A DNA stretch of 64,000 bases from Pelagibius sp. Alg239-R121 (GTDB lineage Bacteria; Pseudomonadota; Alphaproteobacteria; Kiloniellales; Kiloniellaceae): positions 186,001 to 250,000 of the forward strand of contig NZ_CAMZOF010000010.1 in assembly GCF_947331435.1 (NCBI RefSeq), given 5' to 3'. Position numbers and translations under genes: made by a program. Under the pieces are notes generated by a model that was given only the letters and a program-made list of their open reading frames with translations, had not been told where the DNA came from and ran no database searches. Within the stretch, counting starts at the first letter, position 1. Each line of letters begins with the position of its first letter. Shown here piece after piece: positions 1 through 64,000 of the stretch.

Positions 1-1385
1 TCGATAAGCAGAACCTGGAGGTCCGCGACATTGGTCCCGGTCGCGCCTGGCTGCAGCAAATCGCCAGCCAGCGACAGCGCCTGATAAGAATCGTTGTTTG
101 CTAAAAGCGCCTCAGCATCTCCGCCTGCCGCCTGGATACGTGCCAGACTTGACGGATCGACAATACCACCCGCGGCATCCGTGGGACCGTCACGGCCGTC
201 CGTTCCGCCGCTCAAAAAGGTCCAGCGACCGGAGAATCCTCGAGCGGCTGCCTTCATCGCAAAGGCAAGCGCAAGCTCCTGATTCCGCCCTCCACGTCCG
301 TTGCCCTGCAAAGTTACAGTGGTCTCGCCCCCTGTCAGCAAAGCCAATGGCCGGCCCATCTCAACGTTTGCAGCAAGCGCCGCGGCAAGAAGCAGCTCAG
401 CGGCATCCTGTGCTTCACCGCAAAGGGCATCGCTAACGATTTGGGTCTGAAAGCCGAGCTCGCCGGCAACGCGCTCCGTCGCGGACAGGCTCATGCCGTT
501 GCTGCCGATCAGCGACGATCCCGCAGAGTCGAAGATCGGATCGCCGGATTTCGGCGTCTCTTCGACGGCACCGTCCCGGCCCTGCTCAAGCCTTGTTTTT
601 ACGCTCAAGGGCACACGGTTCCATACATCCCCCTCTTCGAGGATCGCGATGGCATCTGAGAAGCTCGTTGCATCCGGTACGGTCGGCCCGCTCGCGATCG
701 CGCTCAGATCGTCGCCGATAACGTCGGAAAGGATCAGTGCGTGCAGTGCCGCGGGCGCGGCGTAACGGACCAAGCCTCCCCCCTTTAGGGCCGAAAGGTG
801 CTTACGGACACAGTTGACTTGCACAATGTCGGCACCGCAGGCTAACAGCAAATCCGTGGTCGCAATCTTTTCTCCCAGCGTGATCGGCGGCACCGGTGCC
901 GGTAACAAAGCCGAACCGCCACCGCTGACCAGTACCAGGACAAGTTCGTCCTCATCGGCTTGAGCGGCGATTTCCATGACCCGTTGCGCCCCGCGCACAC
1001 CGCCCTGATCAGGCAAAGGATGCCCGGCACCGATCAACTCAAAACCTCGAATGTCACCCGCACCGTCGTCACTGGCATTTTCGTGGTTGGTCACGATGAC
1101 GCCGCCGTCGCGAAAGAGACTCTCCGGAAGCAGATCTGAAACGGCCCGTGCCATGGCTTTGGCCGCCTTGCCGATCGCGATCGGGCGCACGGTCTGCCAG
1201 TCGCCGCGACGAATCTGCGAACCCGGCGTGCCCGGCAACAGCATAATTTCAATCTGACCGTCATTAACCCGCAAGGCCCGGCATACTGCTTTCGCCGGAT
1301 CTGCCGCCGCGACACCGGCCATATAGATCTTTTTCGCAACGGCCCTCAATTCGGCGAGCCGCTTGCTGTCACCGGCTTCATTCAT
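1..1385 (-). CDS. Glycerate 2-kinase, MOFRL family (3' end cut by window edge)
   Basis: I translated this by hand from the ATG at 1385; the frame stays open to base 1. Glycerate 2-kinases of this class phosphorylate D-glycerate with ATP in the cytoplasm, feeding glycolysis from glyoxylate, tartrate or serine breakdown. Seen in the sequence: an N-terminal kinase domain with VSGGGSALL and a later IASGPTVPD, and a C-terminal MOFRL domain with GRGGRNQELAL and LSGGTDGRDGPTDAAGG. The last visible residues, TGTNVADLQVLLI, are where these proteins normally end, so only a few residues are missing. The start has a weak ribosome site. Older annotations call this family hydroxypyruvate reductase (TtuD), a name now thought to be mostly wrong. 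Family is certain; the physiological substrate route is not visible here. Confidence 0.93.
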   Translation of the reverse strand, partial: MNEAGDSKRLAELRAVAKKIYMAGVAAADPAKAVCRALRVNDGQIEIMLLPGTPGSQIRRGDWQTVRPIAIGKAAKAMARAVSDLLPESLFRDGGVIVTNHENASDDGAGDIRGFELIGAGHPLPDQGGVRGAQRVMEIAAQADEDELVLVLVSGGGSALLPAPVPPITLGEKIATTDLLLACGADIVQVNCVRKHLSALKGGGLVRYAAPAALHALILSDVIGDDLSAIASGPTVPDATSFSDAIAILEEGDVWNRVPLSVKTRLEQGRDGAVEETPKSGDPIFDSAGSSLIGSNGMSLSATERVAGELGFQTQIVSDALCGEAQDAAELLLAAALAANVEMGRPLALLTGGETTVTLQGNGRGGRNQELALAFAMKAAARGFSGRWTFLSGGTDGRDGPTDAAGGIVDPSSLARIQAAGGDAEALLANNDSYQALSLAGDLLQPGATGTNVADLQVLLI

Positions 1386-1563
1386 CAAAATTTTCCGTTA
1401 GTAAGCCCAGGAAATCGGCGCAATGGGTAGCACATTCGATGCTCTCGGCACAACCGGGGGTCCTACAGCACACAGCGTAGTCGAAACCCAACAGCAAGCA
1501 TGCTAAGATCATACGATCGGGGGAAGTTCAAGACGTCGGTGTTTCGTTTCAACGGTGTTGGTA

Positions 1564-2046
1564 ATGAGCCTTATCTTCCGTTTGTCGTGGGTCGTTCTGC
1601 TGTCCTTCTTTCGCAGGCGCATGGAGCCTCTTGACTGGTCAAAGCTCAAGATGCGTGTCCTTCCGACTGATCTCGACATCAATTTTCACATGAATAATGG
1701 CAGATATCTGACCTTGATCGATCTTTGCCGGATGGATCTGTTTTTGCGCACCGGCCTTTACCGCTTGATGTGGAAATACCGTTGGGCTCCGGCCGTCAGC
1801 TCACTCACCATGGAATTCCGGCGTCCGCTCAGGCTGTTCCAGAAGTATACGCTGCGCTCGCGCATCATTCATTGGGACAAGCGTTTGGTGTTTAGCGAAC
1901 ATGAATTCCTGGTCGGCAAGCGCATTGTCGCCCGCGGCACCTCGAATACCTGTCTCATTGCCCGCAATGGCATGGTCGTGCCGCCGGAACGGATTTTGAA
2001 GCTTCTCGGGTGGACCGGACAAGCGCCAGAACCTGCGGCTAAATAG
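1564..2046 (+). CDS. Hotdog-fold acyl thioesterase (4HBT / THEM6-like)
   Basis: A 160-residue protein starting with a short hydrophobic segment (IFRLSWVVLLSFF, about residues 3-16) followed by a single hotdog domain. The motif D-x-D-x-NFHMNNGRY near residue 40 is the 4HBT-type active-site region of acyl-CoA or acyl-ACP thioesterases. The likely reaction is hydrolysis of a fatty acyl thioester at the inner face of the membrane; the substrate is unknown. An in-frame GTG at 1555 is an alternative start; I prefer the ATG at 1564 because relatives begin with just a few residues before the hydrophobic stretch. It stands alone, divergent from the glycerate kinase and convergent with the next gene. 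Confidence 0.8.
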   Translation: MSLIFRLSWVVLLSFFRRRMEPLDWSKLKMRVLPTDLDINFHMNNGRYLTLIDLCRMDLFLRTGLYRLMWKYRWAPAVSSLTMEFRRPLRLFQKYTLRSRIIHWDKRLVFSEHEFLVGKRIVARGTSNTCLIARNGMVVPPERILKLLGWTGQAPEPAAK

Positions 2047-2146
2047 GCGTGCGAACCAGACAGAGTAAAATACGGTCTGCTCTTACCTATCAATCCTCGA
2101 CGATCAGCTTGTAATCCGAGGTCGTATTAAGCGGGCAGGAATGGAT

Positions 2147-2587
2147 TTATTCACCGGGCTTCAGAGTGATCTTGTAATCCTGCGCTTTGCCAGTGACGAG
2201 TCCGCCACCGGATACACTCGGCAGGTGCGCCCGATTCAGAAGACCGTCGCCCCTCACCCAAAACCCAAGCTCGCAGGAAACGTTCTTATTGGTGACGCGA
2301 AAAATATAGTCACCGGCCTTCAATGTGAGAGGCGCAGCCTTCACAACCCGTTCATCGCCGGTCTTATCGTTGAAAGCTTCGCAATCGGCTTTCCTGGTCG
2401 TTGAATAACCGTGGTAGATGCCGTCCTCGGACTCAATGAACTGACAGGCAATCTGGGTCAATGTAATGACCGTGGGTTTCGCGGAAGCATCACCGGCAAG
2501 TGCTGCTGTCGCACTCAGGCTTCCGGCCAGCGCCGCAACGAACAGATGTTGTTTGAAGATATGTGTGGGGAAAGTTTCACCATTCAT
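2147..2587 (-). CDS. Small exported protein of unknown function
   Basis: A 146-residue protein with a signal peptide ending near ATAALAGDA (about residue 32). The mature part is about 110 residues with three cysteines (IACQF, ADCEA, VSCELGF) and a beta-rich pattern, with a stretch LTLKAGDYIFRVTN that looks like a strand pair in cupredoxin-like or immunoglobulin-like folds. I see no full copper site. I have an impression that similar small periplasmic proteins accompany DUF302 and CNPC-repeat genes elsewhere, but I cannot verify it here. It lies downstream of the small CNPC-repeat gene on the same strand, 136 bases away, with a GC-rich inverted repeat between them, so it may be cotranscribed with it. 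Confidence 0.7.
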   Translation of the reverse strand: MNGETFPTHIFKQHLFVAALAGSLSATAALAGDASAKPTVITLTQIACQFIESEDGIYHGYSTTRKADCEAFNDKTGDERVVKAAPLTLKAGDYIFRVTNKNVSCELGFWVRGDGLLNRAHLPSVSGGGLVTGKAQDYKITLKPGE

Positions 2588-2660
2588 CGTTCCGCCGCCA
2601 GGCCGAATTTCAGAATTGGATGAGTTACAGAGTCAGGCTGAAGTCTGAAGAACAAAGTCA

Positions 2661-2696
2661 ACCGGCCGCCGCACCCGAAGGCAGCAAGCGGCCGGT
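2661..2696 (-). terminator. GC-rich inverted repeat between CNPC gene and next gene
   Basis: Nine-base arms (ACCGGCCGC at 2661-2669, GCGGCCGGT at 2688-2696) with an 18-base loop lie between two same-strand genes. There is no T-run after the stem on the minus strand, so it is not a classic Rho-independent terminator. It could slow or partly stop transcription, or protect the upstream message. Confidence 0.35.
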
Positions 2697-2709
2697 CGTA
2701 AAAAGCCTG

Positions 2710-2729
2710 AAATAGACTTAAGTCTATTT
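2710..2729 (-). terminator. 20-base perfect palindrome overlapping a stop codon
   Basis: AAATAGACTTAAGTCTATTT is a perfect palindrome that contains the TAG stop of the small CNPC gene. On the minus strand it is followed after five bases by TTTTT. It may act as a weak terminator or a 3'-end stabiliser. Confidence 0.45.
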
Positions 2730-3014
2730 AGCCGCGCAAGGGTTGCACGGGTTCTTGGCTGCACAAGGGTTGCAAGGATTGCAGGGGTTCTTGGCTGCAC
2801 AAGGATTGCAGGGATTGCATGGATTCTTGGCTGCGCAGGGATTGCAAGGATTGCAAACTTTTTTCGCGGCGCAAGGCGAACAGGTTGCGAAAGCGGCCTT
2901 CGGCAGAGCCGTTACGCCAGCAGCCATGCTGCCTAGGCCAACGGCCAGACCAAGCATAACCGGAATGATTGTGGTCGAAGACAGAAGCCGTCCCTTATAT
3001 GAAGTCTTTTTCAT
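2724..3014 (-). CDS. Small exported CNPC-repeat cysteine-rich protein
   Basis: A 96-residue protein: a signal peptide of about 43 residues (cleavage after KAAFA) and then a mature peptide made almost wholly of CNPC repeats with AAK spacers. By my count 13 of about 53 mature residues are cysteine, nearly all in overlapping C-x-x-C pairs, which suggests metal binding or thiol/disulfide chemistry in the periplasm. No CxxCH haem motif is present. The leader matches that of the large CNPC-P460 protein at 6610-7896 (shared pattern LL-S/T-x-TT-x-IPV-x-LGLAVG, then VTALP), so the two are paralogues. A GAGGAG ribosome site sits 7 bases before the ATG. It is divergent from DUF302-yeeE. Function is unknown. 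Confidence 0.85.
2727..2882 (-). repeat. Tandem coding repeat, CNPC units (small array)
   Basis: The coding DNA repeats a 36-base unit encoding [12 protein letters not shown]. There are about three full units plus partial ones. It is the short counterpart of the array at 7132-7740. Confidence 0.85.
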
Positions 3015-3286
3015 TTCTACACTCCTCGATGTTACGAACCCCCAGTGTGAGGATTCCGGGTCGGCGGACTGCCTCCCCTTGATACACTGTGCAAATGGCT
3101 ACGCTCAAATTTGTTTCAGCCCTATTGCACAGCGTCGTGAAACTAAGTGATCGGACAGGGGCGAATTTACCTCAAACCGATGATTTAGTGCGTAAATTTG
3201 CGATCAATTAACAGTGATACTTCATTGATTCAGAGTGATATGAGGTAGTCTCGCGGCACAGTTAAGCAAGTCACCGGAGACACACC
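3015..3286. promoter_or_regulatory. Divergent intergenic region, CNPC gene / DUF302
   Basis: This 272-base gap must hold promoters for the leftward CNPC gene and the rightward DUF302-yeeE pair. The half near DUF302 is AT-rich (around 3160-3240). I could not pick out a -35/-10 pair or an operator with confidence. Confidence 0.4.
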
Positions 3287-3763
3287 ATGCGCTGGATCCT
3301 CTCAATGGTTCTCGCCTTTTTCCTCAACTACGCCCTTCTGGAAAGTAACGTCCAGGCGGCCTCCTCTTCTCCTTACAGCGGCTTTCAAGTCGTCCAAACG
3401 ACACAGCCGTTCAATAGCTTTGCCGAGCAACTAACGGCAGCGATCAAGAAGAATAAGATGGGTTTGGTGGCGCAGGCCTGTGCCAATTGTGGGGCTAAGT
3501 CCATTGGTGTCACAATTCCGGGCAACCGCGTGTTTATGATTTTTCGCCCGGATTTCGCTGTGCGTATGCTCGCGGCGAGTGAAGCTGCCGGCATTGAGGC
3601 ACCTTTAAGGCTCTACGTAACCGAACAAGCCGACGGCAATGCGCAACTAAGTTATCGCCTGCCAAGCCACACCTTCGGTGACTACAATGTTCCGGAGCTC
3701 GACAAGCTGGGCGCCGAGCTAGACGTCATCATTGCGCAGATCGTCAATGACGCTCTGAAATAG
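3287..3763 (+). CDS. Exported DUF302-domain protein
   Basis: A 158-residue protein with a signal peptide (hydrophobic residues 3-20, cleavage near VQAAS). The mature part matches the DUF302 pattern: an N-terminal FNSFAEQLTAAIKKNKMGLVA, here cut short, then a FRPDFAVRML helix, then LRLYVTEQADGNAQLSYRLPS. DUF302 domains are small alpha/beta folds of unknown role, often found near sulfur or metal genes. The two cysteines in ACANCG form a C-x-x-C pair that may bind metal. A CCGGAGA ribosome site precedes the ATG. It lies 31 bases upstream of the YeeE-like transporter and is probably cotranscribed with it. Confidence 0.82.
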   Translation: MRWILSMVLAFFLNYALLESNVQAASSSPYSGFQVVQTTQPFNSFAEQLTAAIKKNKMGLVAQACANCGAKSIGVTIPGNRVFMIFRPDFAVRMLAASEAAGIEAPLRLYVTEQADGNAQLSYRLPSHTFGDYNVPELDKLGAELDVIIAQIVNDALK

Positions 3764-3794
3764 TCTGCCGCCCGTCCAGGAATTCAAGCACCGT

Positions 3795-4982
3795 ATGACC
3801 GTAACCGCCTATCCGCCTTCTGATTTATCTCAGGATCGTAATCCTCTGCAGGTGACTGCACTGCTCATCGCGCTCGCCGCCATTTCAACGCTCGCGGTTG
3901 CAACCTACATGATCAGTGTAAAGCAGGTGATTCTGTTTGGAATTGGCATCGGGCTTGGACTGTCGCTCTACCACGCGACCTTCGGCTTTACCGGTGCCTA
4001 TCGTCGGGCAATGGCGGAAGGTGACATTTCGGGCGTCACCGCCCAGCTTATCATGCTGGGCGTCGCTGTTTTGCTGTTTGCCCCTATTCTCGCGCAGGGC
4101 CAAGCCTTCGGGCATGGTGTTGGCGGCGCAATTGCACCGGTCAGCATCTCGATGGCGCTTGGCGCATTTCTCTTCGGAATCGGAATGCAGCTGGGCGGTT
4201 CCTGCGCATCGGGGACACTGTTCGCCGCGGGCGGTGGCAGCATCAGAACACTGCTGGTCTTGATATTCTTCTGTTTTGGAGCTTTCTGGGGCAGCCTGGA
4301 TCTTGCCTGGTGGTCGCAATTGCCCGGCATCGGTTCGGTTTCTCTCAGCCAAACACTTGGGTGGGAAATCGCCCTGCCTCTGCAGCTCTGTGCACTCGTC
4401 GTGATCTATGGCGTTATGCGGCTGCTCGGTGGAAGGCAGAAACGCCCGCTCTGGGATGCCGAAGACTTCACCTGGAAGCGCCTCTTGCGCGGCCCCTGGC
4501 CGATATTGCTGTCGGCATTGCTGTTGGCGCTTCTAAATTGGCTCACTCTCTTGGTCGCAGGACACCCTTGGTCGATCACCTGGGCTTTTTCCCTCTGGGC
4601 GGCCAAGGCAGCCGTGCTGGCCGGCTGGGACCCCCTGACAAGCGGTTTCTGGTCTGGTGGCTTTCAGAAGGCGGCGTTGGAACGCAGCCTTCTGCAGGAC
4701 GTCACCTCGGTGATGAATTTCGGAATCGTCCTTGGAGCCTTCATGGCGGCTGCGCTGGCAGGCCGTCTTGCCAAGCCAACGCGGATTGCCTTCGGCTCAC
4801 TCTCCGCAGCCGTTCTGGGGGGACTGGTGATGGGCTATGGCGCCCGGCTTTCCTATGGCTGCAACATCGGTGCGTTCTTCAGCGGCGTCGCCTCCACCAG
4901 CCTCCATGGCTGGGTCTGGATCGCGTGTGCGCTGCCTGGGAACTACCTTGGCGTTCGGCTTCGCCCATTCTTCAAACTATAG
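3795..4982 (+). CDS. YeeE/YedE-family (DUF395) membrane transporter
   Basis: A 395-residue integral membrane protein with roughly ten or more hydrophobic segments. The two family signatures are visible: GIGMQLGGSCASGTLFAAGGG near residues 130-150 and GYGARLSYGCNIGAFFSG near residues 350-368. Each contains the conserved cysteine-glycine motif that in the characterised member, YeeE, passes thiosulfate across the membrane. The likely role is import of thiosulfate or another sulfur species. It forms an operon with the DUF302 gene and sits between cysteine-rich protein genes, so sulfur supply or sulfane handling for these is a reasonable but untested idea. The long form with both halves fused is normal for the family. 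Confidence 0.88.
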   Translation: MTVTAYPPSDLSQDRNPLQVTALLIALAAISTLAVATYMISVKQVILFGIGIGLGLSLYHATFGFTGAYRRAMAEGDISGVTAQLIMLGVAVLLFAPILAQGQAFGHGVGGAIAPVSISMALGAFLFGIGMQLGGSCASGTLFAAGGGSIRTLLVLIFFCFGAFWGSLDLAWWSQLPGIGSVSLSQTLGWEIALPLQLCALVVIYGVMRLLGGRQKRPLWDAEDFTWKRLLRGPWPILLSALLLALLNWLTLLVAGHPWSITWAFSLWAAKAAVLAGWDPLTSGFWSGGFQKAALERSLLQDVTSVMNFGIVLGAFMAAALAGRLAKPTRIAFGSLSAAVLGGLVMGYGARLSYGCNIGAFFSGVASTSLHGWVWIACALPGNYLGVRLRPFFKL

Positions 4983-4993
4983 AGCAAGGTACT

Positions 4994-5021
4994 GGCGGAT
5001 AAGCGATTCAGATTATCCGCC
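4994..5021. terminator. Bidirectional terminator hairpin
   Basis: GGCGGATAA at 4994-5002 pairs perfectly with TTATCCGCC at 5013-5021 around a 10-base loop, between the convergent yeeE-like gene and the gene ending at 5029. The following bases are only moderately T-rich. Confidence 0.65.
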
Positions 5022-5028
5022 GTATGCT

Positions 5029-5781
5029 TTATCCCCAGGAGCTATTCAGAAAGAGCTTCTCGGCCGGGGCCTCGGACAGTGCCTTGTGAATCTCCTTGAT
5101 TTGCTCATCTACCGAAATCTTGATGCTCGAAGTGACCTCAAGCTTCCGGTCCTCATAGACGTCTTCTGCTGGATGGCTCGCCTGCCATTTCTCAATTTCA
5201 ACATCCCGTTCACGCAAAAGCGTTTCAACCTGTGGGCGGAACAGGCGCAGCATCGAGCTGACCCAATTGTTCGCCGCCAAGCAGGGAAAGGTATGATCGA
5301 TCAGGAACTTATCGAGCATCTTTATGACGTCTTCAGAGCTATAGAAAGTCTCGCCCGTTACCCAGCGATTGGTCGTAAACAGCGCAATGGGATAACCCTG
5401 GCGATCCATGGAAATTGCAATGATGTGCGCCAGAGCGTCGTCGCCTAAGGGGCGTTTTCCCTCGCCTTCATAGGGTGCAGGCCAGATTCCCGAAGGCATC
5501 CCCCCGGATCGCAGAAAAGTGTGAAAGTGACCGTTTTCGCCGTCAGTTCCACGATGGGAGTGGTAGTAGTACTGACTAAAAGTTTCACCGTCGTAGACAT
5601 CACCGTTGGGATAGTGATCCCACTCGTAGAAAGTACCCTGGTTTGCAAGAACCTGCCCGACCACGTTGGCCGAAGTCTTGTTCAGTACCCGGTAAGATTC
5701 GACAACCTCGCCGCCGGCCTTAGCCATATCCTCGAGCCTCGCCTTACTGAGACCCGCCATTACATTACTACCAGCCATCAT
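5029..5781 (-). CDS. Soluble protein of unknown function (DUF6969-like?)
   Basis: A 250-residue protein with no signal peptide or membrane segment. A conserved-looking core runs from about residue 60 to 190 with aromatic and histidine clusters (FSQYYYHSHRG, then GHFHTFLR, then HIIAISMDRQGYP and FTTNRWVTGETFY). The H-x-H-x(8)-H-x-H arrangement suggests a metal site. I faintly recall similar sequences under DUF6969 but cannot confirm it. A second ATG three bases in (5778) has better spacing from the AGAGG ribosome site. It follows the nuclease-like gene by 74 bases on the same strand, so it may share a transcript. No function is proposed. Confidence 0.75.
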   Translation of the reverse strand: MMAGSNVMAGLSKARLEDMAKAGGEVVESYRVLNKTSANVVGQVLANQGTFYEWDHYPNGDVYDGETFSQYYYHSHRGTDGENGHFHTFLRSGGMPSGIWPAPYEGEGKRPLGDDALAHIIAISMDRQGYPIALFTTNRWVTGETFYSSEDVIKMLDKFLIDHTFPCLAANNWVSSMLRLFRPQVETLLRERDVEIEKWQASHPAEDVYEDRKLEVTSSIKISVDEQIKEIHKALSEAPAEKLFLNSSWG

Positions 5782-5855
5782 ATTCCTCTTGCGTCAACAA
5801 TCCGCCGATCTCTCACGAGACGGATAAAATCTGCACTGCGCAAGCCAAGGGAGGA

Positions 5856-6344
5856 TTACTTAACGGCCTCTTCCTGGTTCGCGCGCCATACCCAGGGCGA
5901 CGTAAACCGCCCACGCCACAATGCACGACCTGCGTTCTGTGCCCCAAGCATCGCCTTTTTGTAACGACTGGGGGCATCTTCTGTCGCCATGGCCCAACCA
6001 GTGTGCGCCATACCTTCGGCAATATCGTAACCTGCAGCCCGGCACACACCAAGAGCGTTGCCGCTCTCGCCTAGTCCTTCGACATCGCAAATCACCGAGG
6101 CTCCGGCCGTCAGGTCCATCAAAGCCGACTTGGCAATCAGACCGCAATCAATCTCTTTTTTAGGCCAACTGCAGGTCTGCTCCAACTCTGGAGCATCGAT
6201 ACCTTGCAGATCGATCTTCTGCCCCGCGACTTCAAGAGAATCGCCATCAATGATGCGTGAAGCACCGGTGATCGTCTCGCCGAAAGCCGGAGCGACCGTC
6301 AGAAAAAGCACCGCAGACACAGCCGTTACCAGAAATCTATTCAT
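5856..6344 (-). CDS. Exported thermonuclease-like (SNase fold) protein
   Basis: A 162-residue protein with a signal peptide (cleavage near APAFGE, residue 24) and a staphylococcal-nuclease-like domain. The elements RIIDGDSLEVAGQKIDLQGIDAPE and a later RYKKAMLGAQNAGRALWRGRF match the family's strand 1-3 and C-terminal helix. The usual catalytic arginines are not all obvious: the IDAPE motif is present, but the following RxE region is divergent (LGVCRAAGYDIAE), so it may be a weak or inactive nuclease. The start is taken at the ATG 6344, 12 bases inside a longer TTG-started frame. A 29-residue ORF ends 12 bases upstream. Confidence 0.8.
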   Translation of the reverse strand: MNRFLVTAVSAVLFLTVAPAFGETITGASRIIDGDSLEVAGQKIDLQGIDAPELEQTCSWPKKEIDCGLIAKSALMDLTAGASVICDVEGLGESGNALGVCRAAGYDIAEGMAHTGWAMATEDAPSRYKKAMLGAQNAGRALWRGRFTSPWVWRANQEEAVK

Positions 6345-6356
6345 CTTCGCTACCAA

Positions 6357-6446
6357 TCAAACTCGTCCGACCTGAACAGCCGAAACCGGTGCCGTGACCG
6401 CCAATACCGCGACCAGAGACGCTTGGGCAAATCGTTTGAGAATCAT
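6357..6446 (-). CDS. 29-residue ORF consisting of a signal-peptide-like sequence
   Basis: ATG at 6446 opens a 29-codon frame whose product starts MILKRFAQASLVAVLAVTAP and ends VSAVQVGRV. It has a basic N-terminus, a hydrophobic core and an AxA-like cleavage site, followed by only about six residues. A GGAAAG sequence precedes it. It ends 12 bases before the nuclease-like start, close enough for translational coupling. It could be a leader peptide, a tiny secreted or membrane peptide, or the remnant of a decayed exported protein. Confidence 0.4.
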   Translation of the reverse strand: MILKRFAQASLVAVLAVTAPVSAVQVGRV

Positions 6447-6528
6447 ACGTCTTTCCAGTCACATTTGGTATTCAATCGCTGTGTTTTATGAGGTCTCGTT
6501 TAATCACGGGTCCGACACCGCAACGAAA

Positions 6529-6568
6529 ATCGGGATGTGCCGCTACCTCAGCAGCAACACATCCCGAT
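6529..6568 (-). terminator. Rho-independent terminator after CNPC-P460 gene
   Basis: Eleven-base arms (ATCGGGATGTG at 6529-6539, CACATCCCGAT at 6558-6568) with an 18-base loop. On the minus strand the stem runs into ATTTTCGTTG. It follows the stop at 6610 and separates that gene from the 29-codon ORF and nuclease gene. Confidence 0.75.
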
Positions 6569-6609
6569 CAACTCGTCTAAAACACTATCTTCTTGAATCT
6601 ATCTTCAGC

Positions 6610-7896
6610 TCAATTCGAGGCCCGCAGTTCTTCCGGCAGGAAGAATTGGAAGTCCTGGTCATCGCCGACAGCAATATGACAGTCCTTACAGAAACCAACC
6701 TGCGCGGAACCTTTGCCACCGGTCGTTCCAAAGATCTGACCATTCGGCATCATCAAGGTGTAACGCCAATCACCACCATCTGCATCGAACCCCGCCGACA
6801 TCTTCTCCATCAGGAAGAAGGGTCCAGGGGTCACACGACCGCCCGAAGAAACAGTAAAGCTGTCCTTCGCCAGGATCGATCCAACCGGCATGGTCCCGCC
6901 GTCCTCAAACTTGCTATACTCGGATTTGGCCGTTGCGTTCGCGTAGTTGTTTACGAAGCGACCGCCATGGGTGTCCGAGGTATAGGAAATCTTGGAATAA
7001 CGGGTCCAATCCTTATAGGCCGCCGCGCTTGGATTACCCGACTTGGAATAGCCGGCAACCAATTCATCCAGGATACAATCGTAAACCCGCATCATCTCAG
7101 AATCCGTCAGCGTAGCAGAAGCCGCAGCTGCACAAGGATTGCAGGGATTACATGGGTTACAGGGATTGCAAGGATTTGATGCCGCACAAGGGTTGCAGGG
7201 GTTTGCCGCTGCACAGGGATTGCACGGGTTTGCTGCTGCACAGGGGTTGCAGGGATTGCAAGGGTTCTTGGCCGCACAAGGATTGCAGGGGTTACAGGCC
7301 TTCGCTGCGCAAGGATTGCATGGGTTACAAGCCTTCGCCGCACAAGGATTGCAGGGGTTGCAAGGATTCTTGGCTGCACAGGGGTTACAAGGATTGCAGG
7401 CGTTTGCCGCACAGGGGTTGCACGGATTACAAGGATTGCAAGCCTTCTTAGCGGCACAGGGGTTCGCCGCCGCTAGGCGCGGCACAATGCAGCGTGCAGA
7501 AGCACCGCCGGCGCTACCGCCTGCACAAGGATTGCAGGGATTGCACGGATTACAAGCATTCGCCGCGCAGGGATTGCACGGGTTGCAAGGATTTGCCGCC
7601 GCACAGGGGTTACAGGGATTGCAGGGGTTCTTGGCTGCGCAAGGGTTGCATGGGTTGCAAGGATTCTTGGCTGCACAAGGGTTGCAAGGATTGCACGGAT
7701 TTTTGGCCGCGCAGGGATTACAAGGATTTGTCGCAGCACATTGAGCGACAGCATGCCCAGGCAATGCCGTTACGCTCACTGCAACTGCGCCGGCACCAAC
7801 CGCCAACCCCAAGACGACTGGGATAGCCGTCGTCGTGGTCAAAAGATTGTCCTTTAGCCCGGTAATGAATCTCCCTCGAGATAGTCCGTCGCCCAT
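6610..7896 (-). CDS. CNPC-repeat protein fused to a cytochrome P460 domain
   Basis: A 428-residue exported protein in three parts. Residues 1-51 are a long signal peptide (cleavage after GHAVA). Residues 53-255 are CNPC repeats with AAK/AAA/AN spacers, about 49 cysteines by my count, split in two blocks by a glycine-rich insert ([17 protein letters not shown]). Residues 260-428 are a cytochrome P460-type domain: [10 protein letters not shown], then [38 protein letters not shown] and the haem motif CKDCH at about 403-407. Characterised P460 cytochromes bind c-type haem with a lysine cross-link and oxidise hydroxylamine or NO. Whether this one does is unknown; the lysine in ILAKDSF is a candidate. 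The start is the ATG with AAGGAGG five bases before it; the GTG six bases upstream lies inside that ribosome site. The fusion is unusual. Confidence 0.9.
7132..7740 (-). repeat. Tandem coding repeat, CNPC units (large array)
   Basis: About 600 bases of imperfect tandem repeats encode [12 protein letters not shown] (36 bases) and shorter forms such as [11 protein letters not shown] (33 bases) or AAANPCNPC (27 bases). Codons for Cys, Asn and Pro alternate between synonyms from unit to unit, so the array is not a recent duplication. A non-repeat insert near 7460-7525 divides it. Confidence 0.9.
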
Positions 7897-7940
7897 CTCC
7901 ACCTCCTTATACTGTTTTTTTATCTATCCCTTCGAGGGAA

Positions 7941-7966
7941 GAGGACCGGGCCGAAACCCGGTCCTC
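7941..7966 (-). promoter_or_regulatory. Strong hairpin in the leader of the CNPC-P460 gene
   Basis: The 307-base gap 7897-8203 holds no gene. Within it, GAGGACCGGG (7941-7950) pairs perfectly with CCCGGTCCTC (7957-7966). A second small hairpin, TCCCT/AGGGA around 7928-7940, lies next to it, and a third, TCGGTC/GACCGA, at 8052-8068. All fall in the presumed 5' untranslated region of the leftward CNPC-P460 gene, 45-170 bases before its ATG. No T-run follows on the minus strand. It may be a regulatory leader. The rightward antiporter promoter must also lie in this gap. Confidence 0.5.
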
Positions 7967-8203
7967 CCGCGAGATCCTCGAGGGATGAGGACTTTGCTTT
8001 AAGCCCGACTCCCCGAGTGCTGGAAAGGAGCCGAACTACTGTTTATCGAATTCGGTCTTTTTGACCGACCCAACAACCAGTATATCCAACAATAGGGATT
8101 TTTATTCGGATTGGTGCATGGTTACACAGATTTGTGAAGTCACGTGATAAACTGTGCTCTGTCCACAACGCCGCTTTTCTATGAACGATAAATTCAGGAA
8201 TTC

Positions 8204-9466
8204 ATGAACACTACAGACCTCTCGCCTTTTGAGGCCGCCGCCGCACTCATCGTTCTCGCCGCGGTTCTCGGTTATCTGAACTACAGATTCATAAAACTGC
8301 CGCAAACCATTGGTTTGACGATCATCGGCGCCGTCGCGTCGCTTGCCCTGCTTGGCACGGACAAGCTCTTTCCTCAAATCGCCGTCGGCGCTGCCCTGCA
8401 CGAATTCGTCAAGGACCTGGACTTTCACTCGACACTTATGAACGGCATGCTGTCATTTCTGCTGTTCGCTGGCGCATTGCATGTGGACCTGACGAGTCTC
8501 GCCAAACGCAAATGGACCGTGCTGGCAATGGCGACCATCGGCGTGGCCCTATCCACCGCCATTATAGGGTTCGGCTTCAAAGGCCTGTCGATGGCACTGG
8601 GGTTCGACGTACCGATAGCCTGGTGCCTCGTTTTCGGAGCCTTGATCAGTCCGACCGATCCGGTCGCCGTGATGGGAATTCTAAAATCAGCGCGTGTTCC
8701 CGCGACATTGGAAGCAAAGGTTGCCGGCGAAAGCCTGTTTAACGACGGCGTTGGTGTGGTGATATTTTCCATCCTTCTGGCGTCGGCCATCAGCGGCGAA
8801 TCGCTTTCCCTGATAGATGCGGGCCAGCTCTTCGTCCAGGAAGCCATTGGCGGCGCCCTTCTCGGTCTTGTCATCGGTGGTTTGGCTTTCCTCGCCATGC
8901 GTTCGATCGACGAACACAACATTGAAGTCTTGATCACCCTTGCCTTGGTCATGGGGGGCTATGCCTTAGCCCAACGCCTTCACGTCGCCGGACCGGTGGT
9001 AATGGCGGTCGCCGGGCTCCTGATTGGAAACCACGGTTCACGGCTTGCCATGAGCGAAACGACGCGCGAGCATCTGAATAATTTCTGGGCGCTTTTAGAC
9101 GAAATCCTGAACTCGGTTCTATTTCTGCTGATCGGACTTGAAATCGTCGCCATTGCCCAGGATAGCGGTCATTTGCTGCTCGGTGTCGCAAGCATCCTGC
9201 TGGTGTTGGCAGGACGCTGTGTGGGCGTCGGCGTGCCAATGCTAATCATGTCCAGAATCGCTGATTTCACACGAGGGGCTTACCCCATTCTCGTCTGGGG
9301 CGGGTTGCGTGGCGGAATATCCATTGCGTTGGCGCTTTCGTTGCCTGAAAGCCCGATCCGCGAAACCATCCTGACCGCAACCTATGTCATCGTCGTATTC
9401 TCGGTCGTGATCCAGGGTGCCACCGTAGGCAAGGTGGCGAAACACTTTGTGCCTCAGGACAAGTGA
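8204..9466 (+). CDS. CPA1-family sodium/proton antiporter (NhaP type)
   Basis: A 420-residue membrane protein with about 12 hydrophobic segments. CPA1 signatures are present: SPTDPVAVMGIL near residue 150, ESLFNDGVGVV near residue 180 (the ND ion-binding motif), and WGGLRGGISIALALSLP near residue 370. It exchanges Na+ or K+ for protons across the inner membrane for pH and salt homeostasis. A CAGGAA ribosome site precedes the ATG. The cytoplasmic C-terminus is very short. Salt and pH stress suit a marine or saline organism. It is divergent from the CNPC-P460 gene and appears to be a single transcription unit. Confidence 0.92.
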   Translation: MNTTDLSPFEAAAALIVLAAVLGYLNYRFIKLPQTIGLTIIGAVASLALLGTDKLFPQIAVGAALHEFVKDLDFHSTLMNGMLSFLLFAGALHVDLTSLAKRKWTVLAMATIGVALSTAIIGFGFKGLSMALGFDVPIAWCLVFGALISPTDPVAVMGILKSARVPATLEAKVAGESLFNDGVGVVIFSILLASAISGESLSLIDAGQLFVQEAIGGALLGLVIGGLAFLAMRSIDEHNIEVLITLALVMGGYALAQRLHVAGPVVMAVAGLLIGNHGSRLAMSETTREHLNNFWALLDEILNSVLFLLIGLEIVAIAQDSGHLLLGVASILLVLAGRCVGVGVPMLIMSRIADFTRGAYPILVWGGLRGGISIALALSLPESPIRETILTATYVIVVFSVVIQGATVGKVAKHFVPQDK

Positions 9467-9632
9467 AGGGATACCCTCCGTCCCCGATTAATCTTCCAAA
9501 TACCGGGCGCAGTTCCCCAAAAACCACCATTTGAAGCGGCGGAGTCAGCCAATTGCGACTCTCCTGCTCCTTTTGGTGGAAATCGTGGTACACTCACCCG
9601 TGGAATTTCGCTAAATTCAAGAGAATGAATTC

Positions 9633-11543
9633 GTGCAGGATCAAAAGCTTAACGTCAACGTCACCTGTTTGAAGGCTTACCGCCGAATTGCTTCGGCCCT
9701 ACTGGCCATTGCGGTAGTTGCCGGGTTTTCCAGCGTCCCAGCGGCGCAATCCATCAACTGGGCAGATCCGCAAAGCCCGATCCTTAAGGCCGTCGTTACG
9801 CATCAACGCATTGCGAACGAACGCGAAGTCGGAAACATATTGGTTCTGCGTGCCGGCAGGCCTTTTGCCGGGGTGACCAGGATGACGCTGGTGGCTGGAG
9901 ATTCACTGGTTACCGGCGATCAAACCGCGATTATTGGTTATGCAGACCAGTCTTGGGAAGCAGTGATCCATCCGGGCACACAGGTCGACTTTCGCGGTGG
10001 CGAGGTCAAAGTGACCTTTGGACGGATGTTCGTTCAACTGACCCCTTCCGAACAAAACCTGCTGCCGATCGCGGTCTCCAGCAAGTACGGCACCGTCACG
10101 GCAGGAGACGCCAGTTTCGAGATTGACGTGAGCGAAGATCGCGCGGTCGTCACAGTCATAGCAGGGAAAATCGACCTCACCCGGCCTTCGTCGGAAGTGG
10201 TAAAGCTTCAAGCTCTGGACGAAGCTGTTCTCGTTACCGATGCCCCTGTTGTGTCACGTCCGATAAGTGGCAGCCGTTCAGCTGAGATTGGCGATCGGAT
10301 TGCTACCCTGGCCAATCTAGGGGTCGTGTCGTCGCCAGGCGCACGCCAAACGGCGGCAACTTCGCCACAACCAGCCACGACCACTGAGGCAACCGGGGCA
10401 AGCGAAACCGAATCAGATGCCGCGGCCCAGTTGGCGCGCAACCGCGTCGCCCAGCGCATGCTCAACGAGCTCGGATACGACGCGGGGCCCGCAGATGGTG
10501 TCGCAGGCCCCCGCACTCTGCGTGCTGTGGCGGCCTTCCGTCTGGACCGTCAACTGCCCGGCACGACAAACATCGACGATGGTTTGATCGCCGCTCTGCG
10601 CACGGCGCCCGCAAAAAAAGCTGAGCCGTCAGTCATGAGCCAAGCCGACATCGCTGCGGCCCTTGCCGGTAAAAAACAGACGCAACCGCAGTCTCAAGCA
10701 CTCAAATCTCCCCAAGCACCCGAACCTCCCCAGGCGCCCAAAGCGCAAACCGGGTCTCTGGTTCCTGACGTTGTCGGGTTAGATTTTGACCAGGCCCGAC
10801 AGGCGCTGATCAAGCGTAATCAGTTAATTGGACGTGTGACGTACCAATCCGACGAAGCAGCGGCACCGGGCACCGTCCTGCGGCAGTTTCCCGCGCCCGG
10901 AAATATCGACCGCCAAAACGTCTCAATCGATCTTGTTGTAGCCCGTGCTGCGCCGGTTGCGACAAAGGCCGCAACCACGTCGAGCGGAAACACTGCGGCA
11001 CCCCCTCCGCCACCACCGCCCGGCAGCGCCTCAGGGTCCAACAAGACAGCAGTCGCGAGCACAGACTCCTTTCTTGGAGCGAAGGGTTATCTTGGAAACC
11101 AGGACGAGATCGCGAGCCTCTTCCGGCCGGAACAGAAACTGGAGTCAAGCAATACAACCGGAGCAAACGTCCTCAGTCGTGATGAACTCTCGGCCTGCCT
11201 GAGGATCGAGGATGATTATCTAGCCCAAAAGCTGAGAGTCGGTGCGTCCAATCAAAAGCAGGATGCGACCGCCGACGAAATCGCATCACTCGATGTCAGG
11301 CTGGATGAGATTCTGCCGAAAACCGACCCCAACAAACCTGAGACCGTGAAGGCTTATAATGACCTCCTCGATCAGCGGCTCAAATTGTTTGCCGAATACA
11401 AGGACAACATCCTGCCGGCGGCCCGGCAAAATGAGCGCGAACTGCGGGCGATAGAGCGGAACTTTCAGGCGGACTGCGGCCAACGCCCCTATCGCGCAGA
11501 CGACCTGGAAGCAGCGCGCAAGGAAGCCTCCCTGGCCCGCTAG
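9633..11543 (+). CDS. Exported FecR / PG-binding / PASTA multidomain protein
   Basis: A 636-residue protein with an N-terminal signal (hydrophobic residues 14-30, cleavage near PAAQS). Residues about 50-200 form a FecR-type beta domain (GNILVLRAGRPF, then GDSLVTGDQTAIIGY, then ASFEIDVSEDRAVVTVIAGKI, shortened here). Residues 265-320 are a peptidoglycan-binding type 1 domain (AQRMLNELGYDAGPADGVAGPRT, shortened). Residues 375-435 are one PASTA domain (VPDVVGLDFDQARQALIKRN). A proline-rich linker and a helical C-terminus with a C-x(n)-C pair follow. The set suggests a periplasmic protein that binds cell wall. The start is GTG; an ATG nearby is out of frame. Its role is unknown and the domain combination is unusual. 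Confidence 0.85.
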   Translation: MQDQKLNVNVTCLKAYRRIASALLAIAVVAGFSSVPAAQSINWADPQSPILKAVVTHQRIANEREVGNILVLRAGRPFAGVTRMTLVAGDSLVTGDQTAIIGYADQSWEAVIHPGTQVDFRGGEVKVTFGRMFVQLTPSEQNLLPIAVSSKYGTVTAGDASFEIDVSEDRAVVTVIAGKIDLTRPSSEVVKLQALDEAVLVTDAPVVSRPISGSRSAEIGDRIATLANLGVVSSPGARQTAATSPQPATTTEATGASETESDAAAQLARNRVAQRMLNELGYDAGPADGVAGPRTLRAVAAFRLDRQLPGTTNIDDGLIAALRTAPAKKAEPSVMSQADIAAALAGKKQTQPQSQALKSPQAPEPPQAPKAQTGSLVPDVVGLDFDQARQALIKRNQLIGRVTYQSDEAAAPGTVLRQFPAPGNIDRQNVSIDLVVARAAPVATKAATTSSGNTAAPPPPPPPGSASGSNKTAVASTDSFLGAKGYLGNQDEIASLFRPEQKLESSNTTGANVLSRDELSACLRIEDDYLAQKLRVGASNQKQDATADEIASLDVRLDEILPKTDPNKPETVKAYNDLLDQRLKLFAEYKDNILPAARQNERELRAIERNFQADCGQRPYRADDLEAARKEASLAR

Positions 11544-11660
11544 AGTGACATCGCTTTCCACTGTTTTTGCGAAAAACCTAGGTCAGCATCTCCTGCAGCA
11601 AGACAGAGTCTGGTTGCTTCCACAGAACCAGTGAATTCGTCAATCCATCCCGCAATTAAA

Positions 11661-11690
11661 CAGTCAGCATGCAACCAGTCAGCATGCAAC
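11661..11690. repeat. 15-base perfect tandem duplication
   Basis: CAGTCAGCATGCAAC occurs twice head to tail at 11661-11675 and 11676-11690 in the gap between the FecR-type gene and the diheme cytochrome gene. It looks like a replication-slippage product. Confidence 0.85.
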
Positions 11691-11749
11691 CGGACTTTGC
11701 CCCCCCTCAAGATGCAAAGGGGTGGCGCCGAAGTCCAGTGGAAACGCCC

Positions 11750-13459
11750 TCACAGAGTCTTCATATATTCGACAAGTTCCCAACGCTCTGCGTCGCTGAG
11801 TTTACCTGTGCCGTAGTCGTGTCCAGCGTTCGAATTACCAGTCTTGGAAGCATCGAAAACGAAGCCGCCATCGAAGGCCTCTGTCTCAAAGCCGACGTTC
11901 ACCGGATCGAATTCGCGGCTGCCGACGGTGAAGCGGTCAACGCGCTGATCGGACGGCAACAGGAGCTGATAGAGATTGGGCACGGAACCATTGTGTAGAT
12001 AAGGAGCCGTCGCCCATATGCCGTTCAGCGGTCGGCCTTTGTAAGCAAGCAAGGGGGAGTCGACGTTCAATTCGACTGTTTCGATATTCTCCTCACCTTC
12101 AGGCGCGAGACCAGCCAACGCAGCCTGTAATGATTTTTCAGAGACTTTGATGTTCTCCACGCCCTCGACTGCAGGGCCCGAAACGCGTTGAACGACGCGG
12201 CGGATGATCACGCCTTTGACGACGTGGCTGAGCAAAGCGCCTGCGGGCTCTTCTTCGCCCAGACGGCTGCGCCCAACGATGACCTTGGTCTTGGCGCCCT
12301 TCAGGCGCCCGGTCTTTGCCGTCCTCTGAATGAAGTTCGTTGCCATCCGCGGATCGGTTCCCAACTTCGAAACCTTTGCCATCTTGGCTTTGATCTTCCG
12401 CTTGGGGTCGGTCCGCTCGTCATCGCCGAGCACGACATGGCAGCCGGCACAGTATTTGTTATAATGCGCCTGCCCCGCGGCCGCCTTTGCCGTATCGACT
12501 GCAGGTAGCTGCTCCGGCCACTTCGGTGAATAGAGTTTCTTGATGTGGTCTTCCATGTCGCGCAGGTTCCGGGTTTCCGCTGACGAGCGATAACCGAAGC
12601 GCGACTTCTTGACCTCGAGCTCGCCAAAGACTCCCAGCACTTCCCCCACGTTGCGGCCAAGCGAACCCAACAGGCCGTTGCGCGCAATCCCGTTCCACTG
12701 AACAAAATCGTGCTGCGGCGTATCCCACAGGAAAGGATAACTGACGGGAGCGTCTGGAGCCCGGTAGTTCTCTGGCAGATTAAGTGCGGTGCCGCTGACT
12801 TCGTTGAGGATAATCCCAAAGGCGTCAACCCGGGCATTGCCGTAAGCGACAGGCGAGTGACTGCGCGCCTGCCATGCCTTGAGTTCCACGGTCAGGCCAT
12901 TCAAACGATCACGCAGATCGCTGCGTGCTGCATCGTCACCCCCGTCTTCCAGGACTTTGGCGGCGAAACGATCAAATTTCGCGTTCTCGGATGCGGTCTT
13001 GGAGAGTGCCGCGATTAACCCGTCATGGAACGCCGTGTGATCGCCAAGCGCGGGCGCGCCATCAATCCGCATCTGGGTACCCTGAAAGTCAATCTGTCCG
13101 GTATGACAGGCGGCACAGGTAAACCCCATCCAGGCCTCACCGTTTGACCCCTCGTGTTTGGTCATTCCCACGGGCAGTCCGTCGGGGTTGTAGTAGGATG
13201 TTGTGACATTGGTCAGGTAGCGGTAGCCGTTGATATTGGCGTCGCTGCGAAAGTCCTCTTCGCTATCGGCTTGCTCGACCGCAAGAAACCAATCATAGGG
13301 GATCAGTTGAGACCCTTGGGTCGTCGTATAGAACCACTGCCGGTCTGCATTCGACCACCCTTGGTCCAGATAAACGAATCCATCATCCGGAATGTTATGA
13401 GCGCAACCCGCAACAGCAACCACTGCGGACAGCAGCGCAGCGCGAAAGAAATTTCGCAT
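11750..13459 (-). CDS. RoxA-like diheme cytochrome c lipoprotein
   Basis: A 569-residue protein with a lipoprotein signal peptide (VVAVAGC, lipid cysteine at about 19) and two c-type haem motifs, CAACH at 115-119 and CAGCH at 337-341. The spacing and the WDTPQHDFVQWNG segment between them resemble the RoxA/RoxB and diheme-peroxidase superfamily. Known members cleave rubber with dioxygen (RoxA) or reduce peroxide; the true substrate here cannot be read from the sequence. The ATG at 13459 has a GAGGTGGGG ribosome site and starts exactly at the signal peptide; the frame extends 70 codons further upstream without coding character. It is the last in a run of leftward genes and convergent with the FecR-type gene. 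Confidence 0.85.
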   Translation of the reverse strand: MRNFFRAALLSAVVAVAGCAHNIPDDGFVYLDQGWSNADRQWFYTTTQGSQLIPYDWFLAVEQADSEEDFRSDANINGYRYLTNVTTSYYNPDGLPVGMTKHEGSNGEAWMGFTCAACHTGQIDFQGTQMRIDGAPALGDHTAFHDGLIAALSKTASENAKFDRFAAKVLEDGGDDAARSDLRDRLNGLTVELKAWQARSHSPVAYGNARVDAFGIILNEVSGTALNLPENYRAPDAPVSYPFLWDTPQHDFVQWNGIARNGLLGSLGRNVGEVLGVFGELEVKKSRFGYRSSAETRNLRDMEDHIKKLYSPKWPEQLPAVDTAKAAAGQAHYNKYCAGCHVVLGDDERTDPKRKIKAKMAKVSKLGTDPRMATNFIQRTAKTGRLKGAKTKVIVGRSRLGEEEPAGALLSHVVKGVIIRRVVQRVSGPAVEGVENIKVSEKSLQAALAGLAPEGEENIETVELNVDSPLLAYKGRPLNGIWATAPYLHNGSVPNLYQLLLPSDQRVDRFTVGSREFDPVNVGFETEAFDGGFVFDASKTGNSNAGHDYGTGKLSDAERWELVEYMKTL

Positions 13460-13647
13460 AATCCCCACCTCTGTTCGATCGAGCAATCGTACTTTCCTGC
13501 AGCAATTGCTCGCCCCCAACCCGACTCCCCGCTCACTTGCGGTCTGTCTCCTCAGCCACAATCCTAAGTCATAACAGATTGAAAGCATAGCATTTCCTGC
13601 CCACACACCGCAGCGGTCGACGGGTACAGAAGAACGCAGAGACGCGG

Positions 13648-14124
13648 TCAGTTCTTGTAGCGAGTCCAACCGATCCCGTTGGGAAAGCGGAGCGTGTCAT
13701 CGCCATCGAGTTCGATCGTATAACTGAGCCAAGAATCGCCGTAGATGTCTCCTTCGCGCGGATCATAGATCTCGCCGCCATAGATCTCGGTGATACAGCC
13801 CCGGTCGTCCGCGACCGGTTCGAATTTGCTCAGAATATTTGCTTCGGAAACCAGACGGCCGCGCTTGCTCTCGTCCGGGTGGTTCGCATCCAGACGTGGT
13901 TTTCCTGTCTTCTCGTCGAGCGGCCTTGCCTCCCAGACAAACCGGCTGCAGACCGCCTCGCCACAGTTGAAGATTTCCTGTCGCGACTGTTCCGGCGAGT
14001 CAAAAGGCTCGTCTTCCCAGGTCGACCAAACTCCGTACACGGAAGCGCATTCCGCCGCTTCGACTGCAACAGGTGTCAGCGCCAGGAGTATCGCTGCGGC
14101 GAGACGTTGGATCATACTTTGCAT
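13648..14124 (-). CDS. Exported DUF2147-like protein
   Basis: A 158-residue protein with a signal peptide (cleavage near VEAAEC, residue 23). The mature part starts VYGVWSTWED and carries PRLDANHPDESKRGR and GGEIYDPREGDIYGDSW, the pattern of the DUF2147 fold (a small secreted beta-barrel of unknown role, often with a D-x-N-P and G-x-IYDP motif). Cysteines occur in pairs that could form disulfides (FNCGEAVCSRF). A second ATG three codons in is an alternative start. It lies 188 bases upstream of the diheme lipoprotein on the same strand. Confidence 0.7.
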   Translation of the reverse strand: MQSMIQRLAAAILLALTPVAVEAAECASVYGVWSTWEDEPFDSPEQSRQEIFNCGEAVCSRFVWEARPLDEKTGKPRLDANHPDESKRGRLVSEANILSKFEPVADDRGCITEIYGGEIYDPREGDIYGDSWLSYTIELDGDDTLRFPNGIGWTRYKN

Positions 14125-14241
14125 GACCGGACGATAGCGGAAGCACCTGGCGGCTGAAAGCCTCGACCAGTCACATTCCGATCACCAGATCGTAGTCGAC
14201 CAAATTTCTGCGCAGGAGGTTTGCAGACCTATCAATCTTTG

Positions 14242-14727
14242 TTAGGCGGGTTCCTTCATACACTGACGCAACGAGGCCGCGGTCGTTTCAGTCACATAGT
14301 AGACACCGTCGACGATCGTCGTGCGCTTGTCATCCCACTTGGTGGCATTGAAATCCCAACCGATCAGCTGCGCCTTCTTTTCCGGATCGTCAATAATCCG
14401 CCGCAACCGTCGGGTCATAAGCTTCTGAAACTCGGAAACCGCCCGCAGGTCTGTGTCGCCGGACAGATCCATTATTTCCCGCATGCGGACCCGGCCGCCC
14501 TTCTTTGCGAAAAGCTCCAGGCGACGCCGCTGATCCGCCGAAAGGCCATGCACGAACTTCATCGCCTGTTCCGGCCGCAGATCCACCGGCTGACGCCACT
14601 TGAGCTGTCTTGTGGATGGGCTGGGCTGGGCTGCCGGCCCCCTCTTACCCGTGAGAACCGAAAGCAGCTCCTGCTGTGTCTCGGGTTTCAGACGGCGGAA
14701 CTCTCTATCTTCGACCACAATCTGCAT
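14242..14727 (-). CDS. Soluble protein of unknown function, basic, helical
   Basis: A 161-residue protein without signal or membrane segments. The middle (about residues 50-110) is rich in basic helices: MKFVHGLSADQRRRLELFAKKGG, shortened here, then REIMDLSGDTDLRAVSEFQKLMTRRLRRI, which could be a winged-helix or other DNA-binding unit. The C-terminus GWDFNATKWDDKRTTIVDGVYYV is strand-like, and a lone Cys is near the end. A CCAGGAGAA ribosome site precedes the ATG. I do not recognise the family with confidence. Confidence 0.7.
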   Translation of the reverse strand: MQIVVEDREFRRLKPETQQELLSVLTGKRGPAAQPSPSTRQLKWRQPVDLRPEQAMKFVHGLSADQRRRLELFAKKGGRVRMREIMDLSGDTDLRAVSEFQKLMTRRLRRIIDDPEKKAQLIGWDFNATKWDDKRTTIVDGVYYVTETTAASLRQCMKEPA

Positions 14728-14974
14728 GACAAATTCTCCTGGCGGCTAACGAGCCCATTGAAGTTAAGGAACGATTACAACCGACACTGAACCTCAACAC
14801 GCAATGGGAATCAGGGCTAATAACGTCACGAAATGTCCAAAACGAGGCGATCGCGCGCTACGGGACAAGTTGTCTGTATAATAGTCCAATTCGCAGCGAC
14901 ATTCGATCACATCTTTATCCCCGGTCGGCTTCAAATCCTATCGGTGATTGTAGATTAGGTCTCTGCGCCAATTC

Positions 14975-15445
14975 CTATAATTCGGGTCGATTGACCATCA
15001 GCCAAAATATGACGATAACGGCTGTGAAAGCAGGCCAGCCGAGCCAGAACCATGCCCGGGCGCAACGGAAGTACTCCTCCGGCAACGCCGTCCCTGCGGC
15101 ACGCGCTTCAGATGCAAAGTTCCGCATACGCAGTTGCAGTTTCAGCACGACCAGCCAACAAATACCGGCAATTCCATAGAGCAGCAACGCCAGCACGAGC
15201 CAGCCCTCCCCCCAATCGTAACCCGCTAATTCGATAAGCACGGCGCCGCTCATCGGCTGGACAATGACCGACGGCAACGTGAAGGCCCAGTCGGCACGCA
15301 CCGTATTGCGCGTCGCCACAGCGATCGCAGCGACATCGCGCGATAGATGTGTCAGCCAAAGATGCAGCGCCGTGCCCAGGCCAGTCCCGAAAAGAATGGT
15401 CGAGCTGAGGATATGCACCCACTTGGCGGTCAGATAAGGATCCAT
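14975..15445 (-). CDS. DUF2269-family integral membrane protein
   Basis: A 156-residue protein with four predicted membrane helices (about residues 7-27, 48-70, 78-100, 130-150). It begins MDPYLTAKWVHILSSTILFG, typical of DUF2269 proteins. Its ATG overlaps the TAA stop of the SDR-DoxX gene (TAATG), so the two are translationally coupled. The longer frame upstream of 15445 is the other gene's DNA. Function is unknown; the coupling suggests the two products work together in the membrane. Confidence 0.82.
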   Translation of the reverse strand: MDPYLTAKWVHILSSTILFGTGLGTALHLWLTHLSRDVAAIAVATRNTVRADWAFTLPSVIVQPMSGAVLIELAGYDWGEGWLVLALLLYGIAGICWLVVLKLQLRMRNFASEARAAGTALPEEYFRCARAWFWLGWPAFTAVIVIFWLMVNRPEL

Positions 15446-16734
15446 TATCTGCTCTTTGCCAAGACCGCCCAGATCGGAATAAGCGCAAGCATAGGCAGGT
15501 TCTTTATCAAGGGTCCGAAAGGATCGCTCCACAGCTCAGGAATAGCGATGCCAAGCAATAATGTGTAGGTCAGAATGATTGCCGTCTGCACTAGGGCACA
15601 GAGCCCCGTCGCGCGGCGCGACGCCACCCAAAGGCCGACCGCGATATCCATCAAGCAGGATCCAGCCGCGGCAATATCCGCCACTCCGCCGGATAGGCCC
15701 AGTCTTCCAGCTATTTTCTGCCCCACATCGGGCAAAACCCAAAGACCGACACTGCCGGAGACAATCCACGTTATTGCCAATACAAGCGTGGTCATTGCCG
15801 CAGCAAAGTAGAGTTGTGCGTGCCAACGATCCTGGACGTCGGATGGCTCGCGCTGAAGGCTTTCGGCCAGAGTACGGGCCTCAAATTCCATAGCCTTCGC
15901 GTAGCCTTCGTTGTCACCGCAATTGCCCTGCAGGATTTGATCGAGCGACGTGGTTCGCAGCGCGCTGACACCACTCAGGTCACCGATACGGCAGGCAAGT
16001 TTCACGAATGGCAGCGGAATCTCGATGCATGCCGTGCTCGGAATACCCAGCCAAGCGCGGTACTGCAGAAGAATATCCTTGAGTGACAAGTTTTCCGGTC
16101 CGGCCGGCTCCAGAATACTCGTCGCGAATTCTGGCTCCTCAAGCACTCTAATGACCGTGCGGCCGAAATCGTCGAGATGAATTGGCTGAAAAAGCTGATC
16201 GCCGGATCCCGGCAGAGGCAGGACAAAGGGAATTGCCGCGAGCGCGCGAATCAAAGAGGTGCCGCCATAGCTTCCTTTGGCGTAAAGCAGCGACGGTTTC
16301 AGAACCACCCAATCCAGATCGAGCCCCATTAGATGGGTATCACCACGACACTTGGTTTGAGCGTATTCCGTGTCGACACCTGGGCGCGCGGAGATCGCCG
16401 AGATCTGAATAACTTTACGAAGGCCAAGATCACTGCAGGCGTCGAACAGGGCCGCTGGTCCCAAATGATGAATCAACTCCGGATCGACACCCGGGCTGCG
16501 CTGAAGAACGCCGGCACAGTTTATGACGGCATCGAAGCCGGCAAGACGTCCGATCCAGACCTGCTTGTCCCCATCACGCATAAAATCGCAGGCAATCGCA
16601 TCGACTGACGGCCACTGCAGGCGAAAGGCGACGGGATCGCGAACGGCGGCCGAGACGTTATGACCGGCTTCTATCAGAAATGTCATGATATGGCGGCCAA
16701 CGAAACCGTTGGCACCGGTCAGGAGGACTTTCAA
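15445..16734 (-). CDS. NAD(P)-binding SDR epimerase with C-terminal DoxX-like membrane domain
   Basis: A 429-residue fusion. Residues 1-290 are an extended short-chain dehydrogenase: LLTGANGFVGRHI nucleotide-binding loop, DAVINCAG, and a YAQTKCRGD region where the usual YxxxK catalytic pair is Y-A-Q-T-K. Residues 300-429 hold four hydrophobic segments of the DoxX-like type. Such fusions occur next to DUF2269 genes; substrate unknown. The start is doubtful: TTG at 16734 follows AAGGTG at good spacing, and an in-frame TTG at 16743 lies too close to it. The gene is coupled to the DUF2269 gene by a TAATG overlap. Confidence 0.82.
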   Translation of the reverse strand: MKVLLTGANGFVGRHIMTFLIEAGHNVSAAVRDPVAFRLQWPSVDAIACDFMRDGDKQVWIGRLAGFDAVINCAGVLQRSPGVDPELIHHLGPAALFDACSDLGLRKVIQISAISARPGVDTEYAQTKCRGDTHLMGLDLDWVVLKPSLLYAKGSYGGTSLIRALAAIPFVLPLPGSGDQLFQPIHLDDFGRTVIRVLEEPEFATSILEPAGPENLSLKDILLQYRAWLGIPSTACIEIPLPFVKLACRIGDLSGVSALRTTSLDQILQGNCGDNEGYAKAMEFEARTLAESLQREPSDVQDRWHAQLYFAAAMTTLVLAITWIVSGSVGLWVLPDVGQKIAGRLGLSGGVADIAAAGSCLMDIAVGLWVASRRATGLCALVQTAIILTYTLLLGIAIPELWSDPFGPLIKNLPMLALIPIWAVLAKSR

Positions 16735-16917
16735 AGCGATCAATCACCTTCAGGTGGGATCAACCCAAGCTCTATAGCAATCCTGAAAGCGCTCAGCAAT
16801 GGCCTGAACCGTTACAGAGTGCCGCAGCAGTGTTATCCCCAAAGACACCACTCCGCCTCGAAACCTAGTTGACGCAGCAAGGTGAAGCGGTGGATGCGCC
16901 CTCCAAAAGCCTCTATG

Positions 16918-18813
16918 TTAAGCCGCCTTCAGATTATCCAGGAATTCCTGAACCTTGGACTTCAACTGGTCGGACTGCTGCGACAGCGCATCGGCTGCTC
17001 CCAGGACCTGACCCGCTGCAGAGCCGGTATCGCTCGAGGCCTGTTTGACCCCGCTCATGCCGTCGGTCACTTCACTTGTCCCTCTGGCAGCTTCCTGCAC
17101 ATTGCGTGATATCTCACTGGTCGCGGAATTCTGCTCATCCACGGCTGACGAGATTGAGGCGGTGTTCTCACCGATCTGGTCGATCACCTGCCGCACACCA
17201 CCGATAGCATCAACCGTCTCAGACGTCGCAGCTTGGATGTTTGAGATCTGGGCCGCGATGTCGCTGGTTGCCTTTGCCGTTTGATTGGCCAGAGATTTAA
17301 CTTCCGACGCGACGACGGCAAAGCCCTTGCCGGCATCGCCAGCCCGGGCGGCTTCGATAGTGGCATTCAACGCAAGTAGATTGGTCTGCTCCGCGATTTC
17401 CTGGATCAGATTGACCACATCGCCAATTTTCTGTGCCGCTTCTGAGAGGCCGCTAACTGTTCCGCTCACTCTTTCGGCCTCTGTTACAGCCCGACCGGCG
17501 ATTTGGGTGGATTGATTCACCTGGCGAGTGATTTCTGAAATAGACGCAGAAAGTTCCTCTGTGGCAGCAGCAACGGTCTGGACATTGCTGGATGCGCTAT
17601 CCGAAGCGTTCGATACTGCCTCCGTTTGTTTAGAAGCCTGTTCCGCGGTACCGGTCATCGATTGAGCAGTGGCCCGCATCTCGGCGGAAGCTGCGGAAAC
17701 GGCATCCAGCATTTCTGCTGCTTCGACGTCGAATTTGGAGCTTAGAGTCTGGATATACTCCGCCCGTTTCGCCTTGCCTGCCTGCTCGTCAGCCTGCGCA
17801 GCGGCGAGGCGTGTCGTTTCGATCGCGTTTTCCTTGAAGACCTGAACTGCACCGGCCATTTCGCCAATTTCGTCCAACCGCTCGCGTGACGGAACCTCAA
17901 AGGAGGTATCACCAGAACTGAGCTGCCGCATGGCATCACTCATCCCCTTCAGGGGAGTCGCAAGCCGAAACACGGCGTACCAAGCCGCAGAGGCTATCAG
18001 CAGTACAGCGATAATCACCAGCAAACTGTAAGAGAAGATGGACAGTGAATTGAGCTCTTCCATTGCGCTCTGTGTGTCCGCCTCACGGCTCAGCTGAAGC
18101 GATTGCTCAATCGTACTTGAAAGCAACTCAAGATTTGCACCGATCTTAAGCAAACTCTTGTTGACGATGCCCAATCGCTGAGTCTCTTCGAACGCAAAGT
18201 TAGCCGTCGCAGCCGCGAAGTTTTCATCTTTAATCAATGCCAGCGTGCGGTTGTTCGAATCCACAAACATTTCAAACAGCGGCGGCAGCGTCTCTGCAAC
18301 GCGTCGAACAATATTCAAACGGCGACGGCTTTCCGCCTGTAGCTCACTCTCACCTTCTGCCTCCGCGTTCGAACGAACCAGGCCCGCACCTTCCAATGAC
18401 GCGCTCAACTCCCTGATGTTCGCACGAAACACGTCGATTTCTTCCCCAGCCTTTCCACGGGCATTGAAGGTCTGCTCAATCAGACCCGAATTCTTCATCA
18501 GGAGGCTGCTCTGATGAACCTTAAGCATGGCATTCGTGTCCTGAACCAGGGAGAGCATCTCATCCTTAACAGCATCGTTTGCATGAACGATTGCCTCACG
18601 TGCCGCGTCAGACACATTCCTGATTTCAAATGATTCGCTGAATACGCCAAAGCTCTGCGTCATGCTGAAGACATTGAGACCAGCCATCAATACGACCGGC
18701 AAGACGGCAAGAGCGACGACTTTACCGCCAACACCGCTCATTACCCGCTTTAAAGAGTTAATCCCGCGAGTCTCGGGCCCATCGGACGGGATGATTTTAT
18801 TGAGAGCAGACAT
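16918..18813 (-). CDS. Methyl-accepting chemotaxis protein
   Basis: A 631-residue chemoreceptor. A membrane helix lies near residues 33-52. A large, mainly helical sensor region follows to about 255, then a second membrane helix (SYSLLVIIAVLLIASAAWYAVF, shortened), and a HAMP domain (LATPLKGMSDAMRQLSSGDT). The signalling domain has the hairpin tip EIAEQTNLLALNATIEAARAG (shortened here to family form), with long coiled coils either side. It senses a periplasmic or membrane ligand and signals to CheA/CheW, which are not in the window. No C-terminal CheR-binding pentapeptide is seen. It follows the eight-repeat exported protein by 75 bases, suggesting an operon. Confidence 0.93.
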   Translation of the reverse strand: MSALNKIIPSDGPETRGINSLKRVMSGVGGKVVALAVLPVVLMAGLNVFSMTQSFGVFSESFEIRNVSDAAREAIVHANDAVKDEMLSLVQDTNAMLKVHQSSLLMKNSGLIEQTFNARGKAGEEIDVFRANIRELSASLEGAGLVRSNAEAEGESELQAESRRRLNIVRRVAETLPPLFEMFVDSNNRTLALIKDENFAAATANFAFEETQRLGIVNKSLLKIGANLELLSSTIEQSLQLSREADTQSAMEELNSLSIFSYSLLVIIAVLLIASAAWYAVFRLATPLKGMSDAMRQLSSGDTSFEVPSRERLDEIGEMAGAVQVFKENAIETTRLAAAQADEQAGKAKRAEYIQTLSSKFDVEAAEMLDAVSAASAEMRATAQSMTGTAEQASKQTEAVSNASDSASSNVQTVAAATEELSASISEITRQVNQSTQIAGRAVTEAERVSGTVSGLSEAAQKIGDVVNLIQEIAEQTNLLALNATIEAARAGDAGKGFAVVASEVKSLANQTAKATSDIAAQISNIQAATSETVDAIGGVRQVIDQIGENTASISSAVDEQNSATSEISRNVQEAARGTSEVTDGMSGVKQASSDTGSAAGQVLGAADALSQQSDQLKSKVQEFLDNLKAA

Positions 18814-18888
18814 TGCAATTCCTTGATTCGATCTTTAGCAGCTTGGCACGGTCAGACTTTGACCGGGAGCAGCTCAAACGCACTCTGA

Positions 18889-19812
18889 TCAGCTGTTCAC
18901 TTGAAGCGTTTCAACCATCTGGAGTGCCGTCTCCAGTGCGTCGTAGACATCGGACGGCGTCTTGCCGGCTGGTGCCGCAATGATGTCGGACGGATCGCTG
19001 GCACCAACCGCGAGTTTCATGGCGACAACCTCAGCCTGGACATTATTCAAAATGTCGATCACGTGGGCCGGAGTAATTTTGCCCTCCCGCAGGTTGGGCA
19101 TGACAACACCGCCTGAAATAGCAAATCTTTCGTTCTTTGCCAGCTCACCAATCCGCTCAAGCAATTGAACGCCCAATTTGTAGACTTGATTGGGTTTCTT
19201 GCCCGAGGAAACACTCTCAACAGCGATATCGTCCGTCATCCCGCGGGCGATGCGAACTTTCTGCAAGTCGCTGACAATCGTTAGTGCGACCCGATACACG
19301 TCATTTGGGACGGTTTTTGGCATTCCCAAGCCGTCGATCCAGGCGCTGGTTTTTGTCAAATTTCCATAGACGTCAGTCGGTGTTTTGCCTTCAGGCAGAG
19401 CAGCGGGTTCGGCGTCCGCTGAAACGGCAAAAGGCTCACGGAGCCCGCGCAAATCAGTCAATACCACTTCAACCATGCCCTTAACGTCGGCAGGCTTGAT
19501 GGCACGAACCGGAAAAGGCTGCAATTCCGTCACCGGCAAACCATTGATCCTGCGCAGCAACTGCACTTTCAGAAACACCTCGCGCGCTTTCTGAATGACA
19601 TGCCGCGGCTTGCGCGGCGTCAAGGCCGGTGCCGATTTATCAACCAATGCCACTGAATCGTCGGCCTCCAACAGCAGGCTGAGTTCGGCATTGATATTGT
19701 CGACGACCTGATAAACATGGGATGGCGTCGCATCCTGAGCCGATGCCGGCACAGAGACCGCAAAAGCCGACAGAACGGCAAGGCCACCGAAAATCGAACG
19801 CGCCAGTTTCAT
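18889..19812 (-). CDS. Exported helical repeat protein, eight P-x-x-V-Y repeats
   Basis: A 307-residue protein with a signal peptide (cleavage at ASAQD, about residue 23). The mature part is eight degenerate repeats of about 35 residues, each starting with a turn and helix such as TPSHVYQVVDNI, KPRHVIQKAREV, KPADVKGMVEV, TPTDVYGNLTK, VPNDVYRVALT, KPNQVYKLGVQ, TPAHVIDILNN and TPSDVYDALET, followed by a second helix. This suggests an all-helical solenoid in the periplasm. The ATG at 19812 has CCGGAG at 7 bases; the frame extends further without coding character. It sits directly upstream of the chemoreceptor on the same strand, so it may present a ligand to it. I do not know a named family for it. 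Confidence 0.82.
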   Translation of the reverse strand: MKLARSIFGGLAVLSAFAVSVPASAQDATPSHVYQVVDNINAELSLLLEADDSVALVDKSAPALTPRKPRHVIQKAREVFLKVQLLRRINGLPVTELQPFPVRAIKPADVKGMVEVVLTDLRGLREPFAVSADAEPAALPEGKTPTDVYGNLTKTSAWIDGLGMPKTVPNDVYRVALTIVSDLQKVRIARGMTDDIAVESVSSGKKPNQVYKLGVQLLERIGELAKNERFAISGGVVMPNLREGKITPAHVIDILNNVQAEVVAMKLAVGASDPSDIIAAPAGKTPSDVYDALETALQMVETLQVNS

Positions 19813-20154
19813 CACAGCACTCCGGTGAAAAAATTCAACACTCTCCGACTCAATCGGAACGTTCTTGTGTCTATCGGAATTACACTGACGATTAGTTAAT
19901 TGAAAATCCCACCCCAAGTTGTTTCAGCATAATTTGTGGTTGTTTTTTCGAATTAGAAATTAATCAACAAAACAAAAGCCAATTAGTTTCGTATATTGAT
20001 TTATTATTTTTTCCGGTCTGCATGTAAAAATAAAATTTCACGAATAACCATTCAACCAAAAGCAGGTGTGTATTTTAATAAACAGAAAAAATACGTGAAA
20101 ATTTACACCACAAAATTGAGTCGAACGACATAGACCGTGGAGGGTCTTTTTAGT
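19813..20154. other. AT-rich intergenic region, no gene seen
   Basis: 342 bases, very AT-rich at 19960-20115. It should contain the promoter of the repeat protein-chemoreceptor unit. I found no ORF, RNA gene or clear -35/-10 pair. Confidence 0.5.
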
Positions 20155-20847
20155 TTAATCAGGATCACCCTCGTGACATTCGCAAGTCAGAAGTAAAGAC
20201 AGGGGTTGTCCGTTAAAGCTTGCCATAGGCTCCTCGAGTTTGAGCAGCGCCAAGCCGGCCGTTCGAACGACTTGGTGCCAAGAACTCAGTGTTCGGAAAT
20301 ACCAGGGCATTGCCGTCCAATTCTGGTTCTCGAATGCGGAGAAATCTTCGTTGCGCCAACCATCTCGATAGTCTTGGCCCTGTTCCAGGCTCCAGGGATG
20401 AAGCGTCTGAATGATGACCACTCCCATTGCCGACAGATGGGGCCGGATCGCGGCCAGGAGCGAGGGAGCGTCCTCATCGAAAAGAGCATAGTTGAACACA
20501 ATGACGTCGAACGGCGCTTCAAAGCTAACCCCGCCATCCATCAGTTCTTGATAGGTGATAACTTCGTATCGGCCATTGGGATCGGCACACTGAGCATCCG
20601 CAATCAATTGGGAAGAACCGTCGATACCGGTCGCCTCGCACCCCAATGTCTGGACGGACTGCCGGCAGAGCCAACCTTCTCCGCAACCAACATCGAGCAG
20701 ACGTCTCGGACTATGCGTTGAAATCGCCGCCAGGATAGCATCGTCTGTCCCGGCATCCCGGCTGGGGATCAAGCGCTCCCTTACTGCCCTGGTCCAGTTG
20801 CCAGCGTTTGCCTCCCACGAAGAAGCCAGCGCTTTCGTCCGATCCAT
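20155..20847 (-). CDS. Class I SAM-dependent methyltransferase
   Basis: A 230-residue soluble protein. Motif I is RRLLDVGCGEGWLCRQ near residue 50, the acidic loop is ATGIDGSS, and a post-motif region FDVIVFNYALFDED is present. It transfers a methyl group from S-adenosylmethionine; the acceptor is unknown. HPWSLEQGQDY followed by YFRTLSSWHQVVRTAGL is typical of the UbiE/Methyltransf_11-type set. The ATG at 20847 has GGGGA four bases before it; an in-frame GTG 15 bases upstream is less likely. It starts 31 bases after the PhaC stop and is probably in one operon with it. Confidence 0.87.
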   Translation of the reverse strand: MDRTKALASSWEANAGNWTRAVRERLIPSRDAGTDDAILAAISTHSPRRLLDVGCGEGWLCRQSVQTLGCEATGIDGSSQLIADAQCADPNGRYEVITYQELMDGGVSFEAPFDVIVFNYALFDEDAPSLLAAIRPHLSAMGVVIIQTLHPWSLEQGQDYRDGWRNEDFSAFENQNWTAMPWYFRTLSSWHQVVRTAGLALLKLEEPMASFNGQPLSLLLTCECHEGDPD

Positions 20848-20878
20848 CGCGTCCCCACGCACACTCGAAAGCTATGAA

Positions 20879-22720
20879 CTAATCGTTCGCCCGCACTTTT
20901 ACGTAGGAACCTGGTGCGTCCTCGATGATCGATAACTTACCATCGCCTGGTATGCGCGCGGGCGTCTTTTTGCTGCCAGACTTTTTCGACAGCCAGCTGT
21001 GCCAATCGGGCCACCAGGAACCTTCCAAGCGCTCGGCCCCCTCAAGCCATTCTTCCTTGCTCTGCGGCTTTTTGCTGTTGATCCAGTGACAGTACTTGTC
21101 CGCCGCCGGCGGATTAACGATGCCGGCAATATGCCCTGACGCGCCCAGCACAAATCGCACTGGTCCACCGAGAAGCGATGTCGCTGGGTAAGACGACCCC
21201 CAGGGCGCAATGTGATCTTCTTTGGTGGCCAGGAAATAGGTCGGAATCTTGATCTTGGAAATATCGATCGGCACTTCATCCAACACCATACCGCCCGGCT
21301 CTTTCAAAAGATTCTGCTGATAGACATTGCGCAGATAGTACGACAGCATCGTTGCAGGCAGTCGCGTCGAATCGGAATTCCAATAGAGCAGGTCGAAAGG
21401 CATTGCATCGCGGCCCATCAGGTAGTTGTTCACGACGAAAGACCAGATCAAATCGTTCTCGCGCATCATGCTGAAAATCTGCGCCAGGTGATGCGCCTCC
21501 AGGTACCCCTTTTCCTCCATATGTCGGTCCATCGACGCCAACTGCTCATCGTCGATGAATACGCTGACTTCCCCTATATCCTGCAGATCGACCATCGTCG
21601 CCAGAAGAGTGGCCGAGGCGATACGATCATCCCCCTTGGCAGTCATGTATGCGAGCGTCGAAACGGTCAGGATGCCGCCGATACAGAAACCTAGGATGTT
21701 GATTTTGCTTTCGCCGGTTGCTTGTTCAATTGCGTCGATCGCCGCAAGCGGTCCTTCAAGCATGTAGTCGTCGAAGGATTTGTGAGCGAGCTCCTTGCGC
21801 GGATTGACCCAGGAAATCACGAAAAGTGTATATCCCTGATCCACCGCCCATTTGATCAGACTGTTCTTGGGCTGGAGATCCAGAACGTAAAACTTGTTGA
21901 TCCAAGGCGGCACAAACAGTAACGGTCGCTTATAGACTGATTCCGTGCTTGGCTCATATTGAATGAGCTGCATCAAGTCGTTTTGAAACACTACCTTGCC
22001 AGGCGTGACCGCGACATTCTTGCCCACTTCGAATTTCGACTCGTCGGTCATGGAAATGTCGAGGCGGCCATCGCCCTTTTCCAGATCCGCCAACAAGTTC
22101 TTCAAACCGGACATGAGGTTTTCACCACCAGTGTCTCTGGTCTTTTTCAACACGGCGGGATTGGTCATTGCAAAATTGCTGGGAGAGAGAGCGCTCAAAT
22201 ACTGCCGGGTATAAAAATCGACCTTTTCCTTGGACTTGGAATCAATGCCGTCAACGTCGCGTACAAGCGATTGCGCCCAGCGAGAGGACAGCAGATAGGA
22301 CTGCTTGATAAAGTCGAACAGCAGATCCTCGCTCCATTCCGCCGCCTTGAAGCGCCGGTCGCTTCGATCGGGAGCAATCACCGGGTCAACCTCTTCACCC
22401 ATCATGCGACGGCCTGCGCTTTGCCAGAGAGCCACACTCTCCTGGACCAGCTGCGCCTGCGCTTCCATCACCTTGGCCGGATCGCTCCACATCGCCGCCG
22501 ACATCTCCATGAAGGCTTTGCCAACGGACACCGGATCAGTCACTTGAAAGCCCTGTTCGCTCTGGCGTTCCCAGAAAGCCTGCATCACGCGCTGGCTTTG
22601 CTCGGCAAGTTCGCCCCAGCGTTCTGCCGCTTCCGCCTGGCCTGACATCGCCCGATGCAGATGCTCGAAACCGTCGCCGTCTTTCGCACCGTTTGAACTC
22701 TTATCGGCCTGATCGCTCAC
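20879..22720 (-). CDS. phaC: Class I poly(3-hydroxyalkanoate) synthase
   Basis: A 613-residue protein that polymerises (R)-3-hydroxyacyl-CoA into storage polyester at granule surfaces. The N-terminal PhaC domain spans about residues 80-260. The alpha/beta-hydrolase core carries the lipase-like box GFCIGG with the nucleophile cysteine at about 346. The catalytic aspartate is in TKEDHIAPW and the histidine in GASGHIAG. PPWINKFYVLDL and SWVNP are further family motifs. The start is GTG with AAGGAG six bases before it. Length is normal for class I enzymes, which need no PhaE or PhaR. No phaA, phaB, phasin or depolymerase gene is in the window. Confidence 0.97.
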   Translation of the reverse strand: MSDQADKSSNGAKDGDGFEHLHRAMSGQAEAAERWGELAEQSQRVMQAFWERQSEQGFQVTDPVSVGKAFMEMSAAMWSDPAKVMEAQAQLVQESVALWQSAGRRMMGEEVDPVIAPDRSDRRFKAAEWSEDLLFDFIKQSYLLSSRWAQSLVRDVDGIDSKSKEKVDFYTRQYLSALSPSNFAMTNPAVLKKTRDTGGENLMSGLKNLLADLEKGDGRLDISMTDESKFEVGKNVAVTPGKVVFQNDLMQLIQYEPSTESVYKRPLLFVPPWINKFYVLDLQPKNSLIKWAVDQGYTLFVISWVNPRKELAHKSFDDYMLEGPLAAIDAIEQATGESKINILGFCIGGILTVSTLAYMTAKGDDRIASATLLATMVDLQDIGEVSVFIDDEQLASMDRHMEEKGYLEAHHLAQIFSMMRENDLIWSFVVNNYLMGRDAMPFDLLYWNSDSTRLPATMLSYYLRNVYQQNLLKEPGGMVLDEVPIDISKIKIPTYFLATKEDHIAPWGSSYPATSLLGGPVRFVLGASGHIAGIVNPPAADKYCHWINSKKPQSKEEWLEGAERLEGSWWPDWHSWLSKKSGSKKTPARIPGDGKLSIIEDAPGSYVKVRAND

Positions 22721-23457
22721 ATCGCTCTCCTTGGGGTTTGATCACTTATCTTTAAATCAAAGAAAAATGTGAATCAGCCCCTCATTCATATAACCAGATG
22801 GCGTTTCGCTTTCATGACTGTATTTGTCAAGACGACCGCACTCCAGTGACTCAAGTCACCAAGTTATAGCATCCCGTTGCCTCTGGCGGCGACCGGTTAT
22901 TGGATCGAGATGGCGGGTTCCGCGAATCCACATAGCACCCCTTGCCAGCCAATTCGAGTCACAGCGGCCGATCTACCCAAGATAGATTCGAAGCAGAAAC
23001 ATTGAAACCAATAACGAGTATTTGCCCGATAAGCACGAACTCAAGTAACAAAACAGGATTATTTTGCTCAAGGAATGAGCAATTAAGTCAAATGCGTGAC
23101 CTAGATGCCCGCATCTCCTCAAATTATGTTACATTTTCGCGGTTTATGGTAATGTCCTTTTTCGGCGTTAGGACAAATCAGCGTTCAAAGGCCAAAGTGC
23201 ATATACGTAATGATCCTCACATGCATCCAATCCAATAATCGTGATAGGCCGTGTAACGAAGCAATCAATTATGCCTTCGTTCACAAGGGGTATTTCGCAT
23301 TTGCCGAGGCATCCTTGGAACTGAGACATAAGAGTCCGAGACAGGCAGTCATCAATAAACCGCGCGTACGCTAATTTAGAGGGTCTTTCGGATATTCCTG
23401 CTGGGGACGGGCGTTCGCAAAGCGGATACGAATGAATAATGAAAGAGGGAAAGTATT
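22721..23457. other. 737-base intergenic region between phaC and mscS
   Basis: The largest gene-free stretch of the window. It holds the divergent promoters of phaC (left) and mscS (right). An inverted repeat TTGCTCA-aggaa-TGAGCAA at 23064-23082 is operator-like. A 98-codon frame at 22942-23238 has a composition unlike neighbouring genes and I do not accept it. A small RNA could fit here but I see no clear terminator. Confidence 0.5.
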
Positions 23458-24291
23458 ATGAGTGAAGACGTCGGAGAGACTTGGGATCTAATTGTCGGGA
23501 TCGTAACCACCTACGGCATCGATGTCGTGGGCGGCATTGTTATCCTGATACTCGGTTGGATGGTCGCTGGCTGGGCATCACGAACCGTCGACAAACTTTT
23601 GGCCAAAAGCCCGCGCATGGATGAAACCCTGCGCAAATTCTTCGCCAGCATCGTCCGCTATGCGGTCATTATCTTCACGATATTGGCCGTTCTCAGCCAG
23701 TTCGGCGTCGAGACCACCAGCTTTATTGCTGTCCTGGGTGCCATGGGTCTGGCAGTTGGCTTGGCTCTGCAGGGTACCCTCGGTCACGTGGCCTCCGGTG
23801 TCATGCTGCTGATGTTCCGGCCTTTCAAAATCGGGGATTTCATCGATGGCGGCGGCGTTACCGGCACAGTCGAGGCTATTTCGCTCTTTACGACCACGAT
23901 GAACACGCCCGACAACGTCCACATTATCGTGCCAAACGGTCAGCTTTGGGATACGGCAATCAAAAACTTCAGCAAGAACGCGACCCGCCGTGTCGACATG
24001 GTTATGGGGATCGGATATGGCGACAGCATTGATTCGGCCATGAAGGCGATCCTGGAAATTGCTGCTGCAGATGATCGGATTCACAAGGATCCGGCACCGA
24101 TGGTTGCGGTTGGAGAACTGGCTGACAGTTCGGTCAACATTATCGTCCGGGTTTGGTGTGACGCCGGGGACTATTGGGGCATCAAGTTTGACATGACCAA
24201 AGCGATGAAGGAACGCTTCGACGCCGACGGCATTTCAATCCCCTTCCCGCAACGCGACGTTCACCTCATTAATTCGAGCGACGCCGCTTAA
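23458..24291 (+). CDS. mscS: Small-conductance mechanosensitive channel MscS
   Basis: A 277-residue membrane protein of the minimal MscS type. Three hydrophobic helices are seen (about residues 18-40, 62-84, 88-120). The third holds the pore pattern AVLGAMGLAVGLALQGTLGHVASG, shortened here, followed by the beta domain RPFKIGDFIDGGGVTGTVEAI and NGQLWDTAIKNFS. It opens under membrane tension to release solutes after osmotic downshock. A GAAAGAGGGAAAG ribosome region precedes the ATG. It is a single gene ended by a strong hairpin. Confidence 0.95.
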   Translation: MSEDVGETWDLIVGIVTTYGIDVVGGIVILILGWMVAGWASRTVDKLLAKSPRMDETLRKFFASIVRYAVIIFTILAVLSQFGVETTSFIAVLGAMGLAVGLALQGTLGHVASGVMLLMFRPFKIGDFIDGGGVTGTVEAISLFTTTMNTPDNVHIIVPNGQLWDTAIKNFSKNATRRVDMVMGIGYGDSIDSAMKAILEIAAADDRIHKDPAPMVAVGELADSSVNIIVRVWCDAGDYWGIKFDMTKAMKERFDADGISIPFPQRDVHLINSSDAA

Positions 24292-24309
24292 GCGACAACC
24301 TGAACAAAG

Positions 24310-24337
24310 ATGCCGGGTGCAGGATCGCACCCGGCAT
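24310..24337. terminator. Strong terminator hairpin after mscS
   Basis: ATGCCGGGTGC (24310-24320) pairs perfectly with GCACCCGGCAT (24327-24337) around a 6-base loop, followed by TTTCGGTTTTC. It lies between convergent genes and can serve both directions. Confidence 0.85.
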
Positions 24338-24365
24338 TTCGGTTTTCATCCTACAGCTCGTCAAC

Positions 24366-24917
24366 TTACTCAGCTTCGCTGCGCTTGCTATCTCTGTTAT
24401 TGCCGCTGCGCCAGGCCTTTTTGCGCCGGTCATCCTTGGACAAGGTACCATCGCCGTTCCTGTCGTGTCGCTCGACCATGTTCGCAAAAGGCTCCAGATA
24501 CTCGCCCGATGTCACTTCGGCATCACCGTCTTCGTCCAGGTTCTGGAACCGGTCGACCATACGGGAACGGGACATCTCGAGCCAAAGCGCCTCAAATTCC
24601 TGCAGACTGAGCTTTCCATCCTTATCACTGTCAAACTTGGCAAGCTGCTCTGCCCGGCCCTGATCAATTTCGGCCTGCGTCAAGGAACGATCCTCATTGG
24701 CGTCGAACTGCTCCATCATACGCCGCATCATCTTGTGGCCTTTGCCGTGACGGCCGCCATGTTTGCCATGCCCTTCGTGGCCATAACCCGCGCCACCGCT
24801 TCTGTAGCTTTCACTGCCGCTCCAACGATCGTGGGCGTTGCTCAAACCCACCCCGGTCAGGGCGATTGTCGCCGCCAAACCAGCAGCCCCGATGGCAAGT
24901 TTTGTTCTTTTTTTCAT
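24366..24917 (-). CDS. Exported His-rich EF-hand calcium-binding protein
   Basis: A 183-residue protein with a signal peptide (cleavage near LSNAHD, residue 28). A His/Gly-rich stretch (GHEGHGKHGGRHGKGHK) covers about residues 45-65. Four EF-hand loops follow: FDANEDRSLTQAE, FDSDKDGKLSLQE, LDEDGDAEVTSGE and HDRNGDGTLSKDD, with the D-x-D/N-x-D-G-x-L pattern best in the second and fourth. It should bind calcium in the periplasm and perhaps transition metals through the histidines. The ATG at 24917 has GAGG at six bases. It is divergent from the OmpR-type regulator whose sensor kinase also has a His-rich periplasmic loop. Confidence 0.85.
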   Translation of the reverse strand: MKKRTKLAIGAAGLAATIALTGVGLSNAHDRWSGSESYRSGGAGYGHEGHGKHGGRHGKGHKMMRRMMEQFDANEDRSLTQAEIDQGRAEQLAKFDSDKDGKLSLQEFEALWLEMSRSRMVDRFQNLDEDGDAEVTSGEYLEPFANMVERHDRNGDGTLSKDDRRKKAWRSGNNRDSKRSEAE

Positions 24918-24967
24918 GATCATCCTCTGTATAGACAACTTCGATGGCCTCAATCTAGGGAGCACTT

Positions 24968-25010
24968 GTCGCAAATGTTTGTCACCGGAACCGGAAAATC
25001 GTCGCAAAGT
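24968..25010. promoter_or_regulatory. Direct repeat, possible response-regulator sites
   Basis: GTCGCAAA occurs at 24968-24975 and again at 25001-25008, 33 bases apart (about three helical turns), in the gap between the divergent EF-hand gene and the regulator gene. OmpR-type regulators bind direct repeats on one DNA face, so these are candidate binding sites. Confidence 0.35.
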
Positions 25011-25093
25011 ATGACGAAGACAGTCCTTGTGACACTTTGATACAATTTTTTACGAAAACCAGCCCGCTCCTGCCTCATAGTGCCCAGGTATCG

Positions 25094-25873
25094 ATGGATA
25101 AGCCGTCGTTTCGCAGCGATATAGCCCCTGAACACGCATCACAAACGGACTCCATGGATCCAACGCCGCATATCCTAGTTGTCGACGACCACGAAGACAT
25201 TAGAAGCCTGCTCGCCAAGTACCTGCGCAAGCACGGTTATCGCGTCACGACAGCTGATGGCGGGATGGCAATGAAACGCGCTGTTCAGGACAGCGCCATC
25301 GACCTTGTGGTCCTTGATATCATGATGCCCGGCGAGGACGGGCTCTCGCTGTGCCGCTGGTTACGCGCCGGCGACCAAACCCCTGTGATCATGCTGACCG
25401 CCATGTCCGAAGAGACCGACCGCGTGATCGGGTTGGAAATTGGCGCAGACGACTACTTGACCAAACCTTTCAATCCACGAGAACTCCTGGCCCGGATTAA
25501 AGCTGTCCTGCGACGCTCCAACAGCCTTCCGCCACAACGTGAGAAACCGGCTGAAAACAGGCTGAGCTTTGAGCACTGGCATCTCAACATCGATCAGAGG
25601 GAACTGATCGACGAGGCACAGGTTGCCACCCCCCTCAGCACTGCTGAATTTTCGCTGCTTTTGGCCTTTCTCAATCACCCCAATAGAGTGCTCACCCGGG
25701 ATCAGCTTCTCGATCTCACGCAGGGGCGTGAAGCGAAAGTCTTCGATCGCAGCATCGATAATCAGGTGAGCCGGCTGCGCAAGAAGATCGAAACAGACCC
25801 AAAGGCACCGCGGCTGATCAAAACCGTTTGGGGCGGCGGCTATTCCTTTACCGCCGACGTGAAACGGTCATGA
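25094..25873 (+). CDS. OmpR/PhoB-family response regulator
   Basis: A 259-residue two-domain regulator. The receiver domain has ILVVDDHED (acidic pocket), the phospho-acceptor aspartate in VVLDIMMPGEDG, TA at LTAMSEE, and the lysine in DDYLTKPF. The C-terminal winged helix has LSTAEFSLLLAFLNHP and the recognition region SIDNQVSRLRKKIE. The start is uncertain: ATG 25094 follows CAGGT, while ATG 25154 begins right at the receiver domain. The stop overlaps the kinase ATG (ATGA), so both are made together. Confidence 0.92.
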   Translation: MDKPSFRSDIAPEHASQTDSMDPTPHILVVDDHEDIRSLLAKYLRKHGYRVTTADGGMAMKRAVQDSAIDLVVLDIMMPGEDGLSLCRWLRAGDQTPVIMLTAMSEETDRVIGLEIGADDYLTKPFNPRELLARIKAVLRRSNSLPPQREKPAENRLSFEHWHLNIDQRELIDEAQVATPLSTAEFSLLLAFLNHPNRVLTRDQLLDLTQGREAKVFDRSIDNQVSRLRKKIETDPKAPRLIKTVWGGGYSFTADVKRS

Positions 25874-27306
25874 AGCGGCTATGGCCTCAAAGCCTTGCCG
25901 GTCAGATGATCGCGCTGTTGTTGCTGGCTCTGGTGGTTTCGCACATCGTCAGCGCGGTTATTTTCGAGGACGAGCGTCGAGCCTCTGTGCGCAGTGCGGT
26001 ACGGGAAGAAGCCGTCACGGCTATTGCAACGGCGACCAAGCTGCTGCTGGACACTCCTGAAGCTGACCGCAAACGCGTTGTCCGTCAAATCAGTTCGCGC
26101 CGCCTGAGATACTGGCTTTCATCGGACAGCGTAATCGGATCGGACCGCGGTTTACGCCCCGCCGATAAGGACAGGGCGCTGCTATACAGCCTTCTGGAGG
26201 CCGCCGTGCCGGAGATTCGCGTCGCGATGACCGATCGCCCGCGTTTCTTCAGGTGGGCAAAGCACCAGAAACAACGCGAAAAAAAGGAAAGACGCCATGA
26301 CGAATGGGATCACGGCGATGACGATGGCCGCGCGCACGGCCATGGTTGGCCCGGCCCACCCGGGTTCGGCTTACTGGCCTCCATACAACTGCCCGACGGC
26401 ATGTGGCTGAATGCCGCCACCGTTGTGCCCGGCACAGCTACGGCGTGGCAATGGCCGGCGCTGGTTTCCATGATTGTCATGGCTCTGCTGATTGCATTGA
26501 TCGTCGTGCTGATGGCACGGCGCATGGCCCGCCCCATGACTCGGTTAGCCTCGGCTGCGGACCGTTTCGGGCGTGGCGAAGACTTCCCGCCTCTGCCAAT
26601 TGCAGGACCACCGGAGCTTCGCCGTACGACCCAGGCCTTTAATGCCATGCGTACGCGGCTCAAGCGCTTTGTGGAAGATCGCACTCGGCTGCTAGCTGCC
26701 GTCTCCCATGATCTGAGGACCCCCATCACCTCGTTGCGCCTTCGCGCTGAGTTCATCGAAAACGAGGAGGTGCGGGAGAAAATGATCGAAACCCTGGACG
26801 AGATGGAACGCATCACCGACGCCACCCTCGCCTTCGCCCGTGAAGAGGCCGTGCAAGAGGACACCCGAACTGTCGATATTAGTGCATTGGTCGAGAGCCT
26901 CTGCGACGACTTGCGCGATCTTGGCAAAGACGTCGACTGCCGGCAGAGTGAGCGTCTCCCCTACGCCTGCCGACCGGTCGGACTGAAACGTGCGTTGCGC
27001 AATGTGATCGAGAATGCTGTTTCCTACGGCGAACGGGCGCGCGTGCGTATTGAGCAACGACCGGACAATCTGCTGATTGTAATCGAGGACGACGGCCCCG
27101 GAATCCCCGAAAATGCGTTCGAAAGAGTTTTTGCCCCTTTCGAGCGATTGGAAGAATCCCGTAATCGGGAGACAGGCGGTATCGGGCTGGGCCTGGCAAT
27201 CGCGCGCTCGATCATCCGCAGTCACGGCGGTGACATCACTCTGTTCAATCGATCTGAGGGCGGCCTGACGGTGACGGTTTCGCTGCCGAGCATATCTGAA
27301 ATTTAA
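25870..27306 (+). CDS. Sensor histidine kinase with His-rich periplasmic loop
   Basis: A 478-residue kinase. Membrane helices lie at about residues 11-30 and 200-222. The periplasmic part includes a run of charged and His residues (RRHDEWDHGDDDGRAHGHGW) near 143-162, which may bind metal ions. HAMP follows (RRMARPMTRLASAADRFGRG), then the phospho-acceptor H-box AVSHDLRTPITSLRLR, N-box NVIENAVSYG, and G-boxes EDDGPGIP and GGIGLGLAIARSI. It is the cognate kinase of the preceding regulator. The likely stimulus is a divalent cation, inferred from the His-rich loop and the neighbouring EF-hand gene. Confidence 0.93.
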   Translation: MKRLWPQSLAGQMIALLLLALVVSHIVSAVIFEDERRASVRSAVREEAVTAIATATKLLLDTPEADRKRVVRQISSRRLRYWLSSDSVIGSDRGLRPADKDRALLYSLLEAAVPEIRVAMTDRPRFFRWAKHQKQREKKERRHDEWDHGDDDGRAHGHGWPGPPGFGLLASIQLPDGMWLNAATVVPGTATAWQWPALVSMIVMALLIALIVVLMARRMARPMTRLASAADRFGRGEDFPPLPIAGPPELRRTTQAFNAMRTRLKRFVEDRTRLLAAVSHDLRTPITSLRLRAEFIENEEVREKMIETLDEMERITDATLAFAREEAVQEDTRTVDISALVESLCDDLRDLGKDVDCRQSERLPYACRPVGLKRALRNVIENAVSYGERARVRIEQRPDNLLIVIEDDGPGIPENAFERVFAPFERLEESRNRETGGIGLGLAIARSIIRSHGGDITLFNRSEGGLTVTVSLPSISEI

Positions 27307-27309
27307 GTC

Positions 27310-27333
27310 AAATCCCCGATTTAACGGATTTTT
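27310..27333 (+). terminator. Weak terminator after kinase gene
   Basis: AAATCC (27310-27315) and GGATTT (27326-27331) form a six-base stem with a 10-base loop, ending in a short T-run, just after the kinase stop. Confidence 0.5.
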
Positions 27334-27444
27334 GGTCAGTTCGGCTAAAACTGTCCTGCATATCGGCTCGATCACGATGGGACGTCGAGGATTCAGTCCC
27401 TACTCTAGTGCGTTAGAGGGCGATCGGGTGAACCGGAGGGTGGG

Positions 27445-27630
27445 ATGATAAAGCTTGGGATTTGGATCGTCGCTTTAAGCTACGCGCCAATTCTCTTGTA
27501 TGTCCTACTCGGACCTGCCGATGGCAACCCCATCGGACTCGGAATGCTGACGATTATCGGCAACTTTGCGGGAGCCGCGTTGATCGTCTTCGGAATCGTG
27601 CTCGTTCTGGTGCGCAGGCGCACACTTTAG
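27445..27630 (+). CDS. Small two-helix membrane protein
   Basis: A 61-residue hydrophobic protein with two predicted membrane helices (residues 4-22 and 32-56) joined by a GPADGNPIGLG turn and ending in basic RRRTL. A GGAGGGTGGG ribosome site sits just before the ATG, which supports translation. No family recognised. It stands alone. Confidence 0.6.
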   Translation: MIKLGIWIVALSYAPILLYVLLGPADGNPIGLGMLTIIGNFAGAALIVFGIVLVLVRRRTL

Positions 27631-27821
27631 GGCCGAACGTATGGTTCGATCCCGATGCTTGCATACAGACGAGTTGCATCGACGGGCGGAATGCTATAGA
27701 CGTCCGATAAAGATGGTAAAGAGACTCCTGATGGAGTCATGCTTGCGATCTTAAGCACCGGCGACAGTTGTATGAATTTTTTTGATGTACGCGCAAAAGG
27801 TGTTTAACATTTAATCTTGAA

Positions 27822-27859
27822 ATGGCGGCTCGTCGTCAAAAAATAAAGACGACGCCATA
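27822..27859. other. Inverted repeat in a 323-base gap
   Basis: ATGGCG-(gct)-CGTCGTC pairs with GACGACG-CCAT across an AT-rich loop, with a three-base bulge. It lies in the 27631-27953 gap, which otherwise holds no gene I can support. It may be a transcription terminator or a structured leader. Confidence 0.3.
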
Positions 27860-27953
27860 TTGAAGACATGATCACGACTTAGCGTGCGACGGTCTTCAAG
27901 GGGTCTTGTCGGGCCTGTCGTCAGTCTGCAATTTTACGAGGAATTTTTCGTCC

Positions 27954-28151
27954 ATGGGCGATTATGCGTTCAATCACACGTCTCTCCTGCTCGACCTTTG
28001 CGCCGCTGTCCGTGGCACGACCAAAGAGCATGGTGTTCAACTGTCTGACGACGGTGGAGAGCTCATGCGCGTCCTCGATAATTATCTGGCATTTGCCAAC
28101 GACGAAGGCTTCATCGCAACACCCGCCCAACTCAAACGCACAGGTTCTTGA
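27954..28151 (+). CDS. Small soluble protein, unknown function
   Basis: A 65-residue frame starting MGDYAFNHTSLLLDLCAAVRG with amphipathic helices and a protein-like composition. An ACGAGG sequence lies about 13 bases upstream, which is far for a ribosome site, so the start is uncertain; an in-frame start at 27906 adds 16 residues. An antisense frame of equal length overlaps it, but this strand has the more natural amino-acid makeup. No family recognised. Confidence 0.45.
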   Translation: MGDYAFNHTSLLLDLCAAVRGTTKEHGVQLSDDGGELMRVLDNYLAFANDEGFIATPAQLKRTGS

Positions 28152-28274
28152 GCGTACAAAGCACAAGGCTTTACCCAGTTGCGAAAGCCATCACCGATGC
28201 ACGATGTCCACGTCGGTTGATAACTTCGAGATGCGCAAACTACACCTGATTTTCTGATGTGTGGATTTGCCGTT

Positions 28275-28303
28275 CCAAGCGCTGAATCGCGATTTCGGCT
28301 TGG
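28275..28303 (+). promoter_or_regulatory. Hairpin in the mtnK leader region
   Basis: CCAAGC (28275-28280) pairs with GCTTGG (28298-28303), with extra pairing inside (GAA/TTTC). It lies 105-130 bases before mtnK. Methionine-salvage genes can be controlled by SAM riboswitches, but I could not match a known SAM motif here. Confidence 0.3.
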
Positions 28304-28407
28304 TTCGACACCGTGGTTTCTGTCATCCTCTAGGCAATCACTGAAACAGGCAGCAGCGGAACCCGCTATTGCCCAAGAACAGGTATGCTGACGGGAGGAG
28401 ATCAGGA

Positions 28408-29709
28408 ATGTCGCTGGCTACGGAATCGCGGGTGGCACAGGCCGCTGAGGAATATCGTCCGTTGGATGCCGACAGCCTGCCAGCCTATCTCGCGGGCGTC
28501 GACAGCTGCGCCGGAAAACTGGGTGGCGGCGCCGACGAATGGCAGGTGGACGAAGTCGGCGACGGCAACCTCAATCTCGTATTCATTGTGCGTGGGTCGG
28601 TTGGTTCGCTTGTCGTCAAGCAAGCCCTGCCCTATGTCCGCCTCGTCGGTGAAAGCTGGCCCCTGCCCCTGAAGCGCGCCTACTTCGAACATGAAGCCCT
28701 GATCACCGAAATAGACTGCGTACCCGAGCTGGTGCCGGCGGTCTATCATTACGACGACACCATGGCGCTGACGGTCATGGAACACCTGACGCCGCACATC
28801 ATTCTGCGGAAGGGCCTGATCGCGGGGATCCGTTATCCTAACCTCGCCGAACATGTCGCCGAATTCATGGCGCAAACCCTGTTCAAGACTTCCGATCTCT
28901 ATCTGCCCGCCTCTAAAAAGAAGGCGCGCAACGCCGTCTTCTGCGACAATATTGAACTCTGCAAGATCACCGAAGATCTTGTTTTCACCGACCCTTACCG
29001 CATTGCCGAACTCAATCGCTGGACAACACCCCAGCTCGATGACATGGCGGCTAAATTCAGGGGTGACGCGCCGCTCAAGCTGGAAGCACAGATTCTCAAG
29101 GAAGCCTTTATGGGGCGTGCGGAAGCCTTGATCCACGGAGACCTTCATTCCGGTTCGATTATGGTAACGGAAACGGAAACCAAGATGATCGACCCGGAAT
29201 TTGCGTTCTACGGACCGCGCGGGTTCGACGTGGGTGCGGTGATCGGCAATCTGCTCCTCGCGTACTTTTCACAAACCGGCCACGCCACCGCCGATGACGA
29301 CAGGATTGACTACGGCATCTGGATACTGGAGCAGATCGGACTGATCTGGGAAGGTTTCCGCAATAAATTCCTCCGGCTCTGGGAAACCGAAGGCCGAGGC
29401 GATATCTACCTGCCCGAACTCTTTGACGACCCTGCGGGAGCAACCACCCTGGCAGCCTACCGAGATGTCTATATGAAAGAGATGTTTCACGACTCCCTAG
29501 GCTTTGCGGGCATGAAGATGGTTCGACGGATTCTCGGTCTGGCTCATGTCGAGGATCTGGAGACAATCGAGGATCCGGACCTGCGCGCAACCTGCGAAAC
29601 CAAGGCGCTGCTCCTGGGCCGGGAGTTGATCGTCAACCGCCGCAAGTACGACAGCGTTGCGTCTGTTGTAAGCCACGCACAGAAACTCCAGAAAGGGGCT
29701 GAACAATGA
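28408..29709 (+). CDS. mtnK: S-methyl-5-thioribose kinase
   Basis: A 433-residue soluble kinase that phosphorylates methylthioribose, made from methylthioadenosine, in the methionine salvage pathway. It has an aminoglycoside-phosphotransferase-like fold: [10 protein letters not shown] (ATP-binding lysine), VMEHLTPH hinge, [10 protein letters not shown] catalytic loop and [17 protein letters not shown] metal-binding segment. The ATG at 28408 has GGGAGGAGATCAGGA before it; the frame extends 13 codons upstream. The stop overlaps the mtnA start (ATGA), showing translational coupling. Length is normal. Confidence 0.96.
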
Positions 29710-30815
29710 ATGTCGACGGCAAAGCCTATCGGACCATTTGGCTTGCACCTGACAACAAGACGGTCGAGATCATCGACCAGACAAAACTTCCGCATCTCTT
29801 CACGACCGTGCAGCTGACAAGCCTGGAAGATGCCGCCCACGCCATCAGCGCAATGCTTGTGCGCGGCGCCCCTCTAATCGGCGCCACCGCCGCCTACGGC
29901 ATGTGTCTGGCCTTGGAGGGAGACGCATCGGACAGCCGCCTCGCCCAGGCTTACGAAACCTTGCTTGCGACACGGCCGACGGCGGTCAACCTGCGTTGGG
30001 CACTCGACGACATGCGCTCGAAACTGCTTCCATTGGCGCCGGAAGAACGTCAGGCAGCTGCTTACCGGCGGGCAGCAGAGGTTTGTGACGAAGACGTCGA
30101 GATCTGCAGCTCAATCGGCGATCACGGTAAGAATTTAATCTCTGCACTTTGGGAAAAGAATGAGCGGAAAGGCGTCATCAACGTCCTCACTCACTGCAAT
30201 GCCGGCTGGCTTGCGACGGTGGACTGGGGCACGGCAATCGCCCCGATTTACAAGGCGCATGACGAGGGGATACCGGTTCACGTATGGGTCGATGAAACCC
30301 GGCCCAGAAATCAGGGTGCAAGCCTCACGGCCTGGGAATTGAACCGTCATGGCGTTCCCCACACGGTTATCGTCGATAACGTCGGCGGTCATCTGATGCA
30401 GCACGGCCTGGTCGATATTTGCATCGTCGGAACAGACCGGACGACGGCCGCGGGCGACGTTTGCAACAAAATCGGCACCTATCTGAAAGCCTTGGCTGCT
30501 GATGCGAACGGCGTCCCCTTCTACGTAGCCTTACCCAGTCCTACGATCGACTGGACCCTGGAAGATGGTTTGAGGGATATCCCGATCGAACAGCGCGACG
30601 CGACTGAGGTGTCTCACATGACCGGCCGCAACTCGGAAGGCGAATTGGTCACCATACAACTAACGCCCGATGGCAGCCCCGCAGCCAATTATGCCTTTGA
30701 TGTGACGCCGGCCCGCTACGTCACTGGGCTGATCACCGAGCGTGGTGTCAGTCCTGCGTCGCGAGAAGGTTTGGAAACCCTGTTTCCGCAACAACAGGCG
30801 ATGACGGCTTCCTGA
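29706..30815 (+). CDS. mtnA: S-methyl-5-thioribose-1-phosphate isomerase
   Basis: A 369-residue enzyme that converts methylthioribose-1-phosphate to methylthioribulose-1-phosphate, the step after MtnK. Family signatures are clear: [16 protein letters not shown] (substrate loop), [16 protein letters not shown] with the catalytic cysteine, [17 protein letters not shown], and [19 protein letters not shown] with the catalytic aspartate. It belongs to the eIF2B-alpha-like superfamily. mtnB, C, D and later steps are not in the window. It is the second gene of the mtnKA operon, overlapping mtnK by four bases. Confidence 0.97.
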
Positions 30816-30879
30816 TCGACGCCAAGTTCTTCCAAGCGCCATCATGGCTGCATAAGACAAAGACTGGAGTGAGTGCCGG

Positions 30880-32259
30880 ATGCGTAGCGACAAACGCGGG
30901 ATCCCCCTGACGACCGACAGTGATGCCGCTGCTGCGGCGTACGACGAAACGATACAGAACTATCTGGAGTTCCGCTTGGCGGCTACACCGTCGCTGAAAA
31001 GACTCCTGGACGCAGATCCGGACTTCGCCATGGGCCATTGCCTGAAAGGCTTTCTGCTTTCCGGATTTCACTCGGTGACGCTACACGACAAGGTCGGCGA
31101 AAGTCTGGCGGCGGCCGAGGCTTTGTCGGCGAATGCGACGTGGCGCGAGAAGGCGAGTATCGCCGCCCTGGCAGCGCTGCACCGTGGTGACACACGCGGG
31201 GCTTGTCAGATTTGGGATGAAATTCTGCTGGAATATCCGCGCGATATCCTCTCCGCACGCTTGCACCATCATAATTCCTTCTGGCTTGGGCGGAATTACG
31301 GCATGCGCGACGCGGTCGGGCGTCTTCAGTCAAGTTGGGACGCATCGGTTCCTGGTTACGGTTTCCTGCTGGGCATGCATGCCTTCGGCCTCGAAGAAAG
31401 CGGCGACTATGCTGCAGCTGAAAAATCCGCACTACAGGCCGTCGAATTGAATGGCGACGACCTCTGGGCCGTCCACGCGCTGGGGCATACCTTCGAAATG
31501 CAGGGGCGCCTCGACGAAGGCATCAAACTCTTGACCGTTCCCAGCGAAGACTGGGCCGACCGCAACCCCATGAAAGAACACCTCTATTGGCATCTGGCGA
31601 TGTTTGCGCTGGATTCAGGTGATACCGAGCGGGTCCTCTCACTCTACGACACAGCGATCTATCCGGAAGCAACGGACTTCTATCTGGATGTACAGAATGC
31701 TGTTTCGATGCTCCTGAGATTGGAGTTGCGGGGCGTCGACGTCGGTGACCGCTGGGATGACGTCGCGAACATCTGCTCCGCAAAAATCGGCGATCACGTG
31801 CTGCCGTTTACCGACACCCACGTTATGATCGCCCTCGCCCGACGCGGTTACGATATGGATATCGCCCGTTTGACCACGTCCCTCTTCGAATTCTCCTCAA
31901 CAAAAGGCAATGTCGCAGCCGGGACAATCGCGGATCTGACACTTCCTCTCTGTGAAGCAATCGCCGCTTACTTCAAAGGTAATCACCGGCGCTGCATTGA
32001 ACGAATGCTTCCAATAAGGCTCGAGTATGCCCGTATCGGCGCAAGCCACGCCCAGCGCGATGTATTCGCCCAAATTCTGATTGATGCCGCAATGCAAGCC
32101 GGCGAACTGAAGCTTGCACGGAACCTGCTCTCGGAACGTTTGGCCTTGCGTCCTCGCAACAGCGACAGCTGGGCAAAATACGCAGAAGTCCTGAACGGTC
32201 TCGGTGAATCCAATGCCGCCGGCGATGCCCGTCAGCGCGCCGCGGAATCGTTTCATTGA
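30880..32259 (+). CDS. TPR-repeat protein, TTC38 family
   Basis: A 459-residue soluble helical repeat protein. TPR-like units are visible, such as AEKSALQAVELNGDDLWAVHALGH and EMQGRLDEGIKLL, and the HHHNSFWLGRNYGMRD and MKEHLYWHLAMFALDSGD segments match the pattern of the conserved TTC38 family found in bacteria and animals. Function in bacteria is unknown; a scaffold or an enzyme-associated role is possible. A GGAGTGAGTG ribosome region precedes the ATG. It lies 64 bases after mtnA on the same strand and may be cotranscribed with it. Confidence 0.85.
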   Translation: MRSDKRGIPLTTDSDAAAAAYDETIQNYLEFRLAATPSLKRLLDADPDFAMGHCLKGFLLSGFHSVTLHDKVGESLAAAEALSANATWREKASIAALAALHRGDTRGACQIWDEILLEYPRDILSARLHHHNSFWLGRNYGMRDAVGRLQSSWDASVPGYGFLLGMHAFGLEESGDYAAAEKSALQAVELNGDDLWAVHALGHTFEMQGRLDEGIKLLTVPSEDWADRNPMKEHLYWHLAMFALDSGDTERVLSLYDTAIYPEATDFYLDVQNAVSMLLRLELRGVDVGDRWDDVANICSAKIGDHVLPFTDTHVMIALARRGYDMDIARLTTSLFEFSSTKGNVAAGTIADLTLPLCEAIAAYFKGNHRRCIERMLPIRLEYARIGASHAQRDVFAQILIDAAMQAGELKLARNLLSERLALRPRNSDSWAKYAEVLNGLGESNAAGDARQRAAESFH

Positions 32260-32288
32260 AGGTTGAGATTTTTTTGACCTCAGCGAAA

Positions 32289-32322
32289 GCTCTCAATCCA
32301 ATGCAGGAACGGGATTGAGAGC
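32289..32322. terminator. Bidirectional terminator hairpin
   Basis: GCTCTCAATCC (32289-32299) pairs with GGATTGAGAGC (32312-32322), an 11-base perfect stem between two convergent genes. Confidence 0.75.
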
Positions 32323-32335
32323 AATTCAACTCTCG

Positions 32336-34663
32336 TCAGGACACACGCTCAAGGCGCTTTGAGACGCGCCGGTCGGGCGGGAAGACCGCCTTGACGGTCG
32401 TACCCAGACCAAGTGCGCTATCAATTTCGAACCTGCCGCCGTGAAGCTTGATCAGCGCCTTGACGATCGGCAGTCCCAGTCCCGTGCCGGGATGGTTACG
32501 CGACAAGGGGTTAGCAACCTGTCCAAAGGGTTGCATAACACGCGTCAAATCGTCTTCATCGATACCAATGCCGGTATCGCGAATAGTCAGCAAAATCCCG
32601 TCTGTTTGCGCGTCTTCGATAGCCAGAACAGCCACATCTCCGACATTGGAAAACTTAATTGCGTTGGAAAGCAGGTTCATCATGATCTGACGCAGAGTCC
32701 GTCGGTCGGCCCGCATCCAGATTTGATCCTGTATCGTCTGCAAAGAAAGAGTGATCTCCAGCTTTTCCGACTGCGGACCCATCAGCTTGATGACTTCGCG
32801 CGCCAGTTCCACCAGATCGAGTTCTTCTTCATGCAGTTCGAACTCGCCTGCCTCGATTTTCGAGAGATCAAGGAGGTCGTCGATAATATCCAGTAAATGC
32901 TCGCCGCTTGCGAGAATATCAGAGGCATATTCCCGGTAGCGGGCATTACCGATCGACCCGAAGAGCTCACCGGCAATAACCTGTCCGAAGCCGATTATGG
33001 CGTTCAGAGGCGTGCGAAGCTCGTGGCTCATATTGGCCAAAAAGTCCGATTTCGCCTGGTTCGCCTCCTTGGCCTGGTTCAGCGCCTGAATCAGTGCCAT
33101 CTCCGTTGCCTTCTGCACCGAAATGTCCTGGCAAACGCCGAAGAGAGCCGCGACCTCTCCGTCGCCGCCCAATTCGCAACTGCCGTCCAATCTGACGAAC
33201 AGCTCACTGTCGTCGTCTCTCAAAACGCTGAAAGCAAAGTCACAGGCGGACTTTTCCCGAACGGTTTGTTCCAGCGTATTGACGAAGATATCGCGATCCT
33301 GCGGGTGCACCCGATCCAGGAGGTCTCTAAAGTCGACTGCCATTTTACGCTCTTTGAACCCGAGCATACGTGACAGCTCTGCCGAGCATTCGACAACCTC
33401 TGTCTCGACATTCCAATGCCAGTCACCGAGGTGCGCGATTCTTTGGGCCTCGGATAACTGCCGCTCGCGATGACGATGTCGCGAGGTCTCGCGCGCCATC
33501 TCGGCCATCAGAGATTCGATGTGAAGTTTACTTTCCTCCAGATCGGCAACGTAACTTCGAAGATCGCCTTCGCTTTTTTGGAGGGCGATCGAAACACGTC
33601 GCCGCCGTTCAACAGTCAGAAGAACGTAAATCAACAAAAGCAGGGCTCCAATCTCAGCCCACATATCCTTGAGGGTTTCGACGAGCAGACTTCCCTGGGA
33701 CACCATCAGGACCGCTTGCCAGGGCACGCCTACCACGTCTTGCTGCATCACGAGGATATCAGAGGGCCTGCCTCGTGCATCTAGATACCGCCGGACATTT
33801 GCTGGCGCCGTTTGGAAGATCTGCACCTCGCTAACCCCGCCGTCGTCGCGTGCCTCCTTCGCCGGAGCATAAGCCAAGACCCGCTGGTCGCTATCCAACA
33901 GAAACATCCGGCCGATACTCGGCAAACCGGCCCGGAGATCACTACCCAATTTTTCCAGGTCCAGATCGAGAGCGATGATACCGAGATATCGATCCTTGTG
34001 ATCCACGGGAACGGCAAGGCTGGCAATTTCGCCGGTCTGCAGCGAGGTCTCGGTTGAATGTCCCCAAAACCGCGTTCGTCCAGGGTTCTTGTCGACATGT
34101 CCATTGGTAATCAAAGGTTCGGAAAGGCTTTCTTCCTGAAACCGGTGCACGGCGGAGGGAACCCAAGGGTACGTGATTTCAAAGCCTCTCAAGGACCGGT
34201 AATAGATCCGCTTGATGTGAGGAACCGAGCCCTGTGACGACGCGAAAAGCGGGTTGAGACGAAGCGCCATCTCGATTTCAATGCGTTGAGGGCGGTCGTC
34301 AGGGTCCAATTCCCCCATACCCGTCAAGTTTCCGAAACGGGACAATTGAGGTTGTGACGTCAGATTATCGAGGGCATAGCCGTTGAAGTAAGGGGACGGC
34401 TCAAGATTGTCGTAGAGGCTTGGTCCGCTTCTGTGCCCATCACCCAGATGATGGTAATTCAGCAATTCGTGCTGCGCGACATCCCGTAGAATGTCGATAT
34501 GATCACCAGCTCGTTTAACGGCGCTGTTCAGTTGCGCAACAGTTGATTCGAAACTGCGCTTCAACTCGCTGACGCTCGCCGACTGACGCTGATGCGCGTC
34601 GACACCCAACAAGGCGACAGCCGTCGCAAGTACCAGCGCTGATATTGTATAGGACCTGTGCAA
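32336..34663 (-). CDS. PleC/DivJ-like sensor histidine kinase with periplasmic sensor and PAS domains
   Basis: A 775-residue membrane kinase. It begins with a signal-anchor helix (about residues 6-22), has a long periplasmic sensor (to about 335) with Cache-like features (GEIASLAVPVDHKDRYLGIIALDLD, shortened), a second membrane helix near 338-352, a coiled coil, one PAS/PAC domain (RIAHLGDWHWNVETE to GVCQDISVQK), then ANMSHELRTPLNAIIGF (H-box), NLLSNAIKFS, DTGIGID and GTGLGLPIVKALI. No receiver domain follows and no response regulator lies nearby, so it is an orphan. The start is a TTG without a good ribosome site. Its kinase core resembles that of the gene at 35961. Confidence 0.9.
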   Translation of the reverse strand: MHRSYTISALVLATAVALLGVDAHQRQSASVSELKRSFESTVAQLNSAVKRAGDHIDILRDVAQHELLNYHHLGDGHRSGPSLYDNLEPSPYFNGYALDNLTSQPQLSRFGNLTGMGELDPDDRPQRIEIEMALRLNPLFASSQGSVPHIKRIYYRSLRGFEITYPWVPSAVHRFQEESLSEPLITNGHVDKNPGRTRFWGHSTETSLQTGEIASLAVPVDHKDRYLGIIALDLDLEKLGSDLRAGLPSIGRMFLLDSDQRVLAYAPAKEARDDGGVSEVQIFQTAPANVRRYLDARGRPSDILVMQQDVVGVPWQAVLMVSQGSLLVETLKDMWAEIGALLLLIYVLLTVERRRRVSIALQKSEGDLRSYVADLEESKLHIESLMAEMARETSRHRHRERQLSEAQRIAHLGDWHWNVETEVVECSAELSRMLGFKERKMAVDFRDLLDRVHPQDRDIFVNTLEQTVREKSACDFAFSVLRDDDSELFVRLDGSCELGGDGEVAALFGVCQDISVQKATEMALIQALNQAKEANQAKSDFLANMSHELRTPLNAIIGFGQVIAGELFGSIGNARYREYASDILASGEHLLDIIDDLLDLSKIEAGEFELHEEELDLVELAREVIKLMGPQSEKLEITLSLQTIQDQIWMRADRRTLRQIMMNLLSNAIKFSNVGDVAVLAIEDAQTDGILLTIRDTGIGIDEDDLTRVMQPFGQVANPLSRNHPGTGLGLPIVKALIKLHGGRFEIDSALGLGTTVKAVFPPDRRVSKRLERVS

Positions 34664-35012
34664 AGCCGACCGTCTTCAAAAAACCTGAGCTTTGCGCTGT
34701 TTTATACGCAGACCCGTGAACAATTGGTTATAGTTCAATAGAGTGTTTTTGTCTGCGAACTCAACATTTTATTACGGCAGCCCGGCTCTGTCCCGCAATT
34801 CAGAATTGCAGAGCGCGCTCAATATTGGAAAACCCGGATCTGCAGAATGGCCTTCCAACTCCTTCAGGACGGCGTCATGGCATTATTTGGGGCGTCAATC
34901 CGTCACACCGGAAGGGTGTCTTCCTAAGGCCTAAAGAAGGCAAGGCGCCACCTTCTCCGCCGTTGAGGACGGCGGATCAGGTCCATATCAAATCGATATT
35001 GAGCGGGCGCTT
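34664..35012. other. Intergenic region with a short hairpin
   Basis: 349 bases with no gene. TCCGCCG (34956-34962) pairs with CGGCGGA (34970-34976) downstream of the bactofilin stop but has no T-run on the minus strand. The kinase promoter should lie at 34664-34800, in the AT-rich part. Confidence 0.45.
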
Positions 35013-35555
35013 TTAGGATCCGACGGCTTTAGTTCCGCCAGCCGTTTCACCGGAAGCGGTTGCGCCGCCCTTTTGTGCGGCAGACTGCACGGCGCGTGCC
35101 GCTTTCACACTTTCAAGCCGCCGACAGTTACCGCCAAAGTTCGCCCCTGCTTCGATGGACAGGATTTGATGGATGACGTCGCCGGTCATGTGCGCTGTTT
35201 TCGAGATGTTGATGGTCGGCGCTTCGACCTGACCATTGACGGTGCCACTGATGTTGATCGTATCCGCCTGAATGGATCCTTTGATGTTCGCGCCCGGGCT
35301 CACGGTCACCGTGCGGGACCTGATATCACCCTCGACCACGCCGTCGACCTGTATATCCCCAGCGCTCTCGAGATCTCCAATCACCCGGAGATCGGCATTG
35401 ATCACCGAAGGCTTACCGCTGCTCGACCGCTGTGGTGTCGGCGTCGCCGTCTGTGCCGTGGTCGTCTGTTCCACCTTGGTCTGGTCCGCTTTGGGCTGTT
35501 CAGCTTTGGACTGCTCCACTTTCGCTTCCCCTGACTTTTCGCCTCTTGAAAACAT
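35013..35555 (-). CDS. Bactofilin (polymer-forming cytoskeletal protein)
   Basis: A 180-residue protein with the bactofilin beta-helix core at about residues 52-145: NADLRVIGDLESAGDIQVDG, EGDIRSRTVTVSPGANIKGS and DTINISGTVNGQVEAPTIN show the six-residue rung pattern. The N-terminus is a Lys/Gln/Thr-rich disordered tail with EQSKAEQPKADQTKVEQ-type repeats. Bactofilins form filaments at the membrane and position cell-wall or polar proteins. The ATG has an AGGAGG ribosome site. It lies between two PleC-like kinases, an interesting neighbour for a polarity or morphology protein. Confidence 0.93.
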   Translation of the reverse strand: MFSRGEKSGEAKVEQSKAEQPKADQTKVEQTTTAQTATPTPQRSSSGKPSVINADLRVIGDLESAGDIQVDGVVEGDIRSRTVTVSPGANIKGSIQADTINISGTVNGQVEAPTINISKTAHMTGDVIHQILSIEAGANFGGNCRRLESVKAARAVQSAAQKGGATASGETAGGTKAVGS

Positions 35556-35960
35556 AATCTGGCCTCCTCCCCTTATCTCGCAACATGCGGCACCTCAGAA
35601 GTTCCGAATTGGATCTCCTGAGCACCGAACGATTAGATCTCACTCTCGACGACAATAATGACCATTTTCCGTACGATCTGTGTCATATCTGTGAACTGGC
35701 GCCATCCCTTTTAGTTGCAAGCGCCAATCATGTCAGCGTTCCATAGTATCTGGTTTGGCGAAATGTGACCTCCCGTCTGAGGTGTATGCCGGCAACCGGC
35801 GATCACCCAGTGTGGGATTTACCTAGCTCCGAGAAAACCAGATCCTGAAACCCCACCGCCCCTCATGAGACTTGCGGGAGTTGTCCTGATAGTACATTTC
35901 TGCGAGCCTAGAAGCTATGGATCAACAGACAGAACAAGTATCAGAGCGGAAATCCGGCTT
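35556..35960. other. Intergenic region, no gene seen
   Basis: 405 bases between bactofilin and the next kinase. The frame of the kinase extends back to 35865 but that part lacks coding character. Divergent promoters are expected. I saw no repeat or RNA. Confidence 0.5.
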
Positions 35961-38486
35961 ATGAAGCCTTCCATCAGAAGCGTCCTCGTCATGGGGATCA
36001 TAGGCCTTCAGTTCGTTACGGTGTCCGCGATTCTCTTTTCGTCCTACGTTACGACTGAAGCAGTTCTTCTCGGTCACGCCCGCCAGATCATGGAAAACGT
36101 GGCTTCCGACACGATCGACCGCTCTGAGGATTTCCTGTCTCCAGCCCAGACAGCAGCCGATTTAACGCAGCGCCTGGCCGACCATAATGTCCTCAGCAGC
36201 GACAACCCAAAGTCGATGGAGCGTTATTTCTTCGAGCAACTTCGGCTCTATCCGCAGTTCGCCGGAATTTACTTTGGCGCCACCGATGGTAGTTTTTTCT
36301 ATGTCAAACGTGACGACAAATTCGCGAATGGTGGTTACCGGACGAAAGTAATCACCCAGAACGGAGACGACCGAACCGTAGAGCTGCTCTGGCGGGATGC
36401 CAATTATCTGGAAACCGGTCGAAATCGGGACCTAGAGGATACCTACGACCCGAGGACTCGTCCCTGGTTTAAGAAGGCCCTGGCAACGGGGGACCTTGTT
36501 TGGACCAATCCCTATATCTTTTTCACTTCTCGCCAACCGGGCATCACAACCGCTGCACCGGTCTATGATTCCGAGGGTACGATCCGCGGCGTTGTCGGCG
36601 TGGATATCGAAATCACAGAAATTTCGACCTTTCTCGCCCGCTTGAAGATCGGGAACTCGGGATCCGCTTTCATCCTTAATCAGAACAGCGATGTCATCGC
36701 CTTTCCCGATGCGGACAAGATCAAAGTGCCAAGCTCCGACAGTTCGAAGGGGCTGCGTTTCACGCGGATCGAGGAACTCGATGACAATCTAAGCCGAGCC
36801 GCTTTCGCCTCCCTTTCGCGTTCAGGCAATGCCTTCGATCTGAAATCCCAGCAATTCACGACCTTCGAAGTCGCTGGCGAAACTTTCCACGCGATCTTTG
36901 CGCCATTCAAAAACCCGAACTGGCCCTGGGTCATTGCCATCCATGTACCCGAGAATGATTTCCTTGGAGAAATCAAGAATAATCAGATATTTAACATCTA
37001 CTTGGCGGTCGCAATCGCAGTTGTTGCCTGCCTTGTAGGCTTCTTACTCTGGCGTTCCATCGCCCGCCCAATGGCGGCTTTGCGTGCGAATGCGCTCGCC
37101 ATTACCAGCGGCGATCTCGCGTCAACGACAGTGGTTCGCAGCCGCTATACCGAGGTACAGGAAACCGCGGACGCCTTTACCCATATGGTGGCGGCGCTCA
37201 AGCAGCATGAAATCGAAAACAGCGCGCTGACCGAAGGGTTGCGTACCTTTTCACGTGCTGTCGAACAAAGCCCGGCCGCGATCATCATCACAACCGACAA
37301 CGGCAATATCGAATACATCAACCCGAGCTTTACCAGCTTGACCGGTTACACCATAGGTGAGGTGTCAGGCCTGCTGCCGCGCGAGCTGGTAGGCGCAGAG
37401 ACCTTGAGCGAAGAGTGCAAAGACCTTCTTACCGTGGTCACTGCCGGTCGTATCTGGCGCGGAGAACTCAGGTTAAAGACCAAGGCGAGCCGGGAAATCT
37501 GGTGTGCCATGACGGTCTCACCGGTACGCAATGCCGAAGGTGGCAAAGGCCACTTCATCGCCATCGCCGAGGACATCACTGAGCGCAAGCAGGCGCAAGA
37601 AGCCCTCAAGGCCGCTCGTGACGAGCTTGAGGTCCGTGTCGAAGAACGGACCAGAGAACTGCGCGAAGAGATTATGGACCGAAAGCGTGCAGAAGAGCGC
37701 GCCGAGACTGCAAACAGGGTCAAATCGCGGTTCCTGGCGAACATGAGCCACGAACTCCGGACCCCGCTGAACGCAATCATCGGCTTTTCCGATGTCATAC
37801 GCCGAGAACTCTTCGGGCCCATGTCGAGTCCCAAATACATGGATTACGCCTGCAATATCCATGAATCGGGCACACATCTGCTGCAATTGATCAACGACAC
37901 GCTCGACCTTTCAGCGATTGAAGCCGGAAAACTCGCACTCCATGAGGAAAAAGTAGATCTGGCGGATGTCTCGGCCGCGGCCCGCCGCCTGATCACGCCA
38001 CGCGCCGAAAGCGGCAAGGTGACGTTAGAAAGCGTAATCGATCCGGACCTGCCATATCTCTTTGCAGATGAATTGCGGATCAAGCAGATCTTTATCAACC
38101 TGCTGTCGAATGCGGTTAAATTCACCCCTGAAGGGGGTTTGGTCACATTGTCGATCGCAACTAACGAGAACGCCGATTTTGTTGTCAAGATCAAGGACAC
38201 CGGTATTGGCATGGATGAGGCTGGGATCACTGTCGCCATGGAAGTCTTTGGTCACGTCACAAATGCCTTTTCAAAAGGGCATGAGGGCACAGGTTTGGGA
38301 CTGCCTCTCACTCAGAAACTGGTACAAGCCCATGAAGGCTCGCTCAATATCGCGAGTGCCGTGGGTGTCGGCACTACCATTACCGTTAAGTTCCCAGCGG
38401 TTCGAGCGGTTCCCCGTTATGCCAAGGCAGTGGAAGGCGGCTCGGCGGTGACGCAACAACAGCCTGCGCGTAAACAACCGGATTGA
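35961..38486 (+). CDS. dCache-HAMP-PAS sensor histidine kinase (PleC-like core)
   Basis: An 841-residue membrane kinase. Helices at about residues 8-30 and 348-370 flank a double-Cache periplasmic sensor, with the signature FTSRQPGITTAAPVYDSEG and IRGVVGVDIEI. HAMP (RSIARPMAALRANALAITSG) follows, then a PAS/PAC domain (QSPAAIIITTDNGNIEYINP to AIAEDITERKQAQ), a coiled coil, ANMSHELRTPLNAIIGFSD, NLLSNAVKFT, DTGIGMD and GTGLGLPLTQKLV. Cache domains bind small metabolites such as amino acids or carboxylates. No regulator is nearby. The ATG at 35961 begins at the first helix. Confidence 0.92.
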   Translation: MKPSIRSVLVMGIIGLQFVTVSAILFSSYVTTEAVLLGHARQIMENVASDTIDRSEDFLSPAQTAADLTQRLADHNVLSSDNPKSMERYFFEQLRLYPQFAGIYFGATDGSFFYVKRDDKFANGGYRTKVITQNGDDRTVELLWRDANYLETGRNRDLEDTYDPRTRPWFKKALATGDLVWTNPYIFFTSRQPGITTAAPVYDSEGTIRGVVGVDIEITEISTFLARLKIGNSGSAFILNQNSDVIAFPDADKIKVPSSDSSKGLRFTRIEELDDNLSRAAFASLSRSGNAFDLKSQQFTTFEVAGETFHAIFAPFKNPNWPWVIAIHVPENDFLGEIKNNQIFNIYLAVAIAVVACLVGFLLWRSIARPMAALRANALAITSGDLASTTVVRSRYTEVQETADAFTHMVAALKQHEIENSALTEGLRTFSRAVEQSPAAIIITTDNGNIEYINPSFTSLTGYTIGEVSGLLPRELVGAETLSEECKDLLTVVTAGRIWRGELRLKTKASREIWCAMTVSPVRNAEGGKGHFIAIAEDITERKQAQEALKAARDELEVRVEERTRELREEIMDRKRAEERAETANRVKSRFLANMSHELRTPLNAIIGFSDVIRRELFGPMSSPKYMDYACNIHESGTHLLQLINDTLDLSAIEAGKLALHEEKVDLADVSAAARRLITPRAESGKVTLESVIDPDLPYLFADELRIKQIFINLLSNAVKFTPEGGLVTLSIATNENADFVVKIKDTGIGMDEAGITVAMEVFGHVTNAFSKGHEGTGLGLPLTQKLVQAHEGSLNIASAVGVGTTITVKFPAVRAVPRYAKAVEGGSAVTQQQPARKQPD

Positions 38487-38895
38487 ACGGACTGGCGCTC
38501 TGATCAGCGCGCAGGGACAAACTCTAAGACGGTCCTCGCGAAATCGTGAAGAATTTTTCCTCTTTCCACTATTAGAGTCCGCGCTTGTTCTATTTCAGAT
38601 TGTGCGCTCCTCCCCCTCACTCGCAGAATTAGCGAGTTTCTCTTGCTGCGAATTACCACTGCGGAAGCTCTCGCAAGGGGCGAATTTACGCAACTTTATC
38701 AATTAAGTTATCGTTCGGCACAAGTGGGGCGGAGGGTTAAGAATATTAGCCTAGTACATTGAAATATTTTACCAAAACCGAAAGCTTGTCGCCAATTCCG
38801 CTATCATTGATTCTGAAAAGATTAACCGCTCTATAACGTCTTTGAGCGATGCTGTGGGCATGGTTTAGCTCGAACCTAAGCCTTGAGGATGATTC
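38487..38895. other. Intergenic region, no gene seen
   Basis: 409 bases, AT-rich from 38690 to 38830, probably holding the DUF2336 gene promoter. A short GCGCT-ctgatc-AGCGC repeat near 38498 follows the kinase stop. Confidence 0.5.
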
Positions 38896-39894
38896 GTGGA
38901 AACAAAGAAAACTCTACGCGGTTACAATGCAGACTATCTGGTAAGCGAAATGCAGCCAGAGAAACGTGCAGAAGTAGCGCGAAAACTTGGCGGCAAGTTA
39001 GACACGGGGCTCAGCGAGCTTGAACGTGAGTTGACCTGGGCGATTGCCCGTCAATTGGCTGAAGATGCTGTCGAAGTCGTTCGGGAATCCTTAGCCCGAA
39101 GCGTGCGCGGCTGCAAGTTTCTACCAAAAGACATCGGTTACACGCTCGCTTACGACCTTGATTCCGTTGCGGTCCCGTTTCTTGAGGTCACTGAGATATT
39201 CTCGGAAAACGAACTTTGTGCCATCGCGCTCGCAGTGTCTGATTCCGTGCGCAGCGCGATTGCGGGGCGCGAAGACCTGACATCGAAGGTAAGTGGTCTC
39301 CTGGCAGAGCTCGGCGATGCCGACGTCGCCCACACTCTGATTGAGAACGAACCAGCGGAAATTGACGAATCTGGTTTTGCGGCCCTGACGAAGCGTTTCT
39401 GCGATGACCAAACGCTGTTTGAAAAAATGGCGACCCGGACCGATTTACCGCCCTCCATCGCAACCGAACTCGTTAAGCGTGTTTCAGACTCTGCACGGGA
39501 ACAACTCGAGACGCGCTACAGCATGGCGCCTGATTTTGTAAATGTTCTAGCTCAGGACGCACAGAGTAACGCTCTCCTGAAGCTTGCGGAATTCGCTACG
39601 GCTGCAGAAGCGATGGGCTATGCCAAAGAACTCTATGGCAAGGGCGAACTGACACACACCTTCTGCCTCATGGCGATCCGCAACGGCAACTTGCCATTCT
39701 TTGAAGCCGCCATGGCCGTCCGGACCGGCATTTCGGTCGAAAATGTTGAACTGATCCTGCGAGACGGTGGTGTCGAGGCCACTGGGAAACTCTGTACCAA
39801 AGCCAAAATTCCAAACTTCTTGCACCGCGAGATCGCCGAAACAGTCGATCGCGAAGTGCAAGCCATGACCGATTCATCGACCCCTGTAGCCTGA
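38896..39894 (+). CDS. DUF2336-family protein
   Basis: A 332-residue soluble, all-helical protein. The pattern of alternating helices with repeated DIGYTLAYDLDSVAVPFLE and DLPPSIATELVKRVSD units resembles HEAT-like repeats of DUF2336, a family largely restricted to alphaproteobacteria. Function is unknown; members are often near motility or two-component genes. The start is a GTG preceded by TTGAGGATGATTC. It is a single gene, following the dCache kinase by about 400 bases. Confidence 0.85.
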   Translation: METKKTLRGYNADYLVSEMQPEKRAEVARKLGGKLDTGLSELERELTWAIARQLAEDAVEVVRESLARSVRGCKFLPKDIGYTLAYDLDSVAVPFLEVTEIFSENELCAIALAVSDSVRSAIAGREDLTSKVSGLLAELGDADVAHTLIENEPAEIDESGFAALTKRFCDDQTLFEKMATRTDLPPSIATELVKRVSDSAREQLETRYSMAPDFVNVLAQDAQSNALLKLAEFATAAEAMGYAKELYGKGELTHTFCLMAIRNGNLPFFEAAMAVRTGISVENVELILRDGGVEATGKLCTKAKIPNFLHREIAETVDREVQAMTDSSTPVA

Positions 39895-40075
39895 TATCTG
39901 CTGGCTTGAATACCGCAGCTTGGACAAAAGCCATTGTTCCCAGTGACCAGCATCGACATAGAATCGAAGCCGCGTAGACACACAACGCAATAACGCCGCG
40001 AGGTGGTGCAGAACTTCAACACCCTTTGCAAGCATTTCCAGGGACAATCCAGTTGGAAACTGCTAAACGCAGTCC

Positions 40076-41290
40076 ATGAGCACGGAAACAACCTCACCAC
40101 GCAATCGCTGGATCCAGCCTGAAATTCTGCTGATGTTGATGGCAGCATCAGTGCCCTTGAGCTTCGCTACCTGGCAAACGCTACTCAACAATTTCGCGAT
40201 CGAATCTGCAGCCTTCACCGGCGCCGAAATGGGAATGCTGCAGAGCATACGCGAGATTCCTGGCTTCCTTGCCTTCGCCGTCGTTCTTGTCTTGCTCCTA
40301 CTTCAAGAACAGACCTTGGCGGTGCTGGCGCTTTTGCTCCTGGGCATTGGAACGGCCGTGACCGGTTTCTTTCCTTCAGTGCTGGGACTCTATGCCACAA
40401 CAGTGATCATGTCGCTCGGCTATCACTACTTCGAAACCGTGCAGACATCGCTTGCTCTGCAATGGATCGACAAGAAACGGACAGCCGAAGTGCTCGCGAA
40501 GATCCTGGCTGTCGGTTCCCTGGCATCGATCGTCACTTTTGCCCTTATCTGGCTTGCCTTCGACTTCGCGGGTCTTTCCTATCAGTTGGTCTATGTTCTC
40601 GGCGGCGGCTTGACCGTTGTCGTCGCCCTGGCCTGCTGGCGTATGTTTCCGCATTATCCTGAAAAGGTACGCCAGCATAAGAAGATGCTGCTCCGACGGC
40701 GCTACTGGCTCTACTATCTGCTGACTTTTATGTCTGGCGCCCGCAGACAGATATTCATTGTCTTCGCCGGCTTCCTGATGGTCGAAAAATTTGGCTACGA
40801 AGTTAGCGAAATCGCAGTCCTGTTCTTCATAAATGCGGGAATTAATGTGGTGCTGGCACCCCGTATCGGGCGCTTGATCGGCAAGATTGGTGAACGCCGG
40901 TCGTTGCTATTCGAATACGTCGGCCTGATCATCGTGTTCGTTTCCTATGCCTTTGTCGAGAACGCGACTGTTGCTGCCGGACTCTATGTCATCGACCACA
41001 TGTTCTTTGCCCTCGCGATCGCTATCAAAACCTATTTCCAGAAGATCGCAGATCCGGCGGATATCGCGGCGACCGCGGGTGTCGGTTTTACCATCAACCA
41101 CATTGCGGCCGTAGTGATCCCGGTTGTTTTCGGCCTGCTTTGGCTCTCTTCTCCGGCGCTTGTATTCCTTGCAGGTGCAGCCATGGCTGCCGTGTCCCTG
41201 GTGCTGGCTTTCGGTGTTCCGTTGCATCCTGAACCAGGCAATGAAACCGTATTCGGCAAATCTGCGGCGGCGAGCGTGCCTGCCGAATAG
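40076..41290 (+). CDS. Major facilitator superfamily transporter
   Basis: A 404-residue protein with about 12 hydrophobic helices. It has no extended periplasmic domain. The loop ALQWIDKKRTAEVLAK between helices 4 and 5, and RIGRLIGKIGERRSLLFEYVG in the second half, are the MFS loop motifs, the latter a good match to the G-x-x-x-D/G-R-x-G-R-R type. Substrate unknown. There is no strong ribosome site. It reads alone, 181 bases after the DUF2336 gene. Confidence 0.87.
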   Translation: MSTETTSPRNRWIQPEILLMLMAASVPLSFATWQTLLNNFAIESAAFTGAEMGMLQSIREIPGFLAFAVVLVLLLLQEQTLAVLALLLLGIGTAVTGFFPSVLGLYATTVIMSLGYHYFETVQTSLALQWIDKKRTAEVLAKILAVGSLASIVTFALIWLAFDFAGLSYQLVYVLGGGLTVVVALACWRMFPHYPEKVRQHKKMLLRRRYWLYYLLTFMSGARRQIFIVFAGFLMVEKFGYEVSEIAVLFFINAGINVVLAPRIGRLIGKIGERRSLLFEYVGLIIVFVSYAFVENATVAAGLYVIDHMFFALAIAIKTYFQKIADPADIAATAGVGFTINHIAAVVIPVVFGLLWLSSPALVFLAGAAMAAVSLVLAFGVPLHPEPGNETVFGKSAAASVPAE

Positions 41291-41384
41291 GCTCGGATTT
41301 GACCCAATTCAATAGCTCGTTGCGGTGTGGTGCGTTCACCCGAGTGTGATTCGCTTTTCTTTCAAGACTAGCCAACACTTGGCC

Positions 41385-42413
41385 ATGGGGTTCCTTCATC
41401 TCGCCTACGCGCCGATAAGAACAGCGATTTTAGCAGCGGCCATAACAGTCCCGACCTTGTTCGGTATGAACTTGGCGGGCATCCTCTCACCCGCCGCCGC
41501 CCAATCCGTTGACTGGTGGAAGTCGGAGTGGCCCAACACTGATTTTTCACTTCATTCCATCGAATTCAGCGAGATTTTAAGCGGCGGCCCTCCCAAGGAC
41601 GGCATCCCTTCCATCGATCGCCCGAAATTTGTATCGGTCGCTTCTGTCAGTGATCTGGCCCCGACCGAGCCCGTCGTCGGCTTGACGGTAAATGGCGAGG
41701 CGCGGGCGTATCCTCTGCGGATTCTGACTTGGCATGAGATCGTTAACGATACGATCGGCGGTAAACCCGTCACCGTGACCTATTGCCCGCTGTGCAACTC
41801 GGCAATCGTGTTCGACCGTGAGGTCGACGGCAAGATTCTGGAGTTCGGCACGACCGGCAAACTTCGCAATTCAGACCTTGTCATGTACGACCGGACGACG
41901 GAAAGCTGGTGGCAGCAGTTTCTCGGCGAAGCCATCGTCGGAGAAATGACCGGAACAAAGTTGAGAATGCTGCCCTCCCGCCTGGAATCGTGGGAGCGAT
42001 TTGCAGCCCGGAACCCCGATGGACAGGTGCTGGTACCCAATGATGAGGGCATGCGGTCCTACGGCCGTAATCCTTATGACGGCTACGACACCTCTGCAGT
42101 TCCTTTCCTCTACCGCGGTGAAATGCCCGAAGGCATCGAACCCATGGCACGGGTCGTCGCGGTGGGCAAGAAGGCCTGGAGCATGAACCTCTTGCGCGCG
42201 GGCGGTAAGATCGAAAGTGATGATCTGGTGCTTACATGGGAAGCGGGGCAGAATTCCGCGCTCGATAGCAGCACCATCTCCAAAGGCCGCGATGTCGGTA
42301 ATGTCATTGTTCAGCGTCTGGAGAACGGTACGATGGTCGATGTGCCGTACGACGTTACCTTTGCCTTCGTTTTTCATGCCTTTCATCCCGAAGGCGAATT
42401 GCGCATCGAGTAG
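41385..42413 (+). CDS. Exported DUF3179-domain protein
   Basis: A 342-residue protein with a signal peptide (cleavage near AAAQS, about residue 40). The DUF3179 pattern is clear: NGEARAYPLRILTWHEIVND, then TYCPLCNSAIVFDRE with the conserved C-P-x-C-x-S/T, and later SWWQQFLGEAI. The CPLC motif may bind metal or form a redox pair. Function is unknown. The start is uncertain: 41385 gives a normal signal, and an in-frame start at 41325 would add 20 residues. It lies 65 bases upstream of the flavin reductase gene and probably shares an operon. Confidence 0.88.
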   Translation: MGFLHLAYAPIRTAILAAAITVPTLFGMNLAGILSPAAAQSVDWWKSEWPNTDFSLHSIEFSEILSGGPPKDGIPSIDRPKFVSVASVSDLAPTEPVVGLTVNGEARAYPLRILTWHEIVNDTIGGKPVTVTYCPLCNSAIVFDREVDGKILEFGTTGKLRNSDLVMYDRTTESWWQQFLGEAIVGEMTGTKLRMLPSRLESWERFAARNPDGQVLVPNDEGMRSYGRNPYDGYDTSAVPFLYRGEMPEGIEPMARVVAVGKKAWSMNLLRAGGKIESDDLVLTWEAGQNSALDSSTISKGRDVGNVIVQRLENGTMVDVPYDVTFAFVFHAFHPEGELRIE

Positions 42414-42478
42414 CGCAAGTGGGAACTTGTTGATAAGTTCCCCGCTCAGAGCTTTCCCGCAGATATCATCGAGATTTT

Positions 42479-43090
42479 ATGTTCTACGAAACCGCTGAAA
42501 ATAAGCACGGCCTTCCGCACGACCCCTTCAAAAGCTGCATTGTTCCTCGTCCGATCGGTTGGATATCTACCGTCAATCGCGAAGGCGTAGTCAATCTCGC
42601 GCCTTACAGCTTTTTCAATGGACTGGCGTCCGACCCTCATCTGGTGATGTTTTCGTCCAACGGACTGAAACACGGCGAAGCAAAAGACAGTCTTACCAAC
42701 TGCCGCGAAACCGGGGAGTTTGTGGTTAACATTGCGACTTGGGATTTAAGACAGGAGATGAACGTCAGCAGCGGGCAATATCCAGCCGAGACCAACGAAA
42801 TGGCAACGGCTGAACTGGAGGCCGAAGCCTCTGTCCTGGTCGCACCGCCGCGCGTCAAGGCTTCTCCAATCCATCTGGAGTGCAAAACCCATCAGATCAT
42901 CAAGCTGCCCAGCAACAATCCGTTAGAAGACAACGCCATGGTTATCGGTCAGGTTGTCGGCATCCACATTAATGATGACGTGCTGACCGATGGCTTGGTG
43001 GACATCTCCAAGGTCGTGCCCATCGCGCGGATGGGTTACATGGACTACACCAAGGTCGAGAGCGTTTTCTCGATGCGCCGGCCGAAGTAA
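42479..43090 (+). CDS. Flavin reductase-like flavoprotein
   Basis: A 203-residue soluble protein of the flavin reductase-like, FMN-binding split-barrel family. The N-terminal IVPRPIGWISTVNREGVVNLAPYSFFN, here shortened, and the RETGEFVVNIAT segment are family hallmarks for flavin binding. The reaction, flavin reduction by NAD(P)H or a flavin-dependent oxidation, cannot be told from the sequence. It follows the DUF3179 gene and ends in a strong hairpin. Confidence 0.88.
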   Translation: MFYETAENKHGLPHDPFKSCIVPRPIGWISTVNREGVVNLAPYSFFNGLASDPHLVMFSSNGLKHGEAKDSLTNCRETGEFVVNIATWDLRQEMNVSSGQYPAETNEMATAELEAEASVLVAPPRVKASPIHLECKTHQIIKLPSNNPLEDNAMVIGQVVGIHINDDVLTDGLVDISKVVPIARMGYMDYTKVESVFSMRRPK

Positions 43091-43107
43091 AGCAGTTCAG
43101 ATAGATA

Positions 43108-43160
43108 AAGGGCCACCGGTCCCGATTGAAACAATCGTGTCCAGTGGCCCTTCAGGTTTT
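43108..43160. terminator. Long nested terminator hairpin
   Basis: AAGGGCCAC (43108-43116) pairs with GTGGCCCTT (43144-43152), and inside it GATTG (43124-43128) pairs with CAATC (43132-43136). A short T-run follows. It lies between convergent genes and probably stops both. Confidence 0.75.
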
Positions 43161-43193
43161 CGCCGTAGGTATTCTGCTTTGCCGGGACCAGAC

Positions 43194-43373
43194 TTATGCT
43201 GCCGCCTGATCAGAGAGGTAATAGTCCGTTGCCAGATCGGTCGCGAGCGCCGTCGAACCGCAATGCGGGCATTCCACGGATAAGCCAAGAGAGCCGATCA
43301 GAAAACTATGCATTTCACTGTGCTCGTCACAGAGCACGACATAGCCTTCGGTAATTTTTGCGTCGATAACCAT
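43194..43373 (-). CDS. 59-residue protein with a CPHCG zinc-knuckle-like motif
   Basis: Found by hand translation. It starts MVIDAKITEGYVVLCDEHSE, shortened, and carries SVECPHCGSTALATDL. The C-x-x-C-G knuckle plus the LCDEH cysteine and histidine could form a zinc site. A GGGGGAA ribosome site lies before the ATG at 43373. It follows the 64-residue gene upstream by 5 bases, so both form an operon. I do not recognise a family. The size and knuckle suggest a small regulatory or adaptor protein. Confidence 0.7.
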   Translation of the reverse strand: MVIDAKITEGYVVLCDEHSEMHSFLIGSLGLSVECPHCGSTALATDLATDYYLSDQAAA

Positions 43374-43378
43374 GTTCT

Positions 43379-43573
43379 CTATTCCCCCGTTGCGAGGTTA
43401 AGGGAAACGCGGTCCAAGGCATAAATTTCCTCGAGCACACCGAGCCATTCGTTCGCCCAGCAAGCACTAATCGCCGCGTCCCTGCCCATGGTTGAAATCA
43501 TATTGTTTGCTAAATCAGATTGAGCGGATCTTACTTCCTGAATGTCCGCCGTCTGGAGCCCCGCTAACATCAT
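43379..43573 (-). CDS. 64-residue protein, unknown function
   Basis: A small soluble, mostly helical protein beginning MMLAGLQTADIQEVRSAQSD, with SACWANEWLGVLEEIYAL near the middle. GAGAGGGG lies nine bases before the double ATG at 43573 and 43570. An in-frame extension to 43630 lacks a ribosome site. It is the first gene of a two-gene unit with the CPHCG protein. No family recognised. Confidence 0.65.
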   Translation of the reverse strand: MMLAGLQTADIQEVRSAQSDLANNMISTMGRDAAISACWANEWLGVLEEIYALDRVSLNLATGE

Positions 43574-44108
43574 ACTTACGCCCCTCTCCATACATTGAAG
43601 AATGACGAGATAAATATAAAATTTCTCCATTCATTTCAACTAAATTATTACTTTTTATTTATCTTAATATTAGTTAAAATCGATCTCTATAGTTAATTTA
43701 CAGAGCTACAGTTACATTAAATTGTTGTTTTTATGCATATTTACCAATTTAATTAAGAATAAAACTAAACCATTGGCTAAACGCCAATTTTTTTTACCGG
43801 CCCTTCCACTATCAAGGTAAATGACCTTGTTCAGTCCTCTCGCAAAGGCGCTTGCATAGCATCGGTTTCGCAAATCATACTCGCATCAAGCGGTTTCGGT
43901 CAGGGTCAGGTAATACCTGTTCAACATCACAATTCTTCATAGATCGCGCCTCGTAGAGGACGCTGGGCGGTATTTTGTCTTCTACCTCTCAGTAGTCCGC
44001 ACCTCTTAGCGACCTTCGGTCCAATGATAGCGGCCTCGTGATAGCCAGACTGATACCTTCTATGCCGGCGATTTGAGCACCGGCAAACGAAACGGGAAAG
44101 GAAACGGG
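43574..44108. other. 535-base intergenic region, AT-rich in its first half
   Basis: 43630-43800 is strongly AT-rich and probably carries the promoter of the two small leftward genes. The second half precedes the TRAP transporter. I saw no ORF or RNA that I can support. Confidence 0.5.
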
Positions 44109-45122
44109 ATGACAATACTGAGTGGATTCATAAAAACGGCAGCCACCGCAACCCTGCTGATCGGCGGCTTGTCAGCATCTACAATGGCGCAAGATTTAAA
44201 GTTTTTTACGATTGGCACGGGCGGCACCGCCTATACCTATTATCCCGTAGGCGGCGTCATCGCGAACGCCATATCCAAACCCCCGGGGTCGCGAGAGTGC
44301 GGCGAAGGCGGCAGCTGCGGTGTCGATGGTCTGATTGCGTCAGCGGTTTCGTCGCGTGGATCGGTCGACAACGTCAACGCTATTATCTCCGGCTTGCGAA
44401 ACTCGGGATTCGCCCAATCCGACGTGGCCTATTGGGCCTACACCGGCACGGGCACAATGGAAGGTAAAGAACCGTCCAAAGACTTGCGGACTATCGCTGC
44501 CCTGTTCGAGGAGCATATCCATCTGGTGGCGTTGAAAGACAGCGGTATCAACGGCGTCGCTGATCTGAAGGGAAAACGGGTTTCACTCGACGAACCCGGA
44601 TCGGGTACCTACGTCGATGCGAATCTGATCCTCGAAGCCAACGGCCTGGCTATTTCCGACGTTGATGCTGAGGCCCTAAAAGGCAATGCCGCTTCGGAAG
44701 CACTGCGCAACGGCAAGATCGACGCCTTTTTCGTGGTCGCAGGCTACCCAACGGGTTCACTGGTTGAACTCGCTTCGGCGGCCGATATCAAACTGGTACC
44801 GATCGATGGCGACGGCGCGAAGGCCCTTGCCGACAAGTACGGTTTTTTTGCGCAGAGCGAAATTCCTGCCGACGTTTACCAGGGTGTCGGAGCCACATCG
44901 ACTGTTTCCGTGGGTGCCCAATGGTTCACCAGTGCCAACGAAGATAACGAACTCATCTACAACATCACCAAGGCGCTGTGGAACAAAGAATCCCGCAAGC
45001 TGCTGGACGTTGGCCACGCCAAAGGCAAGACCATCACCATGGAGAGTGCACTTTCGGGTGTCGGCGTACCGCTGCATGCCGGTGCGGAAAAATTCTACAA
45101 AGAAGTCGGCCTGATCAAATAG
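44109..45122 (+). CDS. TAXI-family TRAP transporter solute-binding protein
   Basis: A 337-residue periplasmic protein with a signal peptide (cleavage near STMAQD, residue 27). The TAXI signature appears as FFTIGTGGTAYTYYPVGGVIAN, shortened, at the start of the mature part, and GKRVSLDEPGSGTYVDANLIL follows near residue 160. It binds a small solute, often an organic or amino acid, and delivers it to the fused permease encoded downstream. AAAGGAAACGGG lies before the ATG. The cysteine pair in RECGEGGSCG is usual for the family. Confidence 0.93.
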   Translation: MTILSGFIKTAATATLLIGGLSASTMAQDLKFFTIGTGGTAYTYYPVGGVIANAISKPPGSRECGEGGSCGVDGLIASAVSSRGSVDNVNAIISGLRNSGFAQSDVAYWAYTGTGTMEGKEPSKDLRTIAALFEEHIHLVALKDSGINGVADLKGKRVSLDEPGSGTYVDANLILEANGLAISDVDAEALKGNAASEALRNGKIDAFFVVAGYPTGSLVELASAADIKLVPIDGDGAKALADKYGFFAQSEIPADVYQGVGATSTVSVGAQWFTSANEDNELIYNITKALWNKESRKLLDVGHAKGKTITMESALSGVGVPLHAGAEKFYKEVGLIK

Positions 45123-45141
45123 GGCGGCACTAAAAGACCTT

Positions 45142-45187
45142 AAAACCCGGGCGCTGGAGCAGATTGAGACTCTGCGTTCGGGTTTTT
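45142..45187 (+). terminator. Intra-operon partial terminator, TRAP genes
   Basis: AAAACCCG (45142-45149) pairs with CGGGTTTT (45179-45186) and ends in T's, between the binding-protein and permease genes. It may lower permease expression relative to the binding protein, as in other transporter operons. Confidence 0.6.
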
Positions 45188-45219
45188 CATTAAGTAAGCA
45201 CGAGCGGGGGCAAGAAGTG

Positions 45220-47256
45220 ATGGCGGACCAGCAGGACGAGGCTCGGCTTACCCCCGAACAGATTGCGGAGCTTGAGCGAAAATACGACCCCGAAACCGCC
45301 TTCCGTTCCACAGGCGCCAGGATCACCCTTCTCGTCACCACCGCGCTTGTGGCCATGTCGATCTATCACTTCTATGCGTCCGGTTTTGGCCTTGTGCGGG
45401 AACTTTTGCATCGCGGCATCCATCTGTCATTTGTTCTGGGTCTTGTTTTTTTCATGTTCTCCTTCCGCCGGGCTCAAGCTTCGCAAGTAGCGCCCGCCGC
45501 CTGGTACCGCCTGGACGGAGTGAACCTTCTCGATATTCTTTTCGGTCTTGCCGCCGTCGCTGCAGCACTCTACCTGCCGCTCCTCCCGCCCGAAATCGTC
45601 GCAGAACGCGTGGGCAACCCCTCACAGTTCGATGTCATCATGGGAACTGCACTGCTTTTGATGACATTGGAGGCGACGCGTAGGTCGGTCGGCCCGACAC
45701 TTCCCGCGATTGCCATCCTGTTTATCCTCTTTGCGATCTTCGGCCCCTGGGCGCCCGGCGCCTTGAAACATGGCGGAACCAGCTGGCTGGGCCTGATCAA
45801 CCATCTCTATATGACCAATCAGGGAATCTATGGTGTTGCGATCGGCGTGATGGCGCAATACGTCTTTCTCTTTATCCTCTTTGGAGTGCTCGCAACTCGT
45901 ATCGGTTTGGGCCAGCTATTCATCGACTTGGCCATGGTCATTGCAGGCCGTTATTCCGGCGGCCCCGCAAAGGTCGCCATCTTCTCCTCCGCCTTCATGG
46001 GCACGATCTCCGGATCATCGATCGCAAACACGGTCACGACCGGTGCCCTGACAATTCCGGCCATGAAGCGCATCGGATACCCGGCGCATTTCGCCGGTGC
46101 TGTCGAAGCAACCGCATCAACCGGCGGCCAGATCACACCGCCCATCATGGGCGCAGCGGCCTTCATCATGGTCGAGTACCTGGAAATTCCGCTGCGGGAT
46201 ATTTTAGCCGCCGCTTTGTTCCCGGCACTTCTGCATTACTTCGGGATCTTCATTATGGTCCATCTCGAAGCCCGCAAACTGGGCCTGCGAGGTCTATCGC
46301 CTGATGAACTGCCCAAGGCCCTGATCGTTTTGCGGCAACACTGGCTGTCGATCATTCCTCTGTTCATCCTCGTTTATCTGATCCTGTCAGGACGCACGCC
46401 GGATTTTGCGGCCGTGTACGGAATCATTGCTTGTGTGGTCGTCGGATTCCTGAATCCAGTCAACCGGCTAAACCTGCGTGATCTTTGGAACGCGCTCGCA
46501 GCTGGAGCCCGCAGCACCCTTGCCGTCGGCGCAGCGGCCGCCACCGTGGGTATCGTTGTGGGTGTCGTCACACTCACAGGTGTGGGCTTCAGGTTAGGAT
46601 ACGTGGTGCTGCAAACCGCCACTGATATCGGCGCCGTTATGGGTTCGGTCTGGCCTTTCAGCTACTTTGCGGTCGCGCAATGGGCTCTGTTCTTTTCTCT
46701 GCTTTTGGTCGCGTTTTCCTGCATTATCATGGGTGCCGGCATTCCGACGACTGCAACCTACATCATACTGGTTGCTGTTGCAGGTCCTGCTTTGGCTCAG
46801 CTTCAAGTGGAACAGTTGGTTGCCCACTTTTTCGTATTCTACTATGGCGTTCTCGCCGACATCACACCACCTGTCGCACTGGCCGCCTACGCGGCGGCGG
46901 GAATTGCCGGGTCGAACCCGTTTAAAACCGGAAACACAGCTTTCCGGCTTGGGATCGCCAAGGCGCTGGTTCCATTTGTTTTCGTCTACTCGCCGGCTCT
47001 GTTGCTGGTCGCGGACGGTTTCACTTGGGCCGCCTTCTCCGTCACCCTGCTTGGTGCAATGCTGGGTATCAGTTGCCTGGGTGTCGCCTTTTCAGGCTTT
47101 TTGGTAGCGCCGCTCAAAACGCTCGAGCGTTGGTGGATCGGCCTGGTATCCCTGCTTTTTATCGCACCGGGCATCACGACGATGCTGTTCGGCTTTGTGC
47201 TTCTTCTGCCCGTCCTGCTGATCCAGTTCGCAAAACGAAAACAAGCTATACGCTGA
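45220..47256 (+). CDS. TAXI-type TRAP transporter fused permease (4TM + 12TM)
   Basis: A 678-residue membrane protein combining the small DctQ-like and large DctM-like subunits. The N-terminal 150 residues hold about four helices. The DctM part includes SSAFMGTISGSSIANTVTTGALTIPAMKRIGYP, shortened, and STGGQITPPIMGAAAFIM, the classic DctM motifs, repeated in the second half as AGIPTTATYIILV and ADITPPVALAAYAAAG. It imports the solute caught by the TAXI protein using a sodium gradient. A GTG three bases before the ATG is an alternative. Length is normal for the fused form. Confidence 0.95.
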   Translation: MADQQDEARLTPEQIAELERKYDPETAFRSTGARITLLVTTALVAMSIYHFYASGFGLVRELLHRGIHLSFVLGLVFFMFSFRRAQASQVAPAAWYRLDGVNLLDILFGLAAVAAALYLPLLPPEIVAERVGNPSQFDVIMGTALLLMTLEATRRSVGPTLPAIAILFILFAIFGPWAPGALKHGGTSWLGLINHLYMTNQGIYGVAIGVMAQYVFLFILFGVLATRIGLGQLFIDLAMVIAGRYSGGPAKVAIFSSAFMGTISGSSIANTVTTGALTIPAMKRIGYPAHFAGAVEATASTGGQITPPIMGAAAFIMVEYLEIPLRDILAAALFPALLHYFGIFIMVHLEARKLGLRGLSPDELPKALIVLRQHWLSIIPLFILVYLILSGRTPDFAAVYGIIACVVVGFLNPVNRLNLRDLWNALAAGARSTLAVGAAAATVGIVVGVVTLTGVGFRLGYVVLQTATDIGAVMGSVWPFSYFAVAQWALFFSLLLVAFSCIIMGAGIPTTATYIILVAVAGPALAQLQVEQLVAHFFVFYYGVLADITPPVALAAYAAAGIAGSNPFKTGNTAFRLGIAKALVPFVFVYSPALLLVADGFTWAAFSVTLLGAMLGISCLGVAFSGFLVAPLKTLERWWIGLVSLLFIAPGITTMLFGFVLLLPVLLIQFAKRKQAIR

Positions 47257-47274
47257 CGAAGATTCGTTTTTTTT
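47257..47274 (+). terminator. Short hairpin with eight-T run after TRAP permease
   Basis: CGAA-ga-TTCG directly after the TGA stop is followed by TTTTTTTT. The stem is short, so strength is uncertain. Confidence 0.5.
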
Positions 47275-47396
47275 CGACTTTGACGAAAAAAATTCCATAG
47301 ATCCGGAATAAAGCCGCAGCGCCAAGTGTTGTTGTTTAGCCGGCGTAGATTCGCGGGCGGTTTTTCGTGAGGTTGGAAATATTTGGAGGGAGAGTA

Positions 47397-47861
47397 ATGA
47401 ACATTTTTAAAAGCATTATCGGCGTATCGGCACTTGCCGGCAGTGTATTGCTTGCCGGCAGCGTCTGGGCGGAGACGGAGCCCGATGCAGCGATTCAGTA
47501 TCGTAAGGCATTGATGGGTACGGTCGGCGGCAACATGAAGGCGTCCGCATTGATCATCAAAGGGCAGGTCGAGCACAAAGATGCGCTTGCCGCACACGCC
47601 CGTGGGATCGCCGCAGCGGCGACCCTGGCACCAGCGGCTTTCAAACAGGATACCCATGGCAAGGGCAGCGAGAAAACCACCTCCAATGCCAATATCTGGA
47701 AAGACTGGGACAAGTTCTCGGCAGGCTTGAAAGCCCTCGAGACCGAGGCGACTAAGTTGGCTGACCTAGCGGCCAGTGGCGACATGGAAGCAGCCGGCAA
47801 GCAGCTCGGTGCCGTCGGCAAGACCTGCAAAGGTTGTCACGACGCCAACCGCGACAAGTAA
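47397..47861 (+). CDS. Periplasmic class II cytochrome c (c'/c556 type)
   Basis: A 154-residue protein with a signal peptide (cleavage near VWAET, residue 25). The mature part is a four-helix bundle pattern with the haem-binding CKGCH motif at the C-terminal end (TCKGCHDANRDK), the hallmark of class II cytochromes. The conserved YRKALMGTVGGNMKA stretch near the start is typical of c'/c556 proteins; the residue at the usual axial methionine position appears to be the M in RKALMG. It may carry electrons or bind NO. A TGGAGGGAGAG ribosome site precedes the ATG. It is convergent with the cytochrome b561 gene, a likely redox partner. Confidence 0.9.
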   Translation: MNIFKSIIGVSALAGSVLLAGSVWAETEPDAAIQYRKALMGTVGGNMKASALIIKGQVEHKDALAAHARGIAAAATLAPAAFKQDTHGKGSEKTTSNANIWKDWDKFSAGLKALETEATKLADLAASGDMEAAGKQLGAVGKTCKGCHDANRDK

Positions 47862-47884
47862 AATCTGGACGACGGATAATCACT

Positions 47885-47915
47885 GGGGCGCGGTCAACGA
47901 ACGCGCCCCATTCTT
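47885..47915 (+). terminator. Strong terminator after cytochrome c gene
   Basis: GGGGCGCG (47885-47892) pairs with CGCGCCCC (47902-47909), followed by ATTCTTTT. It lies between the convergent cytochrome genes. Confidence 0.8.
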
Positions 47916-47942
47916 TTCCTCGCCTCTACCCGAATTCGGCAT

Positions 47943-48632
47943 TCATACAAGGGTTACAATTGCCCAAACCGCCGCCGCAGCGGCCGCCAGGCTTAAGAGT
48001 GCAATAAAGGAACTGCGCAGAACAAACGAGAATCCAGAATCGGCACCATGCCCGGATTTTCGGCCGTTGATCATCGGCAGGATCAGGTTGTCTTTCTTTA
48101 CGACGAGATAAAAGATCGCAGCCGCGACATGGAGTCCGACACAGATCAGCAAGGCATCGAACAGGGTTTTGTGAATCACCGTAAGCCAGTCCGACGTGGA
48201 CTTCGTCACAAGATGATAGAGTGGTCCCTCGGTAAAGATATCATCGTTGGCGAAGAGACCCGTGCCGGTCTGAAACAACAACAACGACAACAACAGCACA
48301 ACCATCCAGCCACCCAGCGGGTTATGCCCGAGGTAGGTGCGTGCCTTTCCCGAGATCAAATCCCGTGCATAGTGCACAGCTGCGGCCGGTGGTTTGACAA
48401 ACTGCGCAAAGCGCGCGGTCGTGCTGCCGAACACGCCCCAAAGAAGACGAAACAACACCAGAGTCAGGATGGCAAAACCCGAACGCATATGCCAATCCAT
48501 TTCACCCAGTTCACCTGTCAACCAGGAAGTCCCTACCAGCAGCACAAGACACCAGTGGAACAGCCGCGTCGGCATATCCCAGACCAATGTGGATTTGGAA
48601 GTCTCGGCAGCAGCCTTCACGTCGTCCTTCAT
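47943..48632 (-). CDS. Cytochrome b561-family membrane protein
   Basis: A 229-residue integral membrane protein with about five hydrophobic segments. The N-terminal VWDMPTRLFHWCLVLLV carries the first haem-ligand histidine, and GHNPLGGWMVVLLL and WLTVIHKTLFDALLICVGLHVAA carry others, the pattern of bacterial b561/b-type cytochromes (Ni/Fe-hydrogenase b-type-like superfamily). It passes electrons between quinol and a periplasmic acceptor, plausibly the class II cytochrome c encoded convergently. The ATG lacks a strong ribosome site. Confidence 0.9.
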   Translation of the reverse strand: MKDDVKAAAETSKSTLVWDMPTRLFHWCLVLLVGTSWLTGELGEMDWHMRSGFAILTLVLFRLLWGVFGSTTARFAQFVKPPAAAVHYARDLISGKARTYLGHNPLGGWMVVLLLSLLLFQTGTGLFANDDIFTEGPLYHLVTKSTSDWLTVIHKTLFDALLICVGLHVAAAIFYLVVKKDNLILPMINGRKSGHGADSGFSFVLRSSFIALLSLAAAAAAVWAIVTLV

Positions 48633-48770
48633 TGCAATTCACAGCCTTTCAATCTGCCGCACGGTACGACAGCAAGTAAGCAGGAACGATGAGTTTAACC
48701 AACCGTCCCTTTTCTTTGCGCCAGAACATGGCATGACAGATGCCTAAAGAAGCATTGTGGGTGTCTAGCT

Positions 48771-49673
48771 TTACCCCAAGAGTAGAACAAGCACGCCCCC
48801 TATCAACAGAACGATACCCACCACTTCGACGATATTTGGACGTTCGCGAAAGAAGAAGTAGGAGGCGGCAAAGGTGAAAACCAACTCGACCTGCCCCAAC
48901 GCCCTGACATATGCGGCATTCTGCAGAGTCATGGCCGTGAACCAGCAGGCCGACGCCAACATACCGCTCAGCCCCACCCCCAAAGCGACCCGCCAGGTTC
49001 TGATGACGGCCGTGATCTGACCGGGTTCGCGCAAGCGCAGATAGATCGACATTGCCAGGGTTTGCATAACCGTCACACAGGCCAATGTGAAAGCGGCCTG
49101 AATGATTACCCCCTCCCCGCCCAGTGACAGGGAAGCGGCCCGATAGGATACCGCTGAGATTCCGAAAAAAGTCCCTGACGCAATCCCGATCAATGCCGTT
49201 TTCTTGAACCAGCTGAACAACAACGTCTTGAGATCGAACGCCCCCTTCGCCAGCGACAGCGCAAAGACACCAGCCAGACTGATCAGAATTCCCAGCACTG
49301 CCGCCAAGCTTAAAGGGTCGCTGAGAATGACAATACCAATCAAAGCTGTCTGAACGGTTTCCGTTTTGGAATAGGCGGTGCCGACCGCAAAATTCCTTAA
49401 AGAAAACAACGATACCAGCAGCGCGGTAGCAAAAATCTGAGCCGCACCGCCCATCGCTGCATAAGCCCAGAATGAAAGGCCCGGTGATGGCGTCTCAAAT
49501 CCACCGATAGTTGTCAGTCCGGCGGCATAGAGAATTGCAAAAGGAAAAGCAAAACAGAAACGTGCGTAGGTCGCGCCGGATGTCGACACACGCTCCTTCA
49601 TATGCTTCTGCAGGGCTGACCGGAGGTTTTGCAGGAATGCCGCAGCAATGGTGATCGCAACCCAGGCTTCCAT
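48771..49673 (-). CDS. EamA-family (DMT) transporter
   Basis: A 300-residue membrane protein with about ten helices in two halves of five, as in drug/metabolite transporters of the EamA type. AYSKTETVQTALIGIVILSD in the first half and ALGQVELVFTFAASYFFFRERPN in the second half match the repeated family motif (E near the end of a helix, then R-E-R). Substrate unknown. The ATG at 49673 gives the normal N-terminus; 12 upstream codons are non-coding. It is a single gene. Confidence 0.87.
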   Translation of the reverse strand: MEAWVAITIAAAFLQNLRSALQKHMKERVSTSGATYARFCFAFPFAILYAAGLTTIGGFETPSPGLSFWAYAAMGGAAQIFATALLVSLFSLRNFAVGTAYSKTETVQTALIGIVILSDPLSLAAVLGILISLAGVFALSLAKGAFDLKTLLFSWFKKTALIGIASGTFFGISAVSYRAASLSLGGEGVIIQAAFTLACVTVMQTLAMSIYLRLREPGQITAVIRTWRVALGVGLSGMLASACWFTAMTLQNAAYVRALGQVELVFTFAASYFFFRERPNIVEVVGIVLLIGGVLVLLLG

Positions 49674-50080
49674 AGAGGACTTTTCCCAACTCCTAAACTG
49701 ACGGCGCACGTGCGCTTGACCGGTCTTCTCAGCCCCTAAGGCAAGCGTGAATCAGATTTATTTTCAACAGGTTAGAGAGCGGCTCACGTTGCTGATCACT
49801 TCAATCAAGAACAGCCGCCCTCAAGTGAATGCGCGAAGACTGCCCGTTGGCGTATGGCGTTGCAATCAATAGCTGACACTGAAAAGCAGCTGTCTTCACT
49901 TTCTTTTACAAACGAGACCGCGAGTCTCTCAAAGTAACTTCACAAATCTTTATCTCTCTATGCGTGTTTTTTTTCATAGTTTTCTACCAAGAAACACTCT
50001 TACTCTCGCCAAAATAGCAGAATAAGTTTCTATGCAGCTCGAAAATAGAAATATCGAGCCTAAACTCAAAGGAGAAAATC
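49674..50080. other. Intergenic region, no gene seen
   Basis: 407 bases between divergent genes, AT-rich near 49930-50040 where the rightward promoter probably lies. No ORF, RNA or repeat that I can support. Confidence 0.5.
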
Positions 50081-50836
50081 ATGACAACAGGTACCAACAA
50101 CATCCGCACACAGATCAATCTCGAATTCGGGCCTTTGAAGCTCCTCGACCGCTTCTTTGCGGCAGCCGAGGAAACTGCGGACGACCACAAACTCCAACTC
50201 ACGATCGAGCATGATTTTGAGGCTCTACTTGCCTTCAATAAAACGCAGACAGATTCGTGGTATCCCCTCACGCCGATGTACGATCCACGAGTCAACAGCA
50301 TGACTCCCGAGACATCCTTCTGGATTTCGGGGCGGGATCGCCATGGGGACATCGTCGCAACGCAATGCGCGCGCTTCTACGATTGGACCGGGACCCATTT
50401 CAAAGCCGAATACGAATCGCTGAGACTTGCCTACGAGCATCCGGATGCCGCCATGTTCCCGGAAGAACTGGCAATTTGCGAAGCGCCTTCGGGTACCCGG
50501 GTTTCGGGACCTGTTTGCTTCAGTGGTGCCGCGTGGTACCGCCCCGACTATCGTGGGACGGGCCTATCCGGATTCCTGCCGCGCATATCACGGGCATTGG
50601 CCTATACCCGCTGGAACACGCGCTACACCTACAGCTTTATCGAACCCAAACTAGCTGCAAAAGGCGTCGCTGCCCGATACGGATATACCAACATCGAACC
50701 CGGTGTTGAATGGCTGAATTCCTTCAGGGGCAGTTGTGAATTCTGCCTTCTTTGGATGGACCGGGATCAGTTGCTTGCCGATATGCAATGGTGGCTTCGC
50801 CAACAGGCAAAAGTGGAAGAGGCTTTGTTCGCTTAG
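50081..50836 (+). CDS. Soluble protein, possible GNAT-fold acyltransferase
   Basis: A 251-residue soluble protein. The segment WYRPDYRGTGLSGFLPRISR near residue 155 resembles the acetyl-CoA pyrophosphate loop of GNAT enzymes (R/Q-x-x-G-x-G/A), preceded by a strand. The C-terminal YGYTNIEPGVEW also fits. The N-terminal third, with DSWYPLTPMYDP, is not recognised. The acceptor is unknown. AAAGGAGAAAATC is a good ribosome site before the ATG. No operon partner is seen. Confidence 0.65.
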   Translation: MTTGTNNIRTQINLEFGPLKLLDRFFAAAEETADDHKLQLTIEHDFEALLAFNKTQTDSWYPLTPMYDPRVNSMTPETSFWISGRDRHGDIVATQCARFYDWTGTHFKAEYESLRLAYEHPDAAMFPEELAICEAPSGTRVSGPVCFSGAAWYRPDYRGTGLSGFLPRISRALAYTRWNTRYTYSFIEPKLAAKGVAARYGYTNIEPGVEWLNSFRGSCEFCLLWMDRDQLLADMQWWLRQQAKVEEALFA

Positions 50837-51111
50837 AGCCAGGCTTAGATCGGGCTGGTTTCTTGGAGCGCATTCACTACTACCACTTCATTAGTGATGC
50901 AGGTTCGCGTTCCGCATAATTGAACGACAAGCGACCAAGCTCTAAAATATTGAAAAACAAGATAGAATAAAAACAACGCGGCACGAGAACCGGAAAGACC
51001 ATAATGGGAACTCAAGCGAAAACTGTATTCCGCCGTCAGGCGAAAATTCCAGGTAGGCTCAAGACGTTTTTTTCGTAGTATTTACAGGTAGATATAAAAC
51101 CTAGCGGCGGC

Positions 51112-52347
51112 TTATTTTTCTCGACGCGCATTCGCAACTAGCAACATAAGTTTGGCAAATTCGCGATTAAGAGTGAAGCGATGCTCAAGACAGAACTCAC
51201 TCGTTCTGAACTTCTGTTCTCGACAGGATAGCGCAAGTCTTTCCAAGGCCATTTGTGGCTCCATAGCTTTGTCCCGGATCAACCCAAAAAACCGTTTCCG
51301 AAACTCCTTCGTATCGGATTGATGCACGATCACCGTTTGCCAGGCGGGTATAACAAAAAGTGCTTGCTGGCCGAATCCCCAGGCCCAGAACGTGCCGGCT
51401 GGCAGACCGCTTTGCGGATCTGGAATCCACCAGAGATAAGAATGCCCGCTTCTGAGGCCAACTTCACCCGTCTCAATAAAATCGGCTGCAACTCGATCAA
51501 CCCAAGACTCAGGAAGAACGCTGTTGCCGTTCATCACGCCGCTGTTGAGATAGAGTTCGCCAATTCTGACGAGGTCACGCGCCGACATGTGAAACATGGC
51601 GGCCCTGTGTTGAGACAGCTCAGGTGCTTCTATGTAAGAGACGTCCTCACGCGTAAAGTCCTGCATTCCCAAGGGCTCCGCCAACCCGATGTCAAAGGCT
51701 TCCCCAACACCGATTCCGGTCCGCGTTTCGAATATCGTCGTCAGGGCATTGTAGTCCCAATTGTTATAGGCCCAGATCGTTCCGGGCACGTTCTCTTGCC
51801 TTCCAAGGCGGCGGTTCTTTTCAGCCGTCAAACCTGCTTCCGCGGCGGCGGCGTGATTGATCCCCGACATACTTTTAAGCAGGTGCCGGACTGTTGCTGT
51901 CTTTTGCAGAGGCGTCAGCGGATGCGGTGCATCATCAATCCCAAGTTCCAGCAAGTTATCGTTCAGGTTGATTTGCGCTGTACCGGCACCAAGGTGCTGA
52001 CCGACCAGCGCACTCAGCAATGCCTTGCGAATGGAATGAAGGTGGTAGGGCTGCTCGATATCGCCATAGGCTCCGACCAGCCTGCCCTGCGAAACAATAA
52101 CGAAGCTATCGGTGCTTAGGGACGCGGTATATTCGAACACGGCTTGCAAGCGGACGGGATCCCACCCAAGGCGGCGCGTCTCAGACGCACTTAAGCCTTC
52201 AACTTCAACCGGCCTAGGCTCAGCACTGACTTCCGAAAGTAATTGCCGTCCCGTCAGCATCAGATAGGCCAGCGTGCAGAACACAACAATTAAAACGACG
52301 CGCAGGGATAGACGCCCGTAACGCCCAACAGACTTAAATTTTGGCAT
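51112..52347 (-). CDS. Membrane-anchored serine hydrolase, beta-lactamase/class C fold
   Basis: A 411-residue protein with an N-terminal anchor or signal (about residues 14-33). The class C hydrolase motifs are visible: SIRK (S-x-x-K) near residue 105 and YNNWDYN (Y-x-N) near residue 195; a third motif may be the GFGQQ region near 325, where the usual H/K-T-G is not clear. The active site faces the periplasm. Known relatives include D-amino peptidases, esterases and 6-aminohexanoate-dimer hydrolase-like proteins. GAGGAGG lies eight bases before the ATG. It reads alone, downstream of the psp operon and a triple hairpin. Confidence 0.85.
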   Translation of the reverse strand: MPKFKSVGRYGRLSLRVVLIVVFCTLAYLMLTGRQLLSEVSAEPRPVEVEGLSASETRRLGWDPVRLQAVFEYTASLSTDSFVIVSQGRLVGAYGDIEQPYHLHSIRKALLSALVGQHLGAGTAQINLNDNLLELGIDDAPHPLTPLQKTATVRHLLKSMSGINHAAAAEAGLTAEKNRRLGRQENVPGTIWAYNNWDYNALTTIFETRTGIGVGEAFDIGLAEPLGMQDFTREDVSYIEAPELSQHRAAMFHMSARDLVRIGELYLNSGVMNGNSVLPESWVDRVAADFIETGEVGLRSGHSYLWWIPDPQSGLPAGTFWAWGFGQQALFVIPAWQTVIVHQSDTKEFRKRFFGLIRDKAMEPQMALERLALSCREQKFRTSEFCLEHRFTLNREFAKLMLLVANARREK

Positions 52348-52461
52348 AGAGGAACCCTCCTCATTCGCGAACACTGCGGTGGTGTTACGGCTGAGCTGCC
52401 TTAGAATCCGGCCGGACCAATAGCTTCAGGCTGTTGTTCGTATTGCTTGAGGTTGGATCTC

Positions 52462-52531
52462 GTTCTTGACCGCTTCCGTCAAGAACGATCGGACTTTAGA
52501 GTCTGATCGTTTTTCACTGTTTTAGTGAAAA
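52462..52531 (-). repeat. Three tandem hairpins downstream of pspC
   Basis: Three back-to-back inverted repeats: GTTCTTGAC/GTCAAGAAC (52462-52486), GATCGGAC/GTCTGATC (52487-52508, one G-U pair in RNA), and TTTTCACT/AGTGAAAA (52511-52531). They follow the psp operon and precede the hydrolase gene. Such compact multi-hairpin units often belong to dispersed palindromic repeats, and could also end the psp transcript. Confidence 0.6.
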
Positions 52532-52560
52532 GCGTGAACCAGCCTCAATTTTGCAGCCCT

Positions 52561-53010
52561 CTAAACTCCTGGCCCGGAATCGCGTAGATCGCGATCCATT
52601 CGATAGCCTGGCGAGGTGACCTGCGCCTCAATTCGACGCAGTCTCTGCTCCATGGAACGGAACTTTTTGTCGAGACTAGAGAGTGTCTGCGCAGGTGCGC
52701 GGTGTACTGATTGCCAGAACTGCTCCTGCTCAGGACTGTCGTAGAGGTCTTCCGGCTCGCGGTCCAGCACAAGGGTTAAGAGCAGGTACCCTGAGATCGT
52801 CGGCACCGTAAAGAAAACGCCGCTGATCAGCGTTGCCAGACGAATCCAGAAAGCGGAGATACCGAAGTAGTTGGCAATTCCGCCGCAGACTCCCAAGAGA
52901 CGCGCCTGTCCGCCTGACGTGCGATAGAGACGAACCCGGCTGTAGGCTTGCTGCTGCCCACCCGACGTCCCCTGCCTGCCGTGGTAGGGCTGATGCCATG
53001 CGTCCTTCAT
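52561..53010 (-). CDS. pspC: PspC-domain envelope-stress protein
   Basis: A 149-residue protein. The PspC domain covers about residues 25-85: RLYRTSGGQARLLGVCGGIANYFG, shortened, then ISAFWIRLATLI and a membrane helix FFTVPTISGYLLLTLVL. A coiled-coil C-terminus follows (SLDKKFRSMEQRLRRIEAQV). It sits in the inner membrane and signals envelope stress with PspB, releasing PspA from PspF. The ATG at 53010 overlaps the pspB stop (ATGA). GGAGG lies eight bases upstream. The longer frame upstream is pspB DNA. Confidence 0.92.
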   Translation of the reverse strand: MKDAWHQPYHGRQGTSGGQQQAYSRVRLYRTSGGQARLLGVCGGIANYFGISAFWIRLATLISGVFFTVPTISGYLLLTLVLDREPEDLYDSPEQEQFWQSVHRAPAQTLSSLDKKFRSMEQRLRRIEAQVTSPGYRMDRDLRDSGPGV

Positions 53011-53240
53011 TGCCTGGACCTCCAACCTGGCGACTCCGCATCGAGAATCTGCTCCAAAGTATGGATCCGGTCCTCCATCTTTGCGGCAGAATCCCATAGC
53101 TCAGAAAGGGTTTGCTCGTCATCGCGAGACAAGGTTTTTGCCGATCTCCAGCGAGTGAAGTAGTGCACCACGATCCAAACCGGTGCAACGACGGCCAGGA
53201 AAATGATCAGGGGCGTGCGAAGCAGTTCTACCAACTCCAT
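53007..53240 (-). CDS. pspB: Phage shock protein B
   Basis: A 77-residue protein with one N-terminal membrane helix (TPLIIFLAVVAPVWIVVHYF, residues 9-28) and a coiled-coil tail (SELWDSAAKMEDRIHTLEQIL), the standard PspB layout. With PspC it senses inner-membrane damage. It overlaps pspC by four bases and starts five bases after the pspA stop, so the three are translated as a set. Confidence 0.92.
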   Translation of the reverse strand: MELVELLRTPLIIFLAVVAPVWIVVHYFTRWRSAKTLSRDDEQTLSELWDSAAKMEDRIHTLEQILDAESPGWRSRQ

Positions 53241-53245
53241 CGGCC

Positions 53246-53926
53246 TTATCCCTTTTTCTTCGCGCTCTTCTTGGCCATGCGGTCCTTCAGGGCCGCCATC
53301 TCTGCATCGATCGCGTCTTCAACTTCGAGTTCGACTATTTCCTGCGCCAAGGTTTTACGCTGGCCTACATCGAAAGACTCCACTCTTCCCTCTGCCTCGT
53401 CCAGCTTCTTTTCCAACTGTTCGAAACGGCCCAGAGCATCGTCGACACGTCCATCATAGAGTGTTTGGCGCACTTTAAGTCGCGAGGCGGCAGAGTCGTG
53501 CCGTGTCGTCATACCTTTTTGCTTCGCCTTGGCTTCGGCAAGCTTTGCCTGAAGTTTTGCAATATCTTCATCGCCGCGCAGGAGCGCTTCTTCAATATGC
53601 TCCAGGTCTTCCTTCATGACCTCGATGGCTTCGATCAGCTTGGCTTTTTCAAGCAGCGCACCTTTGGCAAGGTCTTCCCGGCCTTTCATCAAGGCAATTT
53701 CAGCACGCCGCTCCCACTCCGATTGCGCATCGATAAGCTTTGCCAGCTTCCGCTCTACCTCTTTCTTATCGGCAATACTGCGCGCGGCACCACTCCTCAC
53801 CTCGACAAGCGTGTCTTCCATCTCCTGAATGATCAGCCGAATGATCTTCGCGGGATCTTCGGCGCGATCCAGAATCGAGGTGATGTTAGAGTTGATGATG
53901 TCGGTCAGACGGGAAAAAATACTCAT
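53246..53926 (-). CDS. pspA: Phage shock protein A
   Basis: A 226-residue protein of long helices with the PspA start MSIFSRLTDIINSNITSILD and the conserved EDPAKIIRLIIQEMEDTLVEVR, here shortened. PspA is an ESCRT-III-like membrane-repair protein that also holds PspF inactive. The C-terminus ends in KKSAKKKG. GGAG lies eight bases before the ATG; the frame extends upstream without coding character. It is the second gene of the sigma-54 operon, after the 68-residue membrane protein. Confidence 0.96.
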   Translation of the reverse strand: MSIFSRLTDIINSNITSILDRAEDPAKIIRLIIQEMEDTLVEVRSGAARSIADKKEVERKLAKLIDAQSEWERRAEIALMKGREDLAKGALLEKAKLIEAIEVMKEDLEHIEEALLRGDEDIAKLQAKLAEAKAKQKGMTTRHDSAASRLKVRQTLYDGRVDDALGRFEQLEKKLDEAEGRVESFDVGQRKTLAQEIVELEVEDAIDAEMAALKDRMAKKSAKKKG

Positions 53927-54003
53927 TGATCCACTCCACAGATTTTCTTTTTGCTTTGCGTCCGGCCGTTTCCTGCACCGGATACCAGATTTATCAGGAA
54001 CAG

Positions 54004-54210
54004 CTAGCCGAGAATCAGGCCGACAACCACACCGGCAGCAAATATCATCCAATGCTTGCTTCCACTCGGCGTCATTGCCTCATTCGCCCGCCGCAAGGTA
54101 CGGCGGCAAAGCCCGCGCAGGTCGTCGTCGGCACCGTAGCGATCGCTCTGCCGCGAATAGCGGCGGCGTGTGCTGTAATCTGACCCGCTCGAATAATCCT
54201 GATATGACAT
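54004..54210 (-). CDS. Small membrane protein, first gene of the psp operon
   Basis: A 68-residue protein: a Tyr/Ser/Arg-rich N-terminus (MSYQDYSSGSDYSTRRRYSR), a basic middle, and one C-terminal membrane helix (HWMIFAAGVVVGLILG). GAGGGACATCCAGG precedes the ATG. It lies directly behind the sigma-54 promoter and 77 bases before pspA. It is not a known Psp subunit to me. Its position suggests a PspA partner at the membrane. Confidence 0.75.
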   Translation of the reverse strand: MSYQDYSSGSDYSTRRRYSRQSDRYGADDDLRGLCRRTLRRANEAMTPSGSKHWMIFAAGVVVGLILG

Positions 54211-54254
54211 CCTGGATGTCCCTCTTTCGATAATTGACTATTGCCCAATTACAC

Positions 54255-54270
54255 TGCAGAGACCGTGCCA
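54255..54270 (-). promoter_or_regulatory. Sigma-54 promoter of the psp operon
   Basis: On the minus strand the sequence reads TGGCAC-GGTCT-CTGCA, matching the sigma-54 -24/-12 consensus TGGCAC-N5-TTGCA at all but one base. It lies 45 bases before the first gene of the operon. The AT-rich DNA at 54290-54410 upstream is the expected place for PspF sites. Confidence 0.85.
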
Positions 54271-54412
54271 GTTTGAAAAATTTTGCATAACCTATTGTTT
54301 TTAAAAACGAATTTGGAAATTTCAGAACATACATCAAGCCACTAAAAGTATCGTTTTAATCGAATTATCATATTTTCTACTAATTTTTAGCGATTTTTGC
54401 TATTCTTGATTT

Positions 54413-55513
54413 ATGAAACATGAGCTTCCTTCTCCAATTGGCCAATCCCGGGCATTTCTGGAGGCGATCGAACATCTTTCCCGCGTAGCGCCCCTGGAAA
54501 GGCCCGTGCTTGTTGTGGGCGAACGCGGTACCGGCAAAGAGCTGGCAGCTGCCAGGGTTCACTTCCTGTCCAGCCGCTGGGATGCCCCCTTCATTAAGCT
54601 CAACTGTGCTGCACTCGCCGAAAACCTGATCGAAGCCGAATTGTTCGGCTATGAGGCCGGCGCCTTCACTGGTGCGGTCAAGCGGCGTATCGGTCGTTTC
54701 GAAATGGCGCATCAGGGCACTCTGTTTCTGGATGAGATCGCCAACGCAAGCCTGGCGGTACAAGAGAAGATCCTGCGGGTAATCGAATATGGCCAAATGG
54801 AACGAGTTGGCGGAAGCACGACTCTGGAAGTCGATGTCCGCGTCGTGGGGGCCACCAACGTCGACCTGCCCTCGGTGGCCGCCGAAGGCCGTTTTCGGGA
54901 AGACCTTCTCGACCGACTGGCTTTCGATGTCGTGACTCTTCCCCCGCTTCGCCACCGCGACGGCGACATCCCGATTCTCAGCACTCTATTTGGCCGGAAC
55001 ATGGCGCAGGAACTCGGCTGGGAGAGCTTTCCGGGTTTCAGCGATTCGGCCATGAAACTGCTTGAAGCACATCATTGGCCCGGCAATATCCGTGAATTGA
55101 GGAATGTTGTTGAGCGCGCGACATCCCATGGGACCGAAGGGGAAAGGGTCTCAACAGTGCTGTTGGATCCCTTCGACTCGCCTTTTCGGCCGGGAACAGC
55201 CAGGACCACTCTCCCAGACAACGCGTCGCAGACCCGCCCCACGGGGCAGACAGACGCTGCTGGGCGGCAAGCGGCGACCGGACCTTCGAAAACCAACAGT
55301 CAGACCGTTTTGGACCCGCAAGGCCCCTATGACCTCAGAAGCAAAGTCATGAACTTCGAGAAGGAACTGCTTCTGGCTGCGCTCGCTCGGAACCGTCACA
55401 GTCAGAAAGCGACCGCAACGTATCTCTCCTTGAGCTACCATCAACTCCGGAATACCTTGAAAAAACACGGTTTGATCGAGGCCGGACGGGATTTGAAAGA
55501 CAAAGCGGTTTAA
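54413..55513 (+). CDS. pspF: Sigma-54-dependent activator PspF
   Basis: A 366-residue AAA+ activator without an N-terminal sensory domain, as expected for PspF. Walker A is GERGTGKELAAARVH, the sigma-54 contact loop is GAFTGA, Walker B is TLFLDEIANA, and the arginine-finger region is GRFREDLLDRLAF. A C-terminal Fis-type helix-turn-helix (QKATATYLSLSYHQLRNTLKKH) binds DNA. Between them is a long linker of about 60 residues. It activates the divergent psp operon and is inhibited by PspA. No strong ribosome site is seen. Confidence 0.95.
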   Translation: MKHELPSPIGQSRAFLEAIEHLSRVAPLERPVLVVGERGTGKELAAARVHFLSSRWDAPFIKLNCAALAENLIEAELFGYEAGAFTGAVKRRIGRFEMAHQGTLFLDEIANASLAVQEKILRVIEYGQMERVGGSTTLEVDVRVVGATNVDLPSVAAEGRFREDLLDRLAFDVVTLPPLRHRDGDIPILSTLFGRNMAQELGWESFPGFSDSAMKLLEAHHWPGNIRELRNVVERATSHGTEGERVSTVLLDPFDSPFRPGTARTTLPDNASQTRPTGQTDAAGRQAATGPSKTNSQTVLDPQGPYDLRSKVMNFEKELLLAALARNRHSQKATATYLSLSYHQLRNTLKKHGLIEAGRDLKDKAV

Positions 55514-55664
55514 GTGACCGCCTGCAGCATTATAAGAATAGAGAGAGTCAGGGAATAGATCGCAGGAGCTTATTAACTGGAGTGCGACCGCACTCTATCA
55601 CTAAGAGACGAAGGCCTCTTTTGTTGAACCAACTGCTGTCGCAGCAGTGATCAAAGTCTGATAC

Positions 55665-56309
55665 ATGGATAGTAAATCAAGCCGGGCTTCAGCAACTGCC
55701 GCTGTAAGCAGCCCCACGCTCCAGCGCTCCGATAACCGGCGTGCCCAGGTCATAGCGGCAGCCGCACGGCAACTCCGTGAGAACGGCTATGCCGCGACCT
55801 CCATGCGTAAAATCGCGAGCGAGGCCGGGATCCTCGCGGGGTCCATCTACTATCACTTCCTGTCCAAGGAAGACCTGATGTCGGCGGTTCACGACGAAGG
55901 GCTCAAGCAGATAAATACATCCGTCCGCCGGGCGATGGAGAAGGAAAGCGATCCCTGGCTTCGGCTCGAAGCCGCCTGCGCGGCGCACATGGGAGCCATA
56001 TTGGAGGCCGATGATTTCGCCGGTGTGGTTTTAGCCGATATCTCGCGCGTTTCCCCGGATCTGCAGAAATTGCTTAACGATCAGCGGAATGGCTATGAAG
56101 AAGTATTTCGGCAGCTGATCGACGACCTGAATCTACCGCCCGCCGTTGACCGCAGCCTGTTCCGCCTCAGCCTGCTCGGCGCCTTGAACTACGCCCCGCG
56201 CTGGTACAAGGCCGACGGACGGTCGCCGGCAGAAATTGCCCGCACGTTCCTCGCCATGTTGCGGGGCGGCGTGAGCACCTCACCGGCTGGGCCAGTTTCA
56301 GAATCCTGA
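55665..56309 (+). CDS. TetR-family transcriptional regulator
   Basis: A 214-residue repressor. The N-terminal helix-turn-helix (AAARQLRENGYAATSMRKIASEAGILAGSIYYHFLSKEDL, described by its ends) is clear at about residues 30-70. The C-terminal ligand domain resembles the KstR2-like group (SRVSPDLQKLLNDQRNGYEEVF), often tied to CoA-ester or steroid metabolism. It is convergent with the SDR gene and may control it or a distant locus. Ligand unknown. Confidence 0.9.
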   Translation: MDSKSSRASATAAVSSPTLQRSDNRRAQVIAAAARQLRENGYAATSMRKIASEAGILAGSIYYHFLSKEDLMSAVHDEGLKQINTSVRRAMEKESDPWLRLEAACAAHMGAILEADDFAGVVLADISRVSPDLQKLLNDQRNGYEEVFRQLIDDLNLPPAVDRSLFRLSLLGALNYAPRWYKADGRSPAEIARTFLAMLRGGVSTSPAGPVSES

Positions 56310-56324
56310 CAATTACGCTCAACG

Positions 56325-57167
56325 TTACGGCGGCGGCATATCGTCTGGGACGAAGAAATCGGGCATAAGCTGATCGTCAGGAACATCGGCATAGCCGGAA
56401 AGATCGGTAATTCCCGCTGACGCCAGAACCAAGTCATCCAGACAGAAGTTGCCGGTGAACTCGCGGGATGGACGAGTCAGAATAACGTGCGCGGCGTCAG
56501 CAAGAATCTCGACATTGCGGCAAAGCCGCATGGCATCGTCGCCGCCCAGGATATTTTGAACAGCAGCCGTTCGGATCGCGGTTCTGGGCCATAGTGCATT
56601 AAAGGCAATGCCGTCCTTCCTGAACTCCTCGGCCATACCCAAGACACACATGGACATGCCGAATTTAGCCATGGTGTAGGCAACGTGGCCGCCGAACCAT
56701 TTCGGCTTCATATCCAAGGGCGGCGACAAATTCAAAACATGCGGGTTTTGTGCCTTTTTGAGGTGAGGAATACAGGTTTTCGAAACCAGAAAAGTTCCGC
56801 GCGTATTGACCCCGTGCATGAGATCGTAACGCTTCATGTCGGTGTCCAATGTGGAGGTCAACTGGATCGCGCTTGCGTTGTTGATGCAGATATCCAGGCC
56901 ACCGAAGGTCTCAATTGTCTGCGCGACCGCCGCCTGCACCTGATCTTCGTGCCGGATGTCGCAGATTACAGGAAGTGCCCGACCACCGGCAGCCTCTATC
57001 TCTTCAGCCGCCGAGTAGATGGTTCCGGGGAGCTTAGGGTGCGGCTCCGCAGTCTTGGCAGCGATCGCAACGTTGGCACCGTCCTGAGCGGCTCGCTTCG
57101 CAATTGCCAGGCCAATACCTCGAGAGGCGCCTGAGATGAAAAGCGTTTTCCCCGAGAGATCCGACAT
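56325..57167 (-). CDS. Short-chain dehydrogenase, HSDL2-like
   Basis: A 280-residue SDR oxidoreductase. The cofactor motif is FISGASRGIGLAIAKR; INNASAIQ follows. The catalytic region reads LNLSPPLDMKPKW then YTMAKFGM, with serine, tyrosine and lysine in the usual order (Y-x-x-x-K). NPHVLNLSPPL is typical of the hydroxysteroid-dehydrogenase-like 2 group, thought to act on lipid substrates. It prefers NADP(H) by the ASRGIG motif, as an inference. It lies alone between the TetR gene and the nitrile hydratase genes. Confidence 0.9.
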   Translation of the reverse strand: MSDLSGKTLFISGASRGIGLAIAKRAAQDGANVAIAAKTAEPHPKLPGTIYSAAEEIEAAGGRALPVICDIRHEDQVQAAVAQTIETFGGLDICINNASAIQLTSTLDTDMKRYDLMHGVNTRGTFLVSKTCIPHLKKAQNPHVLNLSPPLDMKPKWFGGHVAYTMAKFGMSMCVLGMAEEFRKDGIAFNALWPRTAIRTAAVQNILGGDDAMRLCRNVEILADAAHVILTRPSREFTGNFCLDDLVLASAGITDLSGYADVPDDQLMPDFFVPDDMPPP

Positions 57168-57309
57168 ATCGTTTTGTCCTTTTCAGCGCTCCAGCGGCCC
57201 CGGCGCGCGACGACGTGGGATGATCACCACGTCAACGGCGCCAAGGCAGAAATATGGACCCGTTTTACAACGCTGTCGATCAATCAACAGTGCGCTGCCT
57301 CCATCTTCG

Positions 57310-57981
57310 TCAGTTTGACTTTGGAACAGCCGTTCCAATCATGCAGTCGCGCGTGACAAGCGCCGCCAGTGCCTCCTCGTCCAACGCTTCAGTGCCTTTG
57401 GGGCGTGCCGGCAGAACCATATAGCGAAGGTCGGCCGTACTGTCGTGCACGCGGACCTCCATATCATCTGGAATACTGGTTCCGAACTCCTCGAGGACGG
57501 CCCGCGGTTCACGAACGACCCGGCTCCGATACGCACGCGCTTTGTACCAGTCCGGCGGCAGGCCGATCAGCAAACGTGGATAGCACGAGCACAGCGTGCA
57601 AACGATGACGTTGTGAACTCTGTCGGTATTCTCAATTGCTTTGATAGGAATACCACCGGCATCGATACCCAGCTCGTCAGCAGCGGCAATCACATCATCA
57701 AGCATCCTCGCCTTAAAATCCGGATCTACCCACGCCCGGGCAACCATGCGGGCACCGAATGCAGGTGACTTGGAATCGATGGATTCAACTGTCTTTCGAA
57801 GCTCTTCCGACGTGATGACGGCTTTCTCCAAAAGCAACTCCGCCACAGCTTCGGTCATCACCTGATAATAGCTGTAACCGCCATCCTCCAGATCCGGTTG
57901 AAAAGGATGCCGATGCGAATGGTCATGAGCGTGACCATGACTGTGGCCGCCGTCCTGTTGATCGTTCCCATTCTCAGACAT
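57310..57981 (-). CDS. nthA: Nitrile hydratase alpha subunit, cobalt type, His-rich N-terminus
   Basis: A 223-residue protein that carries the metal site of nitrile hydratase, which turns nitriles into amides. The metal motif VCTLCSC (C-T-L-C-S-C) has threonine at the second position, which marks cobalt-binding enzymes. SCYPRLLIGLPPDWYKARAYRSRVV, shortened, follows as in the family. The first 25 residues hold a His-rich stretch (GGHSHGHAHDHSHRH), unusual for this subunit; it may gather cobalt. The ATG at 57981 overlaps the end of the beta-C gene. Thiocyanate hydrolase gamma is a close relative and cannot be ruled out. Confidence 0.88.
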   Translation of the reverse strand: MSENGNDQQDGGHSHGHAHDHSHRHPFQPDLEDGGYSYYQVMTEAVAELLLEKAVITSEELRKTVESIDSKSPAFGARMVARAWVDPDFKARMLDDVIAAADELGIDAGGIPIKAIENTDRVHNVIVCTLCSCYPRLLIGLPPDWYKARAYRSRVVREPRAVLEEFGTSIPDDMEVRVHDSTADLRYMVLPARPKGTEALDEEALAALVTRDCMIGTAVPKSN

Positions 57982-58303
57982 GCGCGCGCTCTCCCTTTCC
58001 GGCCGCCCCTTCCGAGGCGTCGGCTTCCTGTAACCAATGTTCAAATATATCGACAACCGTCGTATCCCCGGCACCGCCGGCATAGTCGGGCCAAAGGTCT
58101 TGCTGGAGGAAGGTCACTCGAAACAGGGTGCGCGCCGGAAGGCCATCGCGCCCATAGGCCAGTTCTTCTGGATTAGGAAATTCGCCGGCGACTTCAGTAA
58201 CGATCCCGGTTTTACCGCGAACGAAAAAGGGTGTGCGGACATGCCCCGGCGGAAACGAACTCGAGACCGAAACTCTCGCGCCGATAGGAAAGCGGTGTGT
58301 CAT
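57974..58303 (-). CDS. Nitrile hydratase beta subunit, C-terminal half
   Basis: A 109-residue protein matching only the C-terminal SH3-like half of nitrile hydratase beta: RFPIGARVSVSSSFPPGHVRTPFFVRGKTG, shortened, and LFRVTFLQQDLWPDY. Start and stop overlap its neighbours (four bases with the N-half, eight with alpha). In thiocyanate hydrolase and toyocamycin nitrile hydratase the beta subunit is also split, so this is likely a true three-subunit enzyme, not a frameshift. Confidence 0.88.
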   Translation of the reverse strand: MTHRFPIGARVSVSSSFPPGHVRTPFFVRGKTGIVTEVAGEFPNPEELAYGRDGLPARTLFRVTFLQQDLWPDYAGGAGDTTVVDIFEHWLQEADASEGAAGKGERAHV

Positions 58304-58650
58304 TGCGCCCTCTCTTCCTGGCTGTTCTTATGCGCCGCCCGATCCGCATCCCAGCGAGCCTCGACTTCAGCCATTTTGCGCCCCAGTTCTTCAACGGTCA
58401 GCGTACCTTTTTCAACGAGGTTGTTGGTTACGGAAGCGATCCAGCGCTCGTAGTAACTCATTTCGTCGTAAGCACCCGGCCCCAGCTCTTCGATGCCGCG
58501 GCGTAGCTCATCGACAGTGATCATGCGCCGCCCGGGCGCCGAGAGCAGACGCAGGATAGCGTCGACCCGCTTTTCCCAGGGTGCGTAGTCGTGTTCATTT
58601 TGCTCCACGGGGCCGGCATCGAGCCCTCCCATATCGTGATGACGTCTCAT
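58300..58650 (-). CDS. Nitrile hydratase beta subunit, N-terminal half
   Basis: A 116-residue helical protein matching the N-terminal half of nitrile hydratase beta: RRHHDMGGLDAGPV at the start, APWEKRVDAILRLL, and the YYERWIASVTNNLVEKGTLT segment. It is the first gene of the three-gene unit and overlaps the C-half by four bases (ATGA). No activator or metallochaperone gene is next to it. The ATG at 58650 gives the standard N-terminus. Confidence 0.87.
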   Translation of the reverse strand: MRRHHDMGGLDAGPVEQNEHDYAPWEKRVDAILRLLSAPGRRMITVDELRRGIEELGPGAYDEMSYYERWIASVTNNLVEKGTLTVEELGRKMAEVEARWDADRAAHKNSQEERAQ

Positions 58651-58765
58651 AGCCAACTTTCTCTTTTGTCGCCGTTACCTGCTCGATCCGTTTGATCCCT
58701 GCAAGCGCCAGACCGCGCGCAATCAATCGGAACCGGATAGAGTAGATACAGCTTAACAGGAGAAC

Positions 58766-58828
58766 ATGAAGTCGAAAACACGTGGCCGATCACAGCTGCG
58801 CCAGTGGGCTGGCGCGCTCAGCCTGTAA
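58766..58828 (+). CDS. Candidate 20-residue basic peptide ORF
   Basis: AGGAG lies three bases before ATG at 58766, opening a short frame that reads MKSKTRGRSQLRQWAGALSL and stops. It lies in the 362-base gap 58651-59012 and reads toward a strong terminator at 58958. It may be a leader peptide or chance. Confidence 0.25.
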   Translation: MKSKTRGRSQLRQWAGALSL

Positions 58829-58957
58829 GACGGTTTTTGAAGGGGACTTAAGTCTATTTTTAGCGAAATCCGGGCTTTAAACTCTCGGTGACATTCCCGT
58901 GCAACACTCAGTGACTTGCTCAAATCTACCCCTAGTTTGAGCTCTATTTGAGAAACT

Positions 58958-58986
58958 GCCCCGCCCTTTAACCGGCGGGGCTTTTT
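58958..58986 (+). terminator. Strong Rho-independent terminator with no gene upstream
   Basis: GCCCCGCC (58958-58965) pairs with GGCGGGGC (58974-58981), followed at once by TTTTT on the plus strand. No plus-strand gene is accepted upstream back to 56309, so the signal suggests a small transcript starting in the 58660-58900 region. It could also serve the minus gene ending at 59013, where the run after the stem is weaker. Confidence 0.7.
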
Positions 58987-59012
58987 CGCAAAAAACAGCT
59001 CAATCGAAGCGT

Positions 59013-59663
59013 TTATCCCTCCTTGCGGGTCAGGAAAGCCTCCAGCAGTTTCAAGTGTTCGCCGGCACGGTCACGTGAATAGACCAATGTCATGCCCTCG
59101 TCGGTCAGCGTCCGGTCGTAGATCTGGATCTCGTAGCCGCCGTCTTCGGCAACGACAACGATAAAGATCGAGAAAGTCTTCTCCTTGATCCGGCCCCAGA
59201 GATACGGCGCGGTCCCCCGCGGATCGCGCGGGAAAAGGGGTGTTGGAATTTCGGGTTCGGTTTCTGCAGCAGCCTCTTTCTGATCCTGAACATCGTCAGA
59301 ATTACCGATGTCGTCGGTATCGCCGCTGGACTCGACTGCAACGAAAATCGTTTCCTCCCGATCGGCCGGAACAAAAACTGCATCGTGGGTTTTCGATTTA
59401 AAGGATCCGTCTGCACGCTTTGTCAAAGTCGTCCAGGACACCGCGACACCCGCGATGCTCGCCCCCTCTCCGTCCGCAAGCGCGTTGGGAACCGGACTGA
59501 TGGAAACGGACATGCCGCGCTTCTTGGCCCCGGTGGCCGTCAGGAATGTCGTCTCACCCTCAAAGACGCCGAAGAAATCCTTGATGGGCGCGTCTTCGGC
59601 ATAACTTGGTGCCGCAATAAGCAAAAGCAGGAATCCCAGGATCAAGCATCTCAGCTTGGTCAT
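59013..59663 (-). CDS. Exported protein of unknown function
   Basis: A 216-residue protein with a signal peptide (hydrophobic residues 6-20, cleavage at SYAED). The mature part has beta-strand character (FGVFEGETTFL, GVAVSWTTLTKR, SKTHDAVFVP) and an acidic Asp/Glu-rich linker in the middle (DTDDIGNSDDVQDQKEAAAE), then a C-terminal strand set (FSIFIVVVAEDGGYEIQIYDR). It may be related to lipocalin-like or DUF-type periplasmic proteins. No family recognised. The ATG at 59663 gives the best signal peptide. Confidence 0.7.
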   Translation of the reverse strand: MTKLRCLILGFLLLLIAAPSYAEDAPIKDFFGVFEGETTFLTATGAKKRGMSVSISPVPNALADGEGASIAGVAVSWTTLTKRADGSFKSKTHDAVFVPADREETIFVAVESSGDTDDIGNSDDVQDQKEAAAETEPEIPTPLFPRDPRGTAPYLWGRIKEKTFSIFIVVVAEDGGYEIQIYDRTLTDEGMTLVYSRDRAGEHLKLLEAFLTRKEG

Positions 59664-60050
59664 TGGACGAAAACACAACATACCGGCTCTTGCCTCCCTC
59701 TGACTTCTTGTCCCCGGCTTATGGCAACGCGCCGGTTGGTTTAGCTTGAGCCGTGAAAGCTCTACGCTTTTTTGTAATTGCCGTGCGTTCCGAGCCCTTG
59801 GTTATGCCTCAATCGCACAGTCGTCTTGACCGACATGATCGTAAACGAACATCCGCGCTAATGTGGGTGTTCCAGGTCTGAAAATCAAACCTCCAATCAC
59901 GGGCGGCCGGCGGAAGCGCAACAGACCCTGGTGTAAAAAAGGAACTTTTACTATATCTAGGGTGAAGTTCAGGGGTTCACTCAATTTCAAGACAGCATCA
60001 TTAGTGTGTTTGAAGTTGATTGTGTTGGTGATCGTTTAGGGAGCGTCCGA
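59664..60050. other. Intergenic region, no gene seen
   Basis: 387 bases between divergent genes. A 62-codon frame on the minus strand (59802-59990) starts with TTG, has no ribosome site, and is not accepted. The promoter of the SCP2 gene probably lies near 59940-60020. Confidence 0.5.
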
Positions 60051-60353
60051 GTGACTTTAGAGGAATTGACCAGTCTCATTAAAAGCCGGGCCTCGGAAAA
60101 CCTTCCGCTGGGCTACCGCGTGAAATTCGATATCAATGATCTCGGCGTTATCTTGTGGGACGGAACCGAAACCCCAGCGATCTTCAGTCACGACGACGAA
60201 GACAGCGACGCCACCGTAGGCCTGACCGGCGAAAACCTTGAAAAGCTGATGAACGGTAGTCTCGACCCAACGCTTGCTTTCATGACCGGTAAAATCAAGG
60301 TCAGCGGATCGAAAGGCGTGGTAATGAAGCTCAGCAACATGCTCGAGAGCTAA
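60051..60353 (+). CDS. SCP2 sterol-carrier domain protein
   Basis: A 100-residue single-domain protein of the SCP2 fold, which binds lipids or acyl-CoA in a hydrophobic tunnel. The pattern YRVKFDINDLGVILWDG, then VGLTGENLEKLMNGSLDPTLAFMTGKIKVSG, shortened, then VVMKLSNML is typical. The start is GTG at 60051 with TTAGGGAG eight bases before it; a GTG at 60006 gives a longer frame with no ribosome site. It is a single gene, convergent with the Mpo1-like gene. Confidence 0.88.
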   Translation: MTLEELTSLIKSRASENLPLGYRVKFDINDLGVILWDGTETPAIFSHDDEDSDATVGLTGENLEKLMNGSLDPTLAFMTGKIKVSGSKGVVMKLSNMLES

Positions 60354-60392
60354 AGGCAGTCCAACCTCGGCTGCGTGCCTTGTGTTAAGACG

Positions 60393-60953
60393 TTATATTG
60401 GCTGCGCCGAATCGGCACCATCGGAAGCGGACTCGACATAATCGGGATAGCGTTCCGCGATAATCTCTTCGATCTTTCGCTTTAACTTCAGCTTCAGACC
60501 TAGCGCAAAAAATAACTCGGCAACGAGAAACATCGGCCCGATCAATGCCTGAAAAAGGTTACTGATCAGCGCTGGGCGACGCCCCTCATAAACATGCCCC
60601 CATAGCTGCAGAATCCAGCCGCCGACAAAAAGACCGGCAAATATGCTCCACACCACGGCAGGCGTCAGGTTTGCCACCAACCATTCAGCGAACAGTAGGG
60701 ATGGTAAAAGGAACAACAGCATGGCCGACCCAATCGCAAGGTTGAGACACGCCCAGAGCAGCGACACGGCTGCTGCCACCACCAGGGCAAGCGAAAACTC
60801 AACACCCGCCACGTGAACCTGGACAAGGGCCAGGACAATGAGCAGTGATACCACGATTGCCGGTATACCAAAGAAGTGCGTCATGCGATTGCGCGGATCT
60901 CTGTGATAGGTCGTGTACATCGCCATCTGAGATTCAAACAGACTGATCGACAT
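60393..60953 (-). CDS. Mpo1/DUF962-family membrane protein
   Basis: A 186-residue membrane protein with about five hydrophobic segments. The N-terminal YTTYHRDPRNRMTHFFGIPAI, shortened, and later GWILQLWGHVYEGRRPAL match DUF962, the family of yeast Mpo1, an Fe(II)-dependent dioxygenase that shortens 2-hydroxy fatty acids. The conserved histidines in YHRDP, THFFG and GHVYE are the metal ligands of the family. The ATG at 60953 follows AAAGGAAGG. Its lipid substrate here is unknown. Confidence 0.88.
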   Translation of the reverse strand: MSISLFESQMAMYTTYHRDPRNRMTHFFGIPAIVVSLLIVLALVQVHVAGVEFSLALVVAAAVSLLWACLNLAIGSAMLLFLLPSLLFAEWLVANLTPAVVWSIFAGLFVGGWILQLWGHVYEGRRPALISNLFQALIGPMFLVAELFFALGLKLKLKRKIEEIIAERYPDYVESASDGADSAQPI

Positions 60954-61223
60954 TCCATGCCTTCCTTTCGCCCGCACCCTGGATCCTCTCAGATCAGGCG
61001 CTCTCTCATAATTTAAAGGCCGGGCGGATAAAGTCTATAGGCTTCCCAAACCGCCGCTGCTGCCGGTCGCCGATAGGTACTCAACAATTCGGGTTCCTGG
61101 CCTGTTTCGGATCAATAGAGCGAAAGTTCTCAACCTAATTCTCGCGCCCATTCATCTATTGCCTTACCTGAAAGAATATTACAGTTTGGCGGCGAGCTGC
61201 GCGGGCGGCGTGGCAGGTGGATT

Positions 61224-61793
61224 ATGGCGCGAACCAAAGAATTTGATATCGAACAGGCACTCGAGCGTGCAATGACTGCCTTCTGGAGTCATGGCTTCGC
61301 CGGCACCTCGGTGCATGACCTGGTCGAAGCCATGCAGATTCAACGCGGCAGCCTCTACGGTACCTTCGGCGACAAACGGACTCTTTTCCGCCTGGCATAT
61401 GAGCGCTACGACGAACGGCGACAAAAGGGCATGGATAGCAAAGCCCCGCCAACCCAAGCCATAAGGGCTTGGTTCGCTAGGCTGGTGGACGAAGGTTGTG
61501 CGGAAAACGGCACTCGGGGTTGCTTTATCGTCAATACGGCACTCGAACTTGAGATGCACGACGATGCCATGCGGGAGACGGTGGCAAAAAGCCTGCAGAG
61601 CATAGAAACCTTCTTCTTCGACAACATCGAGGCCGGCCAGCGAGACGGTAGCATCAACACCGGTGTCGATGCCCGCAAGACCGCTCAGTCAATGCTTTCG
61701 AGCGTCATTGGCCTGCGGGTTTTGTCCCGCTCCCGTCCCGAACGCCCGCTGCTTCAGAACATCGCCGATTCCGCAATTTCGCCTATTCTGTGA
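61224..61793 (+). CDS. TetR-family transcriptional regulator (AcrR/NemR-like)
   Basis: A 189-residue repressor with an N-terminal helix-turn-helix (FWSHGFAGTSVHDLVEAMQI then GSLYGTFGDKRTLFRLAYERY) at about residues 15-60. The C-terminal domain has two cysteines in DEGCAENGTRGCFIVNTALEL, a segment seen in the NemR/AcuR-like group whose members respond to electrophiles or quinones through cysteines. GGCAGGTGGATT precedes the ATG. The target is unknown. Confidence 0.9.
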   Translation: MARTKEFDIEQALERAMTAFWSHGFAGTSVHDLVEAMQIQRGSLYGTFGDKRTLFRLAYERYDERRQKGMDSKAPPTQAIRAWFARLVDEGCAENGTRGCFIVNTALELEMHDDAMRETVAKSLQSIETFFFDNIEAGQRDGSINTGVDARKTAQSMLSSVIGLRVLSRSRPERPLLQNIADSAISPIL

Positions 61794-61939
61794 AATAGGT
61801 TCCGGCAGCTAACGAGCGCTCATTTTTCATTTGCTCAGAAAAAACAGCCAGGCTCCCACTGCGCGCGCAGATGTGATCCCTGGTGATCCGGCTGCCAGTT
61901 ACACTGTCTTCTGCTATGGGAACAATTGGAGCCATTTGA

Positions 61940-62821
61940 GTGCCGTTTAGGAATACCGCCACAAAGGCCTTCGCACGATGGCTCCCGGGCGCGCTCCTCG
62001 CGCTCGTGCTGTCCGCCTGCCAGCAAAGCCAAGCCGACTCATTCTCGCCACCGACGATTGACGTGCCCGCTGGCAGATTTATTGCCGGTTCAGACGCCGC
62101 CGAGCGTGAATTGGGTTATCGTCTGGACGAATCCGCGTACGGGCATAGCGTCACGCGACAGAACGGCTGGTATGACCGTGAGCGGCCACGTGGGGAAAAA
62201 ACGCTACACGGGTTCGCGATAACGCAAAGCACTATCACCAATGCGCAATACGCCGCCTTCGTTCGCGATACGGGTCACCGGGCACCGGAAGTAACGCCAG
62301 AAACTTGGAGCGGTTATGGCCTGATCCACCCCTACGAGCGCACGCGCCGGCACGCCTGGCGGAACGAGAACCCGCCAGTTGGGCGCGAGAACCATCCGGT
62401 CGTGCTGGTATCTCATGCCGATGCGCAGGCCTACGCCGCCTGGCTATCACGAAAATCCGGTAAATCCTGGCGGCTGCCAAGCGAGCTCGAATGGGAAAAG
62501 GCCGCACGTGGCACCGAAGGCCGAATCTTTCCCTGGGGTAACAGCTTCGATCCGACGAATCTCAACAGCCACGATAAAGGCCCCTTCGATACCCTGCCTG
62601 TCGGCAGTTTTCCCGCAGGCAACAGTCCTTACGGTCTGCAGGACGCCGCCGGACAGGTTTTTGAATGGACTTCAAGCCCGGGCAATCCGGGCCGCTTTCT
62701 GGTCAAGGGCGGATCTTGGGACGACAAAGGCTGCGGTGTGTGCAGGTCGTCCGCGCGTCACGCCCGCCCTGCAGACCTGAAACACATATTGATAGGCTTT
62801 CGTCTGGTCCACGATCTTTGA
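61940..62821 (+). CDS. SUMF1/FGE-domain lipoprotein
   Basis: A 293-residue lipoprotein (signal LLALVLSACQQ) with a formylglycine-generating-enzyme-type domain: IDVPAGRFIAGSD, FAITQSTITNAQYAAF, RLPSELEWEKAARG, FPWGNSFD, NSPYGLQDAAGQVFEWTS and KGGSW are all family landmarks. The FGE active cysteines sit in a C-x4-C frame after GGSW; here the segment is DDKGCGVCRSSARH, with a C-x-x-C pair at shifted positions, so it is probably not a true sulfatase-activating FGE. It may act as an adaptor or an EgtB-like or other oxidase. The start is GTG. It follows the TetR gene by 146 bases. Confidence 0.88.
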   Translation: MPFRNTATKAFARWLPGALLALVLSACQQSQADSFSPPTIDVPAGRFIAGSDAAERELGYRLDESAYGHSVTRQNGWYDRERPRGEKTLHGFAITQSTITNAQYAAFVRDTGHRAPEVTPETWSGYGLIHPYERTRRHAWRNENPPVGRENHPVVLVSHADAQAYAAWLSRKSGKSWRLPSELEWEKAARGTEGRIFPWGNSFDPTNLNSHDKGPFDTLPVGSFPAGNSPYGLQDAAGQVFEWTSSPGNPGRFLVKGGSWDDKGCGVCRSSARHARPADLKHILIGFRLVHDL

Positions 62822-62831
62822 GAGATGATCG

Positions 62832-63509
62832 CTAAACCGCTTCCTGCTCGACCGCGTCTTCCAGGAAGTAAGTGACCGAATCACCGGAATGCCAAGCATC
62901 GTGCTTGCGCATGATCGAATTAAACAACGAGCCTGTCTCCAGTTCGCTCAACCAGCGCCGAAGTTCGCTATAAGACGTACTTTCGAACCACTCCATATCG
63001 ACGCGTGCGAACTGACGTATAAAGGGAAAAATCGCGATATCGACGAGTGAAGGGTCGTTGCCGAAGAGATAGGGCGAATGTGTCAGGCGCAGTTCCAGCT
63101 TGTCGAGAAACGGCTCGGTCAAGCTCCGATAGACACTGGCGTCCTGCTCAGGATATCGGCCGGCGTATTTGTAGCGATCCAAAGCGAATTTGAACGGGCC
63201 GTCATTTTCCTCGATCAGACCATAGGCGGGGGCGCGCGTGGTCGGATCCTGCAGTGGCCAGGACCAGCGGCGTATGTTTGCGCGCTCCATGGCCCAATGA
63301 ATGATATCCATGCTTTCTTCAAGAACCTCGCCATCGGGCAGCAACATGACGGGCACTGTTCCCTTGGGAGAAACTTCAAGCATGGAGACAGGCTTGTCCC
63401 GAAGGACCACTTCGCGCAATTCGCACTCGATATTGGCGATCACCAAAGCCATACGTGCCCGCATTGCATAGGGGCAACGTCTGAAACTATAGAGAATCGG
63501 CAGATTCAT
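62832..63509 (-). CDS. Glutathione S-transferase
   Basis: A 225-residue protein with the N-terminal thioredoxin-like domain ([19 protein letters not shown]-loop [11 protein letters not shown], and [12 protein letters not shown] for the glutathione gamma-glutamyl contact) and a helical C-terminal domain with [18 protein letters not shown], the N-capping box. The CPYAMRAR motif marks the beta/omega-like class with a catalytic cysteine. It conjugates or reduces glutathione adducts in the cytoplasm. It overlaps the end of the TrhO gene (ATGA), so they are coupled. Confidence 0.92.
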
Positions 63510-64000
63510 GACGCCTCCGGGTCTGGGCTTTGTTCCAGGTTGCGAATCTCCGCACCCTGAGAAGAGCCCCCAAATTGAAGCAAAGACTGTGTTTGCGGCT
63601 CTACCCGGTCCCGTCTCTCGGGCTTCGGATGCGGGCCAAAATGGCTTTCGTTTCGCTCCGCGGCCAACATAACCTGCCGCTGACGCTCGCGATTCCGCGC
63701 GCGCTTCTCATCGGTCAGTTCATGGTAGCAAAATGAACAGGAAATTCCACGTTCATAGAGCGGTGAATTGCGGTCAGCGGACGAAAGCGGCGCTCTACAA
63801 CTGCGGCATTCTGAATAGCTGCCTTCGTTTAGTCCGTGGGTCACCGCGACCCGGCCGTCAAAGACGAAGCATTCGCCTTTCCAAAGACTCTCTGACTCCG
63901 GTACTGATTCCAAATACTTAAGGATCCCGCCCTTCAGGTGATAAACTTCATCGAAGCCCTGTTCCAACATAAAGGAGGAAGCTTTCTCGCAGCGGATACC
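63506..64000 (-). CDS. trhO: TrhO-type tRNA U34 hydroxylase (rhodanese), 5' end cut by window edge
   Basis: The frame stays open to base 64000; the visible part is about 164 residues. It begins [20 protein letters not shown], the region just after the catalytic cysteine loop of the YceA/TrhO rhodanese, whose family motif is C-T-G-G-I-R-C-E-K, so the active-site cysteine lies just beyond the edge. [26 protein letters not shown], shortened, and a zinc-like C-terminal part ([21 protein letters not shown]) follow. TrhO makes 5-hydroxyuridine at the tRNA wobble base. A Gln/Arg-rich tail of about 45 residues after the usual end is longer than in E. coli TrhO. Coupled to the GST gene. Confidence 0.9.

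Follow-up and report, generated by a model that had tools for sequence, protein, structure and literature searches.

A P460-type heme domain joined to a CNPC cysteine array in Alphaproteobacteria: a possible exported thiol buffer

Introduction

Metallothioneins are cysteine-dense, lysine-containing and unstructured proteins that are low in hydrophobic residues. Bufferins (Buf1/DUF2282 and Buf2) are exported, cysteine-containing and MNIO-modified; the sections of PMC12452194 drawn on here report that they enhance growth under copper stress, that Buf1, Cytochrom_C and FGE-sulfatase domains are joined in fusions, and that formylglycine-generating enzymes (FGEs) are cuproenzymes. The P460/c'-beta superfamily (PF16694) is characterized by a shared fold and a CXXCH motif, with the lack of a lysine at the heme-crosslink position as the criterion for the cytochromes c'-beta. 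In this superfamily, crosslink-deficient proteins are inactive, and hydroxylamine oxidation needs a distal carboxylate in addition to the crosslink, as stated in passages of PMC11928373.

Here, we describe a gene from Pelagibius sp. Alg239-R121, found in a stretch of 64,000 nucleotides analyzed as a whole (henceforth the window), that combines elements of these systems. It shares the fold, the CXXCH motif and an invariant lysine at the crosslink position with the P460/c'-beta superfamily, but differs in its N-terminal cysteine array of about 210 residues, an anchor segment, an extra cysteine and the absence of the catalytic carboxylate; the invariant lysine also departs from the c'-beta criterion. 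Going by the general description above, it resembles the metallothioneins in cysteine density, lysine content, disorder and scarcity of hydrophobic residues, whereas it is exported, longer and fused to a heme domain, and a Pfam scan gave no metallothionein match. Like the bufferins, it is exported and contains cysteines, and in relatives some bufferin genes lie behind the same DNA site. However, its repeat type and P460 heme domain set it apart, the Pfam scan found no DUF2282 (Buf1) signature in either the fusion or a 96-residue CNPC protein nearby, and the two MNIO genes of the source genome lie on contigs 6 and 3, with none adjoining the fusion on contig 10. By analogy, the Buf1, Cytochrom_C and FGE-sulfatase fusions, so far as those sections describe them, would be an independent joining of similar ingredients and a precedent for the present one. 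Membership of the P460/c'-beta superfamily, by profile, fold, heme motif and lysine, is the known part of this protein; the array, the anchor and the shared DNA site are new.

Results

The fusion protein and its cysteine array

The features of the locus are collected in Table 1. Residues are numbered from the GTG start of the ORF list (GTG = 1); by eye, the in-frame ATG, with AGGAGG just upstream, is the likelier start.

Table 1. Features of the CNPC-array/P460 locus (window coordinates)
Feature	Coordinates	Strand	Basis or remark
Cupredoxin-fold partner	2147..2587	-	family alignment; fold of a relative; frame stops inside conserved motif
Stand-alone exported CNPC protein, 96 aa	2724..3014	-	relatives have comparable small proteins next to the fusion
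YeeE/YedE-type sulfur transporter	3795..4982	+	family near in 13/80 loci
DUF6969 protein, commonest neighbor family	5029..5781	-	near in 38/80 loci
CNPC-array/P460 fusion gene	6610..7902	-	430 aa (428 aa from ATG at 7896)
P460/c'-beta domain, residues 265-430	6613..7110	-	PF16694; Foldseek to 7s5o, 6hih, 2je2, 6amg
CKDCH heme c attachment motif, residues 405-409	6676..6690	-	sequence
K346, heme-crosslink lysine position	6865..6867	-	invariant in alignment A1 (41 sequences); aligns with NsP460 K106 via paralog L001
C276 (Y-x-C), proposed disulfide partner of C138	7075..7077	-	in 77/80 relatives
Second half of cysteine array, residues 144-264	7111..7473	-	sequence; model
Anchor segment C138-I-V-P-R-L143, splits array	7474..7491	-	motif in 74/80 relatives; pLDDT 95
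First half of cysteine array, residues 54-137	7492..7743	-	sequence; predicted disordered
Export signal, residues 1-53	7744..7902	-	by eye
Weak shared site, opposite orientation	8122..8151	+	13.2 bits, before fusion gene
Exported FGE-like protein, conserved C-G-V-C	61940..62821	+	PF03781

The protein has 52 cysteines, 49 of which fall in the 211 residues of the array (54-264), where they form 31 overlapping CxxC units; alanine, cysteine, asparagine, proline and lysine together account for 195 of these 211 residues. A sequence-only reading of this DNA, which placed the gene at 6610-7896, had described about 49 cysteines in overlapping C-x-x-C units, a P460-type domain with CKDCH and a signal peptide: the count agrees, the domain scores above its profile cut-off (see below) with the motif in place, and the export signal was again read, by eye only. 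The DNA pattern encoding CNPCNP occurs 19 times in the window (three of these in the second CNPC gene) versus none in 100 shuffles. At the DNA level, the array's 42 Asn-Pro-Cys units come in 12 versions, with a mean third-position difference of 0.56; hence, the array seems, from its codons, to be maintained at the protein level rather than by recent DNA expansion.

The heme domain

The PF16694 match covers residues 295-418 and scores 29.3 bits (E=1.2e-6), above the cut-off of 27; NCBIfam gives no match for the fusion. In a Foldseek comparison, the predicted structure resembles solved cytochromes c'-beta and P460, the best E being 2.7e-5 with a probability of 1.00 (TM 0.44-0.64 depending on target length); the cytochromes c'-beta rank first and P460 next, and 8gar is among the matches besides those in Table 1. 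C405, C408 and H409 are invariant in A1. The equivalence of the likewise invariant K346 with the crosslink lysine of NsP460 runs through L001, a clearer paralog in the source genome, and a K106L mutant of NsP460 differs in this very column; a direct PDB alignment also places K346 on Met79 of NeCP-beta, with the numbering offset inferred. The distal carboxylate position (Glu96/Asp102) falls on F363 through the paralog alignment, the column being counted by hand, and on G371 in a direct but weak alignment (E=0.029). These placements differ, but by both the fusion lacks a Glu or Asp at the catalytic position. Since the crosslink lysine is kept and the carboxylate is absent, hydroxylamine oxidation is not expected under the criterion given in the quoted passages of PMC11928373, and these alignments disfavor the hydroxylamine role that the sequence-only reading had offered.

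An anchor segment within the array

The motif C-x-[VI]-P-x-[LMVI] interrupts the array in 74 of 80 relatives, and the same 74 all carry Y-x-C where the P460 domain begins. Both cysteines are missing in three (L073, L090, L115); another three have Y-x-C without the anchor cysteine, two of them cut by contig ends (L083, L117) and one a real exception (L098). A census by text filter, which passed over array-free paralogs of L170 and L172, comprised 73 P460 proteins from relatives: Y-x-C is present in 31/31 proteins with an array versus 0/42 without one. For three of the census proteins with an array, this filter found no anchor motif: two run into contig ends, and L175 has the variant CYVERL. The repeat of the latter, from a single genome, reads CDPCAP, with Asp replacing Asn. 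Outside the census, L203 has an array, which is rich in both Met and Cys, but neither anchor nor Y-x-C, and six array-free proteins (the paralogs of L170 and L172, and L204-L207) combine Y-x-C with one lone N-terminal cysteine. Sequence comparison with these six suggests that the anchor cysteine is an ancestral N-terminal disulfide partner, with arrays having grown on both its sides.

In an AlphaFold2 model of the mature protein built with 50 sequences, the block-averaged pLDDT is 91-98 over most of the domain and about 40 in the array, apart from model residues 81-90, the anchor, which average 95. Given the co-occurrence of the anchor and Y-x-C cysteines and the confidently folded anchor within a disordered array, a C138-C276 disulfide probably tethers the array loops to the heme domain. 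Strict disulfide pairing of the array cysteines themselves was considered and rejected on their mixed parity, their number being even in 40 of 73 cases and odd in 33; among cysteines spaced by three there are 424 runs of one, i.e., single cysteines are common.

Distribution of the fusion

One scan of genome contigs yielded 239 encoded relatives of the fusion, which rules out a single-genome artifact, one of the outcomes that the sequence-only reading had named as fatal. All 80 that were kept have both an array, of 15-108 cysteines (median 33), and the CXXCH domain, and by record title belong to Alphaproteobacteria or unclassified Proteobacteria/Pseudomonadota. Named strains that carry it include Denitrobaculum tricleocarpae and several Sneathiella. 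The P460 domain, array-bearing or not, is present in 50 of 98 related genomes and seven times in the source genome; in a phylum-wide sample of 249 genomes it is found in seven, namely the source genome, five others of the class and, as a weak match in a broken frame, one outside it. A mobile origin was rejected, with no match among plasmids, phages and viral contigs; PHROGs likewise gave no match, and no RNA element was found in positions 1-12000 of the window.

Nor did a published role come to light, as that reading had also allowed for: among open-licence PMC papers, no description of such a fusion was found, whether by linking cytochrome P460 with CNPC or cysteine-rich, through DUF6969, or through FGE with copper, periplasm and cysteine-rich, and CNPC repeat strings appear only in unrelated work. 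The words fusion, fused, cysteine-rich and copper are all absent from a 2025 review of the P460 superfamily. An exported heme protein with a long cysteine string is thus apparently widespread and undescribed in open-licence PMC papers.

Genomic neighborhood

Neighbor families were defined as BLAST clusters with representatives checked by profile. Near the 80 fusion loci these are DUF6969 (38), FGE-like (30), YeeE (13), cytochrome c (13), SNase (11), Sel1 (11) and cupredoxin-like proteins (10). Among the 98 related genomes, 32 have both the fusion and the FGE-like protein (32 of the 34 with the fusion), two the fusion only (G044, G067), four the FGE-like protein only (G004, G023, G030, G037) and 60 neither; for DUF6969 the corresponding numbers are 32, 2, 21 and 43. 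This table was filled by hand, and the relatedness of the genomes, which are not independent, inflates the association; in G042 the fusion is split over two contigs, with the array start on one and the domain end on the other. The presence of DUF6969 in 21 of the 64 genomes without the fusion counts against the reading that we favor below. In eight genomes of one sister genus with an array-free P460, both FGE and DUF6969 are absent.

The FGE-like gene lies 54 kb from the fusion within the window. Its product matches PF03781 at 153.4 bits, the domain of formylglycine-generating enzymes, and C265 and C268 of its C-G-V-C are invariant in 30/30 sequences, but their position at the FGE copper site does not follow from the alignments. 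A relative of the cupredoxin-like partner, predicted at pLDDT 84, matches the folds of EfeO, laccases and auracyanin, while the family alignment has no invariant His. In the window's own copy (2090-2587, minus strand), the conserved PGE-Y-x-x-S-C-P-L-N is broken by an in-frame stop, after which the family likeness continues; this is either a recent loss or a sequencing error. Counting against copper, no copper family is found among the 25 of 109 Pfam families listed for the neighbors, for which 99 of 175 picked proteins were scanned.

Stand-alone CNPC genes recur in a cluster (L151-L160) with a VTT membrane protein, a MerA/lipoamide-dehydrogenase-like flavoenzyme and a sensor histidine kinase, in genomes with and without the fusion, some of these loci being in part miscalled or truncated. 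The flavoenzyme is seen in the cluster in eight of ten loci read, the stretch being miscalled in the other two, and was profiled in one (L154). The source genome has a third CNPC protein (L148:6083-6439, minus strand) with a 16.9-bit shared site upstream; its start, RR...LSAC, resembles a Tat lipoprotein signal. Further, a gene 4 kb from the fusion (11750-13669, minus strand) encodes a large member of the di-heme cytochrome c peroxidase family (NF040606), part of which resembles RoxA.

A DNA site shared with envelope genes in relatives

The motif search covered 75 of the 80 upstream regions, two congeners being left out on purpose and three regions being too short or without a measurable start. 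A dyad, TCAC-N6-GTGA, occurs in 36/75 versus 2.3 expected, and the refined site, TCAC-N7-TGA-N7-TGA, by construction in 56/75; in 0.93 Mb of shuffled sequence no site reaches 15 bits or more. Elsewhere, matches were counted from 17 bits: these precede 12 of 32 genes labeled as stand-alone CNPC, 4 of 36 DUF6969 and 1 of 10 cupredoxin-like genes versus 3 of 567 other genes, and none of 30 FGE, 13 cytochrome c, ten each of YeeE, SNase and Sel1, four array-free P460 and two DUF302 genes. None of the 12 CNPC matches overlaps a site used to build the matrix. About seven of the 32 CNPC-labeled genes are array-free antisense ORFs, and L058, one of the three other matches, encodes a CNPC protein, so that the real contrast is somewhat larger.

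A strict version of the pattern has 38 matches in 28 of the 98 whole genomes, against none for the reversed control. They lie at 19 fusions, four DUF3179, four bufferin/MNIO, three PycTM-like, two CNPC and two cupredoxin-like genes, and at one each of DUF6969, COX2 and DUF1223 (the last by an identical site), with one not assigned a gene (G055 C117); 17 loci were read gene by gene and the others placed by coordinates or near-identical sequence, the latter being the basis of one bufferin/MNIO and one PycTM-like assignment. The families named were checked by profile. At two of the fusion sites (G039, G042) the contig ends after an array-free P460, the array start being seen in G042, and of the DUF3179 cases one has the site pointing away and one is a piece just under the Pfam cut-off. 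Class-wide, the strict pattern gives 51 matches in 48 of 385 genomes, eight of them repeating the relatives set, versus seven for the reversed control. Of the 43 new loci, 24 were read: four have MsrP-like genes, three bufferin precursors, two DUF1223, one each a cupredoxin-like, VTT, DUF3179 and DUF255 gene, and 11 no recognized gene. One of each kind, other than the cupredoxin-like gene, was profiled, the rest being named by likeness; the genes that we take to be MsrP-like match Pfam Oxidored_molyb.

DUF3179 proteins stand beside the site in several families of the class (L223, L216, L239, L232, L263), with C-P-L-C or C-T-L-C where read, and may be part of the same stress response. A PycTM-like (Pycsar effector) membrane protein lies behind it in related genomes (L230, L231). 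Judged from these sequence matches, the fusion in relatives appears to share a control site with copper-buffering and damage-repair envelope genes.

The source genome itself has no strict site. The window's two CNPC genes have weak sites in the opposite orientation, at 13.2 and 10.5 bits where matches elsewhere were counted from 17; three congeners (L009-L011, L038, L039, L046) have a 13.6-bit site at the same place as the stronger of these, and neither MNIO locus of the source genome has a site above 10.1 bits.

Discussion

We tentatively read the fusion as an exported, heme-tethered thiol buffer of the periplasm for copper (or oxidants) within an envelope-stress regulon, a proposal to which we give somewhat less than even weight. 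The C138-C276 disulfide would leave two polycysteine loops hanging from the heme domain, and the remaining array thiols would capture Cu(I), or another soft metal like it, in the periplasm and so prevent damage; the heme, with its crosslink lysine kept and its carboxylate absent, might bind a small ligand such as NO or handle electrons. In relatives, the fusion would be made together with other envelope proteins of metal or oxidant stress through the promoter element that they have in common; two partners, the FGE-like protein and the cupredoxin-fold one, would act in its pathway. Copper, as a soft metal, is favored because of the envelope location, the polythiol, these two partners, the Met/Cys array of L203 and the site common to bufferins and one COX2 gene. 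Besides the points raised above, the absence of a strict site in the source genome and of any site at the FGE-like, YeeE and SNase genes counts against this reading. Among the roles listed by the sequence-only reading, metal or oxidant buffering gains indirect support from the genes that share the promoter element in relatives, while hydroxylamine chemistry loses support.

The MsrP-like, DUF255 (thioredoxin-like) and DUF1223 proteins behind the site fit oxidant stress as well as copper, which weighs against the copper reading, and because of them we consider, as an unlikely alternative, a sacrificial sink in which periplasmic hypohalous acids, peroxide or other oxidants would oxidize the array cysteines and envelope thiol enzymes would re-reduce them. 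Methionine-rich peptides re-reduced by MsrP offer a parallel, the recurrent cluster of stand-alone CNPC genes with a flavoenzyme would fit, and the heme could conceivably act as a peroxidase; that flavoenzyme, however, has no obvious export signal by eye, and the association of the shared site with bufferins and a COX2 gene speaks for copper instead. The cytochromes c'-beta, some of them solved with NO, are the closest solved folds, and YeeE/YedE-type transporters are recurrent neighbors, as would suit a carrier whose heme captures NO or sulfur species and whose cysteines hold S-nitrosothiols or persulfides. This we consider improbable, with an exact FNR-type TTGA-N6-TCAA in 0/75 upstream regions and, downstream of the shared site, no gene for an NO reductase among those read. 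CxxC is also a common disulfide unit, and the wide variation in array size would be compatible with arrays that cross-link into disulfide-bonded envelope material; but the frequent single cysteines, the mixed parity and a site in common with stress genes, unexpected for a structural part, make such a role highly improbable.

To return to the thiol buffer, a more specific version, which we regard as quite unlikely, is that the fusion represents a new class of metal buffers in the periplasm, an MNIO-free counterpart of the bufferins under the same regulator, with its loops modified by a dedicated exported enzyme of the FGE family and its metal loading controlled by heme redox or NO chemistry. 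C-N-P-C is similar to C-x-P-x, with which the FGE recognition sequence begins.

If the thiol-buffer reading is right, a heme family of the nitrogen cycle would be extended into metal or thiol homeostasis, and the fusion would show a disordered polythiol physically coupled to heme. More generally, the shared DNA site would then tie CNPC proteins, DUF6969, DUF3179, DUF1223, the cupredoxin-fold protein and the bufferins into one envelope-stress regulon.
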